From: Tropicimonas isoalkanivorans
GTDB taxonomy: Bacteria > Pseudomonadota > Alphaproteobacteria > Rhodobacterales > Rhodobacteraceae
Length of the DNA stretch: 64,000 nucleotides
Assembly (NCBI RefSeq): GCF_900112335.1
Contig: NZ_FOLG01000003.1
Span: 1 to 64,000, forward strand
Reading direction: 5' to 3'
Shown here: in pieces, positions 1-64,000 of the stretch
Layout of the letters: the number at the start of each line of letters is the position of its first letter
Position numbering within the stretch: the first letter of the stretch is position 1
Program-made: the position numbers and the translations under genes
The notes under the pieces: generated by a model
What the model was told of the DNA's origin: nothing
What the model saw: the letters and a program-made list of their open reading frames with translations, nothing else
Database searches by the model: none

Positions 1-72
1 GGGCGGGGTGGCTTGGGGGTGTTGAGGGGTGCGGCGGCCGCCTTGGGGGGGCGGGCGCCGCGGTGGGTTGGG

Positions 73-1839
73 TCAGGCGGTGCCGGTGGCGAGCGCCTCG
101 GTCATGGCGGCGAGCACCACGTGGGTGGAAGCGGCGCCGGGGTCGACGTGGCCGATGGAGCGGGTGCCGAGCTTTTTGGAGCGGCCGCGGCGGCTTTCCA
201 TGTCGCGGGTGGCCTCCGCGCCGGCCTTTGCGCCCTCGGCGGCCGCCTGAAGCACGCCCAGGGCGTCCGCCCCGTCTTTGGCCGCCTTGCGGGCGGCTTC
301 GGCGGCGGGTTTCCAGGCGTCGATCATGGTCTTGTCGCCGGGGGCCGCGCCGCCGCGGCTCAGGATGCCGTCCAGCATCCCCTCGACCCAGGCCGCGGTG
401 GCCTCCGCGTCGAGGTTGAGCCGGTCGGCCACCGCCTTGCCGGCGGTGTTGAAGGCGGTGGCGTAGAGCGGCCCGGAGGAGGCGCCGACAGCGTCGAGGA
501 ACGCCTTGGCCGCCCGGGTGCAGGTCTGGCTGATGGTGTCCTCGGGTGTGGCGGCGGCGAGTTCGGCGCGCACCGCGGTCCAGCCGATGTCCATCGTCAC
601 CCCGTGGTCGCCGTCGCCGATCACCCCGTCGAGTTCGCTCAGGTGGTCCTTCTCACGGGCGATCGCCTCGCCGGCGGCCTGCATCATCGCCCGGAAGAGT
701 TCCGGCGTGACCGTGCCGCCGGCCTCCAGGCTAGCGCGGTCGACGCTCTCGGCGCGGGCGGCGGCGGCGTAGTCGCGGGCCGTGCGGGTGGCGCCGGCGA
801 CCGGTGCGGGCGGGGCGCCGACGGTGAGCGCGGGCGTCCGGCAGGGGTGGTCGAGGAGGCGCTTGAGGTCCGTGTCGAGCTTCATCAGCGTCACCGAGGC
901 GCCGGCCATCTCCAGCGAGGTGCAGTATTCGCCGACCCAGCTGTGGTGGATCGTCACCTGCCGTTCGGCCAGGATCTGCGCCACCCGGCGGTGGACCAGG
1001 TAGAGCTCCATCGGGCCGGTGGAGCCCAGCCCGTTGACCAGCACCGCGACCTCGTCGCCCGCCGCGAGGGGCATCTCGCCCAGGATCTTCTCCATCATCT
1101 CGTCGGTGACGCTGTCGGCGGTATCGACCTTGGCGCGGCGCATGCCGGGTTCGCCGTGCAGGCCCATGCCGATTTCCATCTCGTCGTCGCCGATCTCGAA
1201 GTTGGGCTTGAGCGTCTGCGGCATCGAACAGGCCGAGAGCGCCACGCCCATGGAGAGCGTCGCGGCATTGGCGCGGCGGGCGGCGGCCTCCACCTCGAAC
1301 AGGGAGAGCCCCATGTCCGCGGCGGCGCCGGCCACCTTGAAGACGAAGAAGTCGCCCGCGATGCCACGCCGTTCGCCCGCCCGTTCCGGCGGTGCGGAGG
1401 CCACGTCGTCGATCACCGCGACCGAGCGGACGTCGATGCCGATCTCGGCGCATTCCTCCGCCGCCATGTCGAAGTTCAGCACGTCACCGGTGTAGTTTCC
1501 GTAAAGAAAGACCACGCCCGCGCCGCCGTCGGCGGCCATCGCGGCCTCCTTGATGTGCTCCGGGCTCGGCGAGGCAAAGACGTTGCCGACCGCCGCCGCA
1601 TCCGCCAGCCCACGGCCCACGTAGCCCGCAAACGCCGGCTCGTGACCGGAACCGCCACCCACGACGATGCCCACCTTCCCGTCGCGCGGCCCATCCACCG
1701 CCACAACGGCCCGGCCCGTCTCGCCCTCCAGCCGCAAAAGGTCCGGATGCGCCGACAGCATCCCCTCGATCATCTCGGGAATGATCGCCTCAGGCGAATT
1801 CATCAGCTTCTTCGTCGCGTGATCCCGGGTCTCAGACAT
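73..1839 (-). CDS. Dihydroxyacetone-kinase-type ketose kinase (DhaK-DhaL fusion)
   Basis: This 588-residue protein is a single-chain ATP-dependent kinase of the Dak family. The N-terminal DhaK domain (about residues 15-335) shows the GGGSGHEP motif at 61-68 and the substrate-binding His in GLHGEPG (His228). The C-terminal DhaL domain (about 375-585) shows the nucleotide and Mg-binding DGDHG at 409-413. The family phosphorylates dihydroxyacetone, but members beside pentose or tetrose genes act on erythrulose or apulose. Its neighbours are a sugar isomerase, a split transketolase and a TRAP transporter, so a longer ketose is likelier than dihydroxyacetone. It is probably the second gene of a leftward unit behind the isomerase gene. 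The substrate is inferred; the family assignment is firm. Confidence 0.9.
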   Translation of the reverse strand: MSETRDHATKKLMNSPEAIIPEMIEGMLSAHPDLLRLEGETGRAVVAVDGPRDGKVGIVVGGGSGHEPAFAGYVGRGLADAAAVGNVFASPSPEHIKEAAMAADGGAGVVFLYGNYTGDVLNFDMAAEECAEIGIDVRSVAVIDDVASAPPERAGERRGIAGDFFVFKVAGAAADMGLSLFEVEAAARRANAATLSMGVALSACSMPQTLKPNFEIGDDEMEIGMGLHGEPGMRRAKVDTADSVTDEMMEKILGEMPLAAGDEVAVLVNGLGSTGPMELYLVHRRVAQILAERQVTIHHSWVGEYCTSLEMAGASVTLMKLDTDLKRLLDHPCRTPALTVGAPPAPVAGATRTARDYAAAARAESVDRASLEAGGTVTPELFRAMMQAAGEAIAREKDHLSELDGVIGDGDHGVTMDIGWTAVRAELAAATPEDTISQTCTRAAKAFLDAVGASSGPLYATAFNTAGKAVADRLNLDAEATAAWVEGMLDGILSRGGAAPGDKTMIDAWKPAAEAARKAAKDGADALGVLQAAAEGAKAGAEATRDMESRRGRSKKLGTRSIGHVDPGAASTHVVLAAMTEALATGTA

Positions 1840-1877
1840 CTCTCTCCTCCTCGTTTATTCAGACGGGGCGGGGCGTT

Positions 1878-2693
1878 TCAGCGCCCGTTCAGGTAGTTGC
1901 GGGCCGCTGCGACCGTGCGCTCCAGCCAGGGCTGTTCCTGGGCAATCGTTTCCTCCAGCGTCGCGCCGAGCGGCAGCCAATGCTCCACAATCACACTCAT
2001 GTCGTCCGGGCAATGGGCCAGTTGGTCGAGAATCCACGGAATGTCCGCCCGCCCCTCACCCAGCGGCACGCCGCGGATACGGAAGCCCACCCCGTAGGGA
2101 TCAGGCTCGATCACGTAGTCCTTCAGGTGCAGGTTGATCGTGTAAGGCGCGAGCATCGCGATGGTTTCTTCCGGCCATTCCTTGGCGCAGATCGAGTTCG
2201 CGACGTCCAGGCAGACACCGAGCGCGGGGTCGTTTACCGTGTCCAGCAACTCAACCATCCGCGGCGAGGGATAGTTGAAGTGGTTCTCGATGGCGATCCG
2301 GATGCCGGCGGACTTTGCATCCTCCACCAGCGGGCGCAGTTGTTGCGCCAGCTCCGACACAGGCATCTCGGCGTCGGCAGCATCCAGCGCCACGCGCATG
2401 ATCTTCGATCCGATGACGCGGCAGATCCCCAGATAGCGGGAGACCTCTTCGGCATTGAAGCACTGGGTGCCGACCTCAAGCGTGATGCCCTTTTCCCGGG
2501 CCGTGGCGGCGAGGCGCTCGAGCTCTTCCGGCGACAGGCGGTCAAGCGGCATGTTGTCGGCGTACTGGATCAGGTCCAGCCCAAGCGCCTGTGCCGCGTC
2601 CAGCAGGTCGAACGGTGTCTTCGGGTTGGCCGGCACCTGATCCTTTATCCCGATGGACCAGCGATAGGCGTAGCTTCCCAGACCAAGGCGCAT
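1878..2693 (-). CDS. Sugar phosphate isomerase/epimerase (TIM barrel, AP endonuclease 2 family)
   Basis: This 271-residue protein has the xylose-isomerase-like TIM-barrel pattern. Probable metal ligands sit in IENHFNYPSP, in LDVANS and in NLHLKDY, and the C-terminal part contains VIVEHWLP. The start at 2693 is chosen because GGGAGGAAA lies just upstream. A longer frame to 2792 has no such site and its extra residues look non-coding. It lies upstream of the Dak-type kinase on the same strand, so it probably converts an aldose to the ketose that the kinase phosphorylates, as in D-apiose breakdown. The family is clear; the substrate is inferred. Confidence 0.85.
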   Translation of the reverse strand: MRLGLGSYAYRWSIGIKDQVPANPKTPFDLLDAAQALGLDLIQYADNMPLDRLSPEELERLAATAREKGITLEVGTQCFNAEEVSRYLGICRVIGSKIMRVALDAADAEMPVSELAQQLRPLVEDAKSAGIRIAIENHFNYPSPRMVELLDTVNDPALGVCLDVANSICAKEWPEETIAMLAPYTINLHLKDYVIEPDPYGVGFRIRGVPLGEGRADIPWILDQLAHCPDDMSVIVEHWLPLGATLEETIAQEQPWLERTVAAARNYLNGR

Positions 2694-2930
2694 GACGTTT
2701 CCTCCCTTAGGATCTTGCGGTTTCGGGGTGCACCATTTTGGGACGCCTCCGAATGTCCTGTGCCCTGCCCGAACGACCGGGTGGGCGCGCAAGACAAAAG
2801 CAAAATTCCCGAGCGGTAGAAATTAAGCTCTCCTACACAGTGTTATAATTCTGGTTTGTATAACTTCCGATCCGAATGGCGCAGGGTGTGGCCCACCAGA
2901 CGCAAGAGAGCGCGTCTCACGGGAGGTCAC

Positions 2931-3785
2931 ATGAATATCGGTTTATCGTCCGACCGGCGGTCGAACGTCTCATTGGCGCGTCGCGCCTACAACATCCGCC
3001 GCAAAGCCATCCAGATGGGCGAAGTGCAAGGCCAGGGGTATGTTGGCCAGGCGCTCGGGGTGGCCGATGTTCTCGCCGTCTCCTTCTTCCACGCCGCAGA
3101 GTACCGTCCCGAAGATCCGGAATGGGAAGGGCGCGACCGGTACCTGCTGTCCATCGGGCATTATGCCATCGCATTCTATGCCGCGCTGATTGAAGCGGGC
3201 ATTCTTCCCGAAGAAGAACTGCCGACCTACGGGATGGACGACAGCCGGATGCCCATGTCGGGCATGGCCTCCTACACCCCGGGGATGGAAATGAGCGGCG
3301 GATCGCTGGGCCTGGGCCTGGGCATTGCGGTGGGCCGCGCCATGGGCCTGAAGCGGAAGGGCAGTTCGGCGCTGGTCTTCAACCTGATGTCCGATGGCGA
3401 ACTGGGCGAGGGCTCGACCTGGGAGGCGGCGATGAGCGCCGCGCACCACGGGCTCGACAACCTGATCTGCATCGTCGACTTCAACAACCAACAGGCGGAC
3501 GGCGCCTCGACCCGGATGCTGTCGTCCGAGCCGGTCGACAAGAAGTTCGAGGCCTTCGGCTGGTTCGTTCAGCGGGTTGACGGCAACGATATCGATGCGC
3601 TGGTCGCCGCCTTTGACGCCGCCCGCGGTCACGACAAGCCGCAGCCGCGCGTCATCATCTGCGACACGGTGATGTGCAAGGGCGTGCCCTTTCTCGAAAG
3701 CCGCGAAATCACCCACTTCGTTCGGGTTGAAGCCGACGAGTGGCAGAAGGCACTGGCCGTGCTCGACGAGGAGGCCCCCAAATGA
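2931..3785 (+). CDS. Transketolase, N-terminal (thiamine diphosphate binding) subunit
   Basis: This 284-residue protein corresponds to the N-terminal third of a transketolase. It carries SIGHYAIAFYAAL, where the His contacts the substrate, and the thiamine-diphosphate and Mg motif SDGELGEGSTWEAA followed by VDFNNQQADG. The start at 2931 follows GGGAGGTCAC. The next gene begins inside its stop codon (ATGA), so the two halves are translated together. Split transketolases of this type act in special pathways, such as apulose-4-phosphate cleavage and other branched or short ketose phosphates, rather than in the central pentose cycle. The gene is divergent from the isomerase and kinase. Confidence 0.9.
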   Translation: MNIGLSSDRRSNVSLARRAYNIRRKAIQMGEVQGQGYVGQALGVADVLAVSFFHAAEYRPEDPEWEGRDRYLLSIGHYAIAFYAALIEAGILPEEELPTYGMDDSRMPMSGMASYTPGMEMSGGSLGLGLGIAVGRAMGLKRKGSSALVFNLMSDGELGEGSTWEAAMSAAHHGLDNLICIVDFNNQQADGASTRMLSSEPVDKKFEAFGWFVQRVDGNDIDALVAAFDAARGHDKPQPRVIICDTVMCKGVPFLESREITHFVRVEADEWQKALAVLDEEAPK

Positions 3786-4810
3786 GCGTCGCATCCCGCG
3801 CCCGCAAGTACCAACCCCGCACCGTGCCGGAAGGGCAGCAGGCCACCTCCGCCATGATCGCCTCGCTCGAAGCAGAAGGGTACGACACCGTCGCCGCGCC
3901 CTTCGGCAACGCCTTGGCGGACCTCGCGAAGACGGACGAGCGGATCGTCGGCCTGTCCGCGGACCTGTCGAAATACACCGACCTGCACGTTTTTGCGAAG
4001 GCCCATCCCGACCGGTTCTACCAGATGGGCATGGCCGAGCAGCAGCTCATGGCTGCCGCGGCCGGACTGGCGCACGAAGGGTTCATCCCGTTCGCGACGA
4101 CCTATGCCGTCTTCGCCTCCCGCCGGGCATATGACTTCGTCAGTCAGGCGATCTCCGAAGAGGGCCTGCCGGTGAAGATCTGCTGCGCCCTGCCCGGCCT
4201 GACCTCCGGCTACGGCCCCAGCCACCAGGCGACCGAGGACATCGCGATCTTCCGCGGGTTGCCCGGACTGGCCATCGTCGACCCCTGCGACGCGACGGAC
4301 GTGGCACAGATGGTGCCGGAACTCGTCGCCCATGACGGTCCGGTCTATGCCCGCCTCTTGCGCGGCCAGGTGGCCAACGTGTTGCAGAAGCACAAGCCGG
4401 ACTACCAGTTCAAGCTCGGCAAGGCGCAGATGATCCGTGAGGGCAAGGACGTTCTTGTCGTCTCTTCCGGTATAATGACCATGCGTGCGCTCGATGCGGC
4501 GGACGACCTTGCCGCCGAGGGCATCGACGTGGCAGTCCTGCACTGCCCGACGATCAAGCCGCTCGACACCGAAACCATCCTGGCGGAGGCGTCCAAGGGC
4601 CGGCTTCTGGTTGTGGCGGAGAACCACACCCGCATCGGCGGCCTGGGCGAGGCCATCGCCGCTGCCTGCCTGACCGCGGGCGTTACGCCCACTTTCCGCC
4701 AAATTGGGCTGCCCGACGCGTTCCTGGAAGCCGGCGCGCTGCCCACCCTGCACGACATGTACGGCATCAGCCGCCGCGCCGTGGCCACTCAGATCAAGGG
4801 CTGGCTCTGA
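3782..4810 (+). CDS. Transketolase, C-terminal (pyrimidine-binding) subunit
   Basis: This 342-residue protein is the partner of the preceding gene, with the pyrimidine-binding domain followed by the C-terminal transketolase domain. MGMAEQQLMAAAAGLA carries the Glu that activates thiamine diphosphate. SGYGPSHQATEDIAIFRGLPG is the usual continuation, and VVAENHTRIGGLGEA marks the C-terminal domain. The start overlaps the stop of the N-terminal subunit by four bases, which implies a 1:1 complex. Its sugar substrate cannot be read from sequence. Confidence 0.9.
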   Translation: MSVASRARKYQPRTVPEGQQATSAMIASLEAEGYDTVAAPFGNALADLAKTDERIVGLSADLSKYTDLHVFAKAHPDRFYQMGMAEQQLMAAAAGLAHEGFIPFATTYAVFASRRAYDFVSQAISEEGLPVKICCALPGLTSGYGPSHQATEDIAIFRGLPGLAIVDPCDATDVAQMVPELVAHDGPVYARLLRGQVANVLQKHKPDYQFKLGKAQMIREGKDVLVVSSGIMTMRALDAADDLAAEGIDVAVLHCPTIKPLDTETILAEASKGRLLVVAENHTRIGGLGEAIAAACLTAGVTPTFRQIGLPDAFLEAGALPTLHDMYGISRRAVATQIKGWL

Positions 4811-4840
4811 CCGCCCTCCCAGAAGAACGGAGATACTACA

Positions 4841-5593
4841 ATGGGACTACTTGATGGCAAGTTCGCTGTCGTGACCGGCGCCGCGTCCGCGCGCGGCCTC
4901 GGCAAGGCAACGGCTAAGCTGTTTGCGGAGCATGGCGCCACTGTCGCCATCCTCGACCTCGATCAGGCGCAGGCCGAAGCCGCCGCCGCCGACCTCGGCC
5001 CGAACCACGTGGGCATGGCCTGCAACGTCATCGACAAGGCGCAGGTGCAGCAGGTCATGGATGCGCTGATCGAGAAATGGGGCCAGATCGACATCCTCGT
5101 GAACAACGCCGGCATCACCCAGCCGCTCAAGTTCATGGAAATCGAGCCCGAGAACTACGAGGCGGTCACCGATGTCAGCCTGCGCGGCACGCTCTATTGC
5201 ACCCAGGCCGTCGTGCCCCACATGCGCCAGCGCAAAAGCGGCTCGATCGTGAACCTCTCGTCGGTCTCTGCCCAACGCGGCGGCGGCATCTTCGGCGGCC
5301 CGCACTACTCCGCCGCCAAGGCCGGCGTGCTCGGCCTGACCAAGGCGTCGGCACGTGAACTCGCGCCCGATAACGTGCGTGTGAATGCGATCTGCCCGGG
5401 CTTCATTGCCACCGACATTACACAAGGCAAACTGACACCGGAGATGAAGGAACAGGTGCTCGCGGGCATCCCGATGGGGCGCGCGGGCGAAGCCATCGAC
5501 GTCGCCGGTTGCGCCCTGTTCCTCGCCTCGGATCTGTCGGCCTATTGCACGGGAACCGAGGTCGATGTGAATGGGGGCTCCCTCATTCACTGA
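4841..5593 (+). CDS. Short-chain dehydrogenase/reductase
   Basis: This 250-residue classical SDR has the nucleotide-binding motif TGAASARGLG near the N-terminus, NNAG for the active-site scaffold, and the catalytic Ser (NLSSVSA) and YSAAK pair. It ends with the usual TGTEVDVNGG. It lies 30 bp after the transketolase pair with a good ribosome site (AACGGAG). It probably oxidises or reduces a polyol or sugar intermediate of the same pathway. Coenzyme choice and substrate are not visible with confidence. Confidence 0.88.
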   Translation: MGLLDGKFAVVTGAASARGLGKATAKLFAEHGATVAILDLDQAQAEAAAADLGPNHVGMACNVIDKAQVQQVMDALIEKWGQIDILVNNAGITQPLKFMEIEPENYEAVTDVSLRGTLYCTQAVVPHMRQRKSGSIVNLSSVSAQRGGGIFGGPHYSAAKAGVLGLTKASARELAPDNVRVNAICPGFIATDITQGKLTPEMKEQVLAGIPMGRAGEAIDVAGCALFLASDLSAYCTGTEVDVNGGSLIH

Positions 5594-5696
5594 CCCCGAA
5601 ATTCCGGGTCGCCGCCAACGGAGGAACGGCGCGGCGGCCCGGTAGTCGGCGGATGAACCGCCGTATTGACCACTCATCATTCTGGAGGAGAAAATC

Positions 5697-6668
5697 GTGA
5701 AAATTTCCCTGATTACCGCCCTGATGGGGGCAACCATGCTGGCCGGTGCGGCCGCGCAGGCCGACGAAGTGATCTTTGCCCACGGCGCCAACCCCGGCAA
5801 CCCGCGGTTCGAGGCAGCCGACAAGTGGGCCGAGATCTTCACTGAATGCTCCGGAGGGGCCCACACGGTCAACGTCGCGCCCTCCGCGACGATGGGCGAC
5901 GACGCCGAAATGCTGACCTCTGCCGCGGCGGGCGTCATCCAGGTTACGGCCAACAGCCAGGGCCCGATGTCGCAAATCGTGCCGGAGATCGGCCTTCTGG
6001 GCCTGCCCTTCCTGTTCAAAGACCTGCCGACGGCCTGGGAAGTGCTTGATGGCGACGTGGGCACCATGCTCGACGAGCGTGCCCAGAACGCCGGCCTGAA
6101 GATCCTCGGCTTCTGGGACAACGGCATCCGGAACATCACTCATGTCAGCAAGACGGTTTCCGAGCCCGGCGATCTGGCCGGCATGAAAATCCGCACGCCC
6201 CCGGACCAGATGACTGTCGACATCTTCGAGGCCCTCGGCGCCGCCCCGGCCCCGCTGGCCTGGTCCGAACTGCCCACCGCGCTGCAGTCCGGCGTTTTCG
6301 ACGGGCAGGAAAACCCGCTGGTCAACATCTACACGGCAAAGCTGCACGAAATCACGCCCTACATCACCATGACCGGCCACAAGTATGAAACGACTCCGGT
6401 CGTCGCGGGTCTCGCCTGGTGGTCCGGCCTGGATGAAGAAACGCAGAACTGCGCGCTTCAGGCGACGGCGGAAGCCGGCAAGATGCAGCGCCAGGCCGTG
6501 GCCGACAGCGACGCGGCGCTCCAACCCAAGATGGAAGCGGAAGGCGCGACCTTCGCGGAGGCCGACAAGGCCGCCTATCAGAAAGCGACCTCTTCGGTTT
6601 ACGACAAGTACGCGGAGACCTATCCTGATCTGGTCGCAGCCCTGAAAAAAGCTGCAGGTCTGGAATGA
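5697..6668 (+). CDS. TRAP transporter solute-binding protein (DctP family)
   Basis: This 323-residue secreted binding protein has a signal peptide of about 22 residues ending AAAQA. It shows the DctP-family segments LGLPFLFKD, GFWDNGIRNITH and a ligand-binding Arg in LAGMKIRTPP. The start is GTG at 5697, placed directly after TGGAGGAG; no ATG is well positioned. It is followed without a gap by the membrane subunits. DctP proteins bind carboxylates or sugar acids, and some bind neutral sugars and polyols. Context suggests the substrate feeds the adjacent kinase and transketolase route. Confidence 0.92.
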   Translation: MKISLITALMGATMLAGAAAQADEVIFAHGANPGNPRFEAADKWAEIFTECSGGAHTVNVAPSATMGDDAEMLTSAAAGVIQVTANSQGPMSQIVPEIGLLGLPFLFKDLPTAWEVLDGDVGTMLDERAQNAGLKILGFWDNGIRNITHVSKTVSEPGDLAGMKIRTPPDQMTVDIFEALGAAPAPLAWSELPTALQSGVFDGQENPLVNIYTAKLHEITPYITMTGHKYETTPVVAGLAWWSGLDEETQNCALQATAEAGKMQRQAVADSDAALQPKMEAEGATFAEADKAAYQKATSSVYDKYAETYPDLVAALKKAAGLE

Positions 6669-7237
6669 ACCGCGGGGACACATCATCCCCGACGCATGAC
6701 GGGAAGGGGCGCACGCGCCCCCTCCTCTCCTGGGTCGTCGGGATCTCGACGCTCCTGGAATGGAGTGGCCGGCTCGTCGCCGCCGTTTGTCTCGCGTTCA
6801 TGTTCTGCGCGCTGCTCGTGAACGTGATCTTGCGATACGCTTTCGGTTCCGGCATCGCCTGGGCCTATGAAATTCATGCGTTGCTGCTACCTTGGCTTGT
6901 GGCCGGCGGCATCGTCATCGCTGCTGCGCGTGGGCGCAACATCTCCATCACGCTGATGCCGGACATGTTGTCACCAAACAGCCGGCGCCTGCTTTTGCTA
7001 GCGGTCAACGTCACCATCGTGGTGATCTCGCTCAGCGTTCTGGAATCGAGCTGGCCGATCTTGAAAGCCTCTAAGTTTCAGGCGCTTTCGACGCTCGGCA
7101 TCAAGCAGATCTGGGGGTACTCGAGCCTCGTCTACGCCTTCATCGGCATGGCGATCATCGCCCTCGTCGACATCATTCGCGCTCTGGCGGGCGAAGACAT
7201 TCACGACGCCGGACCCGAGCGTGCCAGCCTGAGCTGA
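6665..7237 (+). CDS. TRAP transporter small permease (DctQ family)
   Basis: This 190-residue inner-membrane protein has four predicted membrane segments and the family pattern NVILRYAFGSGIAWAYE near the second helix. Its ATG overlaps the stop of the binding-protein gene (ATGA). It forms the transport complex with the large permease that follows. The N-terminal 25 or so residues are hydrophilic and somewhat longer than in many DctQ proteins. Confidence 0.9.
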   Translation: MNRGDTSSPTHDGKGRTRPLLSWVVGISTLLEWSGRLVAAVCLAFMFCALLVNVILRYAFGSGIAWAYEIHALLLPWLVAGGIVIAAARGRNISITLMPDMLSPNSRRLLLLAVNVTIVVISLSVLESSWPILKASKFQALSTLGIKQIWGYSSLVYAFIGMAIIALVDIIRALAGEDIHDAGPERASLS

Positions 7238-7249
7238 TCGGAACCGACC

Positions 7250-8506
7250 ATGACCGCTCCCCTGATCTGGATCTTCTTCCTGCTGCTGGCCTTCTCCGTC
7301 CCGGTGGCTCACGCCATGCTCGGCGGCGTCGCCGCGGCGCTCTTCCTCGAAGGCCGGCCAATGGCCGTGATCGTCCAACGCCTCTACACGCCCACCCAGA
7401 GCTTCCCGATGCTCGCGATCCCGTTCTTCATCATGGCGGGCAGCCTGATGATGTCCGGCAAGTTCGGGGTGTATCTCGTCAACATCGCCCGGCTGCTGGT
7501 CGGCAACTTCAAGGGCGGGATGGGCCAGGTGTCCATCATCGGCTCCGTGATGTTCGGCGGCGTCTCCGGTTCGGCGGTGGCGGATGCCTCCGCCCTCGGC
7601 AATGCACTCATCCCGGTGCAGCAGAAGGAGGGCTACCCCTCCGGCTTCGCGGCGGCGATCAACTCCGCCTCCTCGACCGTCTCGGTGCTGATCCCGCCGT
7701 CGATCCCGCTCATCCTCTACGGGCTGGTCTCCAACGTTTCCATCGTGGATCTCTTCGTCGCCGGCATCCTGCCGGGGCTGATGCTGGGCATCGGGATGTT
7801 CACGACCGTCTGGTTTGTCGCCCACCGGCAGAACCTGCCGCGCTCGCCGCTTGCAGGGGGGTTCGCCGCCTTCCGGTCGCAGATCTTCACGGCGATCCCC
7901 GCGCTCCTGATGCCGGTCTTCGTCATCGGAACGCTGCGCTTCGGCATCGCCACGCCGACCGAGGTCAGCGTGATGGCCGTGGCCTATGCGCTCCTCGTCA
8001 GCGGTCTCGTCTATCGCGATCTCAACTGGCGCGGCATCTGGGACGCTGCGGTGGAGACGGCGATGATGACGGGCGCGGTCATGTTCATCATCATGGCCTC
8101 CTCCACCATTCAGTGGGTGCTGACGGCCGAGCGTGTGCCGCAGGAGCTCGCGACGTGGGTGGCAGCCACCTTCTCCGAACCGTGGATGGTCATCCTGGCG
8201 CTGAACCTGGTGATGATCGTCGTCGGGGCCTTCCTCGACCTGCCGGCGGCCGTGCTGCTGCTGGGACCGCTCTTCGTGACCATCGGCCAGACCATCGGTC
8301 TGGACCCGGTTCAGCTTGGCCTGATGATGGTGGTCAACCTCTCGGTGGGGCTCTACACGCCGACAAAGGGCACGACGCTCTTCATCTCCACGGCCATCGC
8401 ACGATGCCGGATCGGCGAGACGGTGCGCGCGCTGCTGCCCTTCTACCTGGTGGCCCTGGGCGTGCTGTTGCTGATCTCCTTCGTACCCGCACTGACCCTC
8501 TACTGA
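7250..8506 (+). CDS. TRAP transporter large permease (DctM family)
   Basis: This 418-residue protein, of normal length for the family, is the Na+- or proton-driven translocation subunit. It shows the conserved segments AIPFFIMAG, GSVMFGGVSGSAVADASA and IPPSIPLILYG. The C-terminal part has NLSVGLYTPTKGTTLF. It has about 11 membrane helices. It ends seven bases inside the 3' end of the LysR gene on the opposite strand. Confidence 0.93.
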   Translation: MTAPLIWIFFLLLAFSVPVAHAMLGGVAAALFLEGRPMAVIVQRLYTPTQSFPMLAIPFFIMAGSLMMSGKFGVYLVNIARLLVGNFKGGMGQVSIIGSVMFGGVSGSAVADASALGNALIPVQQKEGYPSGFAAAINSASSTVSVLIPPSIPLILYGLVSNVSIVDLFVAGILPGLMLGIGMFTTVWFVAHRQNLPRSPLAGGFAAFRSQIFTAIPALLMPVFVIGTLRFGIATPTEVSVMAVAYALLVSGLVYRDLNWRGIWDAAVETAMMTGAVMFIIMASSTIQWVLTAERVPQELATWVAATFSEPWMVILALNLVMIVVGAFLDLPAAVLLLGPLFVTIGQTIGLDPVQLGLMMVVNLSVGLYTPTKGTTLFISTAIARCRIGETVRALLPFYLVALGVLLLISFVPALTLY

Positions 8507-9516
8507 GCGTCATGCGGCATGGGCCGGGCCGGCCCCTCTCCTCCCCCCCAATCCTGGGCCGGCCCGCCCTCCAGAACAATCGGACAGCCCCGGTCCGTCA
8601 GGTAGGTTCTCACCTCCGCTTCGTGGCGTCCCCCCTCCTCCAGCATCCACTCGGTGAAAAGCCGCACGATCCGCCGGTTGGTGTGCCGCGGCGGGCAGAC
8701 CACGTGGTAGCCGGAGAACTCGATCACATCGAGCCGGTCGGAGAGTGGCACAAGCGCGCCGGTGGCAAGCTCCCGCCAGGCCAGAACGGCGCTCTCCAGC
8801 GTCACCCCTGCCCCGTCCGCGGCGAGCTGAATCGCCATGGAGGACCGGTCGAACCGGAGCGCGTAGACGGAGGGCACGGTCGCCCCGCCCCGCTGGTTCA
8901 ACCAGACGTCCCAGCGGTAGAAGGTCTTGACGCTGTCGATGAGCTGGGCGTGGCAAAGCTGCTCCATCGGGTCGTCGCTGAAGGCGCGCAGGGTCTCCAG
9001 GTAGGCCGGGGAGCACATCGGCAAGATGAAATCCTGCATCACGCACACCTCGTGCATGCCCGACCGCGGATCGCTGCCGTAGCGCAGATCGAGGTCGACA
9101 ATTTCCGTCTCGAAGTCGGTGAACTCCGGGGTCGCGTCCACCCGCACGCTCCAATCCGGGTTCTGGTCAAGGAAGGACTTGACCCGAGGCCCAAGCCAGC
9201 GGACGCCGAATGACGGGCTGACGCGCATGATGAACTGGCGCATCTGGCGCTGCCGCACGATTGCCGAATGCACCTCGGCCACCATGCGAAATGCCTGCGA
9301 CGTGGCGATGTAAAGCCGTTCGCCCTCCTCCGTCGGGATCAGGCGGCGGTTTTCGCGGCGGAAAAGGAGGACGCCGAACTGCTGCTCCAGCAAGCGGATC
9401 TGCTGACTGACGGCGGAGGTCGTGACGCGCAGCTCTTCCGCCGCCTTGGACACCCGGCCGCGCCGCGCGACGGCCTCGAAGTGCCGCAGCGCATTCATGT
9501 TCATATCCCTCAGCAT
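8500..9516 (-). CDS. LysR-family transcriptional regulator (GcvA-like)
   Basis: This 338-residue regulator has an N-terminal winged helix-turn-helix (ALRHFEAVARRGRVSKAAEE, then SAVSQQIRLLEQQFG) and a GcvA-type effector domain with RVSPSFGVRWLGPRV. The start at 9516 follows GAGGAGCGG; the frame extends to 9570 without support. It converges on the TRAP permease and has a 235-bp upstream region shared with the divergent ABC-transporter genes. It could control either the sugar locus or the ABC transporter. The C-terminal 35 residues are rich in Gly and Pro and poorly conserved in type. Confidence 0.88.
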   Translation of the reverse strand: MLRDMNMNALRHFEAVARRGRVSKAAEELRVTTSAVSQQIRLLEQQFGVLLFRRENRRLIPTEEGERLYIATSQAFRMVAEVHSAIVRQRQMRQFIMRVSPSFGVRWLGPRVKSFLDQNPDWSVRVDATPEFTDFETEIVDLDLRYGSDPRSGMHEVCVMQDFILPMCSPAYLETLRAFSDDPMEQLCHAQLIDSVKTFYRWDVWLNQRGGATVPSVYALRFDRSSMAIQLAADGAGVTLESAVLAWRELATGALVPLSDRLDVIEFSGYHVVCPPRHTNRRIVRLFTEWMLEEGGRHEAEVRTYLTDRGCPIVLEGGPAQDWGGGEGPARPMPHDAQ

Positions 9517-9751
9517 CGTCCGCTCCTCGGCTGGCCGCCGAGCGGCGGTCCTTTCCGCGCATCCTAGCAAGCCGCAGCACCGCGAGCCATGACAACTCGG
9601 CGCGTCCGCGGCGCAGATGTGCCGCGTTGACAGCGCGCGCCGGTTCAGGCCTCACTTGGCGACAGGACGCCGCGGCGGAAGAGAGCGGGCCCGGTCCATG
9701 GCCGCGACGCTTCCCCGGCGGAGCCCGGGATCGACGGCGGAGGATCATCCC

Positions 9752-10765
9752 ATGCCATCCTGTCACATAGCACCGTTTCGCAGGCGAGACGTTCTTCGCG
9801 GCGGCGCATTCGCAGCGGCGTCCTGCGCCCTGCCATGGGCATTCGGGCCTGCAATAGCGCGAGCGTCGGACCCGCTGACCATCTGGGGCATTCCCGCCAC
9901 CCCATCCGCCGTCTTTGCGCGCGCCGTCGCCTCCGGCGCACTGGACTCCGTTGCGCCGGGCACTCGGTTCGATATCTGGAAAAGCACCGATCAGATGCGC
10001 GCGGGGATCGCGTCGGGCGGCTTCAAGCTGTTTGGCACATCCACCTACGCGGCAGCCAATTTCTTCAACCGGGGCGCGGGCACGACGATGGTCAACGTCG
10101 TCACCTGGGGCGTGCTCTACGTCATGGCCCGCGCGGAGGACGTGACGCAGATCGAGGATCTGGCCGGCAAAACCGTCCTTCTGTCCAACAAGAACGAGGC
10201 GCCGGACCTGCTGTTCCGGCTGGTGCTGAAATGGTCCGGCCTCGACCCCGACCGGGATGTATCGCTCGACTATGTTGGCAGCCCGGGCGAGGCGGTGCCG
10301 CTCTTTCTCGCCGGGCGGGGGGACGTCGCGGTCCTGCACGAGCCAGCCGCCACCGCGGCTCTCCTCAAGGCCAAACAGACCGGCATTCCGATCCGGCGCG
10401 CCTTCGACGTGACCGAGGTTTACGGCCAGCAAACCGGCCGCGGCCCGCGCATCCCGCAGGTCGGGCTCGCCGTGAACCCTGAGTTCCTGGAGGCGAAACC
10501 GGAGGTCGTGGCGGCCGTCCATGCCGCGACCGTCGATGCGGGGGCGTGGGTGCTCGATCATCCCGAGGCGGCCGGGCAACTGGCCAGCGAAACGCTTCCC
10601 CTTCCCGCCACGGTGATCGCGAAGTCGATCCCGTACGTGCACCTCGACGTCCAGTCGGCGGCAGAGGCGCGGGAGGATATCGAGGTCTATTTCGAGAACC
10701 TGATGCGCCTCGATCCGGGCATCGTGGGCGGCAAGTTGCCCGATCCCGCGTTCTATTGGGGCTAG
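9752..10765 (+). CDS. ABC transporter substrate-binding protein (NitT/TauT-like), Tat-exported
   Basis: This 337-residue periplasmic protein has a twin-arginine signal (RRRDVLRG) and a hydrophobic stretch ending in ARA. The rest follows the NMT1/SsuA-type fold with DLAGKTVLLSN and RGDVAVLHEPAATAALL. The start at 9752 follows GGCGGAGGA. It heads a three-gene set with a permease and an ATPase. Family members carry taurine, alkanesulfonates, nitrate, thiamine precursors or metals. The ligand is not predictable here. Its place just before the [FeFe]-hydrogenase pair is unusual. Confidence 0.85.
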   Translation: MPSCHIAPFRRRDVLRGGAFAAASCALPWAFGPAIARASDPLTIWGIPATPSAVFARAVASGALDSVAPGTRFDIWKSTDQMRAGIASGGFKLFGTSTYAAANFFNRGAGTTMVNVVTWGVLYVMARAEDVTQIEDLAGKTVLLSNKNEAPDLLFRLVLKWSGLDPDRDVSLDYVGSPGEAVPLFLAGRGDVAVLHEPAATAALLKAKQTGIPIRRAFDVTEVYGQQTGRGPRIPQVGLAVNPEFLEAKPEVVAAVHAATVDAGAWVLDHPEAAGQLASETLPLPATVIAKSIPYVHLDVQSAAEAREDIEVYFENLMRLDPGIVGGKLPDPAFYWG

Positions 10766-10769
10766 CACC

Positions 10770-11549
10770 ATGGCGGCGGGCCGCAGCAAAGGGGCGCGCG
10801 CGATCTGGGGGTCGCTGGGGATCGTGCTGCTGCTCGCGCTTTGGGCCCTCGGCCACCGTCTCTACGGGCCGCTCGTGCTGCCCGGGCTGGACGAAACGGC
10901 TTCGGCCCTTCTGCGCATGATGCGAGACGGAACTGTCGGCCCGGCACTCGCCGCCACTGCCGGTCACGCCGGTCTGGGCTGGTTCGCAGGTGCCGCCGTG
11001 GGGATCTTCGCCGGCACGCTCGCCGGCCTGCGGGAGGAGGTACGGCTCACCCTTCAGCCCGTCGCGACGATCCTGCTCGGCATTCCGGCCATTGCCTGGG
11101 TCGTGCTGGCGCTGCTTTGGTTCGGCGGGAGTTGGGCCGTCGTCTTTACCGTGGCGGTCGCGACCGGCCCGCTGGTCTTCGCCGCCGCGACGCAGGGCGC
11201 ATGTAGCCTGGACGGCGACCTTGCGCGCATGGCCCGGGCGTTCCGTGCGCCTGCCTCCGCGATGGCGCTCGACGTCTACGGACCACACATGGCCAGCCAC
11301 CTCTTCCCCGCCCTCACCACCGCACTCGCCATGTCGTGGAAGGTGTCCGTGATGGCCGAACTGCTCTCGGGGGCCGGCGGGATCGGGGACGGGCTCGCCG
11401 CGGCACGGGCACGGGTCGATACCGCCGAGACGATGGCCTGGATCGTAGTCGTGGTTGCCGTCCTGATCACCGTGGATCACCTCCTTGTGCGGCGGCTCCA
11501 GCGCCGGATGGACCTCTGGCGCGAAGATCCGCGAAGCACCGCGTCATGA
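10770..11549 (+). CDS. ABC transporter permease (NitT/TauT-like)
   Basis: This 259-residue inner-membrane protein belongs to the BPD_transp_1 family, with about six predicted helices. The ATPase-contacting EAA-type loop is near MARAFRAPASAMALDVYGPH. It begins four bases after the binding-protein stop and overlaps the ATPase start (ATGA), so the three genes form one unit. Its transported substrate is unknown. Confidence 0.87.
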   Translation: MAAGRSKGARAIWGSLGIVLLLALWALGHRLYGPLVLPGLDETASALLRMMRDGTVGPALAATAGHAGLGWFAGAAVGIFAGTLAGLREEVRLTLQPVATILLGIPAIAWVVLALLWFGGSWAVVFTVAVATGPLVFAAATQGACSLDGDLARMARAFRAPASAMALDVYGPHMASHLFPALTTALAMSWKVSVMAELLSGAGGIGDGLAAARARVDTAETMAWIVVVVAVLITVDHLLVRRLQRRMDLWREDPRSTAS

Positions 11550-12280
11550 CCGCGCCTGCTCTCGCCTTCGAACGGGTCCATTTCTCTTACGGCGCGGACC
11601 CAATCCTTGACGGCATAGATCTCGAAGTATTGGCCGGGCACGTGACGGCGTTGATGGGCCCGTCCGGCTGCGGGAAAAGCACGCTTCTCGCCATCGGCGC
11701 CGGGCTGCTCGAACCGGCCTCGGGCCGCGTCTTGCGCACCGGCCGCCGGACGGCGATCGTCTTTCAGGACCCGCGCCTCCTTCCCTGGCGGACCGCATTG
11801 GCGAACGTCGCCTTCGCGCTGAAGGCGGACCGGCTGGCTTCGGCGGAGCGGCGGGACCGGGCGATGGCGGCGCTGGCCTCCGTCGGGCTGCGGGGGGATG
11901 ACGTTCGGAAATATCCCCGCCAACTTTCGGGGGGGATGCGCCAACGGGTTGCCCTCGCCCGCGCGCTCGTGATCGAGCCAGACCTGCTGCTCCTCGACGA
12001 GCCTTTTGGCGCCCTCGACCGCCCGCTCGCCCGCCAGATGCAGTCCCTCGCGCGGGACCACGTGGACCGCCGGCGCGCGGCCGCCCTGGTGGTGACCCAC
12101 GACCCACGGGAGGCCGCGGACATCGCGGAGCATGTCGCAGTCCTCTCACCGGCGCCCGCCCGGGTGACGTCGCAGCGCGCTCTTCCCGGCCATGTTGCAT
12201 CGCGGACGGAGGCTGAGCGTGCCGCCGCCGCCGGAGCGTTGACGGGGGACGCAGAACGGTCCCCCGGCGCGGATCCGTGA
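11546..12280 (+). CDS. ABC transporter ATP-binding protein (NitT/TauT-like)
   Basis: This 244-residue ATPase has Walker A (GPSGCGKST), Q-loop (VFQDPRLLPW), signature (LSGGMRQRVALARAL), Walker B with LLLLDEPFGALD, and the switch His in VVTHDPREA. The start at 11546 overlaps the permease stop. An upstream extension in the same frame to 11336 lies inside the permease and is not used. It energises the transporter upstream of the hydrogenase genes. Confidence 0.9.
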   Translation: MTAPALAFERVHFSYGADPILDGIDLEVLAGHVTALMGPSGCGKSTLLAIGAGLLEPASGRVLRTGRRTAIVFQDPRLLPWRTALANVAFALKADRLASAERRDRAMAALASVGLRGDDVRKYPRQLSGGMRQRVALARALVIEPDLLLLDEPFGALDRPLARQMQSLARDHVDRRRAAALVVTHDPREAADIAEHVAVLSPAPARVTSQRALPGHVASRTEAERAAAAGALTGDAERSPGADP

Positions 12281-12572
12281 CCCCGATGCGACACGCGGTC
12301 GGATCGACACACCGCAAAATTGGCGGAGACTGAAGGAGGAAGGCCAGATCCCCTGCGCCTTGTCTCGCAGTAATCGGGCGGGCGCGTCCAGCGTCCGACA
12401 GGACGATGACCGCAGACATGCCGATGCGTCCACCGCGACGGCCGCCGCCATGGCCGTGCGCTCGATCTGCGCACGATTTTCACCGCACCACGCTCCATCG
12501 CATCCCGTCGGCACCGCCGTACCGGGGCAATCCGGTTTCGGCTCGCCTCGCTTCCCGAGAGGAGGACCCCGC
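12281..12572 (+). other. Gap between ABC transporter and hydrogenase operon
   Basis: No convincing gene lies here. An open frame continuous with the hydrogenase flavoprotein runs back to 12360, but its residues are low-complexity Ala/Arg-rich and no ribosome site precedes that start. I see no sigma-54 element or NifA palindrome. GAGAGGAGG at 12557-12565 is the ribosome site for the next gene. Confidence 0.5.
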
Positions 12573-14570
12573 ATGACACACATCGTCTATGGCGTCTGGG
12601 ACGGCGTGGTGCACGATTCCCGGCAATCGGCCGATGCGGCGCAGGCCACCCTGCCGGAACTCACAGATTTCGACGAGTTTGACGCCGGCAACCCGATCCG
12701 GGCGTTCTTCGGGGACCGGGGGTTTCTGGTGTTCGACGAGACGGTCAGCCTGGTCGATGCGCTGTTTCACTACATGGAGAAAGCCGCCGAGCAATCCTGC
12801 GGCGCGTGCACCCCGTGCCGGATGGGCACCGTGCTGGTGCGCGATGCGCTGGATAAGATGCGCCGCGGCCTGGAGTCCCCGCTGGGCTTCGACGACATCG
12901 AGATGCTGGGCGAGCAGATGCGGCAGACTTCGCTCTGCGGGCTGGGGCAGACCTGCGCCGTGGCCCTGCTCGATGCGTTGAGGAACTTTCGAAACAAGAT
13001 GGAGGCGGAAACCGCGGATCACATGCCGATCCGGGCGCAGATCGGCATGGCCTACATGACCGCGCCCTGCATCGAGGCCTGCCCCAGCAAGGTGAACGTG
13101 CCGCGCTACATCGACTACATCCGCGACGGAAAGCCCGAGAACTCGCTGGGCGTGCTGCTTCAGAAGTACCCGATGGCGGCCACCTGCGGCCGGGTCTGTG
13201 TGCGCTACTGCGAGCAGGCCTGTCGGCGCAAGTTCGTGGACGAGGCTGTGGGGATCAAGACGCTGAAGCGCTACGTCGCCGACCAGCAGAAGGGGCCGAA
13301 CGCGCTCAAGTTCACCCGCGACATGATCCGCAAGCCACTCGATCCGGCGATGCGGGTGGCGGTGATTGGCGCGGGACCGGCTGGCATCTCCTGTGCCTAT
13401 CACTTGCTGCTGCACGGCTACCACGTGGATGTTTTCGAGAAATCCAACGAAGCCGGTGGCATGGCACAGATCGGCATCCCGTCCTACCGGCTGCCGAAGG
13501 ATACGCTGGCGCTGGAGACGGACATCATCGTCGATCTCGGCGGGCGGTTCCTGTTCGGCCAGCAGCTCGGCCGGGACGTGACGATCGACGGGCTGTTCGC
13601 GCAGGGCTACAAGGCCGTCTTCCTCGGACTCGGCTGCCAGGCGGGCACCAGCCTGGGCGTGGCCGGCGAGGCGGAGGCGCGCGGCGGCTACTACAGCGGG
13701 ATCGACTTCCTTCTGAGTGTCCACGACCACGTGGACGGGATCGCGCCGCTCGCGCTCGCAGGCGAGGTGGTTGTCGTCGGCGGCGGCAACGTGGCGATGG
13801 ACTGCGTGCGTTCGGCGGTGCGGCTCGGGGCGGAGAAGGTCCACGTGGTCTATCGCAGGACGCTGGAGGACATGCCGGCCGATCACGAGGAGGTGGTTGC
13901 CGCGAACGAGGAAGACATCGCTTTCCACACCCTCACGAACCCGACACGCATCCTGACCCAGGCGGGCCGCATCACCGGCGTGGAGCTGGTACGCATGGAG
14001 CAGACCGAGCCCGACGAAAGCGGCAGGCGCAAGGTGCGACCGGTGCCGGGCAGCGATTTCACCCTGCCCTGCGACACCTTCATCTCCGCAATCGGCCAGC
14101 AGGTGGAGGACGGCGCGCTGGTGGAGGACGACGGCGTCACGCTGGACAAGTGGCGCTGCGTGGCGACGGACCAAACGCTCGCCACCTCGCGGCCGGGCGT
14201 CTTTGCGGGTGGGGACTGCGTCACCGGCCCTTCGACCCTGATCTACGCCATGGCAGCCGGGCTGAAGGCGGCGCGTAGCATCGATGACTGGATCCAGCGC
14301 GGCACGGTGCGGTTCTTCAAGCGCTCGAGGATGCGCAAGCTGATCGCGGACAACCGGATCCTGGCCAACGACGTGGTCGAGATGCCGGTGCGCAACGCCT
14401 ACCGCGTCCACAACCCGGAGCTGGACCCGGAGCTGCGCAAGAAGATGTTTGGCGAGGTGGAGCAGACCATCAGCGAACAGGATGCCTATGCCGAGGCGCA
14501 ACGCTGCATGCGCTGTTACCGGATCTACTCCGTCGTGACCAAACACCCGATCCCGGAAGGAGCCGCCTGA
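12573..14570 (+). CDS. NuoF-like/GltD-like iron-sulfur flavoprotein, [FeFe]-hydrogenase partner
   Basis: This 665-residue electron-transfer subunit combines two known modules. Residues about 55-140 match the C-terminal 4Fe-4S domain of NuoF/HydB, with SCGACTPCR giving Cys76, Cys79, Cys82 and a fourth at Cys122. From about 155 it matches the glutamate-synthase small subunit (GltD/NfnB type). That part has an N-terminal cysteine-rich cluster domain (Cys166, 170, 205, 209, 213, 217), the FAD Rossmann motif IGAGPAG and a second dinucleotide motif VVGGGNVAMD. The NuoF FMN/NADH domain itself is missing. It starts after GAGAGGAGG and ends one base before the hydrogenase gene. The likely role is NAD(P)H-linked electron exchange with HydA, possibly bifurcating; that part is inference. 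Confidence 0.85.
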   Translation: MTHIVYGVWDGVVHDSRQSADAAQATLPELTDFDEFDAGNPIRAFFGDRGFLVFDETVSLVDALFHYMEKAAEQSCGACTPCRMGTVLVRDALDKMRRGLESPLGFDDIEMLGEQMRQTSLCGLGQTCAVALLDALRNFRNKMEAETADHMPIRAQIGMAYMTAPCIEACPSKVNVPRYIDYIRDGKPENSLGVLLQKYPMAATCGRVCVRYCEQACRRKFVDEAVGIKTLKRYVADQQKGPNALKFTRDMIRKPLDPAMRVAVIGAGPAGISCAYHLLLHGYHVDVFEKSNEAGGMAQIGIPSYRLPKDTLALETDIIVDLGGRFLFGQQLGRDVTIDGLFAQGYKAVFLGLGCQAGTSLGVAGEAEARGGYYSGIDFLLSVHDHVDGIAPLALAGEVVVVGGGNVAMDCVRSAVRLGAEKVHVVYRRTLEDMPADHEEVVAANEEDIAFHTLTNPTRILTQAGRITGVELVRMEQTEPDESGRRKVRPVPGSDFTLPCDTFISAIGQQVEDGALVEDDGVTLDKWRCVATDQTLATSRPGVFAGGDCVTGPSTLIYAMAAGLKAARSIDDWIQRGTVRFFKRSRMRKLIADNRILANDVVEMPVRNAYRVHNPELDPELRKKMFGEVEQTISEQDAYAEAQRCMRCYRIYSVVTKHPIPEGAA

Positions 14571-14571
14571 C

Positions 14572-16428
14572 ATGTGCACCGATCATTCGGACGTCCAGAC
14601 GCGAGATCCGGCGGAGGCCACCATCTCGCTCACCATCAACAGCCACGCCTGCGCGGCCTTTCCCAACGAGACGATCCTGAGCTGCGCCCGGCGCCACGGC
14701 CTTTACATCCCCACCCTGTGCGAGTTGGAGGACATCGACCACGCGCCGGGCACCTGCCGAGTCTGCGTGGTGGAGATCGTCCAGTCGGGCCGCGCGGCGG
14801 CGCAGATCGTCACCGCCTGCAACACGCCGGTGCGCGAGGGGATGCAGGTGGCCACCCGCACCAAACGCGTGCGAAACATGCAGAAGCTGCAGGTGGAGCT
14901 GCTGATGGCCGACCACCTGCAGGACTGCGCCACCTGCGTGCGCCACGGCGACTGCGAGTTGCAGGATCTGGCGCAGTTTGTAGGGCTGACCGAAAACCGG
15001 TTTTTTGACCGGGCCCGCACGCTCGCCCGCGAGGTCGACGACAGCTCCCCGGCGCTGATCCGCGACATGCAGCGCTGCGTGCGATGTCAGCGCTGCGTCG
15101 CCGTCTGCCGTTATCATCAGAAGGTGGACGCGCTGGTCATGTCGGGCACCGGCGTCAATCGCTACGTCGACCTACGCGACGGCTACGACCAGAAGAACTC
15201 CACCTGCGTCACCTGCGGCCAGTGCGTGCTGGTCTGCCCCACCGGCGCCCTGGGGGAGCGCGACGAGACGGAGCGCGCGCTCGACTATATCTGCGATCCG
15301 GACCTGACGACGGTGGTCCAATTCGCCCCCGCCGTGCGCGTGGCCTTCGGCGAGGAGTTTGGGATGCCCGCCGGCACCAACGTGGAAGGCCAGATCATCG
15401 CGGCCTGCCGCAAGATCGGCGTCGATGTGGTGCTCGACACCAATTTCGCCGCCGATGTGGTCATCATGGAGGAAGGGACCGAATTGCTGGGCCGCCTCAA
15501 GCGTGGCCAGCGGCCGACTTTCACCTCCTGCTGCCCGGCCTGGATCAACTTCGCTGAGATCCACTACCCGGACATCCTGCCGCTGCTGTCCTCCACCAAG
15601 TCGCCCCAGCAGGTGCTCTCAACCATGGCCAAGACTTACCTGCCCGAGAAGATGGGCATCGCGCCCGAGAAGGTGCGGGTGATCTCGATCATGCCCTGCA
15701 CCGCCAAGAAGGACGAAGCGGTGCGCCCGCAACTGGTTCACGACGGCCTGCCCGAAACCGACGTGGTGCTGACCACGCGCGAGTTCGCCCGCCTGCTGCG
15801 CCGCGAGGGGATTGACCTGAAGGATCTGGAGCCCTCCACCTTCGACAATCCGCTTATGAGCGAATATTCCGGCGCAGGGGCCATCTTCGGCACCACGGGC
15901 GGGGTGATGGAGGCGGCGGTCCGCACGATCTATGCCGTGGTCAACGGCCACGAGTTGGAGCAGATAGACCTGACCCAGTTGCGCGGCTTCGAAGGCGCGC
16001 GCTCCGCCACGGTGGACCTCGGCGGCCAGATCGGGGAGGTGAAGGTCGCCATGGTCCACGGCCTCGGCGACACCCGCGCCATTGTCGAGGCGGTGCGCGC
16101 GGGCGAGGCCGACTTCGACTTCATCGAAGTCATGGCCTGCCCCGGCGGCTGCGTCGACGGCGGCGGCTCGCTGCGGTCGAAGCGGGCGTACCTGCCGCTG
16201 GCGATGGCGCGGCGCAAGACGATCTACGACGTCGACCGTACCGCCCGCGTTCGCCAGTCCCACAACAACGAGCAGGTGAAGACGCTCTACCGCGACTTTC
16301 TGGAGGCGCCGAATTCCCGAAAGGCCCACGACCTGCTGCACACCCACTACACCGACCGGCGCCGCGAGATGGAGCACACGGTGAAGGAGATCTGGGACGA
16401 CATCACGATGTCCACGATGGTCTACTGA
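14572..16428 (+). CDS. hydA: [FeFe]-hydrogenase catalytic subunit (group A, M3-like)
   Basis: This 618-residue enzyme interconverts protons and H2. From the N-terminus it has a plant-type 2Fe-2S domain (Cys50, 62, 65, 83) and the His-Cys 4Fe-4S segment (His115, Cys119, 122, 128). Two ferredoxin clusters follow (Cys169/172/175/179 and 212/215/218/222). The H-cluster domain has the three signatures: L1 TSCCPAW (Cys320 for proton transfer, Cys321), L2 MPCTAKKDE (Cys375) and L3 EVMACPGGCVDGGG (Cys523, Cys527). A small-subunit tail ends the chain. All ligands are present, so it should be active if HydE, HydF and HydG exist elsewhere; none is in this window. It has no signal peptide and is therefore cytoplasmic. 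Such enzymes are uncommon in alphaproteobacteria. Confidence 0.96.
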   Translation: MCTDHSDVQTRDPAEATISLTINSHACAAFPNETILSCARRHGLYIPTLCELEDIDHAPGTCRVCVVEIVQSGRAAAQIVTACNTPVREGMQVATRTKRVRNMQKLQVELLMADHLQDCATCVRHGDCELQDLAQFVGLTENRFFDRARTLAREVDDSSPALIRDMQRCVRCQRCVAVCRYHQKVDALVMSGTGVNRYVDLRDGYDQKNSTCVTCGQCVLVCPTGALGERDETERALDYICDPDLTTVVQFAPAVRVAFGEEFGMPAGTNVEGQIIAACRKIGVDVVLDTNFAADVVIMEEGTELLGRLKRGQRPTFTSCCPAWINFAEIHYPDILPLLSSTKSPQQVLSTMAKTYLPEKMGIAPEKVRVISIMPCTAKKDEAVRPQLVHDGLPETDVVLTTREFARLLRREGIDLKDLEPSTFDNPLMSEYSGAGAIFGTTGGVMEAAVRTIYAVVNGHELEQIDLTQLRGFEGARSATVDLGGQIGEVKVAMVHGLGDTRAIVEAVRAGEADFDFIEVMACPGGCVDGGGSLRSKRAYLPLAMARRKTIYDVDRTARVRQSHNNEQVKTLYRDFLEAPNSRKAHDLLHTHYTDRRREMEHTVKEIWDDITMSTMVY

Positions 16429-16552
16429 ACCGACCGCGCGGGAAGCAGGCCAAACACCGTAGCTGCACGATCACTTTGTCGCCGCCAAACGGCCGCCGAG
16501 CCTTGCGGACCTGAGAGGTTTTGGGCATTTGGCCGTGGACAAGGGGAAGCGG

Positions 16553-17050
16553 ATGACTGTCCTGAACGGAATTGCGGCGCACGTGCATCGCGTGACGCAG
16601 CGAATTTGCCAATTGCTGCTGGGACTGATCTTCATCGGTCAGCTTGTCGTGGTGATCCTGCGCTACGTCTTCGGCATGGGGTTCATCGAGTTGCAGGATG
16701 CCGTGGCCTACAGCTTTGCCACGCTGGTGGTGCTCGGCCTGCCCGTCGCGCAGGCCCTAGACGTCCACGTTCGTGTGGATGTGCTCCGCGCCAACCAGAC
16801 CCGGCAAACCCAAGCGCTGTTCGACCGCGTGGGCATCATCGCGCTCCTGATCCCGGTCTTCGGGCTGACGATCTATTGGGTCTGGCCCGACATCGTCTAT
16901 AGCTGGTCGATCCGGGAAGCCTCCGCCGAGACCGGCGGCCTACCCGGCCTGTTCCTGGTGAAGTCCATGCTGCCGCTCGCCTGTGCCCTGATGATCCTGC
17001 AGGGCGTGGCGCAGCTCTTTTCCCTTGGGAAGGAGCCGGCGCGTGATTGA
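16553..17050 (+). CDS. TRAP transporter small permease (DctQ family), second system
   Basis: This 165-residue membrane protein has four predicted helices and the DctQ pattern VVVILRYVFGMGFIELQD. The ATG at 16553 follows AAGGGGAAG; a frame back to TTG 16529 has weaker support. It lies 124 bp after the hydrogenase gene on the same strand and overlaps the large permease. Confidence 0.87.
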   Translation: MTVLNGIAAHVHRVTQRICQLLLGLIFIGQLVVVILRYVFGMGFIELQDAVAYSFATLVVLGLPVAQALDVHVRVDVLRANQTRQTQALFDRVGIIALLIPVFGLTIYWVWPDIVYSWSIREASAETGGLPGLFLVKSMLPLACALMILQGVAQLFSLGKEPARD

Positions 17051-18659
17051 GCATTTCTGGCTGATCGTCCTCGGCCTCAGCCTGCTGGCCGGCATCCTGT
17101 CGGGCGTGCCCGTGATGCTGGTGTTGGCCGGCGTGCCGGTGCTGGTGGCCTTCGTGGCGGCCGGGTTCGGGGCGTTCGACCTGAGCTTCCTGCAAGCATA
17201 TCCGCAGCGCGCCTTCGGGGTGATGTCGAATTCTCTGCTCGTCGCGGTGCCGCTCTTCGTGCTGATGGGTGTGATGCTGGAGCGATCGCGTGTCGCGGAG
17301 CGGATGCTGATGCAGGTGGGCCGCGTGCTGGGGGGCACGCCGCGGGCTCTGGCGCTGGCGGTATTGCTCGTCTCCACGCTCATCGCCGCCTCCACTGGCA
17401 TCATCGGCGCCACGATCGTCATGCTGGGAATGATCAGCCTACCGGCAATGCGGCGCGTGGGGGTGCCCGACGAGACAGCCAGCGGCCTGATCTGTGCCGC
17501 CGGCACGCTGGGCCAGATCATCCCGCCCTCCATCGTGCTGATCCTGCTGGGCGACCAGGTGGCCAATGCCTATCTGGAGGCGCAGCAGCAGGCCGGGAAC
17601 TTCGCCCCTGATGCTGTCACCGTGGGCGATTTGTTCGCGGGATCTTTGCTGCCGGGGCTGGTGCTGGTTGCGCTTTACGGCGTCTTCATCTTCTTCAGGC
17701 TCTCGAACATTCCCGCGCACACCGAAGCCGACACGGCGCCGTCCAACTGGTGGGACGTGGCGCGCGAAGTCCTGCCGCCGATCTTGCTGATCCTGGCCGT
17801 TCTGGGCTCCATCCTGACCGGCGTTGCAACGCCGACCGAGGCCGCCGCTATCGGGGTCGCGGGCACGCTGCTAATCACCGCGGCCCGCGTTTCGGCCGCG
17901 GGCGACGAAGATGCACTGCCCGGCGGCACGCACGCCCACGCGCCGGAACAGCGGCGCACGGCCGGTTGGCTGCGGCATGTGATGACGGCGACAGGGGCAG
18001 TCGGCTTCGCGCTGGTGGCCCTGCGACTGACCGGCGTCGGCCGGGTGGACCTGTCTGCGGCTCAGGTCGGCCTGAGCCTTGGATCGATGCTGGCGATCGC
18101 ACTGACCGGTCTTCTGGTCGCCGGTCTCGTCGTCGCCGTGGTTGTGCTGACCCGCGCCGGCATCTTCGGGGCCGCGATCGGGCGTGCGGTACAGACATCG
18201 GCCATGATCTTCGGCATCGTTCTCGCCGCTTCGATGCTCAGCCTCGTCTTTCGCGGCTTCGGCGGGGACGACTGGGTGCGCGAGGTGCTCACCGGCCTGC
18301 CCGGCGATCACCGGACGATGCTCGTCTTCACGCTGCTGGTGATTTTCCTGATGGGCTTCATCCTGGAGTTCGTGGAAATCGTCTTCATCGTCGTGCCGCT
18401 GGTCGGCCCGATCCTGCTGCAGGACGTGGACCCGGTCTGGTTTGCCGTGCTGGTGGCGTTGAATCTGCAGACCTCGTTCCTGACACCGCCGTTCGGCTTC
18501 GCGCTCTTCTATTACCGCTCGGCAGCGCCAGCCGATATCCGTACCGGCACCATCTATCGCGCCATCATTCCCTTCGTGCTGATCCAGATCGTCACACTGG
18601 GGATCGTTTTCCTCTGGCCGCCGCTTGCGACCTGGCTGCCAAGCGTGTTGTTTGGCTGA
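17043..18659 (+). CDS. TRAP transporter large permease (DctM family) with central insertion
   Basis: This 538-residue permease keeps the DctM signature segments (VSTLIAASTGIIGATIVMLG, IIPPSIVLILLGD, LNLQTSFLTPPFGFALFYY). It is about 100 residues longer than usual. The extra part, roughly residues 285-390, holds a hydrophilic His/Ala-rich loop and two or three added hydrophobic segments. The start is read as GTG 17043, overlapping the small permease; ATG 17025 in the same frame is the alternative. Enlarged DctM proteins occur with TakP-type binding proteins, which fits the next gene. Confidence 0.87.
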   Translation: MIEHFWLIVLGLSLLAGILSGVPVMLVLAGVPVLVAFVAAGFGAFDLSFLQAYPQRAFGVMSNSLLVAVPLFVLMGVMLERSRVAERMLMQVGRVLGGTPRALALAVLLVSTLIAASTGIIGATIVMLGMISLPAMRRVGVPDETASGLICAAGTLGQIIPPSIVLILLGDQVANAYLEAQQQAGNFAPDAVTVGDLFAGSLLPGLVLVALYGVFIFFRLSNIPAHTEADTAPSNWWDVAREVLPPILLILAVLGSILTGVATPTEAAAIGVAGTLLITAARVSAAGDEDALPGGTHAHAPEQRRTAGWLRHVMTATGAVGFALVALRLTGVGRVDLSAAQVGLSLGSMLAIALTGLLVAGLVVAVVVLTRAGIFGAAIGRAVQTSAMIFGIVLAASMLSLVFRGFGGDDWVREVLTGLPGDHRTMLVFTLLVIFLMGFILEFVEIVFIVVPLVGPILLQDVDPVWFAVLVALNLQTSFLTPPFGFALFYYRSAAPADIRTGTIYRAIIPFVLIQIVTLGIVFLWPPLATWLPSVLFG

Positions 18660-18707
18660 GACAAGTATCGGGGCACGACGCGCCCCGCAACAACTGGGAG
18701 AGAGATC

Positions 18708-19772
18708 ATGAAACGTCGTGCATTCCTGAAGTCCGGAATGGTCGCCGCCCCCGCCGCGGCACTTGCCGCGCCCGCCATCGCGCAGGGGATCATCGAATGG
18801 AAATGCCCCACGTCTTTCCCGGCGAAAGCGCCGGGCGTGGGCACCAACGCGGTCACCTTCGTGGATCGCGTGAACGCCATGGCCGACGGGCGGCTGCGGC
18901 TGAAACTCTATTCCGGCGGCGAGCTGGTGCCGCCGTTCGCCGTGGAGGACGCCGTTCAGCAAGGCACGGCGGAGATCGGGCATGGCACGGCCTATTACAG
19001 CGCGGGCAAGAACTCCGCACTGCACTTCTTCACCAACATTCCCTTCGGCTTCACCGCCTCCGAACTGTCCGGCTGGCTGCGCTACGGAGGCGGACAGGAG
19101 ATCTATGACGACCTCTATGCCCAGCGGAACATGATCCCGCTCTACTCCGGCAACTCCACCGTGCAGGCGGCGGGCTGGTTCAAGAACGAAATCACCAGCG
19201 TCGCCGACCTGTCTGGGCTGAACATGCGCATCGCCGGCCTTGGCGGCGAAGCGATGCGGAAGCTCGGCGTGAACGCGGTGCTCATGCCGCCGACCGAGAT
19301 CTTCCCGGCCTTCCAGTCCGGCGCGATCGACGCGGCGGAATGGGTCGGGCCGATGCTGGACCAGGCCTTCGGGCTCAACAAGGTGGCCACCTACTGCTAC
19401 GCGCCTGCCTTCCACGAGCCGGGCGCCGGCCTGCATGTGGTGGTCAACAAGGACGCCTGGGAGAGCCTGACGCCCGACCTCCAGGCGATCTTGCGTAGCG
19501 CCGCCGGTGCCGCGGAATCCGAGACCATCAGCCAGTTCGAGTATTTCAACGCTCAGGCCTTCAAGGCGCTGCAAGATGCGGGCGTCGAGTTCAAGGCCTT
19601 CCCCGAAGACGTTCTCGCGGCGCTGAAGCAGGCCTCGACGGAAGTGATGGACGAGCAGGCCGCGGCCAACCCGGACTTCCAGCGCTGCCTCGAGAGCGCC
19701 AATGCCTACCTCGAAGTCGCCCGCCCCTACGGCGCCGCCTTCACGGCTCAAACGATGTTGCAGCGCGTCTGA
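18708..19772 (+). CDS. TRAP transporter solute-binding protein (TakP-like)
   Basis: This 354-residue binding protein has a twin-arginine-like start (MKRRAFLKSG) and an Ala-rich signal ending in AIAQG. TakP-type features include GGELVPPFAVEDAVQQG, NMRIAGLGGEAMRKLG and the ligand segment AAEWVGPMLD. TakP relatives bind 2-oxo acids, such as pyruvate, through a cation. It follows the permeases after 48 bp with a GGGAGAGA ribosome site. Uptake of an organic acid beside a hydrogenase would suit fermentative or phototrophic growth, but no direct link is shown. Confidence 0.88.
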   Translation: MKRRAFLKSGMVAAPAAALAAPAIAQGIIEWKCPTSFPAKAPGVGTNAVTFVDRVNAMADGRLRLKLYSGGELVPPFAVEDAVQQGTAEIGHGTAYYSAGKNSALHFFTNIPFGFTASELSGWLRYGGGQEIYDDLYAQRNMIPLYSGNSTVQAAGWFKNEITSVADLSGLNMRIAGLGGEAMRKLGVNAVLMPPTEIFPAFQSGAIDAAEWVGPMLDQAFGLNKVATYCYAPAFHEPGAGLHVVVNKDAWESLTPDLQAILRSAAGAAESETISQFEYFNAQAFKALQDAGVEFKAFPEDVLAALKQASTEVMDEQAAANPDFQRCLESANAYLEVARPYGAAFTAQTMLQRV

Positions 19773-20194
19773 TCGCGCGCGAGGCTCGCCGCTCCGGCGG
19801 CGGGCCTCCTGCCCTGCGCCGGCACCTACGGCCGCCTGATCCGCCGAACCCTATTGGCAGACGGCCACACGCGCGGACCAAATCCATAGCCCCCCTTGTC
19901 AGCGTCAGGCCGAATCGACCCGGCCCACGGCGGACGGTCCTGCCGACCCCTCCTGCATAGCTTTAGCGCAAACAGACGCCTTTTCGGGCAGCACGCGTAT
20001 CGTCGCGAGCCACCATATGCACGGATTGCGCGCAGACGGGGCAAATCATGGGGCGAGATCGCGCAGCTTGCCCTGAGGGCAATCTCCCTGACTGGACATT
20101 CCGCCCGTCGCTTGGCGAACATGCAGGCAGGGAGGAAGCACAACTTTTAGCTTGGTTGGGCCCATCAGATATTTCCTAGGAAGGACGTATCTCC
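19773..20194 (+). other. Long gene-free leader upstream of nifA
   Basis: These 422 bases hold no convincing gene. I looked for a sigma-54 -24/-12 element, a TGT-N10-ACA NifA palindrome and an Fnr-type TTGAT-N4-ATCAA box, and saw none. A ribosome site (AGGAAGGA) lies at the right end, just before nifA. Control of nifA, for example by NtrC or RegA, would have to act here but leaves no recognisable site to the eye. Confidence 0.5.
19781..19808 (+). terminator. Possible terminator hairpin after TRAP genes
   Basis: GAGGC at 19781-19785 pairs with GCCTC at 19804-19808, and CGCCG at 19787-19791 pairs with CGGCG at 19795-19799 around a three-base loop. There is no T-run, so this may be a stability hairpin rather than an intrinsic terminator. 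Confidence 0.4.
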
Positions 20195-21946
20195 ATGCAC
20201 ATCGACGTTGTAGAGCCAGTTCGTCTGATTTCCTCCTCAGCCCGTCGGCGGGCGAAAGCGGCCGCGCGGGAGTCCGAACAGACATCGCTCGAAACTGTAT
20301 TTGAAATTGCAAAGCTGCTGACCGGCGCCGTCGACCCCGTGGCGGCCATGCCGAGCGTCTTCAGCATCCTCGGCTCCTTCATGGGGCTGCGGCACGGGGC
20401 GCTGTCGCTGCTGTGCGACCCCGAGGCCGGGCAGAGCCCGCACCCCGGACACAACCCGTTCGCCCTGGCGGCGACGGTGCGCGGCGTCGCGCCGGATCTG
20501 CCAAGCGCGCGGGGCAATGACCGGGTGACGGAAATGGTGTTTCTCACCGGCGTGCCGCTGGTTTCGCTCGACATCGAGAACGAGTTCGGCGTCGACGCGC
20601 TTCCGGACCAGACGACTGACGGAAGGCTGGCGCTGATCGCCGTGCCGATCCGGGCAGAAACGCATCTGCCGCTTGTGATCGGCGTGCTGAAAGTGTTCCG
20701 CCCCTTCACCGATGATCCGGCCCGCGAGGTCTCAAACGACCTGCGCGTGATGACGATGATCGCCTCGCTGCTCGAGCAGGCGCTACGCTTCCGCCGCGCG
20801 GTCGCGCGGGACAGGGAACGGATGTTCCGCGAAGCCGGAGAGGCGATCAAGGCGGCGCATGATGCGCGCGAGGATGTCGAGCCGCTCCTGCCCGACCAGG
20901 GCATCGTGGGCGAAAGCGCCGCGATCGGCGCCGTCGCGAAGCGGATCCGAAAGGTGGCAAAGACCAGCACACAGGTTCTGTTGCGTGGCGAGAGCGGGAC
21001 CGGCAAAGAGCTGTTCGCCCGGGCCATCCACAGCCTGAGCGACCGCGCCGACAAGCCCTTCATCAAGGTCAACTGCGCGGCGCTGAGCGAGTCCCTACTG
21101 GAAACCGAGTTGTTCGGTCACGAGAAGGGGTCGTTCACCGGCGCAACCGGGCTGAAAAAAGGCCGGTTCGAGCTTGCGAACGGCGGAACGCTTTTTCTCG
21201 ACGAGATCGGCGAGATCAAGCACGAGTTTCAGACCAAGCTGCTCCGCGTGCTTCAGGAGGGCGAATTCGAGCGTGTCGGTGGGACCAAGACGCTGAAGGT
21301 CGACGTCCGTCTGATCACGGCGACGAACCGGGATCTGGAGGAGGCCGTCGCCCGTGGCAAGTTTCGTGCGGACCTCTATTTCCGGATTTGCGTGGTGCCG
21401 ATCCACCTTCCGCCCCTGCGCGACCGTCCGGAGGACATCCCGCAACTGGCGCGGACCTTCCTCGACCGCTTCAATGAGGAAAACGGCACCGCCCTGGAAT
21501 TCGAGCAGGATGCCCTCGGCACGCTTCTGGGGTGCCGCTTCCCCGGCAACGTCCGGGAGCTGGAAAACTGCATCCATCGCAGCGCGGCACTGTGCGACAG
21601 CGACGTGATCCGGGCCGAGGATCTGGCCTGCAATCAGGATGCCTGCCTCTCCGCGCAACTCTGGCGACTGCAGAACAACGCCTTTTCGCCGATCGGCGGG
21701 CTGGCTGCGGGTGAGGTGATCCAACCGATCGTACGGAGTATCTCCGCCCCGGTTCGGCCGATCCCAGAGCGCCCTGCCCCGCCGCCCGTTCCCCGCAAGA
21801 CCGCCAACACAGAGCGCGAGGAGCTGATCGATGCGATGGAGCAGGCCGGTTGGGTTCAGGCGAAGGCCGCGCGCCTGTTGGGCATGACCCCGCGCCAGAT
21901 CGGCTACGCGCTCCGAAAGCACGACATCGAGATAAAGAAAATCTGA
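20195..21946 (+). CDS. nifA: Nitrogenase transcriptional activator NifA
   Basis: This 583-residue sigma-54 activator controls the nif regulon. It has an N-terminal GAF domain (about 30-195) and an AAA+ domain (about 235-460). The AAA+ domain has Walker A GESGTGKE at 265-272 and Walker [11 protein letters not shown] at 331-340. A C-terminal Fis-type helix-turn-helix includes [16 protein letters not shown]. The interdomain linker has Cys447, Cys459, Cys479 and Cys484, exactly the C-x11-C-x19-C-x4-C pattern that makes alphaproteobacterial NifA directly oxygen-sensitive. The sigma-54 contact loop reads GSFTGA (312-317) instead of the usual GAFTGA. The gene stands alone, upstream of nifB, and ends at a strong hairpin. 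Confidence 0.97.
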
Positions 21947-21971
21947 TCACCGCAAGAACGAGGGACAGAAG

Positions 21972-21994
21972 GGAGCGGGCTTGCCCGCTCCTTT
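21972..21994 (+). terminator. Intrinsic terminator after nifA
   Basis: GGAGCGGG at 21972-21979 and CCCGCTCC at 21984-21991 form a perfect 8-bp GC stem with a four-base loop, followed by TTT. It separates nifA from the nifB promoter. Confidence 0.75.
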
Positions 21995-22041
21995 CGCGTT
22001 CAGGGGCTGCAATCCATGCCCGTCCGGACGGTTCCGCGAAT

Positions 22042-22057
22042 TGTCGCGTTCGCGACG
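22042..22057 (+). promoter_or_regulatory. NifA upstream activator site for nifB
   Basis: TGTCGCGTTCGCGACG is a near-perfect palindrome that fits TGT-N10-ACA except for the last base (ACG). It lies 72 bp upstream of the -24 element, the normal distance for NifA, and shares the TGTCGC/GCGACa arms of the other sites in this window. Confidence 0.75.
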
Positions 22058-22129
22058 CTTTGTCGGAGCCACGACGGCGGAACCGGGAGCGCATTCCCTA
22101 TCATTTTGAAATCACATCAAAAACAGTCC

Positions 22130-22145
22130 TGGCACGCCGGTTGCT
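22130..22145 (+). promoter_or_regulatory. Sigma-54 promoter of nifB
   Basis: TGGCAC-GCCGG-TTGCT is an exact match to the -24/-12 consensus with five-base spacer. Transcription should start near 22157, leaving a leader of about 42 bases before nifB. Confidence 0.93.
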
Positions 22146-22198
22146 TGATGAATCGAGGGTGCATCCCCTCGAACCGCGTGGACAGAAAGGACGAGCGC

Positions 22199-23686
22199 AT
22201 GACCGGCAATGTCGTTTCCCTCGGAGGGCTGCAAGTGGCCAGCCGCGACACCCTCAGCAAGGCGATGGAGAGCGAGGGCTGTAGCAGTTCCGCCTGCGGC
22301 TCCTCCGATGGCCCGGCCGACATGGCGCCGGAGATCTGGGCGAAGGTGAAGGACCACCCCTGCTATTCCGAAGAAGCACACCACTACTTCGCGCGAATGC
22401 ACGTGGCGGTGGCGCCGGCCTGCAACATCCAGTGCAACTACTGCAACCGCAAGTACGACTGCGCCAACGAGAGCCGCCCCGGCGTTGTGTCGGAGCGGCT
22501 GAGTCCGGAAGCCGCCGCGCGCAAGGTCATCGCCGTCGCCAACGAGGTGCCGCAGCTATCGGTTCTGGGCATCGCCGGCCCGGGCGACAGCGCCTACGAC
22601 TGGCGTAAGACCAAGGCGACGTTCCAGAAGGTCGTGCAGCAGCTTCCAGACATCAAGCTCTGCATCTCGACCAACGGTCTGGCCATGCCGGACCACGTGG
22701 ACGAGCTCCTGGACATGAACATCGACCACGTGACGCTGACGATCAACATGATCGACCCCGAGATCGGCACGCAGATCTACCCATGGATTTTTTACGACCA
22801 CCGCCGGATCACCGGGCTGGAGGCGAGCCAGATCCTGCACGAGCGGCAGATGCAGAGCCTCGACATGCTGGTGGAGCGCGGCATTCTGGTGAAGGTCAAT
22901 TCCGTGATGATCCCCGGCATCAACGATGCGCACCTGCTGGAGGTGAACAAGGAGGTCAAGAAGCGCGGCGCGTTCCTGCACAACATCATGCCGCTCATCT
23001 CCGCCCCCGAGCACGGCACGGTTTTCGGCCTTAACGGTCAGCGCGGCCCGACCGCCGCGGAGCTGAAGACGTTGCAGGACGCCTGCTCCGGCGGGGCGAA
23101 CCTGATGAAGCATTGCCGCCAGTGCCGGGCCGACGCCGTGGGGCTGCTGGGCGAAGATCGCGGGCAGGAGTTCACCATGGACCAGGTGCCCGAAGAAGTG
23201 ACCTACGACCCTTCCAAGCGGGACGCCTACAAGGAATGGGTCGCCGGTGAGCGCGAGGAGCGACGCGCCGCCGCCGAAGAAGCCAAGGCGGAGACCGTCG
23301 CAACCGTTGCCGAGGACGCCGACGCCCTGCTGGTCGCCGTCGCGACCAAGGGCGGCGGGCGGATCAACCAGCACTTCGGGCACGCCACCGAGTTCCAGAT
23401 CTTCGAGGTGGATGCCGAGGGCGTGCGCTTCGTCACCCACCGTCGGTGCGACAACTACTGCGTTGGCGGCTACGGCGAGGAAGACAAGCTGGAACTGGTC
23501 ATCAAGACGCTGGAGGGGATCGACACGATCCTTTGCGCCAAGATCGGGGACTGCCCGCGCGAAGACCTCGCCGCGGCCGGGATCGAGGCCATTCAGGACT
23601 ACGCCTACGACTACATCGAAACGGCCGTCTCCGCCGTCTACCGCGCCCGCATGGGCCTGCCCGCCGCCTCCGCCGAGATCGCCTGA
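22199..23686 (+). CDS. nifB: FeMo-cofactor biosynthesis protein NifB
   Basis: This 495-residue radical-SAM enzyme builds NifB-co, the Fe8S9C precursor of FeMo-co. The SAM-cluster motif is Cys75-x3-Cys79-x2-Cys82. Other NifB hallmarks are the N-terminal Cys-rich CSSSACG segment, KYDCAN and the cysteines in LMKHCRQCRADAVG. After an Ala/Glu-rich linker (about 375-405) comes a NifX-like cofactor-binding domain (about 410-485) with INQHFGHATEF. The start at 22199 is the first ATG after the mapped sigma-54 promoter. It heads a unit with fdxN, an LRV protein, nifZ, nifT and a SIR2-like gene. Confidence 0.97.
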   Translation: MTGNVVSLGGLQVASRDTLSKAMESEGCSSSACGSSDGPADMAPEIWAKVKDHPCYSEEAHHYFARMHVAVAPACNIQCNYCNRKYDCANESRPGVVSERLSPEAAARKVIAVANEVPQLSVLGIAGPGDSAYDWRKTKATFQKVVQQLPDIKLCISTNGLAMPDHVDELLDMNIDHVTLTINMIDPEIGTQIYPWIFYDHRRITGLEASQILHERQMQSLDMLVERGILVKVNSVMIPGINDAHLLEVNKEVKKRGAFLHNIMPLISAPEHGTVFGLNGQRGPTAAELKTLQDACSGGANLMKHCRQCRADAVGLLGEDRGQEFTMDQVPEEVTYDPSKRDAYKEWVAGEREERRAAAEEAKAETVATVAEDADALLVAVATKGGGRINQHFGHATEFQIFEVDAEGVRFVTHRRCDNYCVGGYGEEDKLELVIKTLEGIDTILCAKIGDCPREDLAAAGIEAIQDYAYDYIETAVSAVYRARMGLPAASAEIA

Positions 23687-23713
23687 TCCGGCCTCGCGAA
23701 GAAAGGACCGCCC

Positions 23714-23908
23714 ATGTCGTACAAGATCGTTCAGGAGAACTGCACCGTCTGCGGGGCGTGCGAGTTCGAGTGCCCTAACGCAGCCATCAGCTTCACCAAC
23801 GACACCTACGTGATCGACCCCGATCTGTGTACCGAATGCGAGGGCAGCTTCGACACGCCGCAATGCGCCGCGGTCTGCCCGGTGCCCGAAACCTGCGTCC
23901 CAGCCTGA
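23714..23908 (+). CDS. fdxN: 2[4Fe-4S] ferredoxin downstream of nifB
   Basis: This 64-residue bacterial-type ferredoxin has Cys motifs [12 protein letters not shown] and [18 protein letters not shown]. The second has the enlarged spacing typical of nif ferredoxins. Genes of this type directly after nifB donate electrons to NifB's cluster chemistry or to NifH. It starts after AAGAAAGGA, 28 bp past nifB. Confidence 0.93.
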
Positions 23909-23912
23909 GCCG

Positions 23913-24680
23913 ATGGAGGGGCCCGATCCGGTCGACTGGCACGGCGACGCACTCGACTGCGCGGCCTGCCGCTTCCAGCACCGGCTGGAGGCGGGCCAGT
24001 GCGGGTTGGGCTGGGCCTGCGTCCACGACCGCTATGCCAAGCGGATCGAGCGCTTCTTCGTGCTGAACCCGGCCCTGGCGGACGATTGCCTGCGGATGCC
24101 CTATTTCGAGACGCGCATCAATGCGGCGCGGGTGGCGACGCTCTTTCGCCTGCCGCCGCTTCTGAACGATGCCGACGCGGGCGTGCGCGCCATGGCGGTT
24201 CTGCGCCTGCCGGTGCGCCACGCCAAGGCCCGGATGCGCGACAAGGACCGCCGCGTCCGCGTCGCGGTCGCGCACCGCCTGCCAATCGACGAGTTGCTGC
24301 CGATGCTGTCGGACCCTGATCCCTACGTGCGCCAGATCGCCGTACGACGGGCCGATCCTGGCATGTTGCCCACCATGGTCTACGACGACGACCCCGAGAT
24401 CCGCCGCATCGTGGCCCGCCGCATCCGCGAGGACTGGCTCACGCATTTCATCACCGATGCCGAGCCGCTGGTACGCCGTGAGGCGGCGCAGCGGATGGCA
24501 CCGGACAAATTGCACGGCTTCGCCCGGGACGATGACATCCGGGTCCGTCACGCGGTGGCAGAACGGGCGCCAGCGGACGTTTTGCATCTGCTGCTGGAAG
24601 ATGCGGAGGACCTTGTCCGCGAGACCGCCGGCACTCGCCTCTCACAACTCGAAAAGGAGACGCATGATGTCGACCGATGA
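23913..24680 (+). CDS. 4Fe-4S leucine-rich-repeat-variant (LRV) protein
   Basis: This 255-residue protein starts with a small iron-sulfur domain (Cys16, Cys19, Cys30, Cys36). The rest is made of LRV helical repeats, seen as recurring LLxDxDxxVRxxAVRR-like units from about residue 85 to 245. The family was first seen next to nifB in Azotobacter vinelandii. Its role is unproven; a partner-binding or iron-sulfur delivery function near NifB is a guess. It follows fdxN by four bases and overlaps nifZ. Confidence 0.88.
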   Translation: MEGPDPVDWHGDALDCAACRFQHRLEAGQCGLGWACVHDRYAKRIERFFVLNPALADDCLRMPYFETRINAARVATLFRLPPLLNDADAGVRAMAVLRLPVRHAKARMRDKDRRVRVAVAHRLPIDELLPMLSDPDPYVRQIAVRRADPGMLPTMVYDDDPEIRRIVARRIREDWLTHFITDAEPLVRREAAQRMAPDKLHGFARDDDIRVRHAVAERAPADVLHLLLEDAEDLVRETAGTRLSQLEKETHDVDR

Positions 24681-24960
24681 CCGCGAGATCGAAGTCTACA
24701 AGCCGCCCGTCTTCCTGCCCGGGGACAAGGTGATCTCGAAGAAGCACATCAAGAACGACGGCACCATGTTCGGCCGCGAAATCGGCGAGGTCGTCGTGAA
24801 GAAGGGTGACGTGGGCTACGTCCGCGACATCGGCACATTCCTGCAGCAGTTCTACATTTACGCCGTCGATTTCATCGAGCGCGGCAACATCGTCGGCATG
24901 CGCGCGCGCGAGCTCGACGGCGTGACGGAAACGGTTACAGAAACGGAGAATTTGCAATGA
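24664..24960 (+). CDS. nifZ: Nitrogenase P-cluster assembly protein NifZ
   Basis: This 98-residue protein carries the NifZ core: PPVFLPGDKVISKKHIKNDG, then EIGEVVVKKGDVGYVRDIG, then the tail IVGMRARELDG. NifZ helps to form the second P-cluster in NifDK and may counter oxygen damage. Start at ATG 24664 (or the adjoining ATG 24667) after AAAAGGAGA; it overlaps the LRV gene by 17 bases. Confidence 0.93.
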   Translation: MMSTDDREIEVYKPPVFLPGDKVISKKHIKNDGTMFGREIGEVVVKKGDVGYVRDIGTFLQQFYIYAVDFIERGNIVGMRARELDGVTETVTETENLQ

Positions 24961-25169
24961 AAATCATGGTCCGCGACACGCCCAAGGGAACGGAAATCTA
25001 CGTGCCCAAGAAGGATCTGGAGGAGATCGTCGTCGAGTCCGAGAAGCCCGGCATCTGGGGCGGCTGGGCGAAGCTCTCGAACGGCTGGATGCTGGAGATG
25101 CCGGAATTCGCCGAGCCGCCGAAGCTGCCGATCACTGTCGACGCCCGCCGACTGGCGGATGCGGAGTGA
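24957..25169 (+). CDS. nifT: NifT/FixU family protein
   Basis: This 70-residue protein matches NifT: MKIMVRDTPKG, YVPKKDLEE and GGWAKLSNGWMLEMP. NifT is found in most proteobacterial nif clusters, but its absence gives little effect and its role is unknown. It overlaps nifZ by four bases and ends beside the SIR2-like gene. Confidence 0.93.
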   Translation: MKIMVRDTPKGTEIYVPKKDLEEIVVESEKPGIWGGWAKLSNGWMLEMPEFAEPPKLPITVDARRLADAE

Positions 25170-25174
25170 ATGGG

Positions 25175-26002
25175 ATGAGCGACCAAGCCAAACTGAGCGA
25201 AGCGCTGGACGCGGTGGCCGCGGGAAGGATGATCCCCTACCTCGGCCCCGGCGTCTCCGGCCTCAGCCCCGATGTGCCCGCCTCGCCCGATGCGCTGTGC
25301 GCACATTTGGAAGCCGAGGTGCGGGTGCCCAAACGCGCCTCCGGCAACCTCTGGTCGGCCGCGCAATACGTGGAGAGCCGCAAGTTCCGCGCGACGCTGA
25401 ACGACATCATCGAGCGGGCCTTCGCCCCCGGGCTCGGCCAGCCGAACGCGGTTCAGAGGGCGATCGCCACCATGCGCCCGGCGATGATCGTGGACACCTG
25501 GTACGACGACGGCCTTCTGGCGGCGATGCAGTGCCAGGCGGACTGGGGCTGGGTTCAAGGCGTTAGCCGCAACGGCGAGTGGATCGAGATCTGGACCCGC
25601 GCCTACGACACCACCGGCGCCGAGCGCCCCGAGGGGCCGGACACGGGCTGGGACACGCTGGTCTACAAACCGCACGGGATGGCGCGCAAAGGCTCCAGCT
25701 TCCTGATGTCCGACAGCGACTATGTCGAGGTGCTGACCGAGATCGACATCCAGACACCGATCCCCGAGGAGGTCCGCGCCCGCCGGACGGGGCGTGGGTT
25801 CCTGTTCCTCGGCTGCCGGTTCGACGACCAGATGCTACGCACCTTCGCCCGGCAGATCACCAAACGGTCCGGCGGCGGGCACGTGGCTGTCATCGATGGC
25901 GCGCTGACGCGGATGGAGGGGAAGTTCCTCGATGAGATGGGGATTACCCGGCTGGATCTGCCGCCGGAGGAGGTCACGGCAGCTCTTTCGGCCCCGGTCT
26001 GA
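25175..26002 (+). CDS. Nif-linked SIR2-like protein
   Basis: This 275-residue protein resembles the SIR2_2 branch of the sirtuin/NAD-binding fold. The N-terminal PYLGPGVSG stands where sirtuins have GAGxS; VYKPHGM and FLFLGCRFDDQMLRTFAR are the later landmarks. SIR2-like genes next to nifT or nifZ are known in proteobacterial nif clusters, but no function is established. NADase, deacetylase or a structural role are all possible. It begins five bases after nifT; GTG 25166, overlapping the nifT stop, is the alternative start. No membrane segment or partner toxin gene is visible, which argues against a phage-defence use here. Confidence 0.8.
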   Translation: MSDQAKLSEALDAVAAGRMIPYLGPGVSGLSPDVPASPDALCAHLEAEVRVPKRASGNLWSAAQYVESRKFRATLNDIIERAFAPGLGQPNAVQRAIATMRPAMIVDTWYDDGLLAAMQCQADWGWVQGVSRNGEWIEIWTRAYDTTGAERPEGPDTGWDTLVYKPHGMARKGSSFLMSDSDYVEVLTEIDIQTPIPEEVRARRTGRGFLFLGCRFDDQMLRTFARQITKRSGGGHVAVIDGALTRMEGKFLDEMGITRLDLPPEEVTAALSAPV

Positions 26003-26004
26003 CC

Positions 26005-26016
26005 CCAGTTGGGGCC
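26005..26016 (+). repeat. Small palindrome over the ribosome site of the 133-residue gene
   Basis: CCCCA and TGGGG arms around GT lie immediately before the ATG at 26017 and include the only purine-rich stretch that could bind the ribosome. A folded transcript would hide it, so translation may be low or conditional. Confidence 0.4.
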
Positions 26017-26418
26017 ATGACCGAAAGGTCTCTGCATACCCAGCCCGTTGCGCTCTCTCCGGCGCAGCGGGCTTTTCTTTTGCGCCTCTCCCCCGCCGAG
26101 GTCGATTGCGCGATCGCGGTGATGCTCAAGATCCTCGACGGCAAGTGCAAGATGCCGCCGCACGAAGCCCGCATCATGACGGCGGTCTACGACGTCGTCC
26201 GCCATAGGCCCGCCCTCGCTCTCGGAGCCGACTGCCACAGGATGATCGCCACCGCTCGCGCGGAAAACGCCCAACGGTATCGCGCCGACGTCTACGAGGC
26301 CCGTGTGCTGGCCGAAACCCGTATCTCCCGGCCGGTCATGAAAGCCTTCAAGGCCACGTTGCGGATGCACGGCGTTCTGCCCGGTCGAAACCATCAGACC
26401 TCGCCCGGCTCTTTCTGA
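26017..26418 (+). CDS. Uncharacterised 133-residue protein between SIR2-like gene and nifH
   Basis: I do not recognise a family. The protein is basic and mostly helical in appearance, with three scattered Cys, Pro-Ala-Gln near the N-terminus and a Gly/Pro-rich tail. It has no signal peptide, membrane segment or zinc motif. It follows the SIR2-like gene by 14 bases in the same direction and ends 27 bases before the NifA site of nifH. Operon position in the nifB unit suggests coexpression with nitrogen-fixation genes. Codon use looks like that of its neighbours. Confidence 0.65.
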   Translation: MTERSLHTQPVALSPAQRAFLLRLSPAEVDCAIAVMLKILDGKCKMPPHEARIMTAVYDVVRHRPALALGADCHRMIATARAENAQRYRADVYEARVLAETRISRPVMKAFKATLRMHGVLPGRNHQTSPGSF

Positions 26419-27495
<1,077 letters not shown>

Positions 27496-27565
27496 ACCGA
27501 CCGCTGGAGGCCGGTTCGCGCCGGCCCCGTTTCACGCAACCGCAAGTGAACAAGGAGCCAAAAGG

Positions 27566-29065
27566 ATGGCCAAAGATCACGTCAGCGGCCCGGAAGACTA
27601 CGAGAGCCTGATCGAACAGGTCCTCGAAGCCTATCCCGCCAAAGCGAAGAAGAAGCGCGCGAAGCACCTTCAGGTGTCGCAGCCCGACCCCGAAGCGACG
27701 CCCGATCCCGAAACGGGCCACGCTTCCAAGTGCGACACGACCAAGTCCAACATCAAGTCGATCCCCGGCGTGATGACCGTCCGCGGCTGTGCCTACGCCG
27801 GCTCCAAGGGCGTGGTCTGGGGCCCGGTGAAGGACATGATCCACATCTCGCACGGGCCGGTCGGCTGCGGCCAGTATTCCTGGTCCCAGCGGCGGAACTA
27901 CTACATCGGCCAGACCGGCATCGACAGCTTCGTCACGATGCAGTTCACCACCGATTTCCAGGAAAAGGACATCGTCTTCGGCGGCGACAAGAAGCTGGGC
28001 AAGATGATTGACGAATTGGAGGAGTTGTTCCCGCTGTCCAAGGGCACCACGATCCAGTCCGAATGCCCGATCGGCCTTATCGGAGACGATATCGAGGCCG
28101 TGGCCCGCGCGAAGAACAAGGAACATGAAAAGACCATGGTCCCGGTTCGTTGCGAGGGCTTCCGCGGCGTGTCCCAGTCGCTCGGCCACCACATCGCCAA
28201 CGACGCCGTCCGCGACTGGGTGCTGGACAAGGGCGACGTGGACTACGAGCCCGGCCCCTACGACGTGAACATCATCGGCGACTACAACATCGGCGGCGAC
28301 GCGTGGTCTTCCCGCATCCTGCTGGAGGAGATCGGCCTCAACGTCGTCGGCAACTGGTCCGGCGATGCGACGCTTGCCGAAATGGAGCGTGCGCCGAAAG
28401 CCAAGCTGAACCTAATCCACTGCTACCGGTCGATGAACTACATCTGCCGCTACATGGAAGAGAAGCACGGCGTCGCCTGGATGGAGTACAACTTCTTCGG
28501 CCCCACTCAGATCGCCGCCTCCCTCCGCGCCATCGCCGCGAAGTTCGACGAGACGATCCAGGCCAATGCCGAAACGGTCATCGCCAAGTACCAGCCGCTG
28601 GTCGACGCGATCAACGCGAAGTACCGTCCGCGCCTCGAAGGCAAGTCGGTCATGCTCTATGTCGGCGGCCTGCGCCCGCGCCACGTCGTCACCGCCTATG
28701 ACGACCTGGGGATGAACGTGGTCGGCACCGGCTACGAGTTCGCCCATGGCGACGACTACAAGCGGACAGGCCACTACGTGAAGGACGGCACCCTCATCTA
28801 CGACGATGTCACCGGCTACGAGCTGGAGAAATTCATCGAGGGCATCCGGCCGGACCTCGTGGGTTCGGGCATCAAGGAGAAGTACCCGGTGCAGAAGATG
28901 GGCATCCCGTTCCGTCAGATGCACAGTTGGGACTACTCCGGCCCCTACCACGGCTACGACGGCTACGCGATTTTTGCCCGCGACATGGACCTGGCAATCA
29001 ACAACCCGGTCTGGGGCCTCTACGACGCGCCCTGGAAAGGGCCGGAAGCGATCGCCGCCGAATGA
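27566..29065 (+). CDS. nifD: Nitrogenase molybdenum-iron protein alpha chain NifD
   Basis: This 499-residue chain forms the active site of dinitrogenase. P-cluster ligands are Cys75, Cys101 and Cys167. FeMo-cofactor ligands are Cys286 (in [11 protein letters not shown]) and His453 (in [14 protein letters not shown]). The FeMo-type context excludes vanadium and iron-only forms, and no small delta subunit follows. The start at 27566 has AAGGAGCC upstream. The N-terminal 60 residues are slightly extended and Lys-rich compared with Azotobacter NifD. Confidence 0.99.
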
Positions 29066-29072
29066 GCCCGAG

Positions 29073-29110
29073 GGTGCGCGCCAGCGCGCACCTGCACCCC
29101 CCGCAGGGGG
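29073..29110 (+). other. Two adjacent hairpins between nifD and nifK
   Basis: GGTGCGCG at 29073-29080 pairs with CGCGCACC at 29085-29092; a second CCCC/GGGG stem follows at about 29098-29109. They sit in the 132-base nifD-nifK gap with no T-run, so processing or stability of the nifHDK mRNA is likelier than termination. Confidence 0.5.
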
Positions 29111-29197
29111 ATGGTTCCCTCGCCCCCTTGCGGTTTCCCCCTTTCCTCCCCCCCGGCGCGTCTCGGAATGCGGACGGCCAACAGAAGGATCTAAGCC

Positions 29198-30742
29198 ATG
29201 CCACAATCGGCAGACAAGGTACTCGACCACGCCCCCCTGTTCCGCGAGCCGGAATACCAGGAGATGCTTGAGAACAAGAAGCTCAAATTCGAGTGCGGAC
29301 ACCCCGACGAGCTGGTCAAGGAGATCGGCGACTGGAGCAAGTCCTGGGAATACCGCGAAAAGAACCTCGCCCGCGAAGCCGCCACGATCAACCCGGCCAA
29401 GGCGTGCCAGCCGCTCGGGGCCGTCTTCGCCTCCGCCGGCTACGAGAAGACCATGAGCTTCGTGCACGGCTCGCAAGGCTGCGTGGCCTACTACCGCTCG
29501 CACCTGAGCCGTCACTTCAAGGAGCCGGCCTCCTGCGTCTCCTCCTCCATGACCGAGGATGCGGCGGTCTTCGGCGGGCTGATCAACATGGTGGACGGTC
29601 TCGCCAACACCAAGGCGCTCTACGACCCCTCCATGATCGCAGTGTCCACGACCTGCATGGCCGAGGTCATCGGGGACGACCTGAACTCCTTCATTATCCA
29701 GGCCAAGGAAAAGGGATCGGTCGAGGCCGACTTCAACGTGCCCTACGCCCACACGCCCGCCTTCGTCGGGTCCCACGTGGACGGCTACGACAACATGCAA
29801 AAGGGCATCCTCAGCAATTTCTGGGACAAGGCCGAGACACGCGTCGCCAACGACAGCATCAACATCATTCCGGGCTTCGACGGCTTCGCCGTGGGCAACG
29901 TGCGCGAACTGAAGCGCGTTCTGGCCGAGATGGGGATCGGCGACTACACGATCCTGTCCGATGTCTCCGACGTCTACGACACGCCCTCCGACGGCGAATT
30001 CCGGATGTACTCCGGCGGCACCAAGATCGAAGACATCCCGAAAGCGCTCAATGCGAAAGCGACACTGTCCCTGCAACAGTACTGCACACCCAAGACACTG
30101 GCTTACTGCAAGGACAAGGGCCAGGAAACGGCGTCCTTCCATTACCCGATGGGCGTCAAGGGCACCGATGGGTTTCTGATGAAGCTGTCGGAACTGACCG
30201 GCAAGGAGATCCCGGAAAGCCTGCGGCTGGAGCGTGGTCGCCTGATCGACGCCATGGCCGACAGCCAAGCCTACCTGCACGGCAAGACCTACGCCATCTA
30301 CGGCGATCCGGACTTCGTCTACGCCATGGCGGCCTTCATCCTTGAGACCGGCGGCGAGCCGCGGCACTGCCTTGCCACCAACGGCTCCAAAGCCTGGGCC
30401 AAGCAGATGCAGGAACTTCTGGACAGCTCGCCCTTCGGCAAGGAGTGCCAGGTCTGGGCCGGCAAGGATCTGTGGCACATGCGCTCGTTCCTGAACACCG
30501 AGCCCGTGGACATCCTGATTGGCAGTTCCTACGGCAAGTACCTTGAACGCGACACCGGCACGCCGCTTCTGCGCCTCGCCTTCCCGATCTTCGACCGTCA
30601 CCATCACCACCGCTTCCCGACGATGTTCTATCAGGGCACGCTGACGGTTCTGGTGAAGATGCTGGACCTGATCTTCGACAAGCTCGACGACGATACGATC
30701 GATCCGGGCAAGACGGACTACTCGTTCGACCTGACACGCTAA
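29198..30742 (+). CDS. nifK: Nitrogenase molybdenum-iron protein beta chain NifK
   Basis: This 514-residue chain pairs with NifD and holds half of the P-cluster through Cys70 ([10 protein letters not shown]), Cys95 ([10 protein letters not shown]) and the Cys of [12 protein letters not shown] near 153. These are the same positions as in the classic enzymes. The gap to nifD is longer (132 bp) than usual inside nifHDK and carries two hairpins. A strong terminator ends the operon. Confidence 0.99.
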
Positions 30743-30790
30743 GCTCCCTGTCGCGTACCGGTTTCAAACGCCGGGTTCGCAAGCACCTTC

Positions 30791-30822
30791 GGCCGGCCGC
30801 TTTCCCGCGGCCGGCCTTTTTT
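30791..30822 (+). terminator. Intrinsic terminator of nifHDK
   Basis: GGCCGGCCGC at 30791-30800 and GCGGCCGGCC at 30807-30816 form a perfect 10-bp stem with loop TTTCCC, followed by six T. Confidence 0.95.
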
Positions 30823-31001
30823 GCGGCACGGCGATGCCGGAGCGGCCGTTTACTCATGGGCACGAGAGCGGAATTTCCAATTGGACCCTTAGTCTTACCC
30901 CGCCCCCCCGCATTGCATGTCCCCGTGCAGCGGCGTAAGCGGAGGGCGTATGCTGACTGTGACACCGGGCTCTCCGGCAACGCGCGCAACGGAGGTTGGC
31001 C

Positions 31002-31742
31002 TTGGAATTCTGGTTCGTGGCGGGTTTGGCGGCCTTTCTGATGGGGCTTTCCAAGGGTGGCGTGCCCATGCTCGCCATGCTCTCGGTGCCGCTCATGTCG
31101 CTGTTCATGGACCCGGCCATGGCGGCAGGCCTGTTGCTGCCGCTGTACATTGTGGCCGACTGGTACGCCGTCTATCTCTTCCGCAAGTCGTTTTCACTGA
31201 AGAACCTGAAGATCCTGCTGCCGGGCGCCGTCGCCGGCATCCTGATCGCGTTCTTTGCGGTCACGGTCGTGCCGCGCGACCTGATCAAGCTGGTGGTCGC
31301 CGGGATCGGCCTGTTCTACCTCGTGGACGCGTTCCGCACCCGTTACCTGAAGATCGAGCGGCCTGTGAAGCGTGCCGACGTGCCGCGCGGACTGTTCTGG
31401 GGGACGGTGGCCGGCTTCACCAGCTACATCTCCCACGCCGGCGGCCCGCCCTTTCAGGCCTACGTGTTGCCGCAGCGTCTGGACAAGATGACCTATCTCG
31501 GCACGACCACGATCTTCTTCTCCGTGGTGAACCTGCTGAAACTCCCCCCTTACGTCATCGCCGGGCAGATCACGTCGGAGAGCCTGTCCCACGCCGTGTG
31601 GGTGGCGCCTCTCGCGCTGGCCGGCGCATGGAGCGGCGCGAAGATCTCGCGGATCCTTCCGGAACGCGCGTTCTACCTGCTGGTGGAGGTCGCGCTTGGC
31701 GTCGTGTCGCTCAAGTTGCTCTACGAAGTGTTCTTTACCTGA
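31002..31742 (+). CDS. TauE/SafE family sulfite/anion exporter
   Basis: This 246-residue membrane protein has about eight predicted helices and the TauE/SafE signs GLSKGGVPMLA near the N-terminus and SHAGGPPFQAYVLPQ in the middle repeat. The family exports sulfite or organosulfur anions or moves small sulfur compounds. The start is read as TTG 31002, six bases after GGAGG at 30991-30995; TTG 30996 abuts that site and is less likely. It lies between the nifHDK terminator and the nifE promoter, with no sigma-54 element of its own that I can see. A role in sulfur supply for metalloclusters is speculation. Confidence 0.85.
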   Translation: MEFWFVAGLAAFLMGLSKGGVPMLAMLSVPLMSLFMDPAMAAGLLLPLYIVADWYAVYLFRKSFSLKNLKILLPGAVAGILIAFFAVTVVPRDLIKLVVAGIGLFYLVDAFRTRYLKIERPVKRADVPRGLFWGTVAGFTSYISHAGGPPFQAYVLPQRLDKMTYLGTTTIFFSVVNLLKLPPYVIAGQITSESLSHAVWVAPLALAGAWSGAKISRILPERAFYLLVEVALGVVSLKLLYEVFFT

Positions 31743-31765
31743 CTGCCGCCGGTGTCGGCCTGTCG

Positions 31766-31781
31766 TGTCGCATCCGCGACA
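31766..31781 (+). promoter_or_regulatory. NifA upstream activator site for nifEN
   Basis: TGT-CGCATCCGCG-ACA is an exact site with TGTCGC and GCGACA arms, 92 bp upstream of the nifE -24 element. Confidence 0.9.
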
Positions 31782-31873
31782 TTCGGTCTGACACGCCGAT
31801 TGGCTTTGGATCAACGAGTCTCTTACGCTAGTAATTTCAGTCGCTTAACGGCCTATTCCGGCGTCAGAACGCT

Positions 31874-31889
31874 TGGCACGCCCCTTGCT
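31874..31889 (+). promoter_or_regulatory. Sigma-54 promoter of nifENX operon
   Basis: TGGCAC-GCCCC-TTGCT matches the -24/-12 consensus exactly and lies 28 bases before the nifE start codon. Confidence 0.93.
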
Positions 31890-31917
31890 TTGCTTATGCA
31901 AAGCACAGGGAGTTCCC

Positions 31918-33483
31918 ATGGCCGACGCTCTCAAGTCCAAAATTGCCGACGTGTTCGACGAGCCCGCCTGCGGGACGAACCGCGGCAAGAGCGAGCACCA
32001 GCGGAAGAAGGGCTGCGCCAAACCGCTCACGCCGGGTGCCGCGGCGGGTGGATGTGCATTCGACGGCGCGAAGATCGCGCTGCAGCCTATTGTCGACGTT
32101 GCACACCTCGTCCACGCGCCTCTGGCCTGCGAGGGCAACGGCTGGGACAACCGCGGCGCGGCCTCGTCGGGCTCGGAGCTCTACCGCACAGGGTTCACCA
32201 CCGATCTGACCGAGCTCGACATCGTCATGGGCCACGGCGAAAAGAAGCTGTTCCGTGCCATACGCGAGGTGATCGAGCGCCACCACCCGCCGGCAGTCTT
32301 CGTCTACTCTACCTGCGTTCCAGCGCTGATCGGGGACGACATCGACGCCGTCTGTAAGGCCGCGGCGCAGAAATTCGGCACCCCCTGCATCCCGGTGAAC
32401 GCCCCCGGCTACGAAGGCTCCAAGAACCTCGGCAACAAGCTCGCCGGCGAGGCGCTTCTGGATCACGTCATTGGAACGATAGAACCTGAGGACTCAACGC
32501 CTTACGATGTAAACATCATCGGCGACTATAACTTGTCGGGCGAGCTCTGGCAGGTCAAGCCGCTGCTCGACCGGCTGGGCATCCGCATCCTTGGCTCCAT
32601 CACCGGCGATGCGCGATACCGGCAGGTCGCCATGGCGCACCGGGCGAAGGTGACAATGCTGGTATGCTCCAAGGCGCTCATAACCCTGGCGCGCAAGCTG
32701 GAGGAGCGTCACGGCATTCCGTTCTTCGAGGGGTCCTTTTACGGCATTACCGATACGTCGGAGGCGCTGCGCACGCTTTGCCGGACGTTGGTGGAGCGCG
32801 GCGCGGATGCGGAGTTGCTTGACCGCTGCGAGGCGCTCATCGCCGAGGAAGAAGCCAGGATCTGGGACGCGCTCGCCCCCTACCGCCCGAAAGTGGCCGG
32901 CCGCAAGGTGCTGCTCTACACCGGGGGGCACAAGTCTTGGTCCGTGGTTGCGGCGCTGCAGGAGTTGGGCATGGAGGTCATCGGCACCTCTGTCCGCAAG
33001 GCAACCGAGGAGGACAAGGAGCGCGTTACGGAGATCATGCAGACCGACGCGCACATGTTTGACAACATGGCGCCCAAGGACATGTACCGCCTGCTGAAGG
33101 ACGCCGGTGCCGATGTGCTGATGTCCGGCGGTCGCTCGCAGTTCGTGGCGTTGAAGGCAAAGGTGCCGTGGGTCGACGTGAATCAGGAAAAGCACGAACC
33201 CTATGCGGGTTACATGGGGATGCTCGACCTCGTTCGCGCCATCGACCGGGCGGTGAACAACCCGATGTGGGCGGATCTGCGCAGCCCGGCGCCATGGGAC
33301 GAGCCGCTACCGGACTTCGGCACCTACGTGCCGCCGCTGCGCGGCACCTGCCCGGTGACACATGCTTCTACGGAAGGAGCCGGGACCTCGCCGACCCGCG
33401 CCGCCACGGCGCGGTCCGAGGCGCCCGCGGAAAACGGGCTGACCGGGTTTGCCTCTTCACAGACCGATTTCGAGGACTGCTGA
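31918..33483 (+). CDS. nifE: FeMo-cofactor scaffold protein NifE
   Basis: This 521-residue NifD paralogue forms the NifEN scaffold on which the NifB product matures to FeMo-co. It has the N-terminal Cys region KKGCAKPLTPGAAAGGCAF, the CEGNGWDNRG segment, STCVPALIGDD and MSGGRSQFVALKAKVPWVDVN near the C-terminus. The last 60 or so residues are low-complexity and longer than in many NifE proteins. nifN starts two bases after its stop. An upstream frame begins inside the -24/-12 promoter and is excluded. Confidence 0.97.
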   Translation: MADALKSKIADVFDEPACGTNRGKSEHQRKKGCAKPLTPGAAAGGCAFDGAKIALQPIVDVAHLVHAPLACEGNGWDNRGAASSGSELYRTGFTTDLTELDIVMGHGEKKLFRAIREVIERHHPPAVFVYSTCVPALIGDDIDAVCKAAAQKFGTPCIPVNAPGYEGSKNLGNKLAGEALLDHVIGTIEPEDSTPYDVNIIGDYNLSGELWQVKPLLDRLGIRILGSITGDARYRQVAMAHRAKVTMLVCSKALITLARKLEERHGIPFFEGSFYGITDTSEALRTLCRTLVERGADAELLDRCEALIAEEEARIWDALAPYRPKVAGRKVLLYTGGHKSWSVVAALQELGMEVIGTSVRKATEEDKERVTEIMQTDAHMFDNMAPKDMYRLLKDAGADVLMSGGRSQFVALKAKVPWVDVNQEKHEPYAGYMGMLDLVRAIDRAVNNPMWADLRSPAPWDEPLPDFGTYVPPLRGTCPVTHASTEGAGTSPTRAATARSEAPAENGLTGFASSQTDFEDC

Positions 33484-33484
33484 C

Positions 33485-34876
33485 ATGGCCCGTATCACTC
33501 ATCCCAAGCGCGCGCTGTCCACCAACCCGCTGAAATCCTCCGCGCCCCTCGGCGCGGCGTTGGCCTACCTCGGAATCGAGGGCGCGGTGCCGCTTTTCCA
33601 CGGCTCCCAGGGCTGCACGGCATTCGCCATGGTCCACCTTGTGCGGCACTTCAAGGAGGCCGTGCCGCTGCAGACCACGGCGATGAACGAGGTTTCCACA
33701 ATCCTCGGCGGCGCCGAGCAGATCGAGGAAGCCATCGAGAACCTGCGGAAGAAGTCCAACCCGCGCTTCATCGGCATCGCCTCCACGGCGCTGACCGAGA
33801 CACGCGGCGAAGACGTCGTGGGCGAGTTGAAGGAGATCCTGGGCCGCCGCACGGATTTTGCGGGAACGGCGGTCGTCTATGCCTCCACGCCGGATTTCGC
33901 GGGGGGGCTGGAGGACGGATGGGCGAAGGCGGTGGAGGCGATTGTCGATTCCTTGGTCCCGGCCATCGACCCGGTGTTTCGCAAATCCGACCCGCGGCAG
34001 GTGAACCTGCTTTGCGGTTCCTACCTCACGCCGGCGGAAGTCGAGGAGCTGGTCCGGATGATCCGCGCCTTCGGCCTGGAACCCATCGTGCTGCCGGACA
34101 TTTCCACCTCGCTGGACGGTCACGTATCCGAGAACTGGAGCGGCACGTCGCTGGGCGGCACCCGGCTGGCCGACATAGAGCGGATGGTGGAAAGCGCCTT
34201 TACCCTGGCCGTCGGCGAGAGCATGCGCAGGGCGGCCAAGCTGATCGAGGACCGCGCCTTCGTCCCCTACCGCGTCTTCCACTCCGTCACGGGGCTCAAG
34301 CCGGTGGATGCCATTGTGCGAACCCTGATGGAGCTGGCTGCGCAGAATGACGCGCCGCCCTCCATCAAGCGCGACCGCGCCCGCCTGGTCGACGCCGCGC
34401 TCGACGCGCATTTTCATATTGGCGGTCTGAAAGTCGCCCTGGGCGCGGACCCGGACCTGCTGTTCGCGCTGTCAAACTGCCTGGCGGGGCTCGGCGCCGA
34501 AATTGTCACCGCTGTTACAACGACCACAGCCAACCCGGTTGCCGGGCGTGTGCCGGCGGCGGAGGTCCTGGTGGGCGATCTTGGGGACTTCGAGACGAGC
34601 GCCGCCTCAAACGGGGCGCAGATGCTTGTTACCCACGCCCACGGGCGCCACGCCGCCCATAATCTGCACCTCCCGCTCCTGCGCGCGGGTTTCCCGATCT
34701 TCGACCGCCTTGGCGCGCAGGACATTTGCCGCGTCGGGTATCGCGGCACGCGCGCCTTCCTTTACGAGGTCGCCAACATCGCCCAGGCCCAGCATCACCG
34801 CGCGTCTCCGACAGACTTCGGAGCCGCCCCCATCCCCGAGGAGTTCGACCATGTCCCGCAGATTGCGACTCATTGA
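33485..34876 (+). CDS. nifN: FeMo-cofactor scaffold protein NifN
   Basis: This 463-residue NifK paralogue is the beta-like half of NifEN. It shows STNPLKSSAPLGAALAYLG, the cluster Cys in FHGSQGCTAF and FPIFDRLGAQDICRVGYRG near the end. It begins one base after nifE and overlaps nifX by 26 bases, which points to coupled synthesis. Confidence 0.97.
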   Translation: MARITHPKRALSTNPLKSSAPLGAALAYLGIEGAVPLFHGSQGCTAFAMVHLVRHFKEAVPLQTTAMNEVSTILGGAEQIEEAIENLRKKSNPRFIGIASTALTETRGEDVVGELKEILGRRTDFAGTAVVYASTPDFAGGLEDGWAKAVEAIVDSLVPAIDPVFRKSDPRQVNLLCGSYLTPAEVEELVRMIRAFGLEPIVLPDISTSLDGHVSENWSGTSLGGTRLADIERMVESAFTLAVGESMRRAAKLIEDRAFVPYRVFHSVTGLKPVDAIVRTLMELAAQNDAPPSIKRDRARLVDAALDAHFHIGGLKVALGADPDLLFALSNCLAGLGAEIVTAVTTTTANPVAGRVPAAEVLVGDLGDFETSAASNGAQMLVTHAHGRHAAHNLHLPLLRAGFPIFDRLGAQDICRVGYRGTRAFLYEVANIAQAQHHRASPTDFGAAPIPEEFDHVPQIATH

Positions 34877-35339
34877 GACCGAGGCGCAGGCCAGCGCGGA
34901 GAAGCCCCTGCGCGTGGCCATCGCCACCAACGACCTCGAGAGCCTCAACGCCCACTTCGGATCGGCAAAGAAATTCGCCATCTATGACGTGACGAGCGGC
35001 GACGCGAGCTTCGTTGAGGCGATCGCCTTCGATGATGTCACCGCGCAATTGGGCAAACACGACGACATCGACGACAAAATCACACCCAAAGTCGAGGCGC
35101 TTGGGGGCTGCGCGCTCCTGTTCGCGCTCGCCATCGGCGGCCCCTCCGCCGCCAAGGTCGTGAAAGCTGGCATCCACCCGATCAAAAGAAAGGACCCCGA
35201 GCCGATCTCCGCCGTACTGGAGCAGGTGCAGACGATGCTGCAAGGCACCCCGCCTCCCTTCCTGCGCAAGATCCTCGGCCGGACCGGCACGCCGAGCTTC
35301 ATGGATGACGATTACGAGACCGAGGAATGTGCCCAATGA
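34851..35339 (+). CDS. nifX: FeMo-cofactor carrier protein NifX
   Basis: This 162-residue protein of the NifX/NafY dinitrogenase-iron-molybdenum fold binds NifB-co and the VK-cluster in transit to NifEN. Visible features are LRVAIATNDLESLNAHFGSAKKFAIYDV and GGCALLFALAIGGPSAAKVVKAG. The N-terminus overlaps the end of nifN. The stop overlaps the next start (ATGA). Confidence 0.94.
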   Translation: MSRRLRLIETEAQASAEKPLRVAIATNDLESLNAHFGSAKKFAIYDVTSGDASFVEAIAFDDVTAQLGKHDDIDDKITPKVEALGGCALLFALAIGGPSAAKVVKAGIHPIKRKDPEPISAVLEQVQTMLQGTPPPFLRKILGRTGTPSFMDDDYETEECAQ

Positions 35340-35806
35340 GCGAGATCGCCGAGGCCCCCCGCGGGGGCGAGATGACCGACAGCCCGTTTCTGAAGCAGCT
35401 CGCCGCGGTGATCCGGGCGGAGGACAGCTACGGCACCTGGGACGAGAAAAGCGACTCCGAGATCATGGCGGAATTCATCGTCACCCGCGAGGAACGGCGC
35501 GATATTCCGATCATCGGCGACCCGGACCCGGACGTCATGTGGCGGATCGGCAAGTTCTATGACGCCATCGGGTTGATGATCGAGAAGGACACCGGCTGCA
35601 TGGCCAGCCAAATGCAGAAGATGAGCCACGAGGGCTTCGGCCGCATCGTCCTGATCGCCGGCAAATTGGTGGTGGTGTCGAAGCACCTTCGCGACGTGCA
35701 CCGGTTCGGTTTCGAGACCTATGCCAAGCTGGCGGAGGCCGGCGAGAAGCTGGTCGCCGACGCCGTCGCGACGATCGAACAATTCCCCGACGCGGCGCGG
35801 GCGTGA
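35336..35806 (+). CDS. NifX-associated nitrogen fixation protein (DUF269)
   Basis: This 156-residue protein belongs to the family that almost always follows nifX. Landmarks are FLKQLAAVIRAEDSYGTWD, FIVTREERRDIPIIGDPDP and GFGRIVLIAGKLVVVSKHLRDVHRFGF. Its function is not established; a role in FeMo-co trafficking is suspected from context. It overlaps nifX by four bases, and its stop shares a base with the start of a 47-codon gene. Confidence 0.92.
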   Translation: MSEIAEAPRGGEMTDSPFLKQLAAVIRAEDSYGTWDEKSDSEIMAEFIVTREERRDIPIIGDPDPDVMWRIGKFYDAIGLMIEKDTGCMASQMQKMSHEGFGRIVLIAGKLVVVSKHLRDVHRFGFETYAKLAEAGEKLVADAVATIEQFPDAARA

Positions 35807-35949
35807 TGGTCCGGATCTCCCCCATTCACCGGCCGGCCCAAGCGCCCAAGCCTCTGCCGCCGCTGAAGCTGAAACCCGCAACCGGGCGCACCCCCGCCAG
35901 CCGGTGGCTGCGCACCGCCACCGTCAAACCGAAGAGGATCGAGGCATGA
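35806..35949 (+). CDS. Small basic proline-rich protein (47 residues), translationally coupled
   Basis: This short frame begins at TGATG, sharing the A of the preceding stop, and ends in ATGA shared with the next start. It thus fills exactly the space between two nif genes in phase with both junctions. The peptide has 9 Pro and 11 Lys or Arg against a single Glu, with one Trp (residue 34). It has no membrane segment. I do not recognise a family. The perfect couplings at both ends are the main evidence that it is translated; it may act as a spacer cistron, a basic docking peptide or a coupling device. Confidence 0.6.
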   Translation: MVRISPIHRPAQAPKPLPPLKLKPATGRTPASRWLRTATVKPKRIEA

Positions 35950-36152
35950 GCATCGAAGATCTGCAGGACAAGGTGAAGAAGCTCTCCATGCGGTCCACCA
36001 CCGCCAAGATGAATCTGCATGACCTGTCCGAGGAACTGCCGACCGATTGGGAAAAGATCCCGGAGGTGGCGCAGGAAACGTTCGAGGTCTTCAAGGCGTT
36101 GGCCGCCGCCCGCAAGGAGCTGAAAGCGGCCAAGAAGGCGGAGGGAGTCTGA
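35946..36152 (+). CDS. CCE_0567/Rop-like small metalloprotein of nif clusters
   Basis: This 68-residue helical-hairpin protein matches the Rop-like family typified by Cyanothece CCE_0567. It has SIEDLQDKVKKLSMRSTTAK, then MNLHDLSEELPTDWEKIPE and a Lys/Ala-rich second helix. Members are small four-helix-bundle dimers that bind metal and are coded next to nifX and fdxB. The exact role is not known. It is four bases from the preceding stop and four bases before fdxB. Confidence 0.87.
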   Translation: MSIEDLQDKVKKLSMRSTTAKMNLHDLSEELPTDWEKIPEVAQETFEVFKALAAARKELKAAKKAEGV

Positions 36153-36155
36153 GAC

Positions 36156-36452
36156 ATGCCGATGGTGGCCTATAACCGCGGCGGTGCGGAATACACGCCG
36201 GAATTCCTGATGTCGATCGACGGCACCAAGTGCATCGGCTGCGGCCGGTGCTACAAGGTGTGCGGACGGGACGTGATGACCCTGAAGGGCATCACGGACG
36301 AGGGCATGGTTGTCGATCTGGACGACGAGGAGTACGAGGACGACATCGAACGCCGGGTCATGGTGATGGCGAATGCCGACAACTGCATCGGTTGCGGCGC
36401 CTGCAACCGCGTTTGCCCGTCCGACTGTCAGACCCATGCTCCTCTCGATTGA
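36156..36452 (+). CDS. fdxB: Nif-specific ferredoxin III (FdxB)
   Basis: This 98-residue ferredoxin has two 4Fe-4S motifs, [16 protein letters not shown] and [15 protein letters not shown], separated by an acidic insert ([10 protein letters not shown]). This architecture is that of FdxB beside nifX and nifQ. It probably supplies electrons in cofactor maturation or to nitrogenase. It overlaps nifQ by 17 bases. Confidence 0.94.
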
Positions 36453-36984
36453 CTCGCTCTCGTCGGAAGCGCCGGACCCGCGTGCGCTGATCCGCTCGGA
36501 CCTTGCCTGTATCCTGTCCCATGCCCTGGATGAGCGCGAAGCCGGGCGCGGAACCCTGCCGGACCTGCTCGGCCTGTTGCCGGCACAACTTGCCGACCTG
36601 TCGGAAACCTGGTTTCCCGGTCTGATCCTGCCGGATCTGGACGCGCCCGACCCCGCGCGATTGCCCGACCAGGATGCAATCGCCCTGCTCCTGCTCTGGC
36701 GCGGCGGGCACGCCACCCCCGAAAGCCACTGGTTCGCGGCAATCATCGGCCGCCGGGCGATGGAGACGCGTCACCTGTGGGAGGATCTTGGCCTTCCCAG
36801 CCGACGGGCGCTCGGCCATTTGATCGACCGCCATTTCCCGCGCATTCACGCCGCGAACACACAGAATATGCGCTGGAAGAAGTTCTTCTACCGGCAGATC
36901 TGCTCGGATCAGGACTTCGCGCTGTGCCTGTCGCCGACCTGCGACGACTGCGCCGAACGCGCCGACTGCTTTGCGCCGGATTAA
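36436..36984 (+). CDS. nifQ: Molybdenum donor protein NifQ
   Basis: This 182-residue protein has the C-terminal NifQ signature C-x4-C-x2-C-x5-C ([15 protein letters not shown]). It carries an Fe-Mo-S cluster thought to hand molybdenum to NifEN/NifH. The helical middle part contains [12 protein letters not shown]. Start at 36436, inside fdxB. Confidence 0.94.
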
Positions 36985-37035
36985 GGCGACAGGGCTGCGC
37001 GGCCCGGCGGACCACTGGGTGGAGGGGCCGGAATT

Positions 37036-37066
37036 GGGTATTTTTACCAACAAGAAGACCTGTTGG
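37036..37066 (+). repeat. AT-rich inverted repeats between nifQ and the TPR-like gene
   Basis: GGTA-TTTT-TACC lies next to CCAACA (37047-37052), eight bases, TGTTGG (37061-37066). The base composition is markedly lower in GC than the surroundings. It could be an operator or an mRNA processing hairpin; it does not match the sigma-54 or NifA patterns. Confidence 0.4.
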
Positions 37067-37131
37067 CATCCCCGTCCTTGGCCGGGCTGCGTGCGTTCCG
37101 GTTATGCAAGGGGGATCGAGGCAGGCGCGGG

Positions 37132-37608
37132 ATGAGCGGGCCGTCCGACCATGGCGCGGCCGCGCTGGATCTGCTGGCGCGGAAGGCAGACGCGGCCCGG
37201 AGCGATCCGGAGCGGACAGAGGCCGCGTTGGCGGAGGCGCTGCGCCTGGCACCCGAAGACCTCGACGTCCGGCTGGGGGCGTACCGCTTCTATTTCTACA
37301 ACCACCGCTATGAACAGGCGCTTGTTCATTGCGAGGCGCTGATCGGCCATGCGGCGCGGCGGCTCAACGTCGCCATCGACTGGCGCGATGTGGGCCCGGG
37401 CGATGCGGCGTTCACCGAGGTCGCGTTCGCACCGGGGCTTTACCTTCAGGCGCTACTCGCCTGGGGCTATTGTCACCTCCGCCTCGGCCGCCACGCCCCC
37501 GCCCGTGAGGCACTCTCGCACAGCGCGCGGCTCGATCCGACGGACAGGTTCGGCGCTGCGGTCATCCTGGGGTACCTGAACGATCGCGAGATGGGCGGAG
37601 AGGTTTGA
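37132..37608 (+). CDS. TPR-like helical protein after nifQ
   Basis: This 158-residue cytoplasmic protein looks like tetratricopeptide repeats: EALRLAPEDLDVRLGAYRFYFYNHRYEQAL and later LLAWGYCHLRLGRHAPAREAL with ARLDPTD. Its function is unknown; TPR proteins hold partners together. It is 147 bp after nifQ and has only moderate ribosome binding (GGCGCGGG). Start ATG 37132 is preferred because residues encoded upstream (from 37063) look like non-coding read-through. Confidence 0.75.
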   Translation: MSGPSDHGAAALDLLARKADAARSDPERTEAALAEALRLAPEDLDVRLGAYRFYFYNHRYEQALVHCEALIGHAARRLNVAIDWRDVGPGDAAFTEVAFAPGLYLQALLAWGYCHLRLGRHAPAREALSHSARLDPTDRFGAAVILGYLNDREMGGEV

Positions 37609-37762
37609 GCCGTGCTCGGAGGACTCCCGTGCGCGATGTCGCGCGTGAGGTGCCGCGCCGACACCGTATCTGTCGCAAAGCCTTCAATGTCGCTGTGGAG
37701 ATGTCGCGGCGGTCGCGGACCGCGCCGCCGCCAAGCTTTTGTTAAGTCACGCCAAAGCAAGT

Positions 37763-37778
37763 TGGCACGGGCTTTGCT
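37763..37778 (+). promoter_or_regulatory. Sigma-54 promoter of iscA-nifUSV operon
   Basis: TGGCAC-GGGCT-TTGCT is an exact -24/-12 element 43 bases before the iscA-like gene. No full TGT-N10-ACA palindrome was found upstream; four TGTCGC half-sites lie between 37638 and 37710. Confidence 0.93.
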
Positions 37779-37820
37779 GTAGGTGATCCAAAGCTTGAGT
37801 ATGCCACACGGGAGACAAGA

Positions 37821-38141
37821 ATGCTCGAACTGACCGACAGCGCCAGGGAGGCCATCCGCGCCGCCATCGAGGGCGCGGGCCAGCAGATCGCCGGATTGCG
37901 CGTCATGGTGCAGGACGGCGGCTGTGCAGGCCTGAAATACGGCATGGCCCTGGAGCTCGATCAACAGGACGACGACGCGGTGATCGATGCCGATGGTGTC
38001 CGGGTTCTGATTGACCCTGCCAGCCAGCAGCACCTGACGGGTACGACGATCGACTACGTGAGCTCGCTCGAAGGGTCGGGCTTCGTCTTCAACAACCCCA
38101 ATGCCACGAAGAACTGCGGCTGCGGGAAGTCTTTCTGCTGA
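37821..38141 (+). CDS. iscA: IscA-like iron-sulfur carrier (Nif-type A protein)
   Basis: This 106-residue A-type carrier has the conserved Cys in DGGCAGLKYGM and the C-terminal NCGCGKSFC pair. It accepts Fe-S clusters built on NifU and moves them to nitrogenase apoproteins. It is the first gene after the sigma-54 promoter and is 12 bp ahead of nifU. Confidence 0.93.
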   Translation: MLELTDSAREAIRAAIEGAGQQIAGLRVMVQDGGCAGLKYGMALELDQQDDDAVIDADGVRVLIDPASQQHLTGTTIDYVSSLEGSGFVFNNPNATKNCGCGKSFC

Positions 38142-38153
38142 GGAGCGACGCGC

Positions 38154-39188
38154 ATGTGGGACTACAGCGAAAAGGTCAAGGATCACTTCTTCAACCCGCG
38201 CAATGCTGGCGCGCTGGAAGATGCCAATGCGGTGGGCGAAGTCGGCTCGATCTCCTGCGGGGATGCGCTGAAGCTCATGCTGAAGGTGAACCCGGAGACG
38301 GAAATCATTGAAGATGCACGCTTCCAGACATTCGGGTGCGGCTCGGCTATCGCGTCGTCCTCCGCGCTGACGGAATTGATCAAGGGCAAGACCATCGTCG
38401 AGGCCCGCGCGCTGACCAACCAGGATATTGCGGAGTTCCTTGGCGGACTGCCGCCGGAAAAGATGCATTGTTCCGTCATGGGTCAGGAGGCGCTGACCGC
38501 AGCCGTGGCTGCCTGGACGGGTGAAGCAGTGGACGAGGATGACCACGAGGAAGGCGCGCTGATCTGCAAGTGCTTTGCCGTGGACGCCGGGATGATCGAG
38601 CGCGCCATTCGTACCAACAAGCTGACGTCTCTGGAAATGGTGACTTTCTACACCAAGGCGGGCGGCGGCTGCTCCTCCTGCCGGGAGCCGCTGGAAGAGC
38701 TGCTGGCGGACGTCAACGCCGCCATGGTCGCGGACGGCACACTTTCCGCCGCAGAGGCGTTCGTGTTCGGGGCTGCCCCGGCGCCAACGCCCAAGGCCAA
38801 GGCCACAGGTTTCGTGATCCCCGACCTGCCGCCCGCGCCGCCCGCTGCGCCGGCGCCATTGCAGGAACCGATCGCGATCCAGCCGATCCGGGTGAAACCC
38901 GTCACCGCGGCAAAGCTGCCGCCCGCACCGGCCCCTGCTCCCGCAGCGCGCACGTCCGCGCAGGAGGCAATCGCGATTGCCCGCATACTCGAGGAGATGC
39001 GCCCCACCTTTCAGGCGGACGGCGGCGATGTGACCCTGCTCGACGTCGACGGCAATCGGGTGAGCGTGGAAATGACGGGCGCCTGTGCCGGCTGTCAGAT
39101 CGCCTCTCTCACTCTCGGCGGGCTGCGCAAGCGCATCCGCGAGCAACTCGGGCGCGACTTCATTGTCGTGCCGGCCCCCCGCAACTGA
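38154..39188 (+). CDS. nifU: Iron-sulfur cluster scaffold NifU
   Basis: This 344-residue scaffold is the full-length three-domain form. An IscU-like N-terminal domain has Cys in [19 protein letters not shown] and KMHCSVMG. A central 2Fe-2S domain has CKC and GGGCSSC. The C-terminal Nfu domain has GACAGC. The linker between the second and third domains (about 205-265) is unusually long and Ala/Pro-rich. NifU works with NifS to make clusters for NifH and NifDK. Confidence 0.96.
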
Positions 39189-39198
39189 GGACGCCGCC

Positions 39199-40404
39199 AT
39201 GACACTTGCCCCGATCTACCTCGACAACAACGCCACCACACGAGTCTTTCCGGAGGTCGTGCAGGAGATGGTGCCGTTCTACACCGAGCAATTCGGCAAC
39301 GCCTCGTCCATCCATGCCTTCGGTGAGGAGGTCGGCGGTGCGCTCCGGCAGGCCCGCCGCTCGTTGCAGGCGCTGATCGGGGCCGAATTCGACCACGAGA
39401 TCATCTTCACCTCGGGCGGGACGGAATCGAACAACACCGCCATCCGCTCGGCGCTGGCCGCCAATCCGAAGCGGACCGAGTTCATCACCTCCAAGGTCGA
39501 GCACCCCGCGATCCTGTCGTTGGCCGATTGGTTGGAGAAGCACGAGGGCGTCACAGTTCACCGCATCCCGGTGGACAACGAGGGCCGGCTCGATATCGAC
39601 GCCTATCGCGCGGCGCTCGGGCCGAAGACGGCGCTGGTCAGCTTCATGTGGGCCAACAACGAGACCGGCACGATCTTTCCCGTCGATGGGCTGGCGGAAC
39701 TGGCCCACCAGGCCGGGGCGCTCTTTCACACCGATGCCGTTCAGGCGGTGGGCAAGGTGCAGATCGACCTCAAGGCGACCGAGATCGACATGCTCTCGCT
39801 CTCGTCGCACAAGCTGCACGGGCCGAAGGGGCTCGGTGCGCTTTATGTCCGCAAGGGCACTCGGTTCCGGCCGCTCCTGCGCGGCGGGCATCAGGAGCGT
39901 GGCCGTCGTGGCGGCACCGAGAACGCCCCGGCGATCATCGGGCTCGGCAAGGCGGCGGAGATGACGCTGGCCACCATGGAGCAGGACCTGCCCCGGATCG
40001 TGGCCCTGCGGGACCGTCTGGAAGCGGGCATCGTTTCGCAGGTCAGCCACTGCTTCGTCACCGGGGACCGGCGGGACCGGCTGCCTAACACCACGACCAT
40101 CGCGTTCGAGTACATCGAGGGCGAGGCGATCCTGATGATGCTGAACAGGCAGGGCATCGCGGCCTCCTCGGGTTCGGCCTGCACCTCCGGGTCGCTGGAG
40201 CCGAGCCATGTGCTCCGGGCGATGGACATTCCCTTCACTGCTGCACACGGCGCGATCCGCTTCTCCCTCTCGCGCGAAACGACGGAGGCGGAGGTCGACC
40301 GGGTGATCGCGGCGGTTCCGGCGATCATCGACCAGTTGAGGGAGATGTCCCCGTTCTGGTCCAGCGATGGCGGAAAGGCCCAGTTCAATCCCGAATACGC
40401 GTGA
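39199..40404 (+). CDS. nifS: Cysteine desulfurase NifS
   Basis: This 401-residue PLP enzyme removes sulfur from cysteine for cluster assembly on NifU. It has the PLP Lys in SSHKLHGPKG, the His stack region VEHPAIL and the catalytic Cys in SSGSACTSGSLEPSHVL. It starts 10 bases after nifU with GAGGACG as ribosome site; a longer frame into nifU is rejected. Confidence 0.96.
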   Translation: MTLAPIYLDNNATTRVFPEVVQEMVPFYTEQFGNASSIHAFGEEVGGALRQARRSLQALIGAEFDHEIIFTSGGTESNNTAIRSALAANPKRTEFITSKVEHPAILSLADWLEKHEGVTVHRIPVDNEGRLDIDAYRAALGPKTALVSFMWANNETGTIFPVDGLAELAHQAGALFHTDAVQAVGKVQIDLKATEIDMLSLSSHKLHGPKGLGALYVRKGTRFRPLLRGGHQERGRRGGTENAPAIIGLGKAAEMTLATMEQDLPRIVALRDRLEAGIVSQVSHCFVTGDRRDRLPNTTTIAFEYIEGEAILMMLNRQGIAASSGSACTSGSLEPSHVLRAMDIPFTAAHGAIRFSLSRETTEAEVDRVIAAVPAIIDQLREMSPFWSSDGGKAQFNPEYA

Positions 40405-40414
40405 GGACATCGCC

Positions 40415-41605
40415 ATGACGCTTGCCGCATTCAGCTTCCCCGTCGCCCCGGCCATCGGATCGGTGACGCTTTGTGACACGACCCTTCGGGATGGAGAGCA
40501 AACCGCCGGGGTGGCTTTCACCCTGTCAGAGAAATGCGCCATCGCGGGTGCGCTCGACGCGGCGGGCGTAGCCGAGGTAGAGATCGGCGTTGCCGCCATG
40601 GGCAGCGCGGAGATCGCGGAAATGCGCACGGTGGCGGTGTGCCTCTCTTCAGCGCGGCCAGTCGTCTGGACCCGGCTGCGGCAGGGTGACATCGAGTTGG
40701 CGGAGCAAACCGGCGTGCGCCGGCTGCACATCGCCATACCGACCTCGGATCGGCAGGTGGAGGGAAAGCTGCGGGCCAGCCGTGTCTGGCTTCTGGCGGA
40801 GACAGCGCGCCTTGTGGGCTACGCGGTCGGTCGGGGGTTCGAGGTGTCCATCGGCGCGGAAGATGCGAGCCGCACCGATCCGGCCTTCCTGGCAGACATC
40901 GCGGCAGCCGCACAATCGGCCGGCGCGATCCGGTTTCGGCTGGCCGATACGTTGGGCATCCTGAACCCGTTCGCCGCCCATGCGCTCGTCACCGGTATTG
41001 TCGGGCGGATCGGGCTGGACCTGGAATTCCACGCCCACAACGATCTTGGGCTTGCAACGGCAAACACGCTGGTGGCCGCCGCCGCCGGGGCCACGCACCT
41101 GTCGGTCACGGTGAACGGGCTGGGCGAGCGGGCCGGCAATGCCGCGCTGGAGGAGGTCGTCGCCGCGATGGAGGCTTCCGGTGTCGCCTGCGGGATCGAC
41201 CTTGGCGCGCTGCCCGCGCTGTCCGCAATCGTGTCTCAGGCCTCGGCACGGCCGGTGCCGGTCTCCAAGCCGATCGTGGGGGAATATGCCTTCACTCATG
41301 AATGTGGAATTCATGTCGACGGGATGCTGAAAGACCGCCGGACTTACGAGGCTGACACATTCGCCCCCGGCCGGTTCGGCCGTGCGCACAGCTATGTCGT
41401 GGGCAAGCACTCCGGCCTGGCGGGCGTGCGCAATGCCCTTCGGGAGGCAGGCCTGCCCGACGACCCCGCAACCGCCTCGGCCTTGATCCCGTTGCTGCGG
41501 GAGTGGGCCAACACCGCCAAACGCCCGGCCCGCGCCGAAGATCTGGCAATGCTGCTCGACCAGCTCTCAAAGGACGTCTTTGCTGCCGTGAAGGGCGCGG
41601 CATGA
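40415..41605 (+). CDS. nifV: Homocitrate synthase NifV
   Basis: This 396-residue enzyme condenses acetyl-CoA and 2-oxoglutarate to homocitrate, the organic part of FeMo-co. Features are [30 protein letters not shown] and [16 protein letters not shown] of the HMGL-like TIM barrel. It follows nifS by 10 bases and overlaps the acetyltransferase gene by four. Confidence 0.95.
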
Positions 41606-42315
41606 AGCCGGGTCTTCGCAGCCTCCTGGCGCGCGATTTCGCGGCCATCCGCAGCCGGGACCCGGCAGCCCGAGGGGCGTTGGAAACGGCGCTTTGCTAT
41701 CCGGGCCTGCACGCCACGGTCGCCTACCGGCTGGCCAACGTGCTCTGGCGGCGCGGCTTCCGGTTCGGGGCCCGGATCGTCTCCTATCTCGCCCGAGCGG
41801 TGACAGGCATCGACATCCACCCCGGCGCAACGATCGGCCCCGGGTTCTTCATCGACCATGGCGCCGGCGTGGTGATCGGCGAGACGGCGGAAGTCGGCGC
41901 GGACGTCACGCTGTATCACGGGGTAACGCTGGGCGGCGTGTCCTGGTCCCCCGGCAAGCGCCACCCGACGTTGGGCGACGGGTCGATGGTCGGCGCGGGA
42001 GCAAAGATCCTCGGCCCCGTGACCATCGGTGCGGGCGTCCGGGTGGGGGCGAATTCGGTCGTCGTTTCCGACGTGCCGGACGATGCCACCGTGATCGGCA
42101 TCCCTGCCCGCATCGTGCGGACCGAGATTAAACCCTCTGCAGACCCGCTGCGGGTCAATCTCGACCACCACCTGATGCCGGACCCGGTTGGGCGCGCGCT
42201 TGCCCGGCTGGCCGACCGGGTGGCGTTCCTCGAGGCGCGTCTGAACGCCCGGCAGGGCCCCGTTCCTCCCGTGGGCGACCCCGAACGCCCGCGCCCGATC
42301 AATTGCCACCACTGA
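41602..42315 (+). CDS. cysE: Serine O-acetyltransferase (CysE/NifP type)
   Basis: This 237-residue left-handed beta-helix acetyltransferase provides O-acetylserine for cysteine synthesis. The active-site His is in [26 protein letters not shown] and hexapeptide repeats follow. Location between nifV and nifW marks it as the nif-dedicated form (nifP), raising cysteine supply for NifS. The C-terminal 40 residues are Pro-rich. Confidence 0.93.
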
Positions 42316-42343
42316 CCCATTGCCAGCCAACAGGAGAAAGCAA

Positions 42344-42691
42344 ATGACGAAGCGTTACGAAGAGAACGGCGTGATCGCGCACATCGCCAGCCTGTCCTCG
42401 GCGGAGGACATCTTTACCTACCTGCTGCTGCCCTATGAACAGGGTGTGCTGAACGTCTCCCGCCTGCACATCATGAAGCGGATGGGCCAGTACCTGCGTG
42501 GCACCGACTTCTCCGGCTACGACGAGGAGGAGATCTTCCTCGCCACCCGCCAGCACCTGAAGCGCGCCTACACGGATTTCGTGGACTCAACACCGCTCAA
42601 GGAAAAGGTGTTCAAGGTCTTCACCGACAAGGCGGCAGAACACGCGGCGCGTTTCGTCAGCATCGACCAGATCGGCCTGGCGGCCAAGTGA
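42344..42691 (+). CDS. nifW: Nitrogenase-stabilising protein NifW
   Basis: This 115-residue protein has the NifW pattern: SLSSAEDIFTYLLLPYEQGVLNVSRLHIMKRM and a helical C-terminal half. NifW associates with MoFe protein during maturation and helps in oxygen tolerance. The start at 42344 follows CAGGAGAAAG. Confidence 0.92.
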   Translation: MTKRYEENGVIAHIASLSSAEDIFTYLLLPYEQGVLNVSRLHIMKRMGQYLRGTDFSGYDEEEIFLATRQHLKRAYTDFVDSTPLKEKVFKVFTDKAAEHAARFVSIDQIGLAAK

Positions 42692-42715
42692 CAGGTGCCC
42701 CAAGGTGACAACCCC

Positions 42716-43504
42716 ATGACACCCCCGCCCGTGTTCCCCCGACGTATGCGTTTCGCCCAGCTTGGCGCGACGCTCTCGATGCTCGGGCTGCTGGGGGTCG
42801 GTTCTGCAGTGGCGGAACCCGTGGTCTTCGCCGCTGCCTCCACCCGCGCGGCACTCGAGGCCGCGCTGGACGCGGGGGGACAGGTAGCGGTCGTTTCCTA
42901 CGGGGCATCGGGAACCATCGCCCGGCAGATCGCCCAGGGCGCCCCCGCGGACGTTTTCGTGAGCGCCAATCCCAAATGGATGCAATACCTCGTTGAAGAG
43001 GGGCTGGTTCAGGCCGAGGCGGTGCAAGTCCTCATCTCCAACCGGCTGGCCCTGATCGCACCGTCCGGCACGCCGTCGGTTGAGCTCTCGCCGGACGCCC
43101 TCGCCGACCGCCTGTCCGGGGAGTTTTTTGCCGTGGCTGATCCCGACGTTGCACCGGTGGGGCAATACGGGCGCGAGGCGCTTGTCACTCTCGACCTCTG
43201 GCCGAGCGTGGCGCCTTCGCTTTTGCCCACCCGCAACACCATCGCCACGGTCGCGGCCGTCGCCAGTGGCGAAGCGGCGCTCGGCCTCGTCTATCGCAGC
43301 GATGCCACCGGCGTGGATGGCATCTCCGTAGCAGCGGAGATCCCCGCCGAGAGCCACCCGCCGATCCATTACCTTATTGCCCCGCTCTCGCAGGGCGACG
43401 ACCCTCAGGGCGCGGCAGCGCTGATCGGTTACCTCACCGGACCGGAGGGCGAGGCCGGGTTCGAATCCTTCGGGTTCGAAGCAATTGGCGAGGGCGGGTC
43501 ATGA
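42716..43504 (+). CDS. modA: Molybdate-binding protein ModA
   Basis: This 262-residue periplasmic protein has a signal peptide of about 35 residues ending VGSAVAEP. It shows the ModA landmarks FAAASTRAALE, SYGASGTIARQI, GAPADVFVSANPKWM and AVADPDVAPVGQYGREAL. It delivers molybdate to ModBC. It lies 24 bp after nifW in the same operon, tying molybdate uptake to nif expression. Confidence 0.95.
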   Translation: MTPPPVFPRRMRFAQLGATLSMLGLLGVGSAVAEPVVFAAASTRAALEAALDAGGQVAVVSYGASGTIARQIAQGAPADVFVSANPKWMQYLVEEGLVQAEAVQVLISNRLALIAPSGTPSVELSPDALADRLSGEFFAVADPDVAPVGQYGREALVTLDLWPSVAPSLLPTRNTIATVAAVASGEAALGLVYRSDATGVDGISVAAEIPAESHPPIHYLIAPLSQGDDPQGAAALIGYLTGPEGEAGFESFGFEAIGEGGS

Positions 43505-44196
43505 CCTGGGGCCTGACGGAGTTGGAATGGCAGGCGCTCGCGCTCAGCCTTCGGTCGTCGGTGCTGGCGGTGCTGGTCTCCCTGCCGCCCGCGCTCGTGT
43601 TGGGCTGGCTGCTTGCCCGCCGCCGCTTCCCCGGCCACGCCATGCTCAACGCCGCCCTTCACTTGCCGCTGGTCCTGCCGCCGGTGGTGACGGGTTACCT
43701 CCTTTTGCTGCTCCTCGGGCGTAACGGACCCATTGGGCGGCCGATGGAGGCACTCTTTGGCATCCGCCTTGCCTTTTCCACGACGGCTGTGGTCATCGCC
43801 TGCGCTGTGGTTTCCTTTCCGCTGATGCTGCGGGCCATTCGCCAGTCCGCGGAGGCCGCCGATCGCCGCCTCGAAAAAGCGGCCCGCAGCCTCGGCGCGG
43901 GGGAGGCGCGGATCATGGCGACCGTCACACTGCCGCTGCTGGCGCCCGGTATCCTGACCGGCATGACGCTGGCCTTCGCACGGTCGGTGGGAGAGTTCGG
44001 CGCGACGATCACGCTTGCCGCCAATATCCCAGGCAAGACACAGACGCTTCCGCTCGCGCTCTTCTCGGTGACTCAGACACCCGGGGCCGACGCCGCCGCG
44101 GCGCGGCTTTGCGTTCTGTCCATCCTGCTTGCCGGCGCAGCGCTGCTCGCCTCCGAATCCATAGGCCGCCGATTGACCTGGGAGCCGCAGACATGA
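43501..44196 (+). CDS. modB: Molybdate ABC transporter permease ModB
   Basis: This 231-residue permease has five or six predicted helices, with HLPLVLPPVVTGYLLL and the ATPase-contact loop AARSLGAGEARIMATVTLPLL followed by GEFGATITLAANIPGKTQTLP. It overlaps modA and modC by four bases each. Confidence 0.95.
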   Translation: MTWGLTELEWQALALSLRSSVLAVLVSLPPALVLGWLLARRRFPGHAMLNAALHLPLVLPPVVTGYLLLLLLGRNGPIGRPMEALFGIRLAFSTTAVVIACAVVSFPLMLRAIRQSAEAADRRLEKAARSLGAGEARIMATVTLPLLAPGILTGMTLAFARSVGEFGATITLAANIPGKTQTLPLALFSVTQTPGADAAAARLCVLSILLAGAALLASESIGRRLTWEPQT

Positions 44197-44891
44197 TCGA
44201 AATCCGTGTCACGAAACGCCAGGGCGCCTTTCGCCTCGACATCGACGCCACGCTCCCCTTCCGCGGCATTTGCGGCCTGATCGGCCCGTCGGGATCGGGC
44301 AAAAGCTCGTTGTTTTCTATCCTCGCCGGGCACGATCGGCCCGATGAAGGGGTGATCCGTGCAGACGGCCGAACGCTCTTCGACTCCGCGGCGGGGATCG
44401 ACGTGCCACCGGCGCAGCGCGGCATCGGGTTGGTGTTCCAGGATGGCCTGCTGTTTCCGCACCTGAGCGTCCGGCGCAACTTGCTTTATGGCGCCCGCCC
44501 CGGCGCGGCCGCACGTCTGGAATCCCTGTCCGAGGCGCTCGGGCTCTCCGGTCTGCTCGGTCGACGCCCCGGCCGGTTGTCCGGCGGCGAACGGCAGCGC
44601 GTTGCCATTGGGCGGGCCCTGATGGCCGAGCCGCGGCTGCTTCTGCTCGACGAGCCGGTCTCGGCGCTCGATCCGGCGCTGCGGGAAGACGTGCTCGGCC
44701 TTCTGGAGACGCTCCACGCCCAGACGGGAACGCCGATGATCTATATCAGCCACGCCCCGGAAGAGATCCGTCGGCTGGCAAACATCGTCGTCACGCTCAA
44801 CAATGGGGCAGTCGCGGACATTTCGCACCACCCCAGCCCCTACCTGCGTGGCCACACCGCTGTGCCGAGCGATATGCTCAAGGCGGGCTAG
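44193..44891 (+). CDS. modC: Molybdate transporter ATPase ModC, lacking the C-terminal TOBE/Mop domain
   Basis: This 232-residue ATPase has Walker A GPSGSGKSS, signature LSGGERQRVAIGRAL and Walker B LLLLDEPVSALD, with the switch in YISHAPEEIRR. ModC proteins are usually about 350 residues and end in molybdate-binding Mop repeats. Here the chain stops shortly after the nucleotide-binding domain, and rpoN begins 35 bases later. There is no room or remnant sequence for the missing part. Transport should still work; feedback by molybdate binding would be lost. Confidence 0.92.
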   Translation: MIEIRVTKRQGAFRLDIDATLPFRGICGLIGPSGSGKSSLFSILAGHDRPDEGVIRADGRTLFDSAAGIDVPPAQRGIGLVFQDGLLFPHLSVRRNLLYGARPGAAARLESLSEALGLSGLLGRRPGRLSGGERQRVAIGRALMAEPRLLLLDEPVSALDPALREDVLGLLETLHAQTGTPMIYISHAPEEIRRLANIVVTLNNGAVADISHHPSPYLRGHTAVPSDMLKAG

Positions 44892-44926
44892 AACCTTGAA
44901 AGGACCGGATCGGGAAGGCTGACAGC

Positions 44927-46204
44927 ATGCAACTGGCCCAGACGCTCGAGACCCGCACCACGCTGGTGATGACCCAGCGTATGCAGGCGAGCCTGCGCAT
45001 CCTGCAAATGAACAACGCCGATCTCGCGGACTTCCTGGCCGAAAAATCGCTTGAAAACCCCTACGTGGAGTTGCGCCTGCCCGGCAGCGGCGCATCGAGC
45101 GAAGAGTTCGACAGGATCGCGGCGCTGCGCGCCGACGGACCGAGCCTCTATGCTCATATTGCCGAGCAGATCGACCTGGAGTTTTCCGATCCGCGCCTGC
45201 GGGAAGTCGCGTATGGATTTCTCGAAGCCCTGGAGCCAAGCGGCTGGATGACCGTCAGCCTGGAGGCGGTGGCCCTCGCGCGCGGCGTCCCCGTCACCGT
45301 GGCCGGATCGGTGCTGAAACGGATGCAAGCGTTCGAGCCGACGGGGATCTTCGCGCGCTCGCTTTCCGAATGCCTGATGCTTCAGGCCGAGGAGGAGGGC
45401 CTGCTGACCTGGGAATTGCAGGCGCTGATCGAGAACCTGCCACTCCTCGCCGAGGGACGGACGGCGGAACTGGCCGACATCTGCGACTGCGAACCGGAGG
45501 ACATTCCGGAGATCGCGGCCACGCTGCGCCAGTTCGATCCGAAGCCGGGGCTGCGCTTCGACGACGACCGCCCGCCGGTCTTCCCGCCTGACCTGACCGC
45601 ACGGCGCGAAAACGGGAACTGGCGCGTGGAACTCAATCGCTCCACCCTGCCCGCCATAGAGATCTCGAACGCCACGCCGGTCCAAAGCGGCGAGGCGGAG
45701 GCCCGGGCCTTCCGCGCTCGCGCCCTCTCCGAAGCGCGGTGGCTGGCCAGCACGTTGCTGCGGCGGCAGACGACGCTGTTGCAGACGGCCACGGCCATCG
45801 TCGCGCACCAACATGGTTTTCTGGAGCGCGGCCCCGGCGCGCTGGAGCCGCTCTCGCTGAGCGACATCGGGGAGGTGCTGGACCTGCACCCCAGCACCAT
45901 CAGCCGCGCCATCGCCGGGCGGATGATTGATACGCCCATCGGCGCGCTGCCCCTGAAGGTGTTCTTCAGCCGCGCCTTCCCGACTGGCGCGGGGGGTGAA
46001 ACGGCCTCGCAGGACGCGGTACTGGACCTCGTGCGCCGGATCGTCGATGGCGAGAACAAAACCCGCCCGCTGAGCGACGTCGAAATCGCCGACCTTGCGG
46101 CCAAGCAAGGGGTGAAGATCGCCCGCCGGACCGTCGCCAAGTTTCGTGGCATCCTCGGAATCGGCACGTCCTACGCCCGGCGCAAGGAACCGAACGCCGC
46201 CTGA
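44927..46204 (+). CDS. rpoN: RNA polymerase sigma-54 factor, nif-linked RpoN
   Basis: This 425-residue sigma-54 has the Gln-rich region I (TLVMTQRMQASLRILQMN), the core-binding middle, and the DNA-binding helix-turn-helix (LHPSTISRAIAGRMI). The RpoN box reads ARRTVAKFR, with Phe for the usual Tyr. The acidic region II is almost absent, as in the shorter alphaproteobacterial nif sigma-54 proteins (Rhodobacter nifR4 type). It is the last gene of the sigma-54-driven iscA-nifUSV-mod operon, so it would raise its own transcription. Confidence 0.96.
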   Translation: MQLAQTLETRTTLVMTQRMQASLRILQMNNADLADFLAEKSLENPYVELRLPGSGASSEEFDRIAALRADGPSLYAHIAEQIDLEFSDPRLREVAYGFLEALEPSGWMTVSLEAVALARGVPVTVAGSVLKRMQAFEPTGIFARSLSECLMLQAEEEGLLTWELQALIENLPLLAEGRTAELADICDCEPEDIPEIAATLRQFDPKPGLRFDDDRPPVFPPDLTARRENGNWRVELNRSTLPAIEISNATPVQSGEAEARAFRARALSEARWLASTLLRRQTTLLQTATAIVAHQHGFLERGPGALEPLSLSDIGEVLDLHPSTISRAIAGRMIDTPIGALPLKVFFSRAFPTGAGGETASQDAVLDLVRRIVDGENKTRPLSDVEIADLAAKQGVKIARRTVAKFRGILGIGTSYARRKEPNAA

Positions 46205-46238
46205 GTCCTAGGCCGCTGCGGGACGCCGACAGAAGGAC

Positions 46239-46254
46239 TGTCGGGTTTGCGACA
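46239..46254 (+). promoter_or_regulatory. NifA upstream activator site for fesII
   Basis: TGT-CGGGTTTGCG-ACA is an exact TGT-N10-ACA site, 49 bp upstream of the -24 element, just after the rpoN stop. Confidence 0.9.
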
Positions 46255-46303
46255 CGCGCCCTCAGGTGGCGTACAGAACAATGATCTTCCTACATAATTC
46301 CCT

Positions 46304-46319
46304 TGGCACAGGGCTTGCT
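46304..46319 (+). promoter_or_regulatory. Sigma-54 promoter of fesII and peroxiredoxin
   Basis: TGGCAC-AGGGC-TTGCT is an exact -24/-12 element. The predicted start near 46331 leaves an unusually long leader of about 90 bases. Confidence 0.93.
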
Positions 46320-46419
46320 TGGCATAGCCGCAGGCGCTTGCGCGGGTGCCTGTCGGCCGAAACTGGGGCGGGCCCTGGACCGGAGCGCCTCGCAGACATA
46401 TCCGAGAGGATCCATTTAT

Positions 46420-46788
46420 ATGGCGAATATCACTTTCACCTCCCCCATCATGCACCGGGACAAGACGATCTACGCCGTCGCCGGAGACACCAAGACCATC
46501 CTGGCGCTTGCGGAAGAGCATCAGATTCCGATCCCGTTCGAGTGCCGCGATGGCAATTGCGGCTCCTGCCTGATCGAGGTCAGCTACATCGACGACAAGC
46601 CCAAGATGAGCATCGCTCTGACAGAGAAGGAAAAGGCCCGGCTGAAGGAGCTTCAGGTCGTGACGGCGGAGGAGATTGCCGACGCGGAAGTGAGAGACAT
46701 GCCGCCGCGCTACCGGCTCGCCTGCCAGTACATCGCCCGTGACGAAGAGGTGCGCATTCGCTTCACCGGCACACCCGGCGGGTCCTGA
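46420..46788 (+). CDS. fesII: 2Fe-2S ferredoxin, Shethna protein II (FeSII) type
   Basis: This 122-residue protein has the same length as Azotobacter vinelandii FeSII and closely parallel segments: FTSPIMHRDKTIYAVAG, IPFECRDGNCGSCLIEV, DMPPRYRLACQYI and a final FTGTPGGS. FeSII binds MoFe and Fe protein when oxidised and holds nitrogenase in a reversible, oxygen-protected complex. The 2Fe-2S cluster ligands are the three Cys of the CRDGNCGSC motif and the later Cys. It has its own NifA site and sigma-54 promoter. Start at 46420 after CGAGAGGA. Confidence 0.93.
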   Translation: MANITFTSPIMHRDKTIYAVAGDTKTILALAEEHQIPIPFECRDGNCGSCLIEVSYIDDKPKMSIALTEKEKARLKELQVVTAEEIADAEVRDMPPRYRLACQYIARDEEVRIRFTGTPGGS

Positions 46789-46857
46789 CAGCGCCCGCTC
46801 CCGGGAGGCTCCAGGGGCGCGCGACTTAACCGACTTTCAACACCAAGGAGACCATCG

Positions 46858-47397
46858 ATGAAAACAGGATTCCGGCTGCCTGACGTAACCTTTCGTACCC
46901 GTGTGTACGATGAGAGCGTCGGCGGCCCCAACCCATACCGCTGGCAGGATCTGACCACGGCCGACTACTTCGCCGGCAAACGCGCGATCCTGTTCGCCTT
47001 GCCCGGAGCTTTCACCCCCACGTGCTCCACCTACCAGTTGCCGGGGTTCGAAATGAATGTCGAGCGCTTCAAGGCGGCGGGGATCGACGCGATCTATTGC
47101 CTATCGGTGAACGACGCTTTCACGATGAACAAGTGGGCGGAGATGCAGGGGATCACCACCATCGGCATGATCCCGGACGGATCGGCCGAATTTACCCGAA
47201 AGATGGGAATGTTGGTCGCGAAGGACAATCTGGGGTTCGGTATGCGGTCTTGGCGCTATGCGGCCGTTGTCGACGATGGCGTGATCGAGGCCTGGTTCGA
47301 AGAGCCGGGCATCGTGGACAACTGTGCGGACGACCCCTACGGCGAGTCGAGCCCGGAGACGATCCTGGCCTATCTGGAAACCGCCGCAGCGGCGTGA
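46858..47397 (+). CDS. Peroxiredoxin (Prx5 family)
   Basis: This 179-residue thiol peroxidase has the peroxidatic Cys in PGAFTPTCSTYQLPGF and the Prx5-type continuation CLSVNDAFTMNKWAE. It reduces H2O2 or alkyl hydroperoxides. It is 69 bp downstream of fesII with AAGGAGACC as ribosome site and no promoter of its own that I can see. It is therefore likely coexpressed with nitrogenase protection. Confidence 0.92.
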   Translation: MKTGFRLPDVTFRTRVYDESVGGPNPYRWQDLTTADYFAGKRAILFALPGAFTPTCSTYQLPGFEMNVERFKAAGIDAIYCLSVNDAFTMNKWAEMQGITTIGMIPDGSAEFTRKMGMLVAKDNLGFGMRSWRYAAVVDDGVIEAWFEEPGIVDNCADDPYGESSPETILAYLETAAAA

Positions 47398-47429
47398 TTT
47401 CCTCCGTCAGAACGAACCGCCAACAGCTT

Positions 47430-47449
47430 CGGGGCCCTAGGGGGCCCCG
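47430..47449. terminator. Possible bidirectional hairpin between converging genes
   Basis: CGGGGCCC and GGGCCCCG arms around TAGG form an 8-bp stem between the peroxiredoxin gene and the FAD protein on the other strand. Only a weak T-rich tail follows. Confidence 0.5.
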
Positions 47450-47485
47450 TTCGCGTTCCTGAGGGAGTGTCTGGGGTTTGGACTG

Positions 47486-48514
47486 TCACACCATCAGCGA
47501 GGCGCGGGCCGTGGCGCGGCCTTGTTCCAGCGCCCCGCTAACGCTCCGGCGTGCGCCCTTGCGAGCGTCGCCGACCACGAAAGCGGCGGGTCTTAAGCCG
47601 GACCGCCCATCCGGCGCGCAGGGGCACCAGCCGCTTTCGTCGGCGAGGCCCGCAAGGTGCGCGATGGCTGCCGCGCGACGCGGAGTGACGAAGTTCACAA
47701 CGTCGGCGGTCACCGCGCCGAGGGGCGTCTCCAGGCGCCCACGGCGCGTGTCCACGGCCAGCACAGTGCCCCCCTCAACCGGTCCGCACCAGGTGACACG
47801 CTTCGCCGTGAGTGTGGTTTCCGGCAGGAGGGCCGCAAAGGTCGCAGCGGTCTCGGACTGTTCTGCCGCGTCCAGAACGGTAAGGCGCGCATCAGGCCGA
47901 TTCCGCTCCAGGTCTTGGGCAATGTACAGGGCGCGGCGTGCCGCCTCATCGGGATTGCCACCGGCGTCTGCCGGGAGCCGGAGGACGACGTGCCCCCTCT
48001 CCGGCAAAGCGGCGAGCTGCCCGGCAAAGCGCCGCGCCTCCCGCGCGCTGCCCCATACGGCAGGCCATTGATGGCCAGCGACGGCGTCGAAGCCGGGGAT
48101 GGCCTCCGCGCGGGGCGCGGTGCCAGGAGCGACGACGAGGGTTCCGAATGGGAGGCGCCGGCCGCTGAAAAGCTCCAGCCGGCGGTTTCGCCAGTCGAGG
48201 CCGACAACCTCGTCGATCACGATACCGACGCCGGCCTGCGCCAGCGCACCGTAACCGACGGCGGATGGGCGCATGAGCGCGGCCGGGGCGTCGACGTTCC
48301 CCGCCAAGCGGGTGGGGTCGCGTTCGACGAGCGTCACACGCGCTTCCGGGCGGGCGGCGCGGATCGCCAGCGCCGTTGCCGCACCCGCAGGGCCGCCGCC
48401 GATGATCAGGCTGGGCTCACCCGCCCCGGCGGTTGCGACTAGTCCGGCGGTGGCGAGCGCTACACCTCCGGCAAGCGAGTGTCCCAGAAAATGGCGGCGG
48501 GTCAGGTCCTTCAT
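47486..48514 (-). CDS. FAD-dependent oxidoreductase, flavocytochrome-c/sulfide dehydrogenase-like, Tat-exported
   Basis: This 342-residue protein starts with a twin-arginine motif (TRRHFLGHSLAGG) and an Ala-rich segment, so it should be periplasmic. It has the FAD motif IIGGGPAGAATA and ends with VVGDARKGARRSVSGALEQG. It resembles the flavin subunit of flavocytochrome c sulfide dehydrogenase but lacks the usual C-terminal extension, and no cytochrome partner is near. A sigma-54 promoter at 48593-48608 lies 79 bases upstream on its strand, placing it in the nif regulon. Its electron donor and role are unknown. Confidence 0.8.
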   Translation of the reverse strand: MKDLTRRHFLGHSLAGGVALATAGLVATAGAGEPSLIIGGGPAGAATALAIRAARPEARVTLVERDPTRLAGNVDAPAALMRPSAVGYGALAQAGVGIVIDEVVGLDWRNRRLELFSGRRLPFGTLVVAPGTAPRAEAIPGFDAVAGHQWPAVWGSAREARRFAGQLAALPERGHVVLRLPADAGGNPDEAARRALYIAQDLERNRPDARLTVLDAAEQSETAATFAALLPETTLTAKRVTWCGPVEGGTVLAVDTRRGRLETPLGAVTADVVNFVTPRRAAAIAHLAGLADESGWCPCAPDGRSGLRPAAFVVGDARKGARRSVSGALEQGRATARASLMV

Positions 48515-48592
48515 GGCTACCTCTCAGTCAGACGTCTTGTGGGGGGCCGCGATGGCGAATGCCCCGGGGGCCAGAGTGCCTCGTGAAAACAA

Positions 48593-48608
48593 AGCAATGG
48601 CCGTGCCA
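48593..48608 (-). promoter_or_regulatory. Sigma-54 promoter of the FAD-dependent oxidoreductase gene
   Basis: On the minus strand the sequence reads TGGCAC-GGCCA-TTGCT, an exact -24/-12 match. No TGT-N10-ACA site was found in the 173-base gap upstream; NifA may bind within or beyond apbE. Confidence 0.85.
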
Positions 48609-48687
48609 TCCATCCGACCGCCGAAGCGACTGCGGGGAGCATGGATAACAGGTTCGGCACGCCCGCAAGCGGCGGCTCCATTCACGC

Positions 48688-49785
48688 TCATAGCGCCCCT
48701 CCGGGCCGAGGAAGCTCTAAAACAGTCAAGCGCAGGGCTTGGTCGGCGCTCCCACCGGGAGGCAGCTCAAGTCGCTCGGCCATCGCGGGCGTCGCGTACA
48801 TGCGGCCCTCGCGGTCGATCAGCAGGGCCGCCTCGATCCCCATGGCGACGGCGGTCGCACCCCATTGCTCCAGCCCGGCGACGCTGAGAGCGGTCGCGGC
48901 GGCATCCGCCCGCGCCCCGTTGGTGTCGAGCACCGTGGCGGAGACGATGTCGCCCACGGGCCATCCGGTTCGGGGGTCGAGGATGTGGGAAAATCGCGCC
49001 CCGTCGTGCTCCAGGAACCGTTCATAATTACCGGAGGTGTAAACGGCCTCGCCGGGGTGAACCGACAGCGCCGCCACGGCCCCCCAGCCGAACGGATCGC
49101 GGATCGCCAGCCGCCATTCCCGCGCGCCGCGGGTGCCGATCACGTTGATGTCCCCACCGGCGTTGAGCACCGCATTGTTGATCCCCTCATCCGTCAGCCG
49201 CGCGGCGGCAAGATCGAGTGCCGCACCCTTGGCGTAGCCACCGAGATCGAGCCGCACCGCTGGGTTGACCGACCAGACGCGGTTGCCGTCGAACCGAAGA
49301 TCCGCCATGCGCGGGCGCGCTTCGCGCAGCTCCGCAATCCTGCCCGGATCAGGCAATGGGCCGTCGGGAGGCAGGTCGTCGTGAAAGCCCCACAGGGCAA
49401 TGAGGGCGCCGATGGCGGGCTCGAACAGCCCGCCGCTCGCCTCCGAGAGTGCTTTGCCCTGACGCAGAACGTCCGCCAGATCGTCCGAAACCTCCATCGT
49501 CCGGCCGAGGGCAATGGCGTCGTTCAGCCGGCCCAATTCGCCCGGGTCCCAAGCGTGCCAGTCCCGGTGGAGACGGCGGAACTCCTTTTCGAGGGCAGCG
49601 GTCGCTGCGCGCGCCTTGGCTTCGGGAACGCCCTCGATCACGACCTCGACGAGGGTCCCGAAGACGTAAAGCGTTTCGCTGTGTACCGGCGCGGGCCGGC
49701 TGGCGCGCCCCACCCCAGTGACGCCGATCACGAGCGCGACACAGAGCGCGGCGAGCAGCGCTGTCCCCCTGCCCGCTCGCGTCAT
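48688..49785 (-). CDS. apbE: FAD:protein FMN transferase ApbE
   Basis: This 365-residue flavin transferase attaches FMN to Thr in RnfD and RnfG. It has an N-terminal membrane or lipoprotein-like anchor and the ApbE motifs LDLGGYAKGAALD, NAGGDINV, YTSGNYERF and HILDPRTGWPV. It overlaps rseC by four bases. The start at 49785 fits that overlap; the open frame upstream to 50118 is antisense-like filler. It is the last gene of the leftward flavodiiron operon facing away from rnf. Confidence 0.93.
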   Translation of the reverse strand: MTRAGRGTALLAALCVALVIGVTGVGRASRPAPVHSETLYVFGTLVEVVIEGVPEAKARAATAALEKEFRRLHRDWHAWDPGELGRLNDAIALGRTMEVSDDLADVLRQGKALSEASGGLFEPAIGALIALWGFHDDLPPDGPLPDPGRIAELREARPRMADLRFDGNRVWSVNPAVRLDLGGYAKGAALDLAAARLTDEGINNAVLNAGGDINVIGTRGAREWRLAIRDPFGWGAVAALSVHPGEAVYTSGNYERFLEHDGARFSHILDPRTGWPVGDIVSATVLDTNGARADAAATALSVAGLEQWGATAVAMGIEAALLIDREGRMYATPAMAERLELPPGGSADQALRLTVLELPRPGGAL

Positions 49786-50252
49786 AGCGCACCCTCCTCC
49801 CCGATCCGACCCTCGATGCGCATGTTCGCGCGCTGGCGCTCGCGGCGGTCGGCCCGCGCAAGGGGCAGGAAGGACAGGGCCAGTGCCGGAATGCAAAGTG
49901 CAGCCGTGGCTGCATCCGGCAGGCCGGCTGCGAGCGAGGCCATCGCCGTTGCCGCCAGGGCGGCCGGCGGCAGCAGGTAGGCGCGGATCGCGGCCCCGAG
50001 AAAGGCACCGCTCTCCATCGCCACCACTACCTCGTCGCCCGGCGCGAGCGGCATGGCGGACGGCAAGCGCACCTTCTGCGTCCCCCCGACCATCTCCGCC
50101 AGCGCGCCCGCACCACACCCCAACCGGGCCGAGCAGTGAACGCAGGCGGAGGCGCGTTTCCCCGCCAGGATGGCCTCACCGTCCTCCCAACCGGCAACCC
50201 GCAGCCGCCGGCGCAAGAGGGCGTCGGACTCGTCGAGACCGGAGGGGGTCAT
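49782..50252 (-). CDS. rseC: RseC/SoxR-reducing-system family membrane protein
   Basis: This 156-residue inner-membrane protein has the Cys-rich N-terminal motif ACVHCSARLGCGAG and two predicted helices (about 80-130) followed by a basic tail. In other bacteria RseC works with Rnf/Rsx in reducing SoxR. Here, between ferredoxin genes and apbE, it more likely assists Rnf assembly or iron-sulfur insertion. It overlaps the ferredoxin and apbE genes by four bases each. Confidence 0.85.
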   Translation of the reverse strand: MTPSGLDESDALLRRRLRVAGWEDGEAILAGKRASACVHCSARLGCGAGALAEMVGGTQKVRLPSAMPLAPGDEVVVAMESGAFLGAAIRAYLLPPAALAATAMASLAAGLPDAATAALCIPALALSFLPLARADRRERQRANMRIEGRIGEEGAL

Positions 50253-50446
50253 TCCGCCGGGACGATGCAGCCGTCTTCCATGCAGACGCTCACACACTGG
50301 GGGATGTCATGATCGGGCTCACACTCCGTGCAAATCGCCGCGTTGATCGTAAAGACCCCTTTCTTGGGAAAGATCGCGCCGGTCGGGCAGACCGGTTCGC
50401 AGTCGTTACACGCTGTGCAGAGATCGCCCATGATTTGCATAGCCAT
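50249..50446 (-). CDS. fdxN: 2[4Fe-4S] ferredoxin, FdxN type, near rnf
   Basis: This 65-residue ferredoxin has CTACNDCEPVCPTGA and CTECEPDHDIPQCVSVC. It is similar in build to the ferredoxin after nifB but a distinct copy. In Rhodobacter the FdxN coded beside fdxC and rnf is the main electron donor to nitrogenase. It overlaps rseC and lies 108 bp after fdxC. Confidence 0.92.
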   Translation of the reverse strand: MAMQIMGDLCTACNDCEPVCPTGAIFPKKGVFTINAAICTECEPDHDIPQCVSVCMEDGCIVPAE

Positions 50447-50554
50447 TCGGATTTCCTTTCGCTTTTTGAATGCCCGCCGCTTGGCGCGGAGAGCGGCTCG
50501 GCGCCCGGATCCTGGGAGGGGACTGAGGACGCCCCGGGGTTGGGTGCCGTCCGA

Positions 50555-52181
<1,627 letters not shown>

Positions 52182-52254
52182 GATGAGCTTCCTTCGTCTC
52201 ACGACTGCAACCTTTGGCCCACCACGACGGAATGGGACCTCACAGGCGATGTGA

Positions 52255-52270
52255 AGCAACGATCATGCCA
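52255..52270 (-). promoter_or_regulatory. Sigma-54 promoter of the flavodiiron-fdxC-fdxN-rseC-apbE operon
   Basis: On the minus strand the element reads TGGCAT-GATCG-TTGCT, keeping GG-N10-GC, with T for C at the sixth base. The start near 52244 means translation must begin downstream of the TTG at 52259. Confidence 0.8.
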
Positions 52271-52354
52271 TGCGTGGGGACAGGTCGATCTGTGAGCTGA
52301 GGCGGTGCTCCGGGGCGAAGTTGCGCTCCACCCTCCCGACAACGCTCCGACAAT

Positions 52355-52370
52355 TGTCGCAAACGCGACC
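52355..52370. promoter_or_regulatory. NifA-like palindrome shared by flavodiiron and rnf promoters
   Basis: TGT-CGCAAACGCG-ACC matches TGT-N10-ACA except for the last base. It has the same TGTCGC and GCGAC arms as the other sites and is preceded by CGACAATTGTCG, a second overlapping palindrome. Confidence 0.7.
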
Positions 52371-52574
52371 TTGCCCCTCGAGCCGCCCGCGCCGGGGCAG
52401 TAGGCGCGGGGAGGCACGCGGAAGGCCGAGTCTTTCACCTGACAATGCGGGGGAAGGAACGCGCGCGCGGCGGAAACGGCTTAGCATGGTCCTGCCTGAG
52501 GGACCGTTCTGCGCCGTCCCGCCCGCCTCTGCCGTCTTGCGCGGCGGGCATCAGACCGGTCGCCCGCCGCAGGA

Positions 52575-52590
52575 TGGCACGGCGGTTGCT
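52575..52590 (+). promoter_or_regulatory. Sigma-54 promoter of rnfABCDGEH
   Basis: TGGCAC-GGCGG-TTGCT is an exact -24/-12 match, about 92 bases before rnfA. Confidence 0.92.
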
Positions 52591-52681
52591 TCCTATCCGA
52601 TGAGCCCCGCCTCGCCGTCCGGCCGACGCCGGACCCGTCCCGCGAGGGGTGCCAGTGGCCGAAGATCCGCGGAGCGACGCA

Positions 52682-53263
52682 ATGGAACATTACCTGGTCA
52701 TCCTGCTTGGCACTGCGCTGGTGAATAACGTGGTGTTGGTGAAGTTCCTCGGCCTTTGCCCGTTCATGGGCGTGTCCCGGCGGGTCGATGCCGCCATCGG
52801 GATGGGTCTGGCGACCACCTTCGTGCTGACGCTTGCCGCCGCGGCGAGTTGGGTCATCGAAGCGCTGATCCTGGTGCCGCTCGACCTGGGCTTCCTGCGC
52901 ATCCTCAGTTTCATCCTCGTCATCGCCGCCATCGTGCAATTCACCGAGATGGTCATTCGCAAGGTCTCCCCAACGCTCTATCGCGCGCTTGGTATCTACT
53001 TGCCGCTCATCACCACCAACTGCGCCGTGCTCGGCGTGGCGCTGCTCAACGTGCAGGGGAACCACTCATTCGCTGAGAGCTTGCTTTACGGCTTCGGCTC
53101 GGCGGCAGGGTTCACGCTCGTACTGGTAATCTTCGCCGGCCAGCGCGAACGGCTGGCGCGCATGGCAGTGCCGGGCCCGTTCCAGGGACCGCCGGTTGGC
53201 TTCATCACCGCTGGTCTGCTGTCCATGGCCTTCATGGGCTTTGCCGGCCTCGTCGCCAACTGA
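52682..53263 (+). CDS. rnfA: Rnf complex membrane subunit RnfA
   Basis: This 193-residue integral membrane subunit has about six helices. It has [16 protein letters not shown] near the N-terminus and [15 protein letters not shown] in the middle. The two Cys belong to the Fe-S site shared with RnfE in the membrane core. It begins the seven-gene rnf operon, with the start at 52682 after GAGCGACGCA. An upstream extension is not used. Confidence 0.95.
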
Positions 53264-53280
53264 CGCCAAGGAGACATTCC

Positions 53281-53838
53281 GTGATCCAAGCCCTTGCTAC
53301 CATGACTGCCCTGGGTGTCGGTTTCGGCACGATCCTCGGCATCGCCGCGCGCCGCTTCCACGTGGATTCCCCAGCCATCGTCGACGAGATCGAGAAGATC
53401 CTGCCCGGCACGAACTGCGGTCAGTGTGGGTTCGCCGGATGTCGTGGGGCAGCCGAAGCGGTGGCCGCAGGCGATGCGCCGGTCACGCTCTGCCCGCCGG
53501 GAGGGCGCGATGTTGCGATGCAACTGGTCGAGGTTGCCGGGCCGGAGTGCGGCGGCGGGGTCGCCGACCTGTCCAGCCTCGCCGAAACGGAGCCGATGGT
53601 CGCCTTTGTCTTCGAGGATCACTGCACCGGCTGCACCAAGTGCTTCAAGCGTTGCCCGACCGACGCCATCGTCGGCGCGGCCAAGCAGATCCATACCGTT
53701 ATCAACGATGCCTGCACCGGCTGCGAGGCTTGCATGGAGGTCTGCCCGACCGAGGCGATCATCCTGCGCAGCAAGCCGCGCACCTTGCGAAACTGGCACT
53801 GGCCCAAGCCCGGCGGCACCGTCGGGACGGCCGCTTAG
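53281..53838 (+). CDS. rnfB: Rnf complex iron-sulfur subunit RnfB
   Basis: This 185-residue subunit has one N-terminal membrane helix and the 4Fe-4S domain NCGQCGFAGC. Two ferredoxin motifs follow (CTGCTKCFKRCPTDA and CTGCEACMEVCPTEA). It exchanges electrons with the soluble ferredoxin. The start is GTG 53281 after AAGGAGAC. Confidence 0.95.
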   Translation: MIQALATMTALGVGFGTILGIAARRFHVDSPAIVDEIEKILPGTNCGQCGFAGCRGAAEAVAAGDAPVTLCPPGGRDVAMQLVEVAGPECGGGVADLSSLAETEPMVAFVFEDHCTGCTKCFKRCPTDAIVGAAKQIHTVINDACTGCEACMEVCPTEAIILRSKPRTLRNWHWPKPGGTVGTAA

Positions 53839-53850
53839 GGACACCATTCC

Positions 53851-55398
53851 ATGAAGCTTTTCTCACTTGCCGCCCTGAAACGGACCTCCGACATTTTTGC
53901 CATTCGCGGCGGGATACATCCGGAGACGCGGAAATACCTGTCCGCGCAGAGTGCCATAGAGCAAATGCCGCTGCCGTCGTTGATCCGGGTGCCGCTGCAA
54001 CAGCATGTGGGCGCCGAGGCGGTTGCGCTGGTCAAGCGCGACGACCGGGTGCTGAAGGGCCAGTTGATCGGCAAGGCCCGGGGCGCGATTTCGGCCAACG
54101 TGCACGCGCCAACGTCCGGGCGGGTAATCGCGGTCGGCCATTTCGCGGCGCCACACCCGTCCGGACTGCCGGTCGCAACGATCACGATACGGCCGGATGG
54201 GAAGGACGAGTGGGGCCCGCGGATGCCCCGCCTTCGGCCGGAGGACGCTGACCCGAACGAGATCGCGGAGCGTGTGATGGAAGCCGGCATCGTCGGCATG
54301 GGCGGCGCGGTCTTCCCCGCGGCGGTGAAGCTCAACCAGCGCGAGCGTTACGATCTGCACACACTGGTCATCAACGGCTCCGAATGCGAGCCCTATCTCA
54401 CCTGCGACGACCGCCTCCTGCGCGAGCGCGCCGAAGAGATCGCCGACGGAATCCGCATCCTCGCCAGGGCGGTCGGGGTTAAGAAGGTCATCATCGCCAT
54501 CGAGGCCAACAAGCCCGAAGCAATCGAGGCCATGCGGCGCCACACCTTCGCCATCGGGCCGGAGGCGCGGGTGACGAAGGTGCCGACCCTCTACCCGATG
54601 GGCTCAGCCCAGCATCTGGTCAAGGCGGTGACGGGCCTGGAGGTGCCGGCGCGCGCCCGTACGGCCGAACTTGGCGTTTTGGTCCACAACGTCGCCACGG
54701 CCTACGCCGTTCACAAGGCGGTGCGCTACGGCGAGCCCCTGATCTCGCGGGTGATGACCGTCTCCGGACAGGGTGTGAAGCGCCCCGCGAACGTTGAGGC
54801 ACTGATCGGCACGCCGGTCTCCGACATCCTCAAACAATGCGGCGGCCTGACGGGAGAGCCCGACCGGTTGCTGCTGGGCGGCCCGATGATGGGCCTGCCG
54901 ATTCTGAGCCTGCGGGTACCGGTCATCAAGGGCACCAGCGGCATCCTGGCACTGATGCGGACCGAAACGCGGCCGCGCGCGGAAATGCCCTGCATCCGCT
55001 GCGGCGGCTGCGTGAAGGTTTGCCCCTGCGGGCTGATGCCGATGGAAATGCACGCGCGTATCCAGGCCGACGACCTTGACGGCGCGGTCGATCTCGGCCT
55101 GCCGGACTGCATCTCCTGCGGCTCCTGCTCGTTCAACTGTCCCTCCAACATCCAGCTCGTGCAGGGCTTCAACTACGCTCTCGGACGGCTGGCCGTGAAA
55201 CAGAGCCAGAAGCACCAACAGGAGGAGACGAAACGCCTCGCAGCAGCACGCACGGCCCGCATGGACGCCATCGCGGAGAAGAAACGCGCCGCCATGGCCA
55301 AACGGAAGGCGGAAATGGCCGCCAAGAAAAAGCGGGAGGCTGAGGCGGCTGCGGAGGCTGGAGCGGCCAGACCCAATCCGCAGGAGGCTGCCGAATGA
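53851..55398 (+). CDS. rnfC: Rnf complex NADH-binding subunit RnfC
   Basis: This 515-residue peripheral subunit binds NADH and FMN. It resembles NuoF in the centre ([25 protein letters not shown]). Two 4Fe-4S motifs ([12 protein letters not shown] and [12 protein letters not shown]) follow, and a Lys/Ala/Glu-rich coiled-coil tail covers the last 70 or so residues. It overlaps rnfD by four bases. Confidence 0.95.
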
Positions 55399-56477
55399 TT
55401 CCGCAGGCCATTGTCAGCGGGCCCCATGCCCATTCCAAGTTCTCGGTCGCCGAAACGATGGCGTCGGTCATGGCGTGCCTGACGCCCGCAACCTGCCTGG
55501 GCTTCTACCAGTTCGGCTGGCCGGCGATTCTGCTGTTCTCCGTCACGGTGCTGAGCGCGCTGGTCTTCGAGGGACTGTGCCTCGCCATCGCCGGGCGACC
55601 GGTGCCGCGGTTCCTGTTCGACGGCTCGGCGGCGCTAACTGGCTGGCTGTTGGCGATGACACTGCCGCCCTGGGCGCCGTGGTGGGTGGGCACGGTCGGC
55701 GCCTTCATCGCCATCGTCATCGGCAAGCACGTTTACGGCGGCCTTGGGCAGAACCTGTTCAATCCGGCGATGGTAGCGCGTGCCATGCTCCTGATCGCCT
55801 TGCCGGTGCCCATGACCATCTGGGTCCTGCCGGACCCGATGGGCGCGCCCGGTGCGCCGGGTCTGGCCGAGGCGATGGTGATCACCTTTGGCGGCGGCGG
55901 CAATATCGATGCGGTCAGCGGCGCAACCACCCTCGGCTTCGTGTCCGCCGGTTTGGACGGCGGGCGCACCCTGACGGACATCATGCCAGAGACCGCCGCG
56001 CTCAAAAGCCTGTTCTTCGGACACGTTGCCGGCAGCCTGGGAGAGACCAGCGCGTTGCTTCTGCTCGGGGGTGGCCTGCTGCTCATCGCGATGCGGGTCA
56101 TCCGCTGGCAGACCCCCGTCGCCGTGCTCGGCTCGGTCGCCGCCCTGTCCGGCGGTCTGCACCTGATCGATCCGGCAACCTTCGCCTCGCCGCTCTGGCA
56201 TCTGACGTCCGGCGGTCTGATGCTCTGCGCCTTCTTCATCGCAACCGACTACGTCACATCGCCGATTTCTGGGCTTGGCCAACTCGTCTATGGCGCGGGA
56301 ACGGGGCTGCTGATCGTGCTCATCCGCACGTGGGGCGCTTTTCCCGAAGGGGCTGCATTCGCCGTGCTGCTGATGAACGCCTGCACCCCGCTGATCGACA
56401 CCTGGACCCGGCCGCGCATCTTCGGGCGCGACCGCAAGGGCCGCCCCTTGGAGATCCCGCAGGGAGGGCGCCCATGA
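55395..56477 (+). CDS. rnfD: Rnf complex flavoprotein membrane subunit RnfD
   Basis: This 360-residue subunit has about ten helices. It contains the flavinylation motif SGATTLG in [15 protein letters not shown], where FMN is bound covalently to the Thr by Apb[19 protein letters not shown] is a family landmark. It overlaps rnfC and rnfG. Confidence 0.95.
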
Positions 56478-57193
56478 GCGACGAAACGATGACGGCGCCC
56501 GCCAGTGACGCGTGCCATTCCGCCCCGTCTGCACCGCGTGCCGCACGAAACAGGGTCTCCGAAACGCTTCGGGAATGGCCGGTGTCCCATGGACTTCTTC
56601 TCGGCGCATTCTCGCTCTGCACCGCGCTCGCTCTGTCTGTCGTCGACGACGTGACGCGCGGCTCGATCGCTCAGCGGTCGGCGGAGGACCTGCGGGCATC
56701 CCTGGCGCAGGTGGTGCCGGAGGAAATCCATAACGAAGCGCTGACGGCACATTTGCTGGACTTGCACGATCCGGAAGCTGGGCCGGTGACAGTCTACCGG
56801 GCGGTGAAGGACGGCGCCGTGACAGGCGTGGCCTATGAAATGACGGGCTACGGCTATGGCGGCCGCATCCAAGTGCTGATGGGGATCGATACCGAGGGCG
56901 AATTGCTCGGCGTCCGCGTGCTGTCCCATTCCGAGACGCCTGGGCTGGGCGACAAGATCGAGGTGGCGAAGTCCGACTGGATTTTGGGCTTCACCGGACT
57001 GTCCCTTACCGATCCGGCCCCAGCTGACTGGAACGTCCAGCGGGACGGCGGCGTCTTCGACCAGTTCTCCGGCGCCACCATCACACCCCGTGGCGTGGTG
57101 GGTGCCATTCGCGAGGGATTGGAGTTGTTCGAACGCAACCGCGCCGAGATGCTCGCACCACTGGACGACCCTTCGAGCGAGGAGACGGGCTGA
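56474..57193 (+). CDS. rnfG: Rnf complex flavoprotein subunit RnfG
   Basis: This 239-residue subunit has one N-terminal membrane anchor and a periplasmic FMN domain with [16 protein letters not shown] and the flavinylation motif SGATITP. The N-terminal 30 residues are a hydrophilic Ala/Pro-rich extension before the anchor. The start at 56474 overlaps the stop of rnfD; a longer frame upstream is a shadow of rnfD. Confidence 0.95.
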
Positions 57194-57924
57194 TGGCCTC
57201 CGACTACGCAAAGATCGCCCGAAACGGGCTGTGGGACAATAACATCGTCTTCGGACAGCTCTTGGCGCTTTGTCCGCTGCTTGCGGTCACCGGTACGGCG
57301 ACCAACGGGTTGGGCATGGGGCTTGCAACTCTGGCAGTCATGGTGATTTCGGGGATCGCCGTATCGCTGTTGCGCAACCTCATCACGCCGGAAATCCGAA
57401 TTCCGGCTTTCGTGCTTGTCATCGCCTGCATCGTGACGGTGGTGGATATGGCGCTCAACGCTTGGCTGCACGATCTGCACAAGGTCCTGGGCCTCTTCAT
57501 CCCCCTGATCGTGACCAACTGTGCCATTCTGGGCCGGGCCGAATCCTTTGCCTGCCGCAACACGGCGCCGGCAGCGGCCTTCGACGGCCTGATGATGGGC
57601 CTTGGCTTCACCGCGGCGCTGGTGGTTCTGGGGGCGGCGCGGGAAATCCTCGGGTCCGGTACGCTCTTCGCCAATGCGTCCGTCCTGTTGGGCAAGCGGT
57701 TCGGCTTTCTCGAAATGACCGTGATTCCGAACTACGACGGCTTCCTGATGCTGATCCTGCCGCCGGGGGGGTTCGTCATGCTGGGAATGCTCCTCGCGCT
57801 GAAATCGCTTGTCGATTCTCGCAATCGATCACGTGATGAGCCTGCGCCATCCGGCGGTGGAGAGCGAATTTTCACGGCGGCGGGCGTGCTGCAGCCGGAC
57901 GCAGGAGAAGGGACGGCAGGATGA
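57193..57924 (+). CDS. rnfE: Rnf complex membrane subunit RnfE
   Basis: This 243-residue subunit is paralogous to RnfA, with NGLWDNNIVFGQLLALCPLLAVT and FIPLIVTNCAILGRAESFAC. Its Cys pair completes the membrane Fe-S site. The C-terminal 30 residues are polar and not part of the usual core. TGATG joins it to rnfG. Confidence 0.95.
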   Translation: MASDYAKIARNGLWDNNIVFGQLLALCPLLAVTGTATNGLGMGLATLAVMVISGIAVSLLRNLITPEIRIPAFVLVIACIVTVVDMALNAWLHDLHKVLGLFIPLIVTNCAILGRAESFACRNTAPAAAFDGLMMGLGFTAALVVLGAAREILGSGTLFANASVLLGKRFGFLEMTVIPNYDGFLMLILPPGGFVMLGMLLALKSLVDSRNRSRDEPAPSGGGERIFTAAGVLQPDAGEGTAG

Positions 57925-58187
57925 ATGTCGGTATCGCATTTGCCAAGCAATCGGCGCAGGTCTGGATCAAGATGGAGGTCCCGGATGGGGCCACAGTGCA
58001 GGAGGTGATCGAGCTCTCGGGGCTTTTGAAGCAATTTCCGGAGATCGACCTGGAGACCAACAAGGTCGGGATTTTCGGCACGGTCTCCAAGCTGTCGGCT
58101 ACGGTCAACGACGGCGACAGGGTAGAGATCTATCGTCCGATCCACCCGGAGGCCGAGTTGCTGGACCGCAAGGACACGCGTGGCTGA
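57921..58187 (+). CDS. rnfH: Rnf-associated small protein RnfH
   Basis: This 88-residue beta-grasp (ubiquitin-like) protein has the RnfH pattern PDGATVQEVIELSGLLKQFPEIDL and VNDGDRVEIYRPI. It ends the rnf operon and overlaps rnfE by four bases. Its role is not defined, but in Rhodobacter it belongs to the same operon. Confidence 0.92.
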   Translation: MNVGIAFAKQSAQVWIKMEVPDGATVQEVIELSGLLKQFPEIDLETNKVGIFGTVSKLSATVNDGDRVEIYRPIHPEAELLDRKDTRG

Positions 58188-58328
58188 CACGCTGGGCGAC
58201 CCCGCCTGCGGTCTGCATCGTCATTTCGAGCGGGCGTCCGGTTACGGCCGGCGCGGACTTGCCTGATGGGCAGGCGTCGCTAGCTTAGGGCGTGTGCACC
58301 AGAAATAACCTCACGAAAGGAATTCACG

Positions 58329-58754
58329 ATGGCCCGCACCGCATCCGCCGAATGGTATGGCGACCTTAAGTCGGGGAAAGGGTCGATGAGTTCGACCTCC
58401 GGCGCGTTCACTGATCTGGCTTTCTCGTTCAAGACCCGGTTCGAGGACGAGCCCGGCACGAACCCCGAAGAACTCGTTGCAGCCGCCCACGCAGGGTGTT
58501 TCTCGATGGCGCTGTCGAACGAACTGGCGTCAGCTGGTTTGAATCCGGAATCGGTGAAGACCTCCGCAGCCGCATCGCTTGGCGAGAAGGGCGACGGGTT
58601 TGCAATTACCGCCATCAAGCTCACCACGGTGGCGAAGGTACCGGGCGCTGACGAGGCGAAGGTTCGTGAAATCGCCGCCAAGGCGAAAGAGGGCTGCCCC
58701 ATCTCGCAATCCTTGACCGCCGATATCAGCCTGGACCTGACTGTCGAGACGTGA
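58329..58754 (+). CDS. osmC: OsmC-family organic hydroperoxide reductase
   Basis: This 141-residue protein has the two redox Cys of the family in AAHAGCFSMALSNEL and KEGCPISQSLTADI. It detoxifies organic hydroperoxides. It lies 141 bp after rnfH with an AAAGGAATT ribosome site, and a strong terminator follows. Confidence 0.93.
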   Translation: MARTASAEWYGDLKSGKGSMSSTSGAFTDLAFSFKTRFEDEPGTNPEELVAAAHAGCFSMALSNELASAGLNPESVKTSAAASLGEKGDGFAITAIKLTTVAKVPGADEAKVREIAAKAKEGCPISQSLTADISLDLTVET

Positions 58755-59051
58755 TCGGAATTTTTCGGTTCGACATTCCTAAGCTGCAATAACCACGCTG
58801 GGACGGACCGAAATAGCCATGACCTGACGAATGGCGCGGGCACTTGATGGCCGCGCCATTTATTTTTGCAATTCACTTAAAAGATTACCGAAACAATAGA
58901 GCAAAACTCCACATCAAGGTTAAAAATAGACAACCGGGAAGCGCGAAAGCCGCAATTCGTTAATATTTCGTGTCGAACAGGTTTGGCGTGAAGGCAACTA
59001 TTTAAGCCATTTTTCAGCAATGTCTCCGCGGTGAAAGACAGGAGGCATCGT
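58755..59051 (+). other. Low-GC gap between osmC and the right-flank genes
   Basis: After the osmC terminator the sequence is visibly AT-richer (about 58860-58990) than the rest of the window. No gene or known promoter type is recognised. AGGAGG at 59040-59045 serves the next short frame. Confidence 0.6.
58831..58868 (+). terminator. Intrinsic terminator after osmC
   Basis: ATGGCGCGG at 58831-58839 pairs with CCGCGCCAT at 58851-58859, with an 11-base loop and a TTATTTTTG tail. Confidence 0.93.
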
Positions 59052-59237
59052 ATGACCGTGGAAGTTTGGGGAACGTCGCCCGCGCTGCCGGCAACAGGGG
59101 GCGGAAGCTGGACGGCGGTGGAACGCGGGCCGATCGCATGGGGGTTCGGACCACCCCAACCAGATGGAAATTATAAAATTATTTCTGATTCTTGCGTCGC
59201 ATCCGCCACCAATCCCGCGGTGAGGCCGGTTCAATGA
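59052..59237 (+). CDS. Short unknown protein (61 residues), coupled to next gene
   Basis: This small Gly/Pro/Trp-containing peptide has ATG at 59052 after a clear CAGGAGG. Its stop overlaps the start of the next gene (ATGA). I recognise no family, signal peptide or membrane segment. A longer version from 59031 has no ribosome site. Coupling and the good ribosome site support translation. Confidence 0.55.
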   Translation: MTVEVWGTSPALPATGGGSWTAVERGPIAWGFGPPQPDGNYKIISDSCVASATNPAVRPVQ

Positions 59238-60172
59238 CGTATTCACGAAGCGTCGTACACTGTTTCATGAGCTTCCCGCTCCGCGAACCGGACCGTTCGA
59301 AACTTTCTGCAATTCCGTTTCATCCTGCGACCCTATTCGCCAACGGTGAAGATGGGGCATTCTTCGATGCCGTTGTCGCGTCTTCAATCTACCCGGATGA
59401 ATGCTTCAATTTTCCTTCCCAATACGGCGACACCGTTGGCGGGTTGATCGACCAGAGCCAATCGATGAAGCTTGGACCGGATGAGTTTCACGGGTTCGAC
59501 GTGTTCGATACCGGCGCCTGGACGGACAACGGCGACGGCTCTTACACCAGCATCGCCAACAGCTACCAGAACCTGAAGATTTACGGCCAGAATTTTGCCG
59601 ACAACCAACGTATTGGCGATCTCTTTCAGTGCCAGGTCAACGTGGATGAGTATGTTTCGGGAGCTGGGTATGAGTGGGTAGACTGCTTCTACACGATTTC
59701 GGACAATTTCGTCTCGGAGCTGGGGCTCAACACCAGACTCCGAATGATAAAGGATGCCGGTGGGTATCTTTGGTTCCGAGAGCGTATCACCGCAGGTACT
59801 GTCTCCGGATTCTCGCTCAAGAAGGTGTTGGGCAACCATAGCCATCAGACCGATGCAGCGTTGCGACCGACCTATCAGACGATGCTCGGCGACATCGACG
59901 CAGGCCCGCATGTCCAATTCGACGGGGTCGATGATGTGCTGCCGGTGACCCTGCGCGGGACATCCAGCGATGGCACGGCTTACACCACGGAGACGGCCTA
60001 TACCGTCGCGCTACACCACCCCCTTGATGGATGGAGCTTCACTGAAGGGCTGACCTTGGCTCAGGCTCAGGTGATTTCGTCCGATTTCTCGCAAGCTCTC
60101 ATCATCAACCGGCCGCTGACGGACGGTGAAAAGACCGCGCTGGAGGTGCGGTATCCTACCCCTTTTTCCTAA
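59234..60172 (+). CDS. Unknown 312-residue protein, possible tail or surface structural protein
   Basis: I do not recognise a family with certainty. It is rich in Asp, Gly, Ser, Thr and aromatic residues. It contains NGDGSYTSIANSYQNLKIYG (like a lectin or jelly-roll strand), HVQFDGVDDVLPVTLRG and ends LEVRYPTPFS. Such sequences occur in phage-tail and secreted adhesin regions of Rhodobacterales. No signal peptide is visible. It overlaps the preceding short gene and is 55 bp upstream of the beta-helix genes. Confidence 0.6.
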   Translation: MTYSRSVVHCFMSFPLREPDRSKLSAIPFHPATLFANGEDGAFFDAVVASSIYPDECFNFPSQYGDTVGGLIDQSQSMKLGPDEFHGFDVFDTGAWTDNGDGSYTSIANSYQNLKIYGQNFADNQRIGDLFQCQVNVDEYVSGAGYEWVDCFYTISDNFVSELGLNTRLRMIKDAGGYLWFRERITAGTVSGFSLKKVLGNHSHQTDAALRPTYQTMLGDIDAGPHVQFDGVDDVLPVTLRGTSSDGTAYTTETAYTVALHHPLDGWSFTEGLTLAQAQVISSDFSQALIINRPLTDGEKTALEVRYPTPFS

Positions 60173-60227
60173 GCAGAGGCCGTTGGGATGACAACGGTTT
60201 CTGGTTCGATGAACAGAACTGGATCGA

Positions 60228-62543
60228 ATGATGCAAACGATCGCCGCGATTGATGTACTTGGCGACGTTCGGAAGATCCTGAACGCCACCGGGCTTCACA
60301 AGACATATGGCAGTGTGGCCGAGATGCTCGCCTCTTCGGACACGGTTCGGGAGGGGGAGATTGTCGGTGTGCCCGCGCTTGGGCATTGGTATGTCGGCGC
60401 CAAACCGGGGGCCGGGAACCCGCACCTGACCATGGCCTCCGGCTCTGGCCTTCATGTCATGCCGCGCAGCAAAGGGGTTTGGCATGCAGGCGCCTGGGGG
60501 CTGGATCCCACGGGCCAAGTTCCCTGTCATTCGGAAGTCGATGCAGCGATACAGGTGGCTCTCCAAAGCAGTGACACTCCGGTCGTCCTGATGCCCAGCG
60601 GGACGTTCCTGTTCCGGAACAAGGCCGGCGCCGCTCTGACACGCGATCAGCGGTTCACGTTGAAAGGCACAGGGGCCACGACGATCTACATGGCGGCCGG
60701 CGGGTTCTCGATCCAAGGCGAGGAGTTCCTGACAACGACCCTTGCAGAGGCTGTAGGCGAGGAGGATCGATACGCGCTCCTTACGGATGTGACCGGGATC
60801 GAGGTCGGCGATACGTTTGTCGTTGCGGCGGATGTTTCGCTGGAAACCGGCTGGAACTACGACAAACTCGACATTCGGCGTGTCATCAAGATCGAGGGCA
60901 ACAAGCTCTGGGTCCATAAGCCGTTCCGCTGGCCGCACGATCCGGCGGAGACTGGCCACCGTGTCAACGTGTTCTCCCCGGCGGAGGGCAACATCAGCGG
61001 GATCCATTTCCTTTCCGATGGCAATAGTTATGGCGCGCCTAAGGTCGTCCTCAGCCGCCTCACCGGGGGCACGCTCTCCGACGGGTCCTACACGGGCAAG
61101 ACCGTCGGATGGACCGGCGGCATCTTCATGGACGGGCCGCATCTGGTGAATTGCGTCGGGGTCCATCTGTCCTGGGACATCACCAACGGGCGGTACTGCC
61201 CGCATGTGTCCGCTTCATACGGGTGCCGCTATCACGACGCGACCGTGAAGGGCATCCGGCACTTCGACACGAACTCATGGTCGGAAGACAACGTTTTCGA
61301 GAACATCATCGGTTTGCAGACACAGGGCGTGGTGCAGTCGCATCCGAACACCGGCAACATCTTTCGCAACATCACCGACAGCCTGATGGATGACATACTT
61401 GCGGGTTATGACCTCCGCGGGCTGGGAGAGACCATCGAGCACTGCCGCTCCGTAAGCGTTGCGCGGCAGGGAAAGTCCAACACATGTGCCCCGCTCATCA
61501 AGTCGGAATGGCTGCCCCAATGCACGAAATACATTCGTCGCGTCTCCGACTACTACGCGCCACGCCTGACGATGAGACATGGCAAGGACGGCTGGAACAT
61601 CTATGAGAACGTCCGGTCGCATGACATCAAGGGCCAGTGGAACGAGGCGGCGCACACCCGGATCTTCATCGACCCGAGCTGCGTATCCCGCACGACGGAT
61701 GCGGCTGCGGCTCCGGACAAGGACGCCAACGAGCAGCGTGGTCCAGTGATCGTTCCGTTCGTGAAGCATTATCGCTCCAACGCGGACCCAGTCGCGATCG
61801 ACGCCATCTCGGAAGCATCGCCAGCCGTCGTAACGGCGGCCGGACATGGTCTGACTGACGGCGATGTGGTCTGGATCTATGACGGCAGCGGCGAACATTA
61901 CCAGATGCAGACGCATGCACGGGTCGCCAACGCGAGCGCCGACACATTCGAGGTTATGTCGCTCGACGGCACGCCGTTTGATTATACCGCGCCCGTCGCG
62001 CCTTACAGCTCCGGCGGCAAGGTCACGCGGCAGGAAGAGGTCGATTGTATCAACGCCGGCGCACACCCGGCGACGGGCCATCTCGGCAAGATGCACTTCC
62101 TGACCAAACTGGCGGAGGGTCTTACGGGGAGTTCGTCCTACACCAGGGAATTCACCTACCGCGCCTACCATCAGGACAACATCGATCAACAGGGACGCAA
62201 TGCGATCTTCACCTTCCGGGCCGGATCGGGCGCCAACCTGTCAGAGCGCCGATTTCATGTCGGCTACGACCAGGTGAACCCCTCGAGCGCGATACTCACG
62301 GAGATCGGCGACTTCGACAGCGACAATGGCGCGCTCGACATCACGGACGTGTCCGCCACCCGCCACCTCCAAAGCGAGGTGACCGCGGAGGGCACCTCCT
62401 TCTGGCCGGGAGACTTTGGCGCCCGCTACTTCATCGCGTTTTCCGTCACGGTGACTGCGGCCGAAGCCGTCGACTGGCTCGAGGTTGAGGTCGAGGACTG
62501 GAGGAATTCTCCCCTGCGCGATGACGTGATTGCTTTCCGATAG
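60228..62543 (+). CDS. Beta-helix (tailspike/pectate-lyase-like) protein, copy 1
   Basis: This 771-residue protein has an N-terminal adaptor region (about 1-80: NATGLHKTYGSVAEML, EGEIVGVPALGHWYVG). The right-handed beta-helix start HAGAWGLDPTGQ resembles the FGA-G-D-TG signature of pectate-lyase-3 and tailspike proteins. Repetitive strands from about 130 to 450 and a C-terminal domain follow. There is no signal peptide. It is paralogous to the next gene. Phage tail fibre, contractile-structure tip or polysaccharide-processing enzyme are the options. Substrate residues cannot be identified. Confidence 0.75.
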   Translation: MMQTIAAIDVLGDVRKILNATGLHKTYGSVAEMLASSDTVREGEIVGVPALGHWYVGAKPGAGNPHLTMASGSGLHVMPRSKGVWHAGAWGLDPTGQVPCHSEVDAAIQVALQSSDTPVVLMPSGTFLFRNKAGAALTRDQRFTLKGTGATTIYMAAGGFSIQGEEFLTTTLAEAVGEEDRYALLTDVTGIEVGDTFVVAADVSLETGWNYDKLDIRRVIKIEGNKLWVHKPFRWPHDPAETGHRVNVFSPAEGNISGIHFLSDGNSYGAPKVVLSRLTGGTLSDGSYTGKTVGWTGGIFMDGPHLVNCVGVHLSWDITNGRYCPHVSASYGCRYHDATVKGIRHFDTNSWSEDNVFENIIGLQTQGVVQSHPNTGNIFRNITDSLMDDILAGYDLRGLGETIEHCRSVSVARQGKSNTCAPLIKSEWLPQCTKYIRRVSDYYAPRLTMRHGKDGWNIYENVRSHDIKGQWNEAAHTRIFIDPSCVSRTTDAAAAPDKDANEQRGPVIVPFVKHYRSNADPVAIDAISEASPAVVTAAGHGLTDGDVVWIYDGSGEHYQMQTHARVANASADTFEVMSLDGTPFDYTAPVAPYSSGGKVTRQEEVDCINAGAHPATGHLGKMHFLTKLAEGLTGSSSYTREFTYRAYHQDNIDQQGRNAIFTFRAGSGANLSERRFHVGYDQVNPSSAILTEIGDFDSDNGALDITDVSATRHLQSEVTAEGTSFWPGDFGARYFIAFSVTVTAAEAVDWLEVEVEDWRNSPLRDDVIAFR

Positions 62544-62553
62544 GACCAATACG

Positions 62554-64000
62554 ATGCCCAAGATCATCAACCATGAACCCGCAAATTCCGTTCGCGCAAA
62601 ACTCAACGCGACGGGACTGCGCAAGACCTATTCTTCCGTCGCGGAGCTCCTGAACGCCACCGACGCGATCGCCGAGGGCGAGCTCGTCGCCGTTCCCATG
62701 TCCGGACATTGGTACATCGGCGCGGCATCCGCCGCCTCGGATCCTCACCTGACCACCGCCGGCGGAGCGAAGCTTTACGTCTTGCCGGAGAATGACGCCT
62801 GCTTCAGTTTCGGCGCCTGGGGTCCGGACGACACGGGCGCGGACGATGTGACGGATCTTCTGAATGCGGCCCTCGATGTGGTCCTGCGGAGTGGCGTCGG
62901 AACCTTGCTAATCCCGGGCGGCGTGTACCGGCTGGAGGGCGAGGTCCAGCGGGACCTGACGCGGGGGCAAAAGCTCACGCTCCGGGGCACCGGGGCAACC
63001 AAGCTGCACCAGACCAACGGCGCATTCTCGATCCGCACGGCCTCCTTCCTGACGACATCTCTGGCAGAGCGCGTTGAGGCCGAGGAGGTCGAATGCGTTC
63101 TCAAGGATGTCACCGGGCTCGAAGTTGGAGATCTGCTCCTTTTCCGGTGCGACGAGAACCTTGAGACGGAATGGAACGACGACAAGATCGACCTACGACG
63201 GATCACCCGGATCGATGGGGCGACCGTATGGGTGAACAAGCCTTTCCGCTGGCCACATGACCCTACCGACACCAATCACCAGGTGCTGGCCCATTGGCCG
63301 GCCGAGTGCCACATGGATGGGATCGACGTCATCGGCGCAGCCGACGAGACCGGCGGAACGGCGTTCGGCTATTTCGCCCTGACGGATGGCAGCATGAGGA
63401 ACGGCTCCTTTTCGGGCGGTGCCGTGGCGGGCACGGACAGCGCCTTCACTGAGGGTCCGACCGTGAGCCGCTGCTACGGGGTCGAGATCTCGCTCAATAT
63501 CTCGAACGCCCGTTATGCACCGAGCTTGTCTTCGAGTTTCGGGTGCCGCTTCAGCGACGCCGCGGTCAAGGGCGTTGGGCATTGCGACATGAGTGCCTGG
63601 TCCGAAGATTGCGTCGTGGAAAACGTGATCGGGATCCAGACGCAGGGGCTTGTCCAATCTCGGTCCAACACGGGCGGAATCTTTCGGAATATTACCGATG
63701 GCGTTTCCGACGATGCGCTCTCCGGGTTCGACCTGAGGGGTCTGGGAGAGACCGTCGAGCACTGCCGTACAACGAGCGTCGCGCCGGCGGGCACGGTCAA
63801 TACCTGTGCGCCGCTGCTTAAGGACCAATGGCTGCCCTATGCGCGAAAGTACACCCGCCGCGTGTCGGATTTCTATGCTCCACATGCGACGATCGCCTTC
63901 GGCAAGGACGGCCGGAACACCTTTGAGCGCATCCGGGTCTGGGAGACGCGGGGAAACCGGTTCGAGGCGGATCAAACGCGGGTCACTTTCGATCCGGCCT
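62554..64000 (+). CDS. Beta-helix (tailspike/pectate-lyase-like) protein, copy 2, cut by window end
   Basis: This gene starts at 62554, ten bases after the first copy, and is open to the end of the window (482 residues seen). It parallels copy 1 segment by segment: NATGLRKTYSSVAELL, EGELVAVPMSGHWYIG, FGAWGPDDTGADD, LTLRGTGATKLHQ, KPFRWPHDPTDT, FDLRGLGETVEHC. The FGAWGPDDTGADD motif is a better match to the beta-helix signature than in copy 1. The pair appears to be a tandem duplication that has diverged. Confidence 0.75.
   Translation, partial: MPKIINHEPANSVRAKLNATGLRKTYSSVAELLNATDAIAEGELVAVPMSGHWYIGAASAASDPHLTTAGGAKLYVLPENDACFSFGAWGPDDTGADDVTDLLNAALDVVLRSGVGTLLIPGGVYRLEGEVQRDLTRGQKLTLRGTGATKLHQTNGAFSIRTASFLTTSLAERVEAEEVECVLKDVTGLEVGDLLLFRCDENLETEWNDDKIDLRRITRIDGATVWVNKPFRWPHDPTDTNHQVLAHWPAECHMDGIDVIGAADETGGTAFGYFALTDGSMRNGSFSGGAVAGTDSAFTEGPTVSRCYGVEISLNISNARYAPSLSSSFGCRFSDAAVKGVGHCDMSAWSEDCVVENVIGIQTQGLVQSRSNTGGIFRNITDGVSDDALSGFDLRGLGETVEHCRTTSVAPAGTVNTCAPLLKDQWLPYARKYTRRVSDFYAPHATIAFGKDGRNTFERIRVWETRGNRFEADQTRVTFDPA

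Follow-up and report, generated by a model that had tools for sequence, protein, structure and literature searches.

How does an [FeFe]-hydrogenase with a conserved active site obtain its H-cluster in a bacterium in which searches recover none of the maturases HydE, HydF, and HydG? The question is raised by a locus of Tropicimonas isoalkanivorans that lies within the window, the 64,000-nucleotide stretch of DNA that was analyzed. Its features are as follows.

9752..10765, + strand: binding-protein (SBP) gene of an importer; product of the NMT1/SsuA type, bearing a twin-arginine signal (Pfam, alignment A1, AF2, Foldseek, start codon); translation may begin earlier, at the ATG at 9698, the start used in alignment A1
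10770..11549, + strand: permease gene of the importer, BPD_transp_1 (Pfam, adjacency to the SBP gene)
11546..12280, + strand: ATPase gene of the importer, ABC_tran (Pfam, adjacency)
12281..12572, + strand: 292 bases separating the ATPase gene from the fusion gene
12573..14570, + strand: fusion flavoprotein gene, 665 aa, ATG 12573, TGA 14568-14570 (Pfam, cysteines, motifs)
12762-13007, + strand: NuoF-type 4Fe-4S domain of the fusion (Pfam)
13047-13292, + strand: Fer4_20 domain of the fusion (Pfam)
13350-14261, + strand: FAD/NAD(P)H module of the fusion (Pfam)
C645 and C648 of the fusion: C-terminal CxxC
14571: single spacer base between the fusion stop and the HydA start
14572-16428, + strand: HydA gene, group-A [FeFe]-hydrogenase, 618 aa, ATG 14572
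about 15310-16164: H-domain of HydA; NuoG-like Fe-S domains lie in the N-terminal part

The sequence-only reading had described a 665-residue protein joining a NuoF 4Fe-4S domain to a GltD-like flavoprotein, with a complete group-A HydA one base downstream, and this arrangement is confirmed by the ORF coordinates, Pfam, and TIGR02512. HydA scores 519 bits against the group A family TIGR02512 (cut-off 406) and 298 bits against Fe_hyd_lg_C; Fe_hyd_SSU is also matched in Pfam. It stays below the cut-off of the NCBIfam family for group A6 NADH-dependent hydrogenases (NF040763; 724 bits vs. 765). The cysteines of the H-cluster (C321, C376, C523, and C527) are present, as is C320 of the proton path. 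Such enzymes had been called rare, and indeed Fe_hyd_lg_C was found in one of 295 genomes of the family sample, the host's own.

In the fusion, Pfam places NADH_4Fe-4S at residues 64-145, Fer4_20 at 159-240, and Pyr_redox_2 at 260-563. No 51K domain is detected by Pfam, so the earlier statement that NuoF's own FMN/NADH domain is missing holds. The fusion is real far beyond chance, because all 36 aligned fusions, that of the window among them, keep the eight cysteines of the Fer4_20 part and the C-terminus. Also conserved across these proteins are the FAD motif and the GGGNVAMD...YRR motif, which we take to be of the NADPH type of GltD and NfnL. Judging from these motifs, the GltD-like flavin is probably the electron entry point, as had been proposed. 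The fusion was also modeled with AF2, and the result (mean pLDDT 66.6) was set aside.

Electron bifurcation, raised earlier as a possibility, is not supported. The fusion has a single GltD-like flavin module, and the neighbors of the pair, an ABC ATPase gene upstream and a DctQ gene downstream of HydA, are not of the NuoE/HydC type. The pair resembles the bifurcating HydABC/BfuABC enzymes (group A3) in its NuoF-type 4Fe-4S domain and in HydA itself, for which the nearest solved chains are HydA1 of 8a6t and 7q4v, but it has neither the 51K/FMN domain nor a HydC-type gene on either side, and electrons would enter by the GltD-like FAD module. Another related group is the Nfn/Stn-type transhydrogenases (PDB 9bov, 8oh5, 9n5u, 5jca), which share the Fer4_20 domain and the FAD/NAD(P)H module. 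Their GltD-like part works with NuoF- or HydB-type subunits, whereas here it is fused to the NuoF cluster domain and paired with HydA. The third comparison is with the "glutamate synthase-linked" hydrogenases of HydDB group A2, in which, in the passages cited, a group-A HydA gene adjoins a gene for a GltD-type flavoprotein and the role is listed as undetermined (PMC5037454). The wider idea of this group, HydA with a GltD partner, applies to our locus. By the class description, however, group A2 has a NuoF-free protein of the GltD/GltA type directly downstream of HydA, where our locus has DctQ; our GltD-type protein is encoded upstream of HydA and includes the NuoF cluster domain, an ABC importer is present, and HydEFG are not.

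The absence of HydE, HydF, and HydG from the genome was missed by the sequence-only reading. In the host genome, rated 100% complete with contamination of 0.07, there is no match to HydG or HydE at E 1e-3 and nothing over the cut-off for HydF. A hidden HydF was rejected as well: with the cut-off at 325 bits, no match exceeds 72 bits, and all 14 control genomes give matches in this search too. Thus, the host genome lacks the trio that is expected to accompany a group-A hydrogenase, and passages of PMC6212873 report all three proteins as essential for HydA maturation.

The host is not alone in this respect. Among 36 other alphaproteobacterial genomes with such a HydA, 16 are without all three maturases and 20 have all three. 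With two Clostridia MAGs added to the maturase-less group (18 genomes in total; completeness of the relatives' genomes is unstated), each of HydG, HydF, and HydE exceeds its cut-off in 20 of 38 relatives, always the same ones, and the remaining 18 have no match above these cut-offs. Weak HydG/HydE matches in three Cohaesibacter genomes were rejected as maturases; these proteins are CofH. The split between maturase-less and maturase-bearing alphaproteobacterial branches has a support of only 85/51 and is in effect one evolutionary event; therefore, the counts for maturases and importers are not independent. Such hydrogenases are already in print, and the importer is the new lead. HydA without one or more maturases is described for Rhodospirillum rubrum, Entamoeba, and Monocercomonoides, the alphaproteobacterial proteins being regarded as probably inactive or as having another role, in passages of PMC4967309 and PMC3226654. 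Our case is similar in that HydA is kept and maturases are gone; it differs in the importer, which those passages do not mention for the three organisms.

The HydAs of the maturase-less clade keep a complete H-cluster site. In 19 of 19 HydAs of the clade, 27 tabulated positions of the H-cluster and proton path are invariant, E278, E279, and E282 among them; we presume the correspondence to CpI numbering, and some of these residues we take to be contacts of the diiron site. Three nearly fixed differences separate the clade from 20 maturase-bearing HydAs. Omega values of 0.04-0.18 in eight pairs indicate purifying selection on HydA. The clade occurs in Roseobacteraceae, Paracoccaceae, Nitrobacteraceae, Cohaesibacteraceae, and Rhodobiaceae, a horizontal spread over five host families.

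A second feature overlooked earlier is the set of importer genes at 9752-12280, which adjoin the hydrogenase pair. An NMT1-type SBP, a BPD permease, and an ABC ATPase are all present, as in ABC importers of the NitT/TauT type. In every locus of the maturase-less clade the SBP and permease genes adjoin the pair; the permease gene directly neighbors the SBP gene in all 19 loci, and the ATPase gene is adjacent in 18 (the exception is L011). Three arrangements were observed: the importer lies downstream in 13 loci, is divergent in five, and is upstream on the same strand in one. A crude neighborhood comparison found no other gene family recurring beside the pair in this clade. The HydA-linked SBPs form a separate branch (support 100/100), and their twin-arginine RR is invariant in 28 of 28 sequences of alignment A1. 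In the class sample, four of 385 genomes match the SBP at E<=1e-30, with 597 bits in the host and at most 272 elsewhere. NCBIfam has no equivalog over cut-off for the SBP or the permease, nor among the best 25 of 181 ATPase matches. Pairwise omega for the ATPase reaches 0.57-0.58 in two of eight pairs, which points to weaker constraint on this gene or to wrongly placed starts.

The SBP of the HydA type was found in 17 of 17 maturase-less alphaproteobacterial genomes. It is not simply a substitute for HydEFG, because 11 of 20 maturase-bearing relatives, Pleomorphomonas among them, also carry it. Comparing the two SBP types shows a higher density of nearly fixed differences in loops (11 of 36 positions vs. 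16 of 262, Fisher p 6e-5); this is only suggestive since the loops were chosen after the alignment was seen. In its AF2 model (pLDDT 87.9) the SBP has PqqT among its predicted fold neighbors (Foldseek TM 0.67/0.78), and its NMT1-type kin are SsuA, TauA, and Thi5/HMP. The likeness to PqqT is one of fold only, as no PqqT chain is among 16 PDB matches of a profile search at E<=1. PqqT captures the redox cofactor PQQ, according to passages of PMC12124388.

The missing maturases, the conserved active site, and the adjacent uptake pump together suggest that part of the active site may come from outside. Our best explanation, offered tentatively and at somewhat less than even probability, is that the five genes at 9752-16428 form one module, a predicted NADPH-linked [FeFe]-hydrogenase with its own ABC importer, and that the diiron subcluster or its precursor would be imported; this estimate covers both parts jointly, the ligand being deduced from the genes observed. 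Neighboring organisms that make H-clusters would release a diiron Fe-CO-CN complex or a late precursor, the Tat-type SBP would capture it ready-made, and the ABC transporter would carry it into the cell. General Fe-S machinery would insert the [4Fe-4S] half of the H-cluster, and apo-HydA would accept the imported complex, by analogy with synthetic complexes in laboratory cells. Electrons would flow reversibly and without bifurcation from NADPH to FAD, two 4Fe-4S clusters, the NuoF-type 4Fe-4S cluster, the N-terminal clusters of HydA, and the H-cluster. The cell would be an "H-cluster auxotroph", and a parallel is provided by bacteria that depend on external B12 or PQQ. Synthetic [2Fe]adt fed to living E. 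coli or Synechocystis yields active HydA without HydEFG, as reported in passages of PMC6984386 and PMC8960641. Several observations weigh against import: the SBP of maturase-bearing relatives, the NnrS operons of the importer's nearest kin, the missing neighboring ATPase gene at L011, the high omega of the ATPase in two pairs, the single origin of the split, and the Acetoanaerobium and Vescimonas records described below.

Two further ideas were considered and rejected. Recycling of nitrogenase H2, proposed earlier, is not supported as a general role: NifB is absent from five of 17 maturase-less genomes, and of the 42 loci fetched, with flanks of up to 9 kb, L024 alone showed a nif cluster. Hyp-derived Fe(CN)2CO fails as a common source, HypD being absent from five of the 17 genomes, the host included. 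One of the 17 is without both HypD and NifB.

Three other explanations have to be weighed. The cells may make the [2Fe] subcluster by a route that does without HydE, HydF, and HydG, the importer bringing a building block (cyanide, thiocyanate, or an iron compound) or something else. If HydA works, some [2Fe] source must exist, since its full active site is kept; some of these genomes encode other radical SAM enzymes (NifB, CofH), and the importer is found together with HydEFG too. Nevertheless, we consider this route unlikely, given that the host genome lacks even HydE- or HydG-like matches at E 1e-3, that Hyp and Nif are not common to the 17 genomes, and that the importer was the sole gene family recurring beside the pair in the crude comparison. 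The least likely of the explanations is that HydA has lost the [2Fe] subcluster and is an NAD(P)H-linked Fe-S oxidoreductase with [4Fe-4S] only, or has no activity, an idea put forward by earlier authors for maturase-less alphaproteobacteria. It agrees with a genome without HydEFG, but purifying selection, horizontal spread over five families, and the invariance of the presumed diiron-site contacts in all 19 proteins argue against it.

The importer may also serve another purpose, for example, supplying a metal or substrate to an anaerobic metabolism in which the hydrogenase acts as an electron valve, the loss of maturases being a separate matter. This is rather improbable. PDB relatives of the SBP bind nitrate-like, sulfonate, and vitamin ligands, the maturase-bearing Pleomorphomonas carry the importer as well, and its nearest relatives outside the module pair with NnrS. 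These relatives, from the plasmid collection, are SBP-permease-ATPase-NnrS operons of Agrobacterium, Shinella, Chelatococcus, and Martelella with ~37-43% identity; a TonB receptor gene accompanies some of them, and one lies beside nap genes. No hydrogenase is annotated in the stretches read around them, which also counts against the import explanation. However, the HydA-linked SBPs are a clade apart from theirs, the adjacency to HydA survives three gene arrangements, and the importer is linked to HydA or TM1266 in other phyla.

Passages of PMC4967309 raise, for Rhodospirillum and some protists, the long-standing question of whether and how [FeFe]-hydrogenases function when HydEFG are missing. 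The conserved importer ties it to a concrete gene and a simple test. A more general form of the import explanation, which we regard as possible and somewhat doubtful, is H-cluster salvage: the importer family would acquire from the environment the carbonyl-cyanide diiron cofactor, or a precursor late on the path to it, and thereby let a hydrogenase module spread between bacteria without maturases. We know of no earlier biological uptake of an organometallic hydrogenase cofactor, so an importer carrying an iron-carbonyl-cyanide compound would, to our knowledge, be the first. Members of anoxic communities would then share cofactors, and the five genes would be a kit that moves hydrogenase activity between bacteria.

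This form would cover the importers beside HydA genes of Alphaproteobacteria and of one actinomycete record, together with a bacillot importer that follows a TM1266 gene. In the actinomycete Collinsella the gene order is fusion, HydA, SBP, and fused permease/ATPase; in the bacillot Vescimonas it is TM1266 hydrogenase-regulator gene, SBP, permease, and ATPase, with no HydA at E 1e-60 on the replicon. Two HydF queries gave no match in the plasmid-collection records of Collinsella, Vescimonas, and Subdoligranulum, and the Acetoanaerobium record carries both HydF and an importer relative. Both HydA-bearing Clostridia MAGs that lack HydEFG have an importer trio on a different contig.

Importers near HydEFG were checked in 16 fetched stretches from at least seven maturase-bearing genomes and set aside as support: an ordinary NMT1-type importer lies beside HydG in L111, the importer near HydF in L112 adjoins a tRNA synthetase gene, and lone ATPase genes lie 1-2.5 kb from HydEFG genes in L114, L120, and L125.

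As for regulation, a simple pattern search found no FNR-like or sigma-54 site in 12281-12572, and Rfam gave no match in 9000-20500. With one mismatch allowed, FNR-like patterns precede the fusion gene in 23 of 39 loci, the window's not among them, a count made without a shuffled control and including three loci with little or no upstream sequence.

The hydrogenase pair agrees with the sequence-only reading, which had described a HydA gene behind a NuoF/GltD-like fusion gene near a nif region. The fusion gene opens with an ATG at 12573 and its stop codon ends at 14570 (665 aa); one base separates it from the 618-residue HydA. The features concerned are the following.

9752-10765: binding protein (SBP) of an ABC importer, upstream of the pair; the permease and ATPase genes also lie upstream
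12573-14570: fusion flavoprotein, with the NuoF C-terminal 4Fe-4S domain, Fer4_20 and an FAD/NAD(P)H module
14572-16428: HydA, group A [FeFe]-hydrogenase (TIGR02512, 519 bits against a cut-off of 406)
20195-58187: large Mo-nitrogenase region; profile tests identified a sigma-54 activator, NifB, NifT and one Oxidored_nitro protein, and additional nif-, mod- and rnf-like genes were assigned by eye
25166-26002: SIR2-like domain protein (PF13289) of the nif region, its gene immediately following nifT

The window HydA falls under the cut-off of the group A6 model (724 vs. 765), and its closest solved relatives are the HydA1 chains 8a6t and 7q4v. A domain search of the fusion protein found no FMN/NADH 51K domain. 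Judging from conserved motifs and cysteines, electrons would pass from NADPH via FAD and the 4Fe-4S clusters to HydA; the AF2 model of the fusion is too poor to serve as a test of this path. The sequence-only reading had considered bifurcation possible; the cofactors predicted for the two proteins give no reason to assume it. HydDB lists the role of GltD-linked group A2 hydrogenases as undetermined (PMC5037454).

The genome carrying the window (4.98 Mb, rated 100% complete, contamination 0.07) contains one Fe_hyd_lg_C gene and no match to the maturases HydG and HydE at E 1e-3; for HydF, nothing exceeds the cut-off. The maturase search of relatives covered 38 genomes, 36 alphaproteobacterial and two Clostridia MAGs, with L006 and L037 left out. 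HydG, HydF and HydE exceed the cut-offs in an identical set of 20 genomes of the Pleomorphomonas, Oryzibacter, Ancalomicrobiaceae and Rhizomicrobium types. All three are below cut-off in the other 18, assemblies without stated completeness: both Clostridia MAGs and 16 alphaproteobacteria (Rhodovulum, Tropicimonas, Aliiruegeria, Cohaesibacter, Rhodobium, Rhodopseudomonas and one MAG). Weak matches in three Cohaesibacter genomes, considered as hidden maturases, proved to be CofH. HypD was not found in five of the 17 maturase-less alphaproteobacterial genomes, including that of the window, nor NifB in five of the 17, and Cohaesibacter celericrescens has neither; thus, Hyp or Nif chemistry cannot be the source of the iron ligands in all 17.

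In print, the three maturases are all called essential (PMC6212873), ProPhylo reports a few species with HydA and no maturases (PMC3226654), and R. rubrum-type HydA lacking maturases is judged probably inactive or different, with Pleomorphomonas listed as maturase-bearing (PMC4967309). HydA is identical at all 27 tabulated alignment positions in the 19 loci of the maturase-less clade, a set that includes L006 and L037. Those other than the H-cluster cysteines presumably line the diiron site and the proton path. At the position of CpI S232, all 39 HydAs of both groups have Ala; at that of Q325, six of the 20 maturase-bearing HydAs have Met; and three positions differ almost consistently between the groups. 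Over eight pairs, omega reaches 0.18 in HydA, 0.16 in the fusion and 0.24 in SBP, each from a minimum of 0.04; the permease gives 0.05-0.22 and the ATPase 0.15-0.58.

In the HydA tree, a single branch (support 85/51, present in 100% of 200 bootstrap trees) separates the maturase-less clade from the rest. Horizontal spread of HydA is suggested by the hosts of this clade, which come from five named families, and by the grouping of Rhodopseudomonas with a Rhodovulum (92/91). Occurrence within the family of the window genome is sporadic: Fe_hyd_lg_C was detected in 1/295 sampled genomes, the window's own. A single scan of genome contigs yielded 42 loci (L002-L043). Four of them (L039-L041 and L043) do not belong to the group; the remaining 38 are alphaproteobacterial, two being titled only Proteobacteria, and all 38 contain HydA and the fusion gene, which runs off the contig in L021, L028 and L035.

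The SBP and permease genes adjoin the pair in 19/19 loci of the maturase-less clade, and the ATPase gene in 18, L011 being the exception. The importer lies downstream in 13 loci, divergently upstream in five and upstream on the same strand in the window. A crude comparison of the neighbourhoods revealed no further genuine gene family shared by at least four clade loci; one reading frame antisense to the ATPase gene did reach that number. HydA-type SBP, defined as scoring >530 bits, is present in 17/17 maturase-less alphaproteobacterial genomes and in 11/20 that bear maturases, each of these 11 a member of the Pleomorphomonas clade (Fisher p 0.0015, relatedness ignored). More distant copies, scoring 199-332 bits, were seen in ten of these genomes. 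With at most five candidates scored per genome, a class sample gave SBP matches at E<=1e-30 in 4/385 genomes (597 bits in the window genome, <=272 bits in the others). We suggest that HydA may obtain the diiron unit, or else a late precursor, through the importer. Synthetic [2Fe]adt fed to living E. coli and Synechocystis is reported to activate HydA without HydEFG (PMC6984386, PMC8960641). The available parts of PMC11406978, PMC10711303, PMC6288185 and PMC9304861 hold nothing bearing on the importer. Open-licence literature yielded no link between an ABC importer and these hydrogenases, which is weak evidence that none has been published, as no query joined importer and HydA.

The AF2 model of SBP (pLDDT 87.9) has 3hn0, PqqT, SsuA, Thi5 and TauA as nearest Foldseek neighbours. 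A sequence search of the PDB ranks 3hn0 first (E 6e-9) and gives no match to PqqT, which is reported to capture PQQ (PMC12124388). The twin arginine is invariant in 28/28 aligned binding proteins. Each of the two HydA-linked SBP types is a clade of its own (100/98 and 96/89), and both are set off from six outside relatives (100/100); differences between the two types are denser in predicted binding loops, which were picked after the alignment had been inspected. In the genome of an uncultured Pleomorphomonas, hydG has an ordinary NMT1-type ABC importer as a divergent neighbour (L111 50-4181).

The nearest plasmid relatives of SBP (about 37-43%) belong to SBP-permease-ATPase-NnrS operons in 5/5 regions read. 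A TonB receptor accompanies two of them, nap genes lie close to one, and nnrU close to two. Operons combining a TonB receptor, an NMT1-type binding protein, permease, ATPase and NnrS are located as follows.

L106: 6876-12777
L108: 5867-11725
L124: 2250-8396

They form an NnrS-tied uptake system, possibly for a metal or metal complex. Related NnrS-linked sets were also seen in L107, L109, L110, L122 and L123; in the last, from C. celericrescens (2664-11571), the HydA-linked importer adjoins its NnrS-linked relative.

In other phyla, a Collinsella aerofaciens record has the order fusion, HydA, binding protein, fused permease/ATPase. Vescimonas fastidiosa has binding protein, permease and ATPase genes behind a TM1266 'iron-only hydrogenase regulator' gene (116 bits, cut-off 60.8; L129 7628-10215), and a search of the same replicon for HydA at E 1e-60 was negative. 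In Monoglobus, a TM1266 gene is followed by hydG (L134 5977-7707), and an Acetoanaerobium record has HydF together with an importer relative. Both Clostridia MAGs in which the maturase search found no HydEFG have HydA on one contig and an importer trio on another. The loci L039, L040, L132 and L133 come from rumen Clostridia MAGs with HydA and no HydE, HydF or HydG over cut-off; their importer trio sits behind a gene that, by eye, resembles a Crp/Fnr-type regulator. The wider SBP tree contains three groups (other-phyla, NnrS-linked and alphaproteobacterial HydA-linked) and does not settle their branching order.

Two open frames (326 and 771 aa; 59192-62543) on the distal margin of the nif/rnf region have no Pfam match. 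With one mismatch allowed, no FNR-like pattern was found upstream of the fusion gene in the window. At the same tolerance and without a shuffled control, such patterns precede the fusion gene in 23/39 loci (L007, L009, L012, L016, L017-L020, L022-L027, L029, L030, L032, L036, L042 and others).
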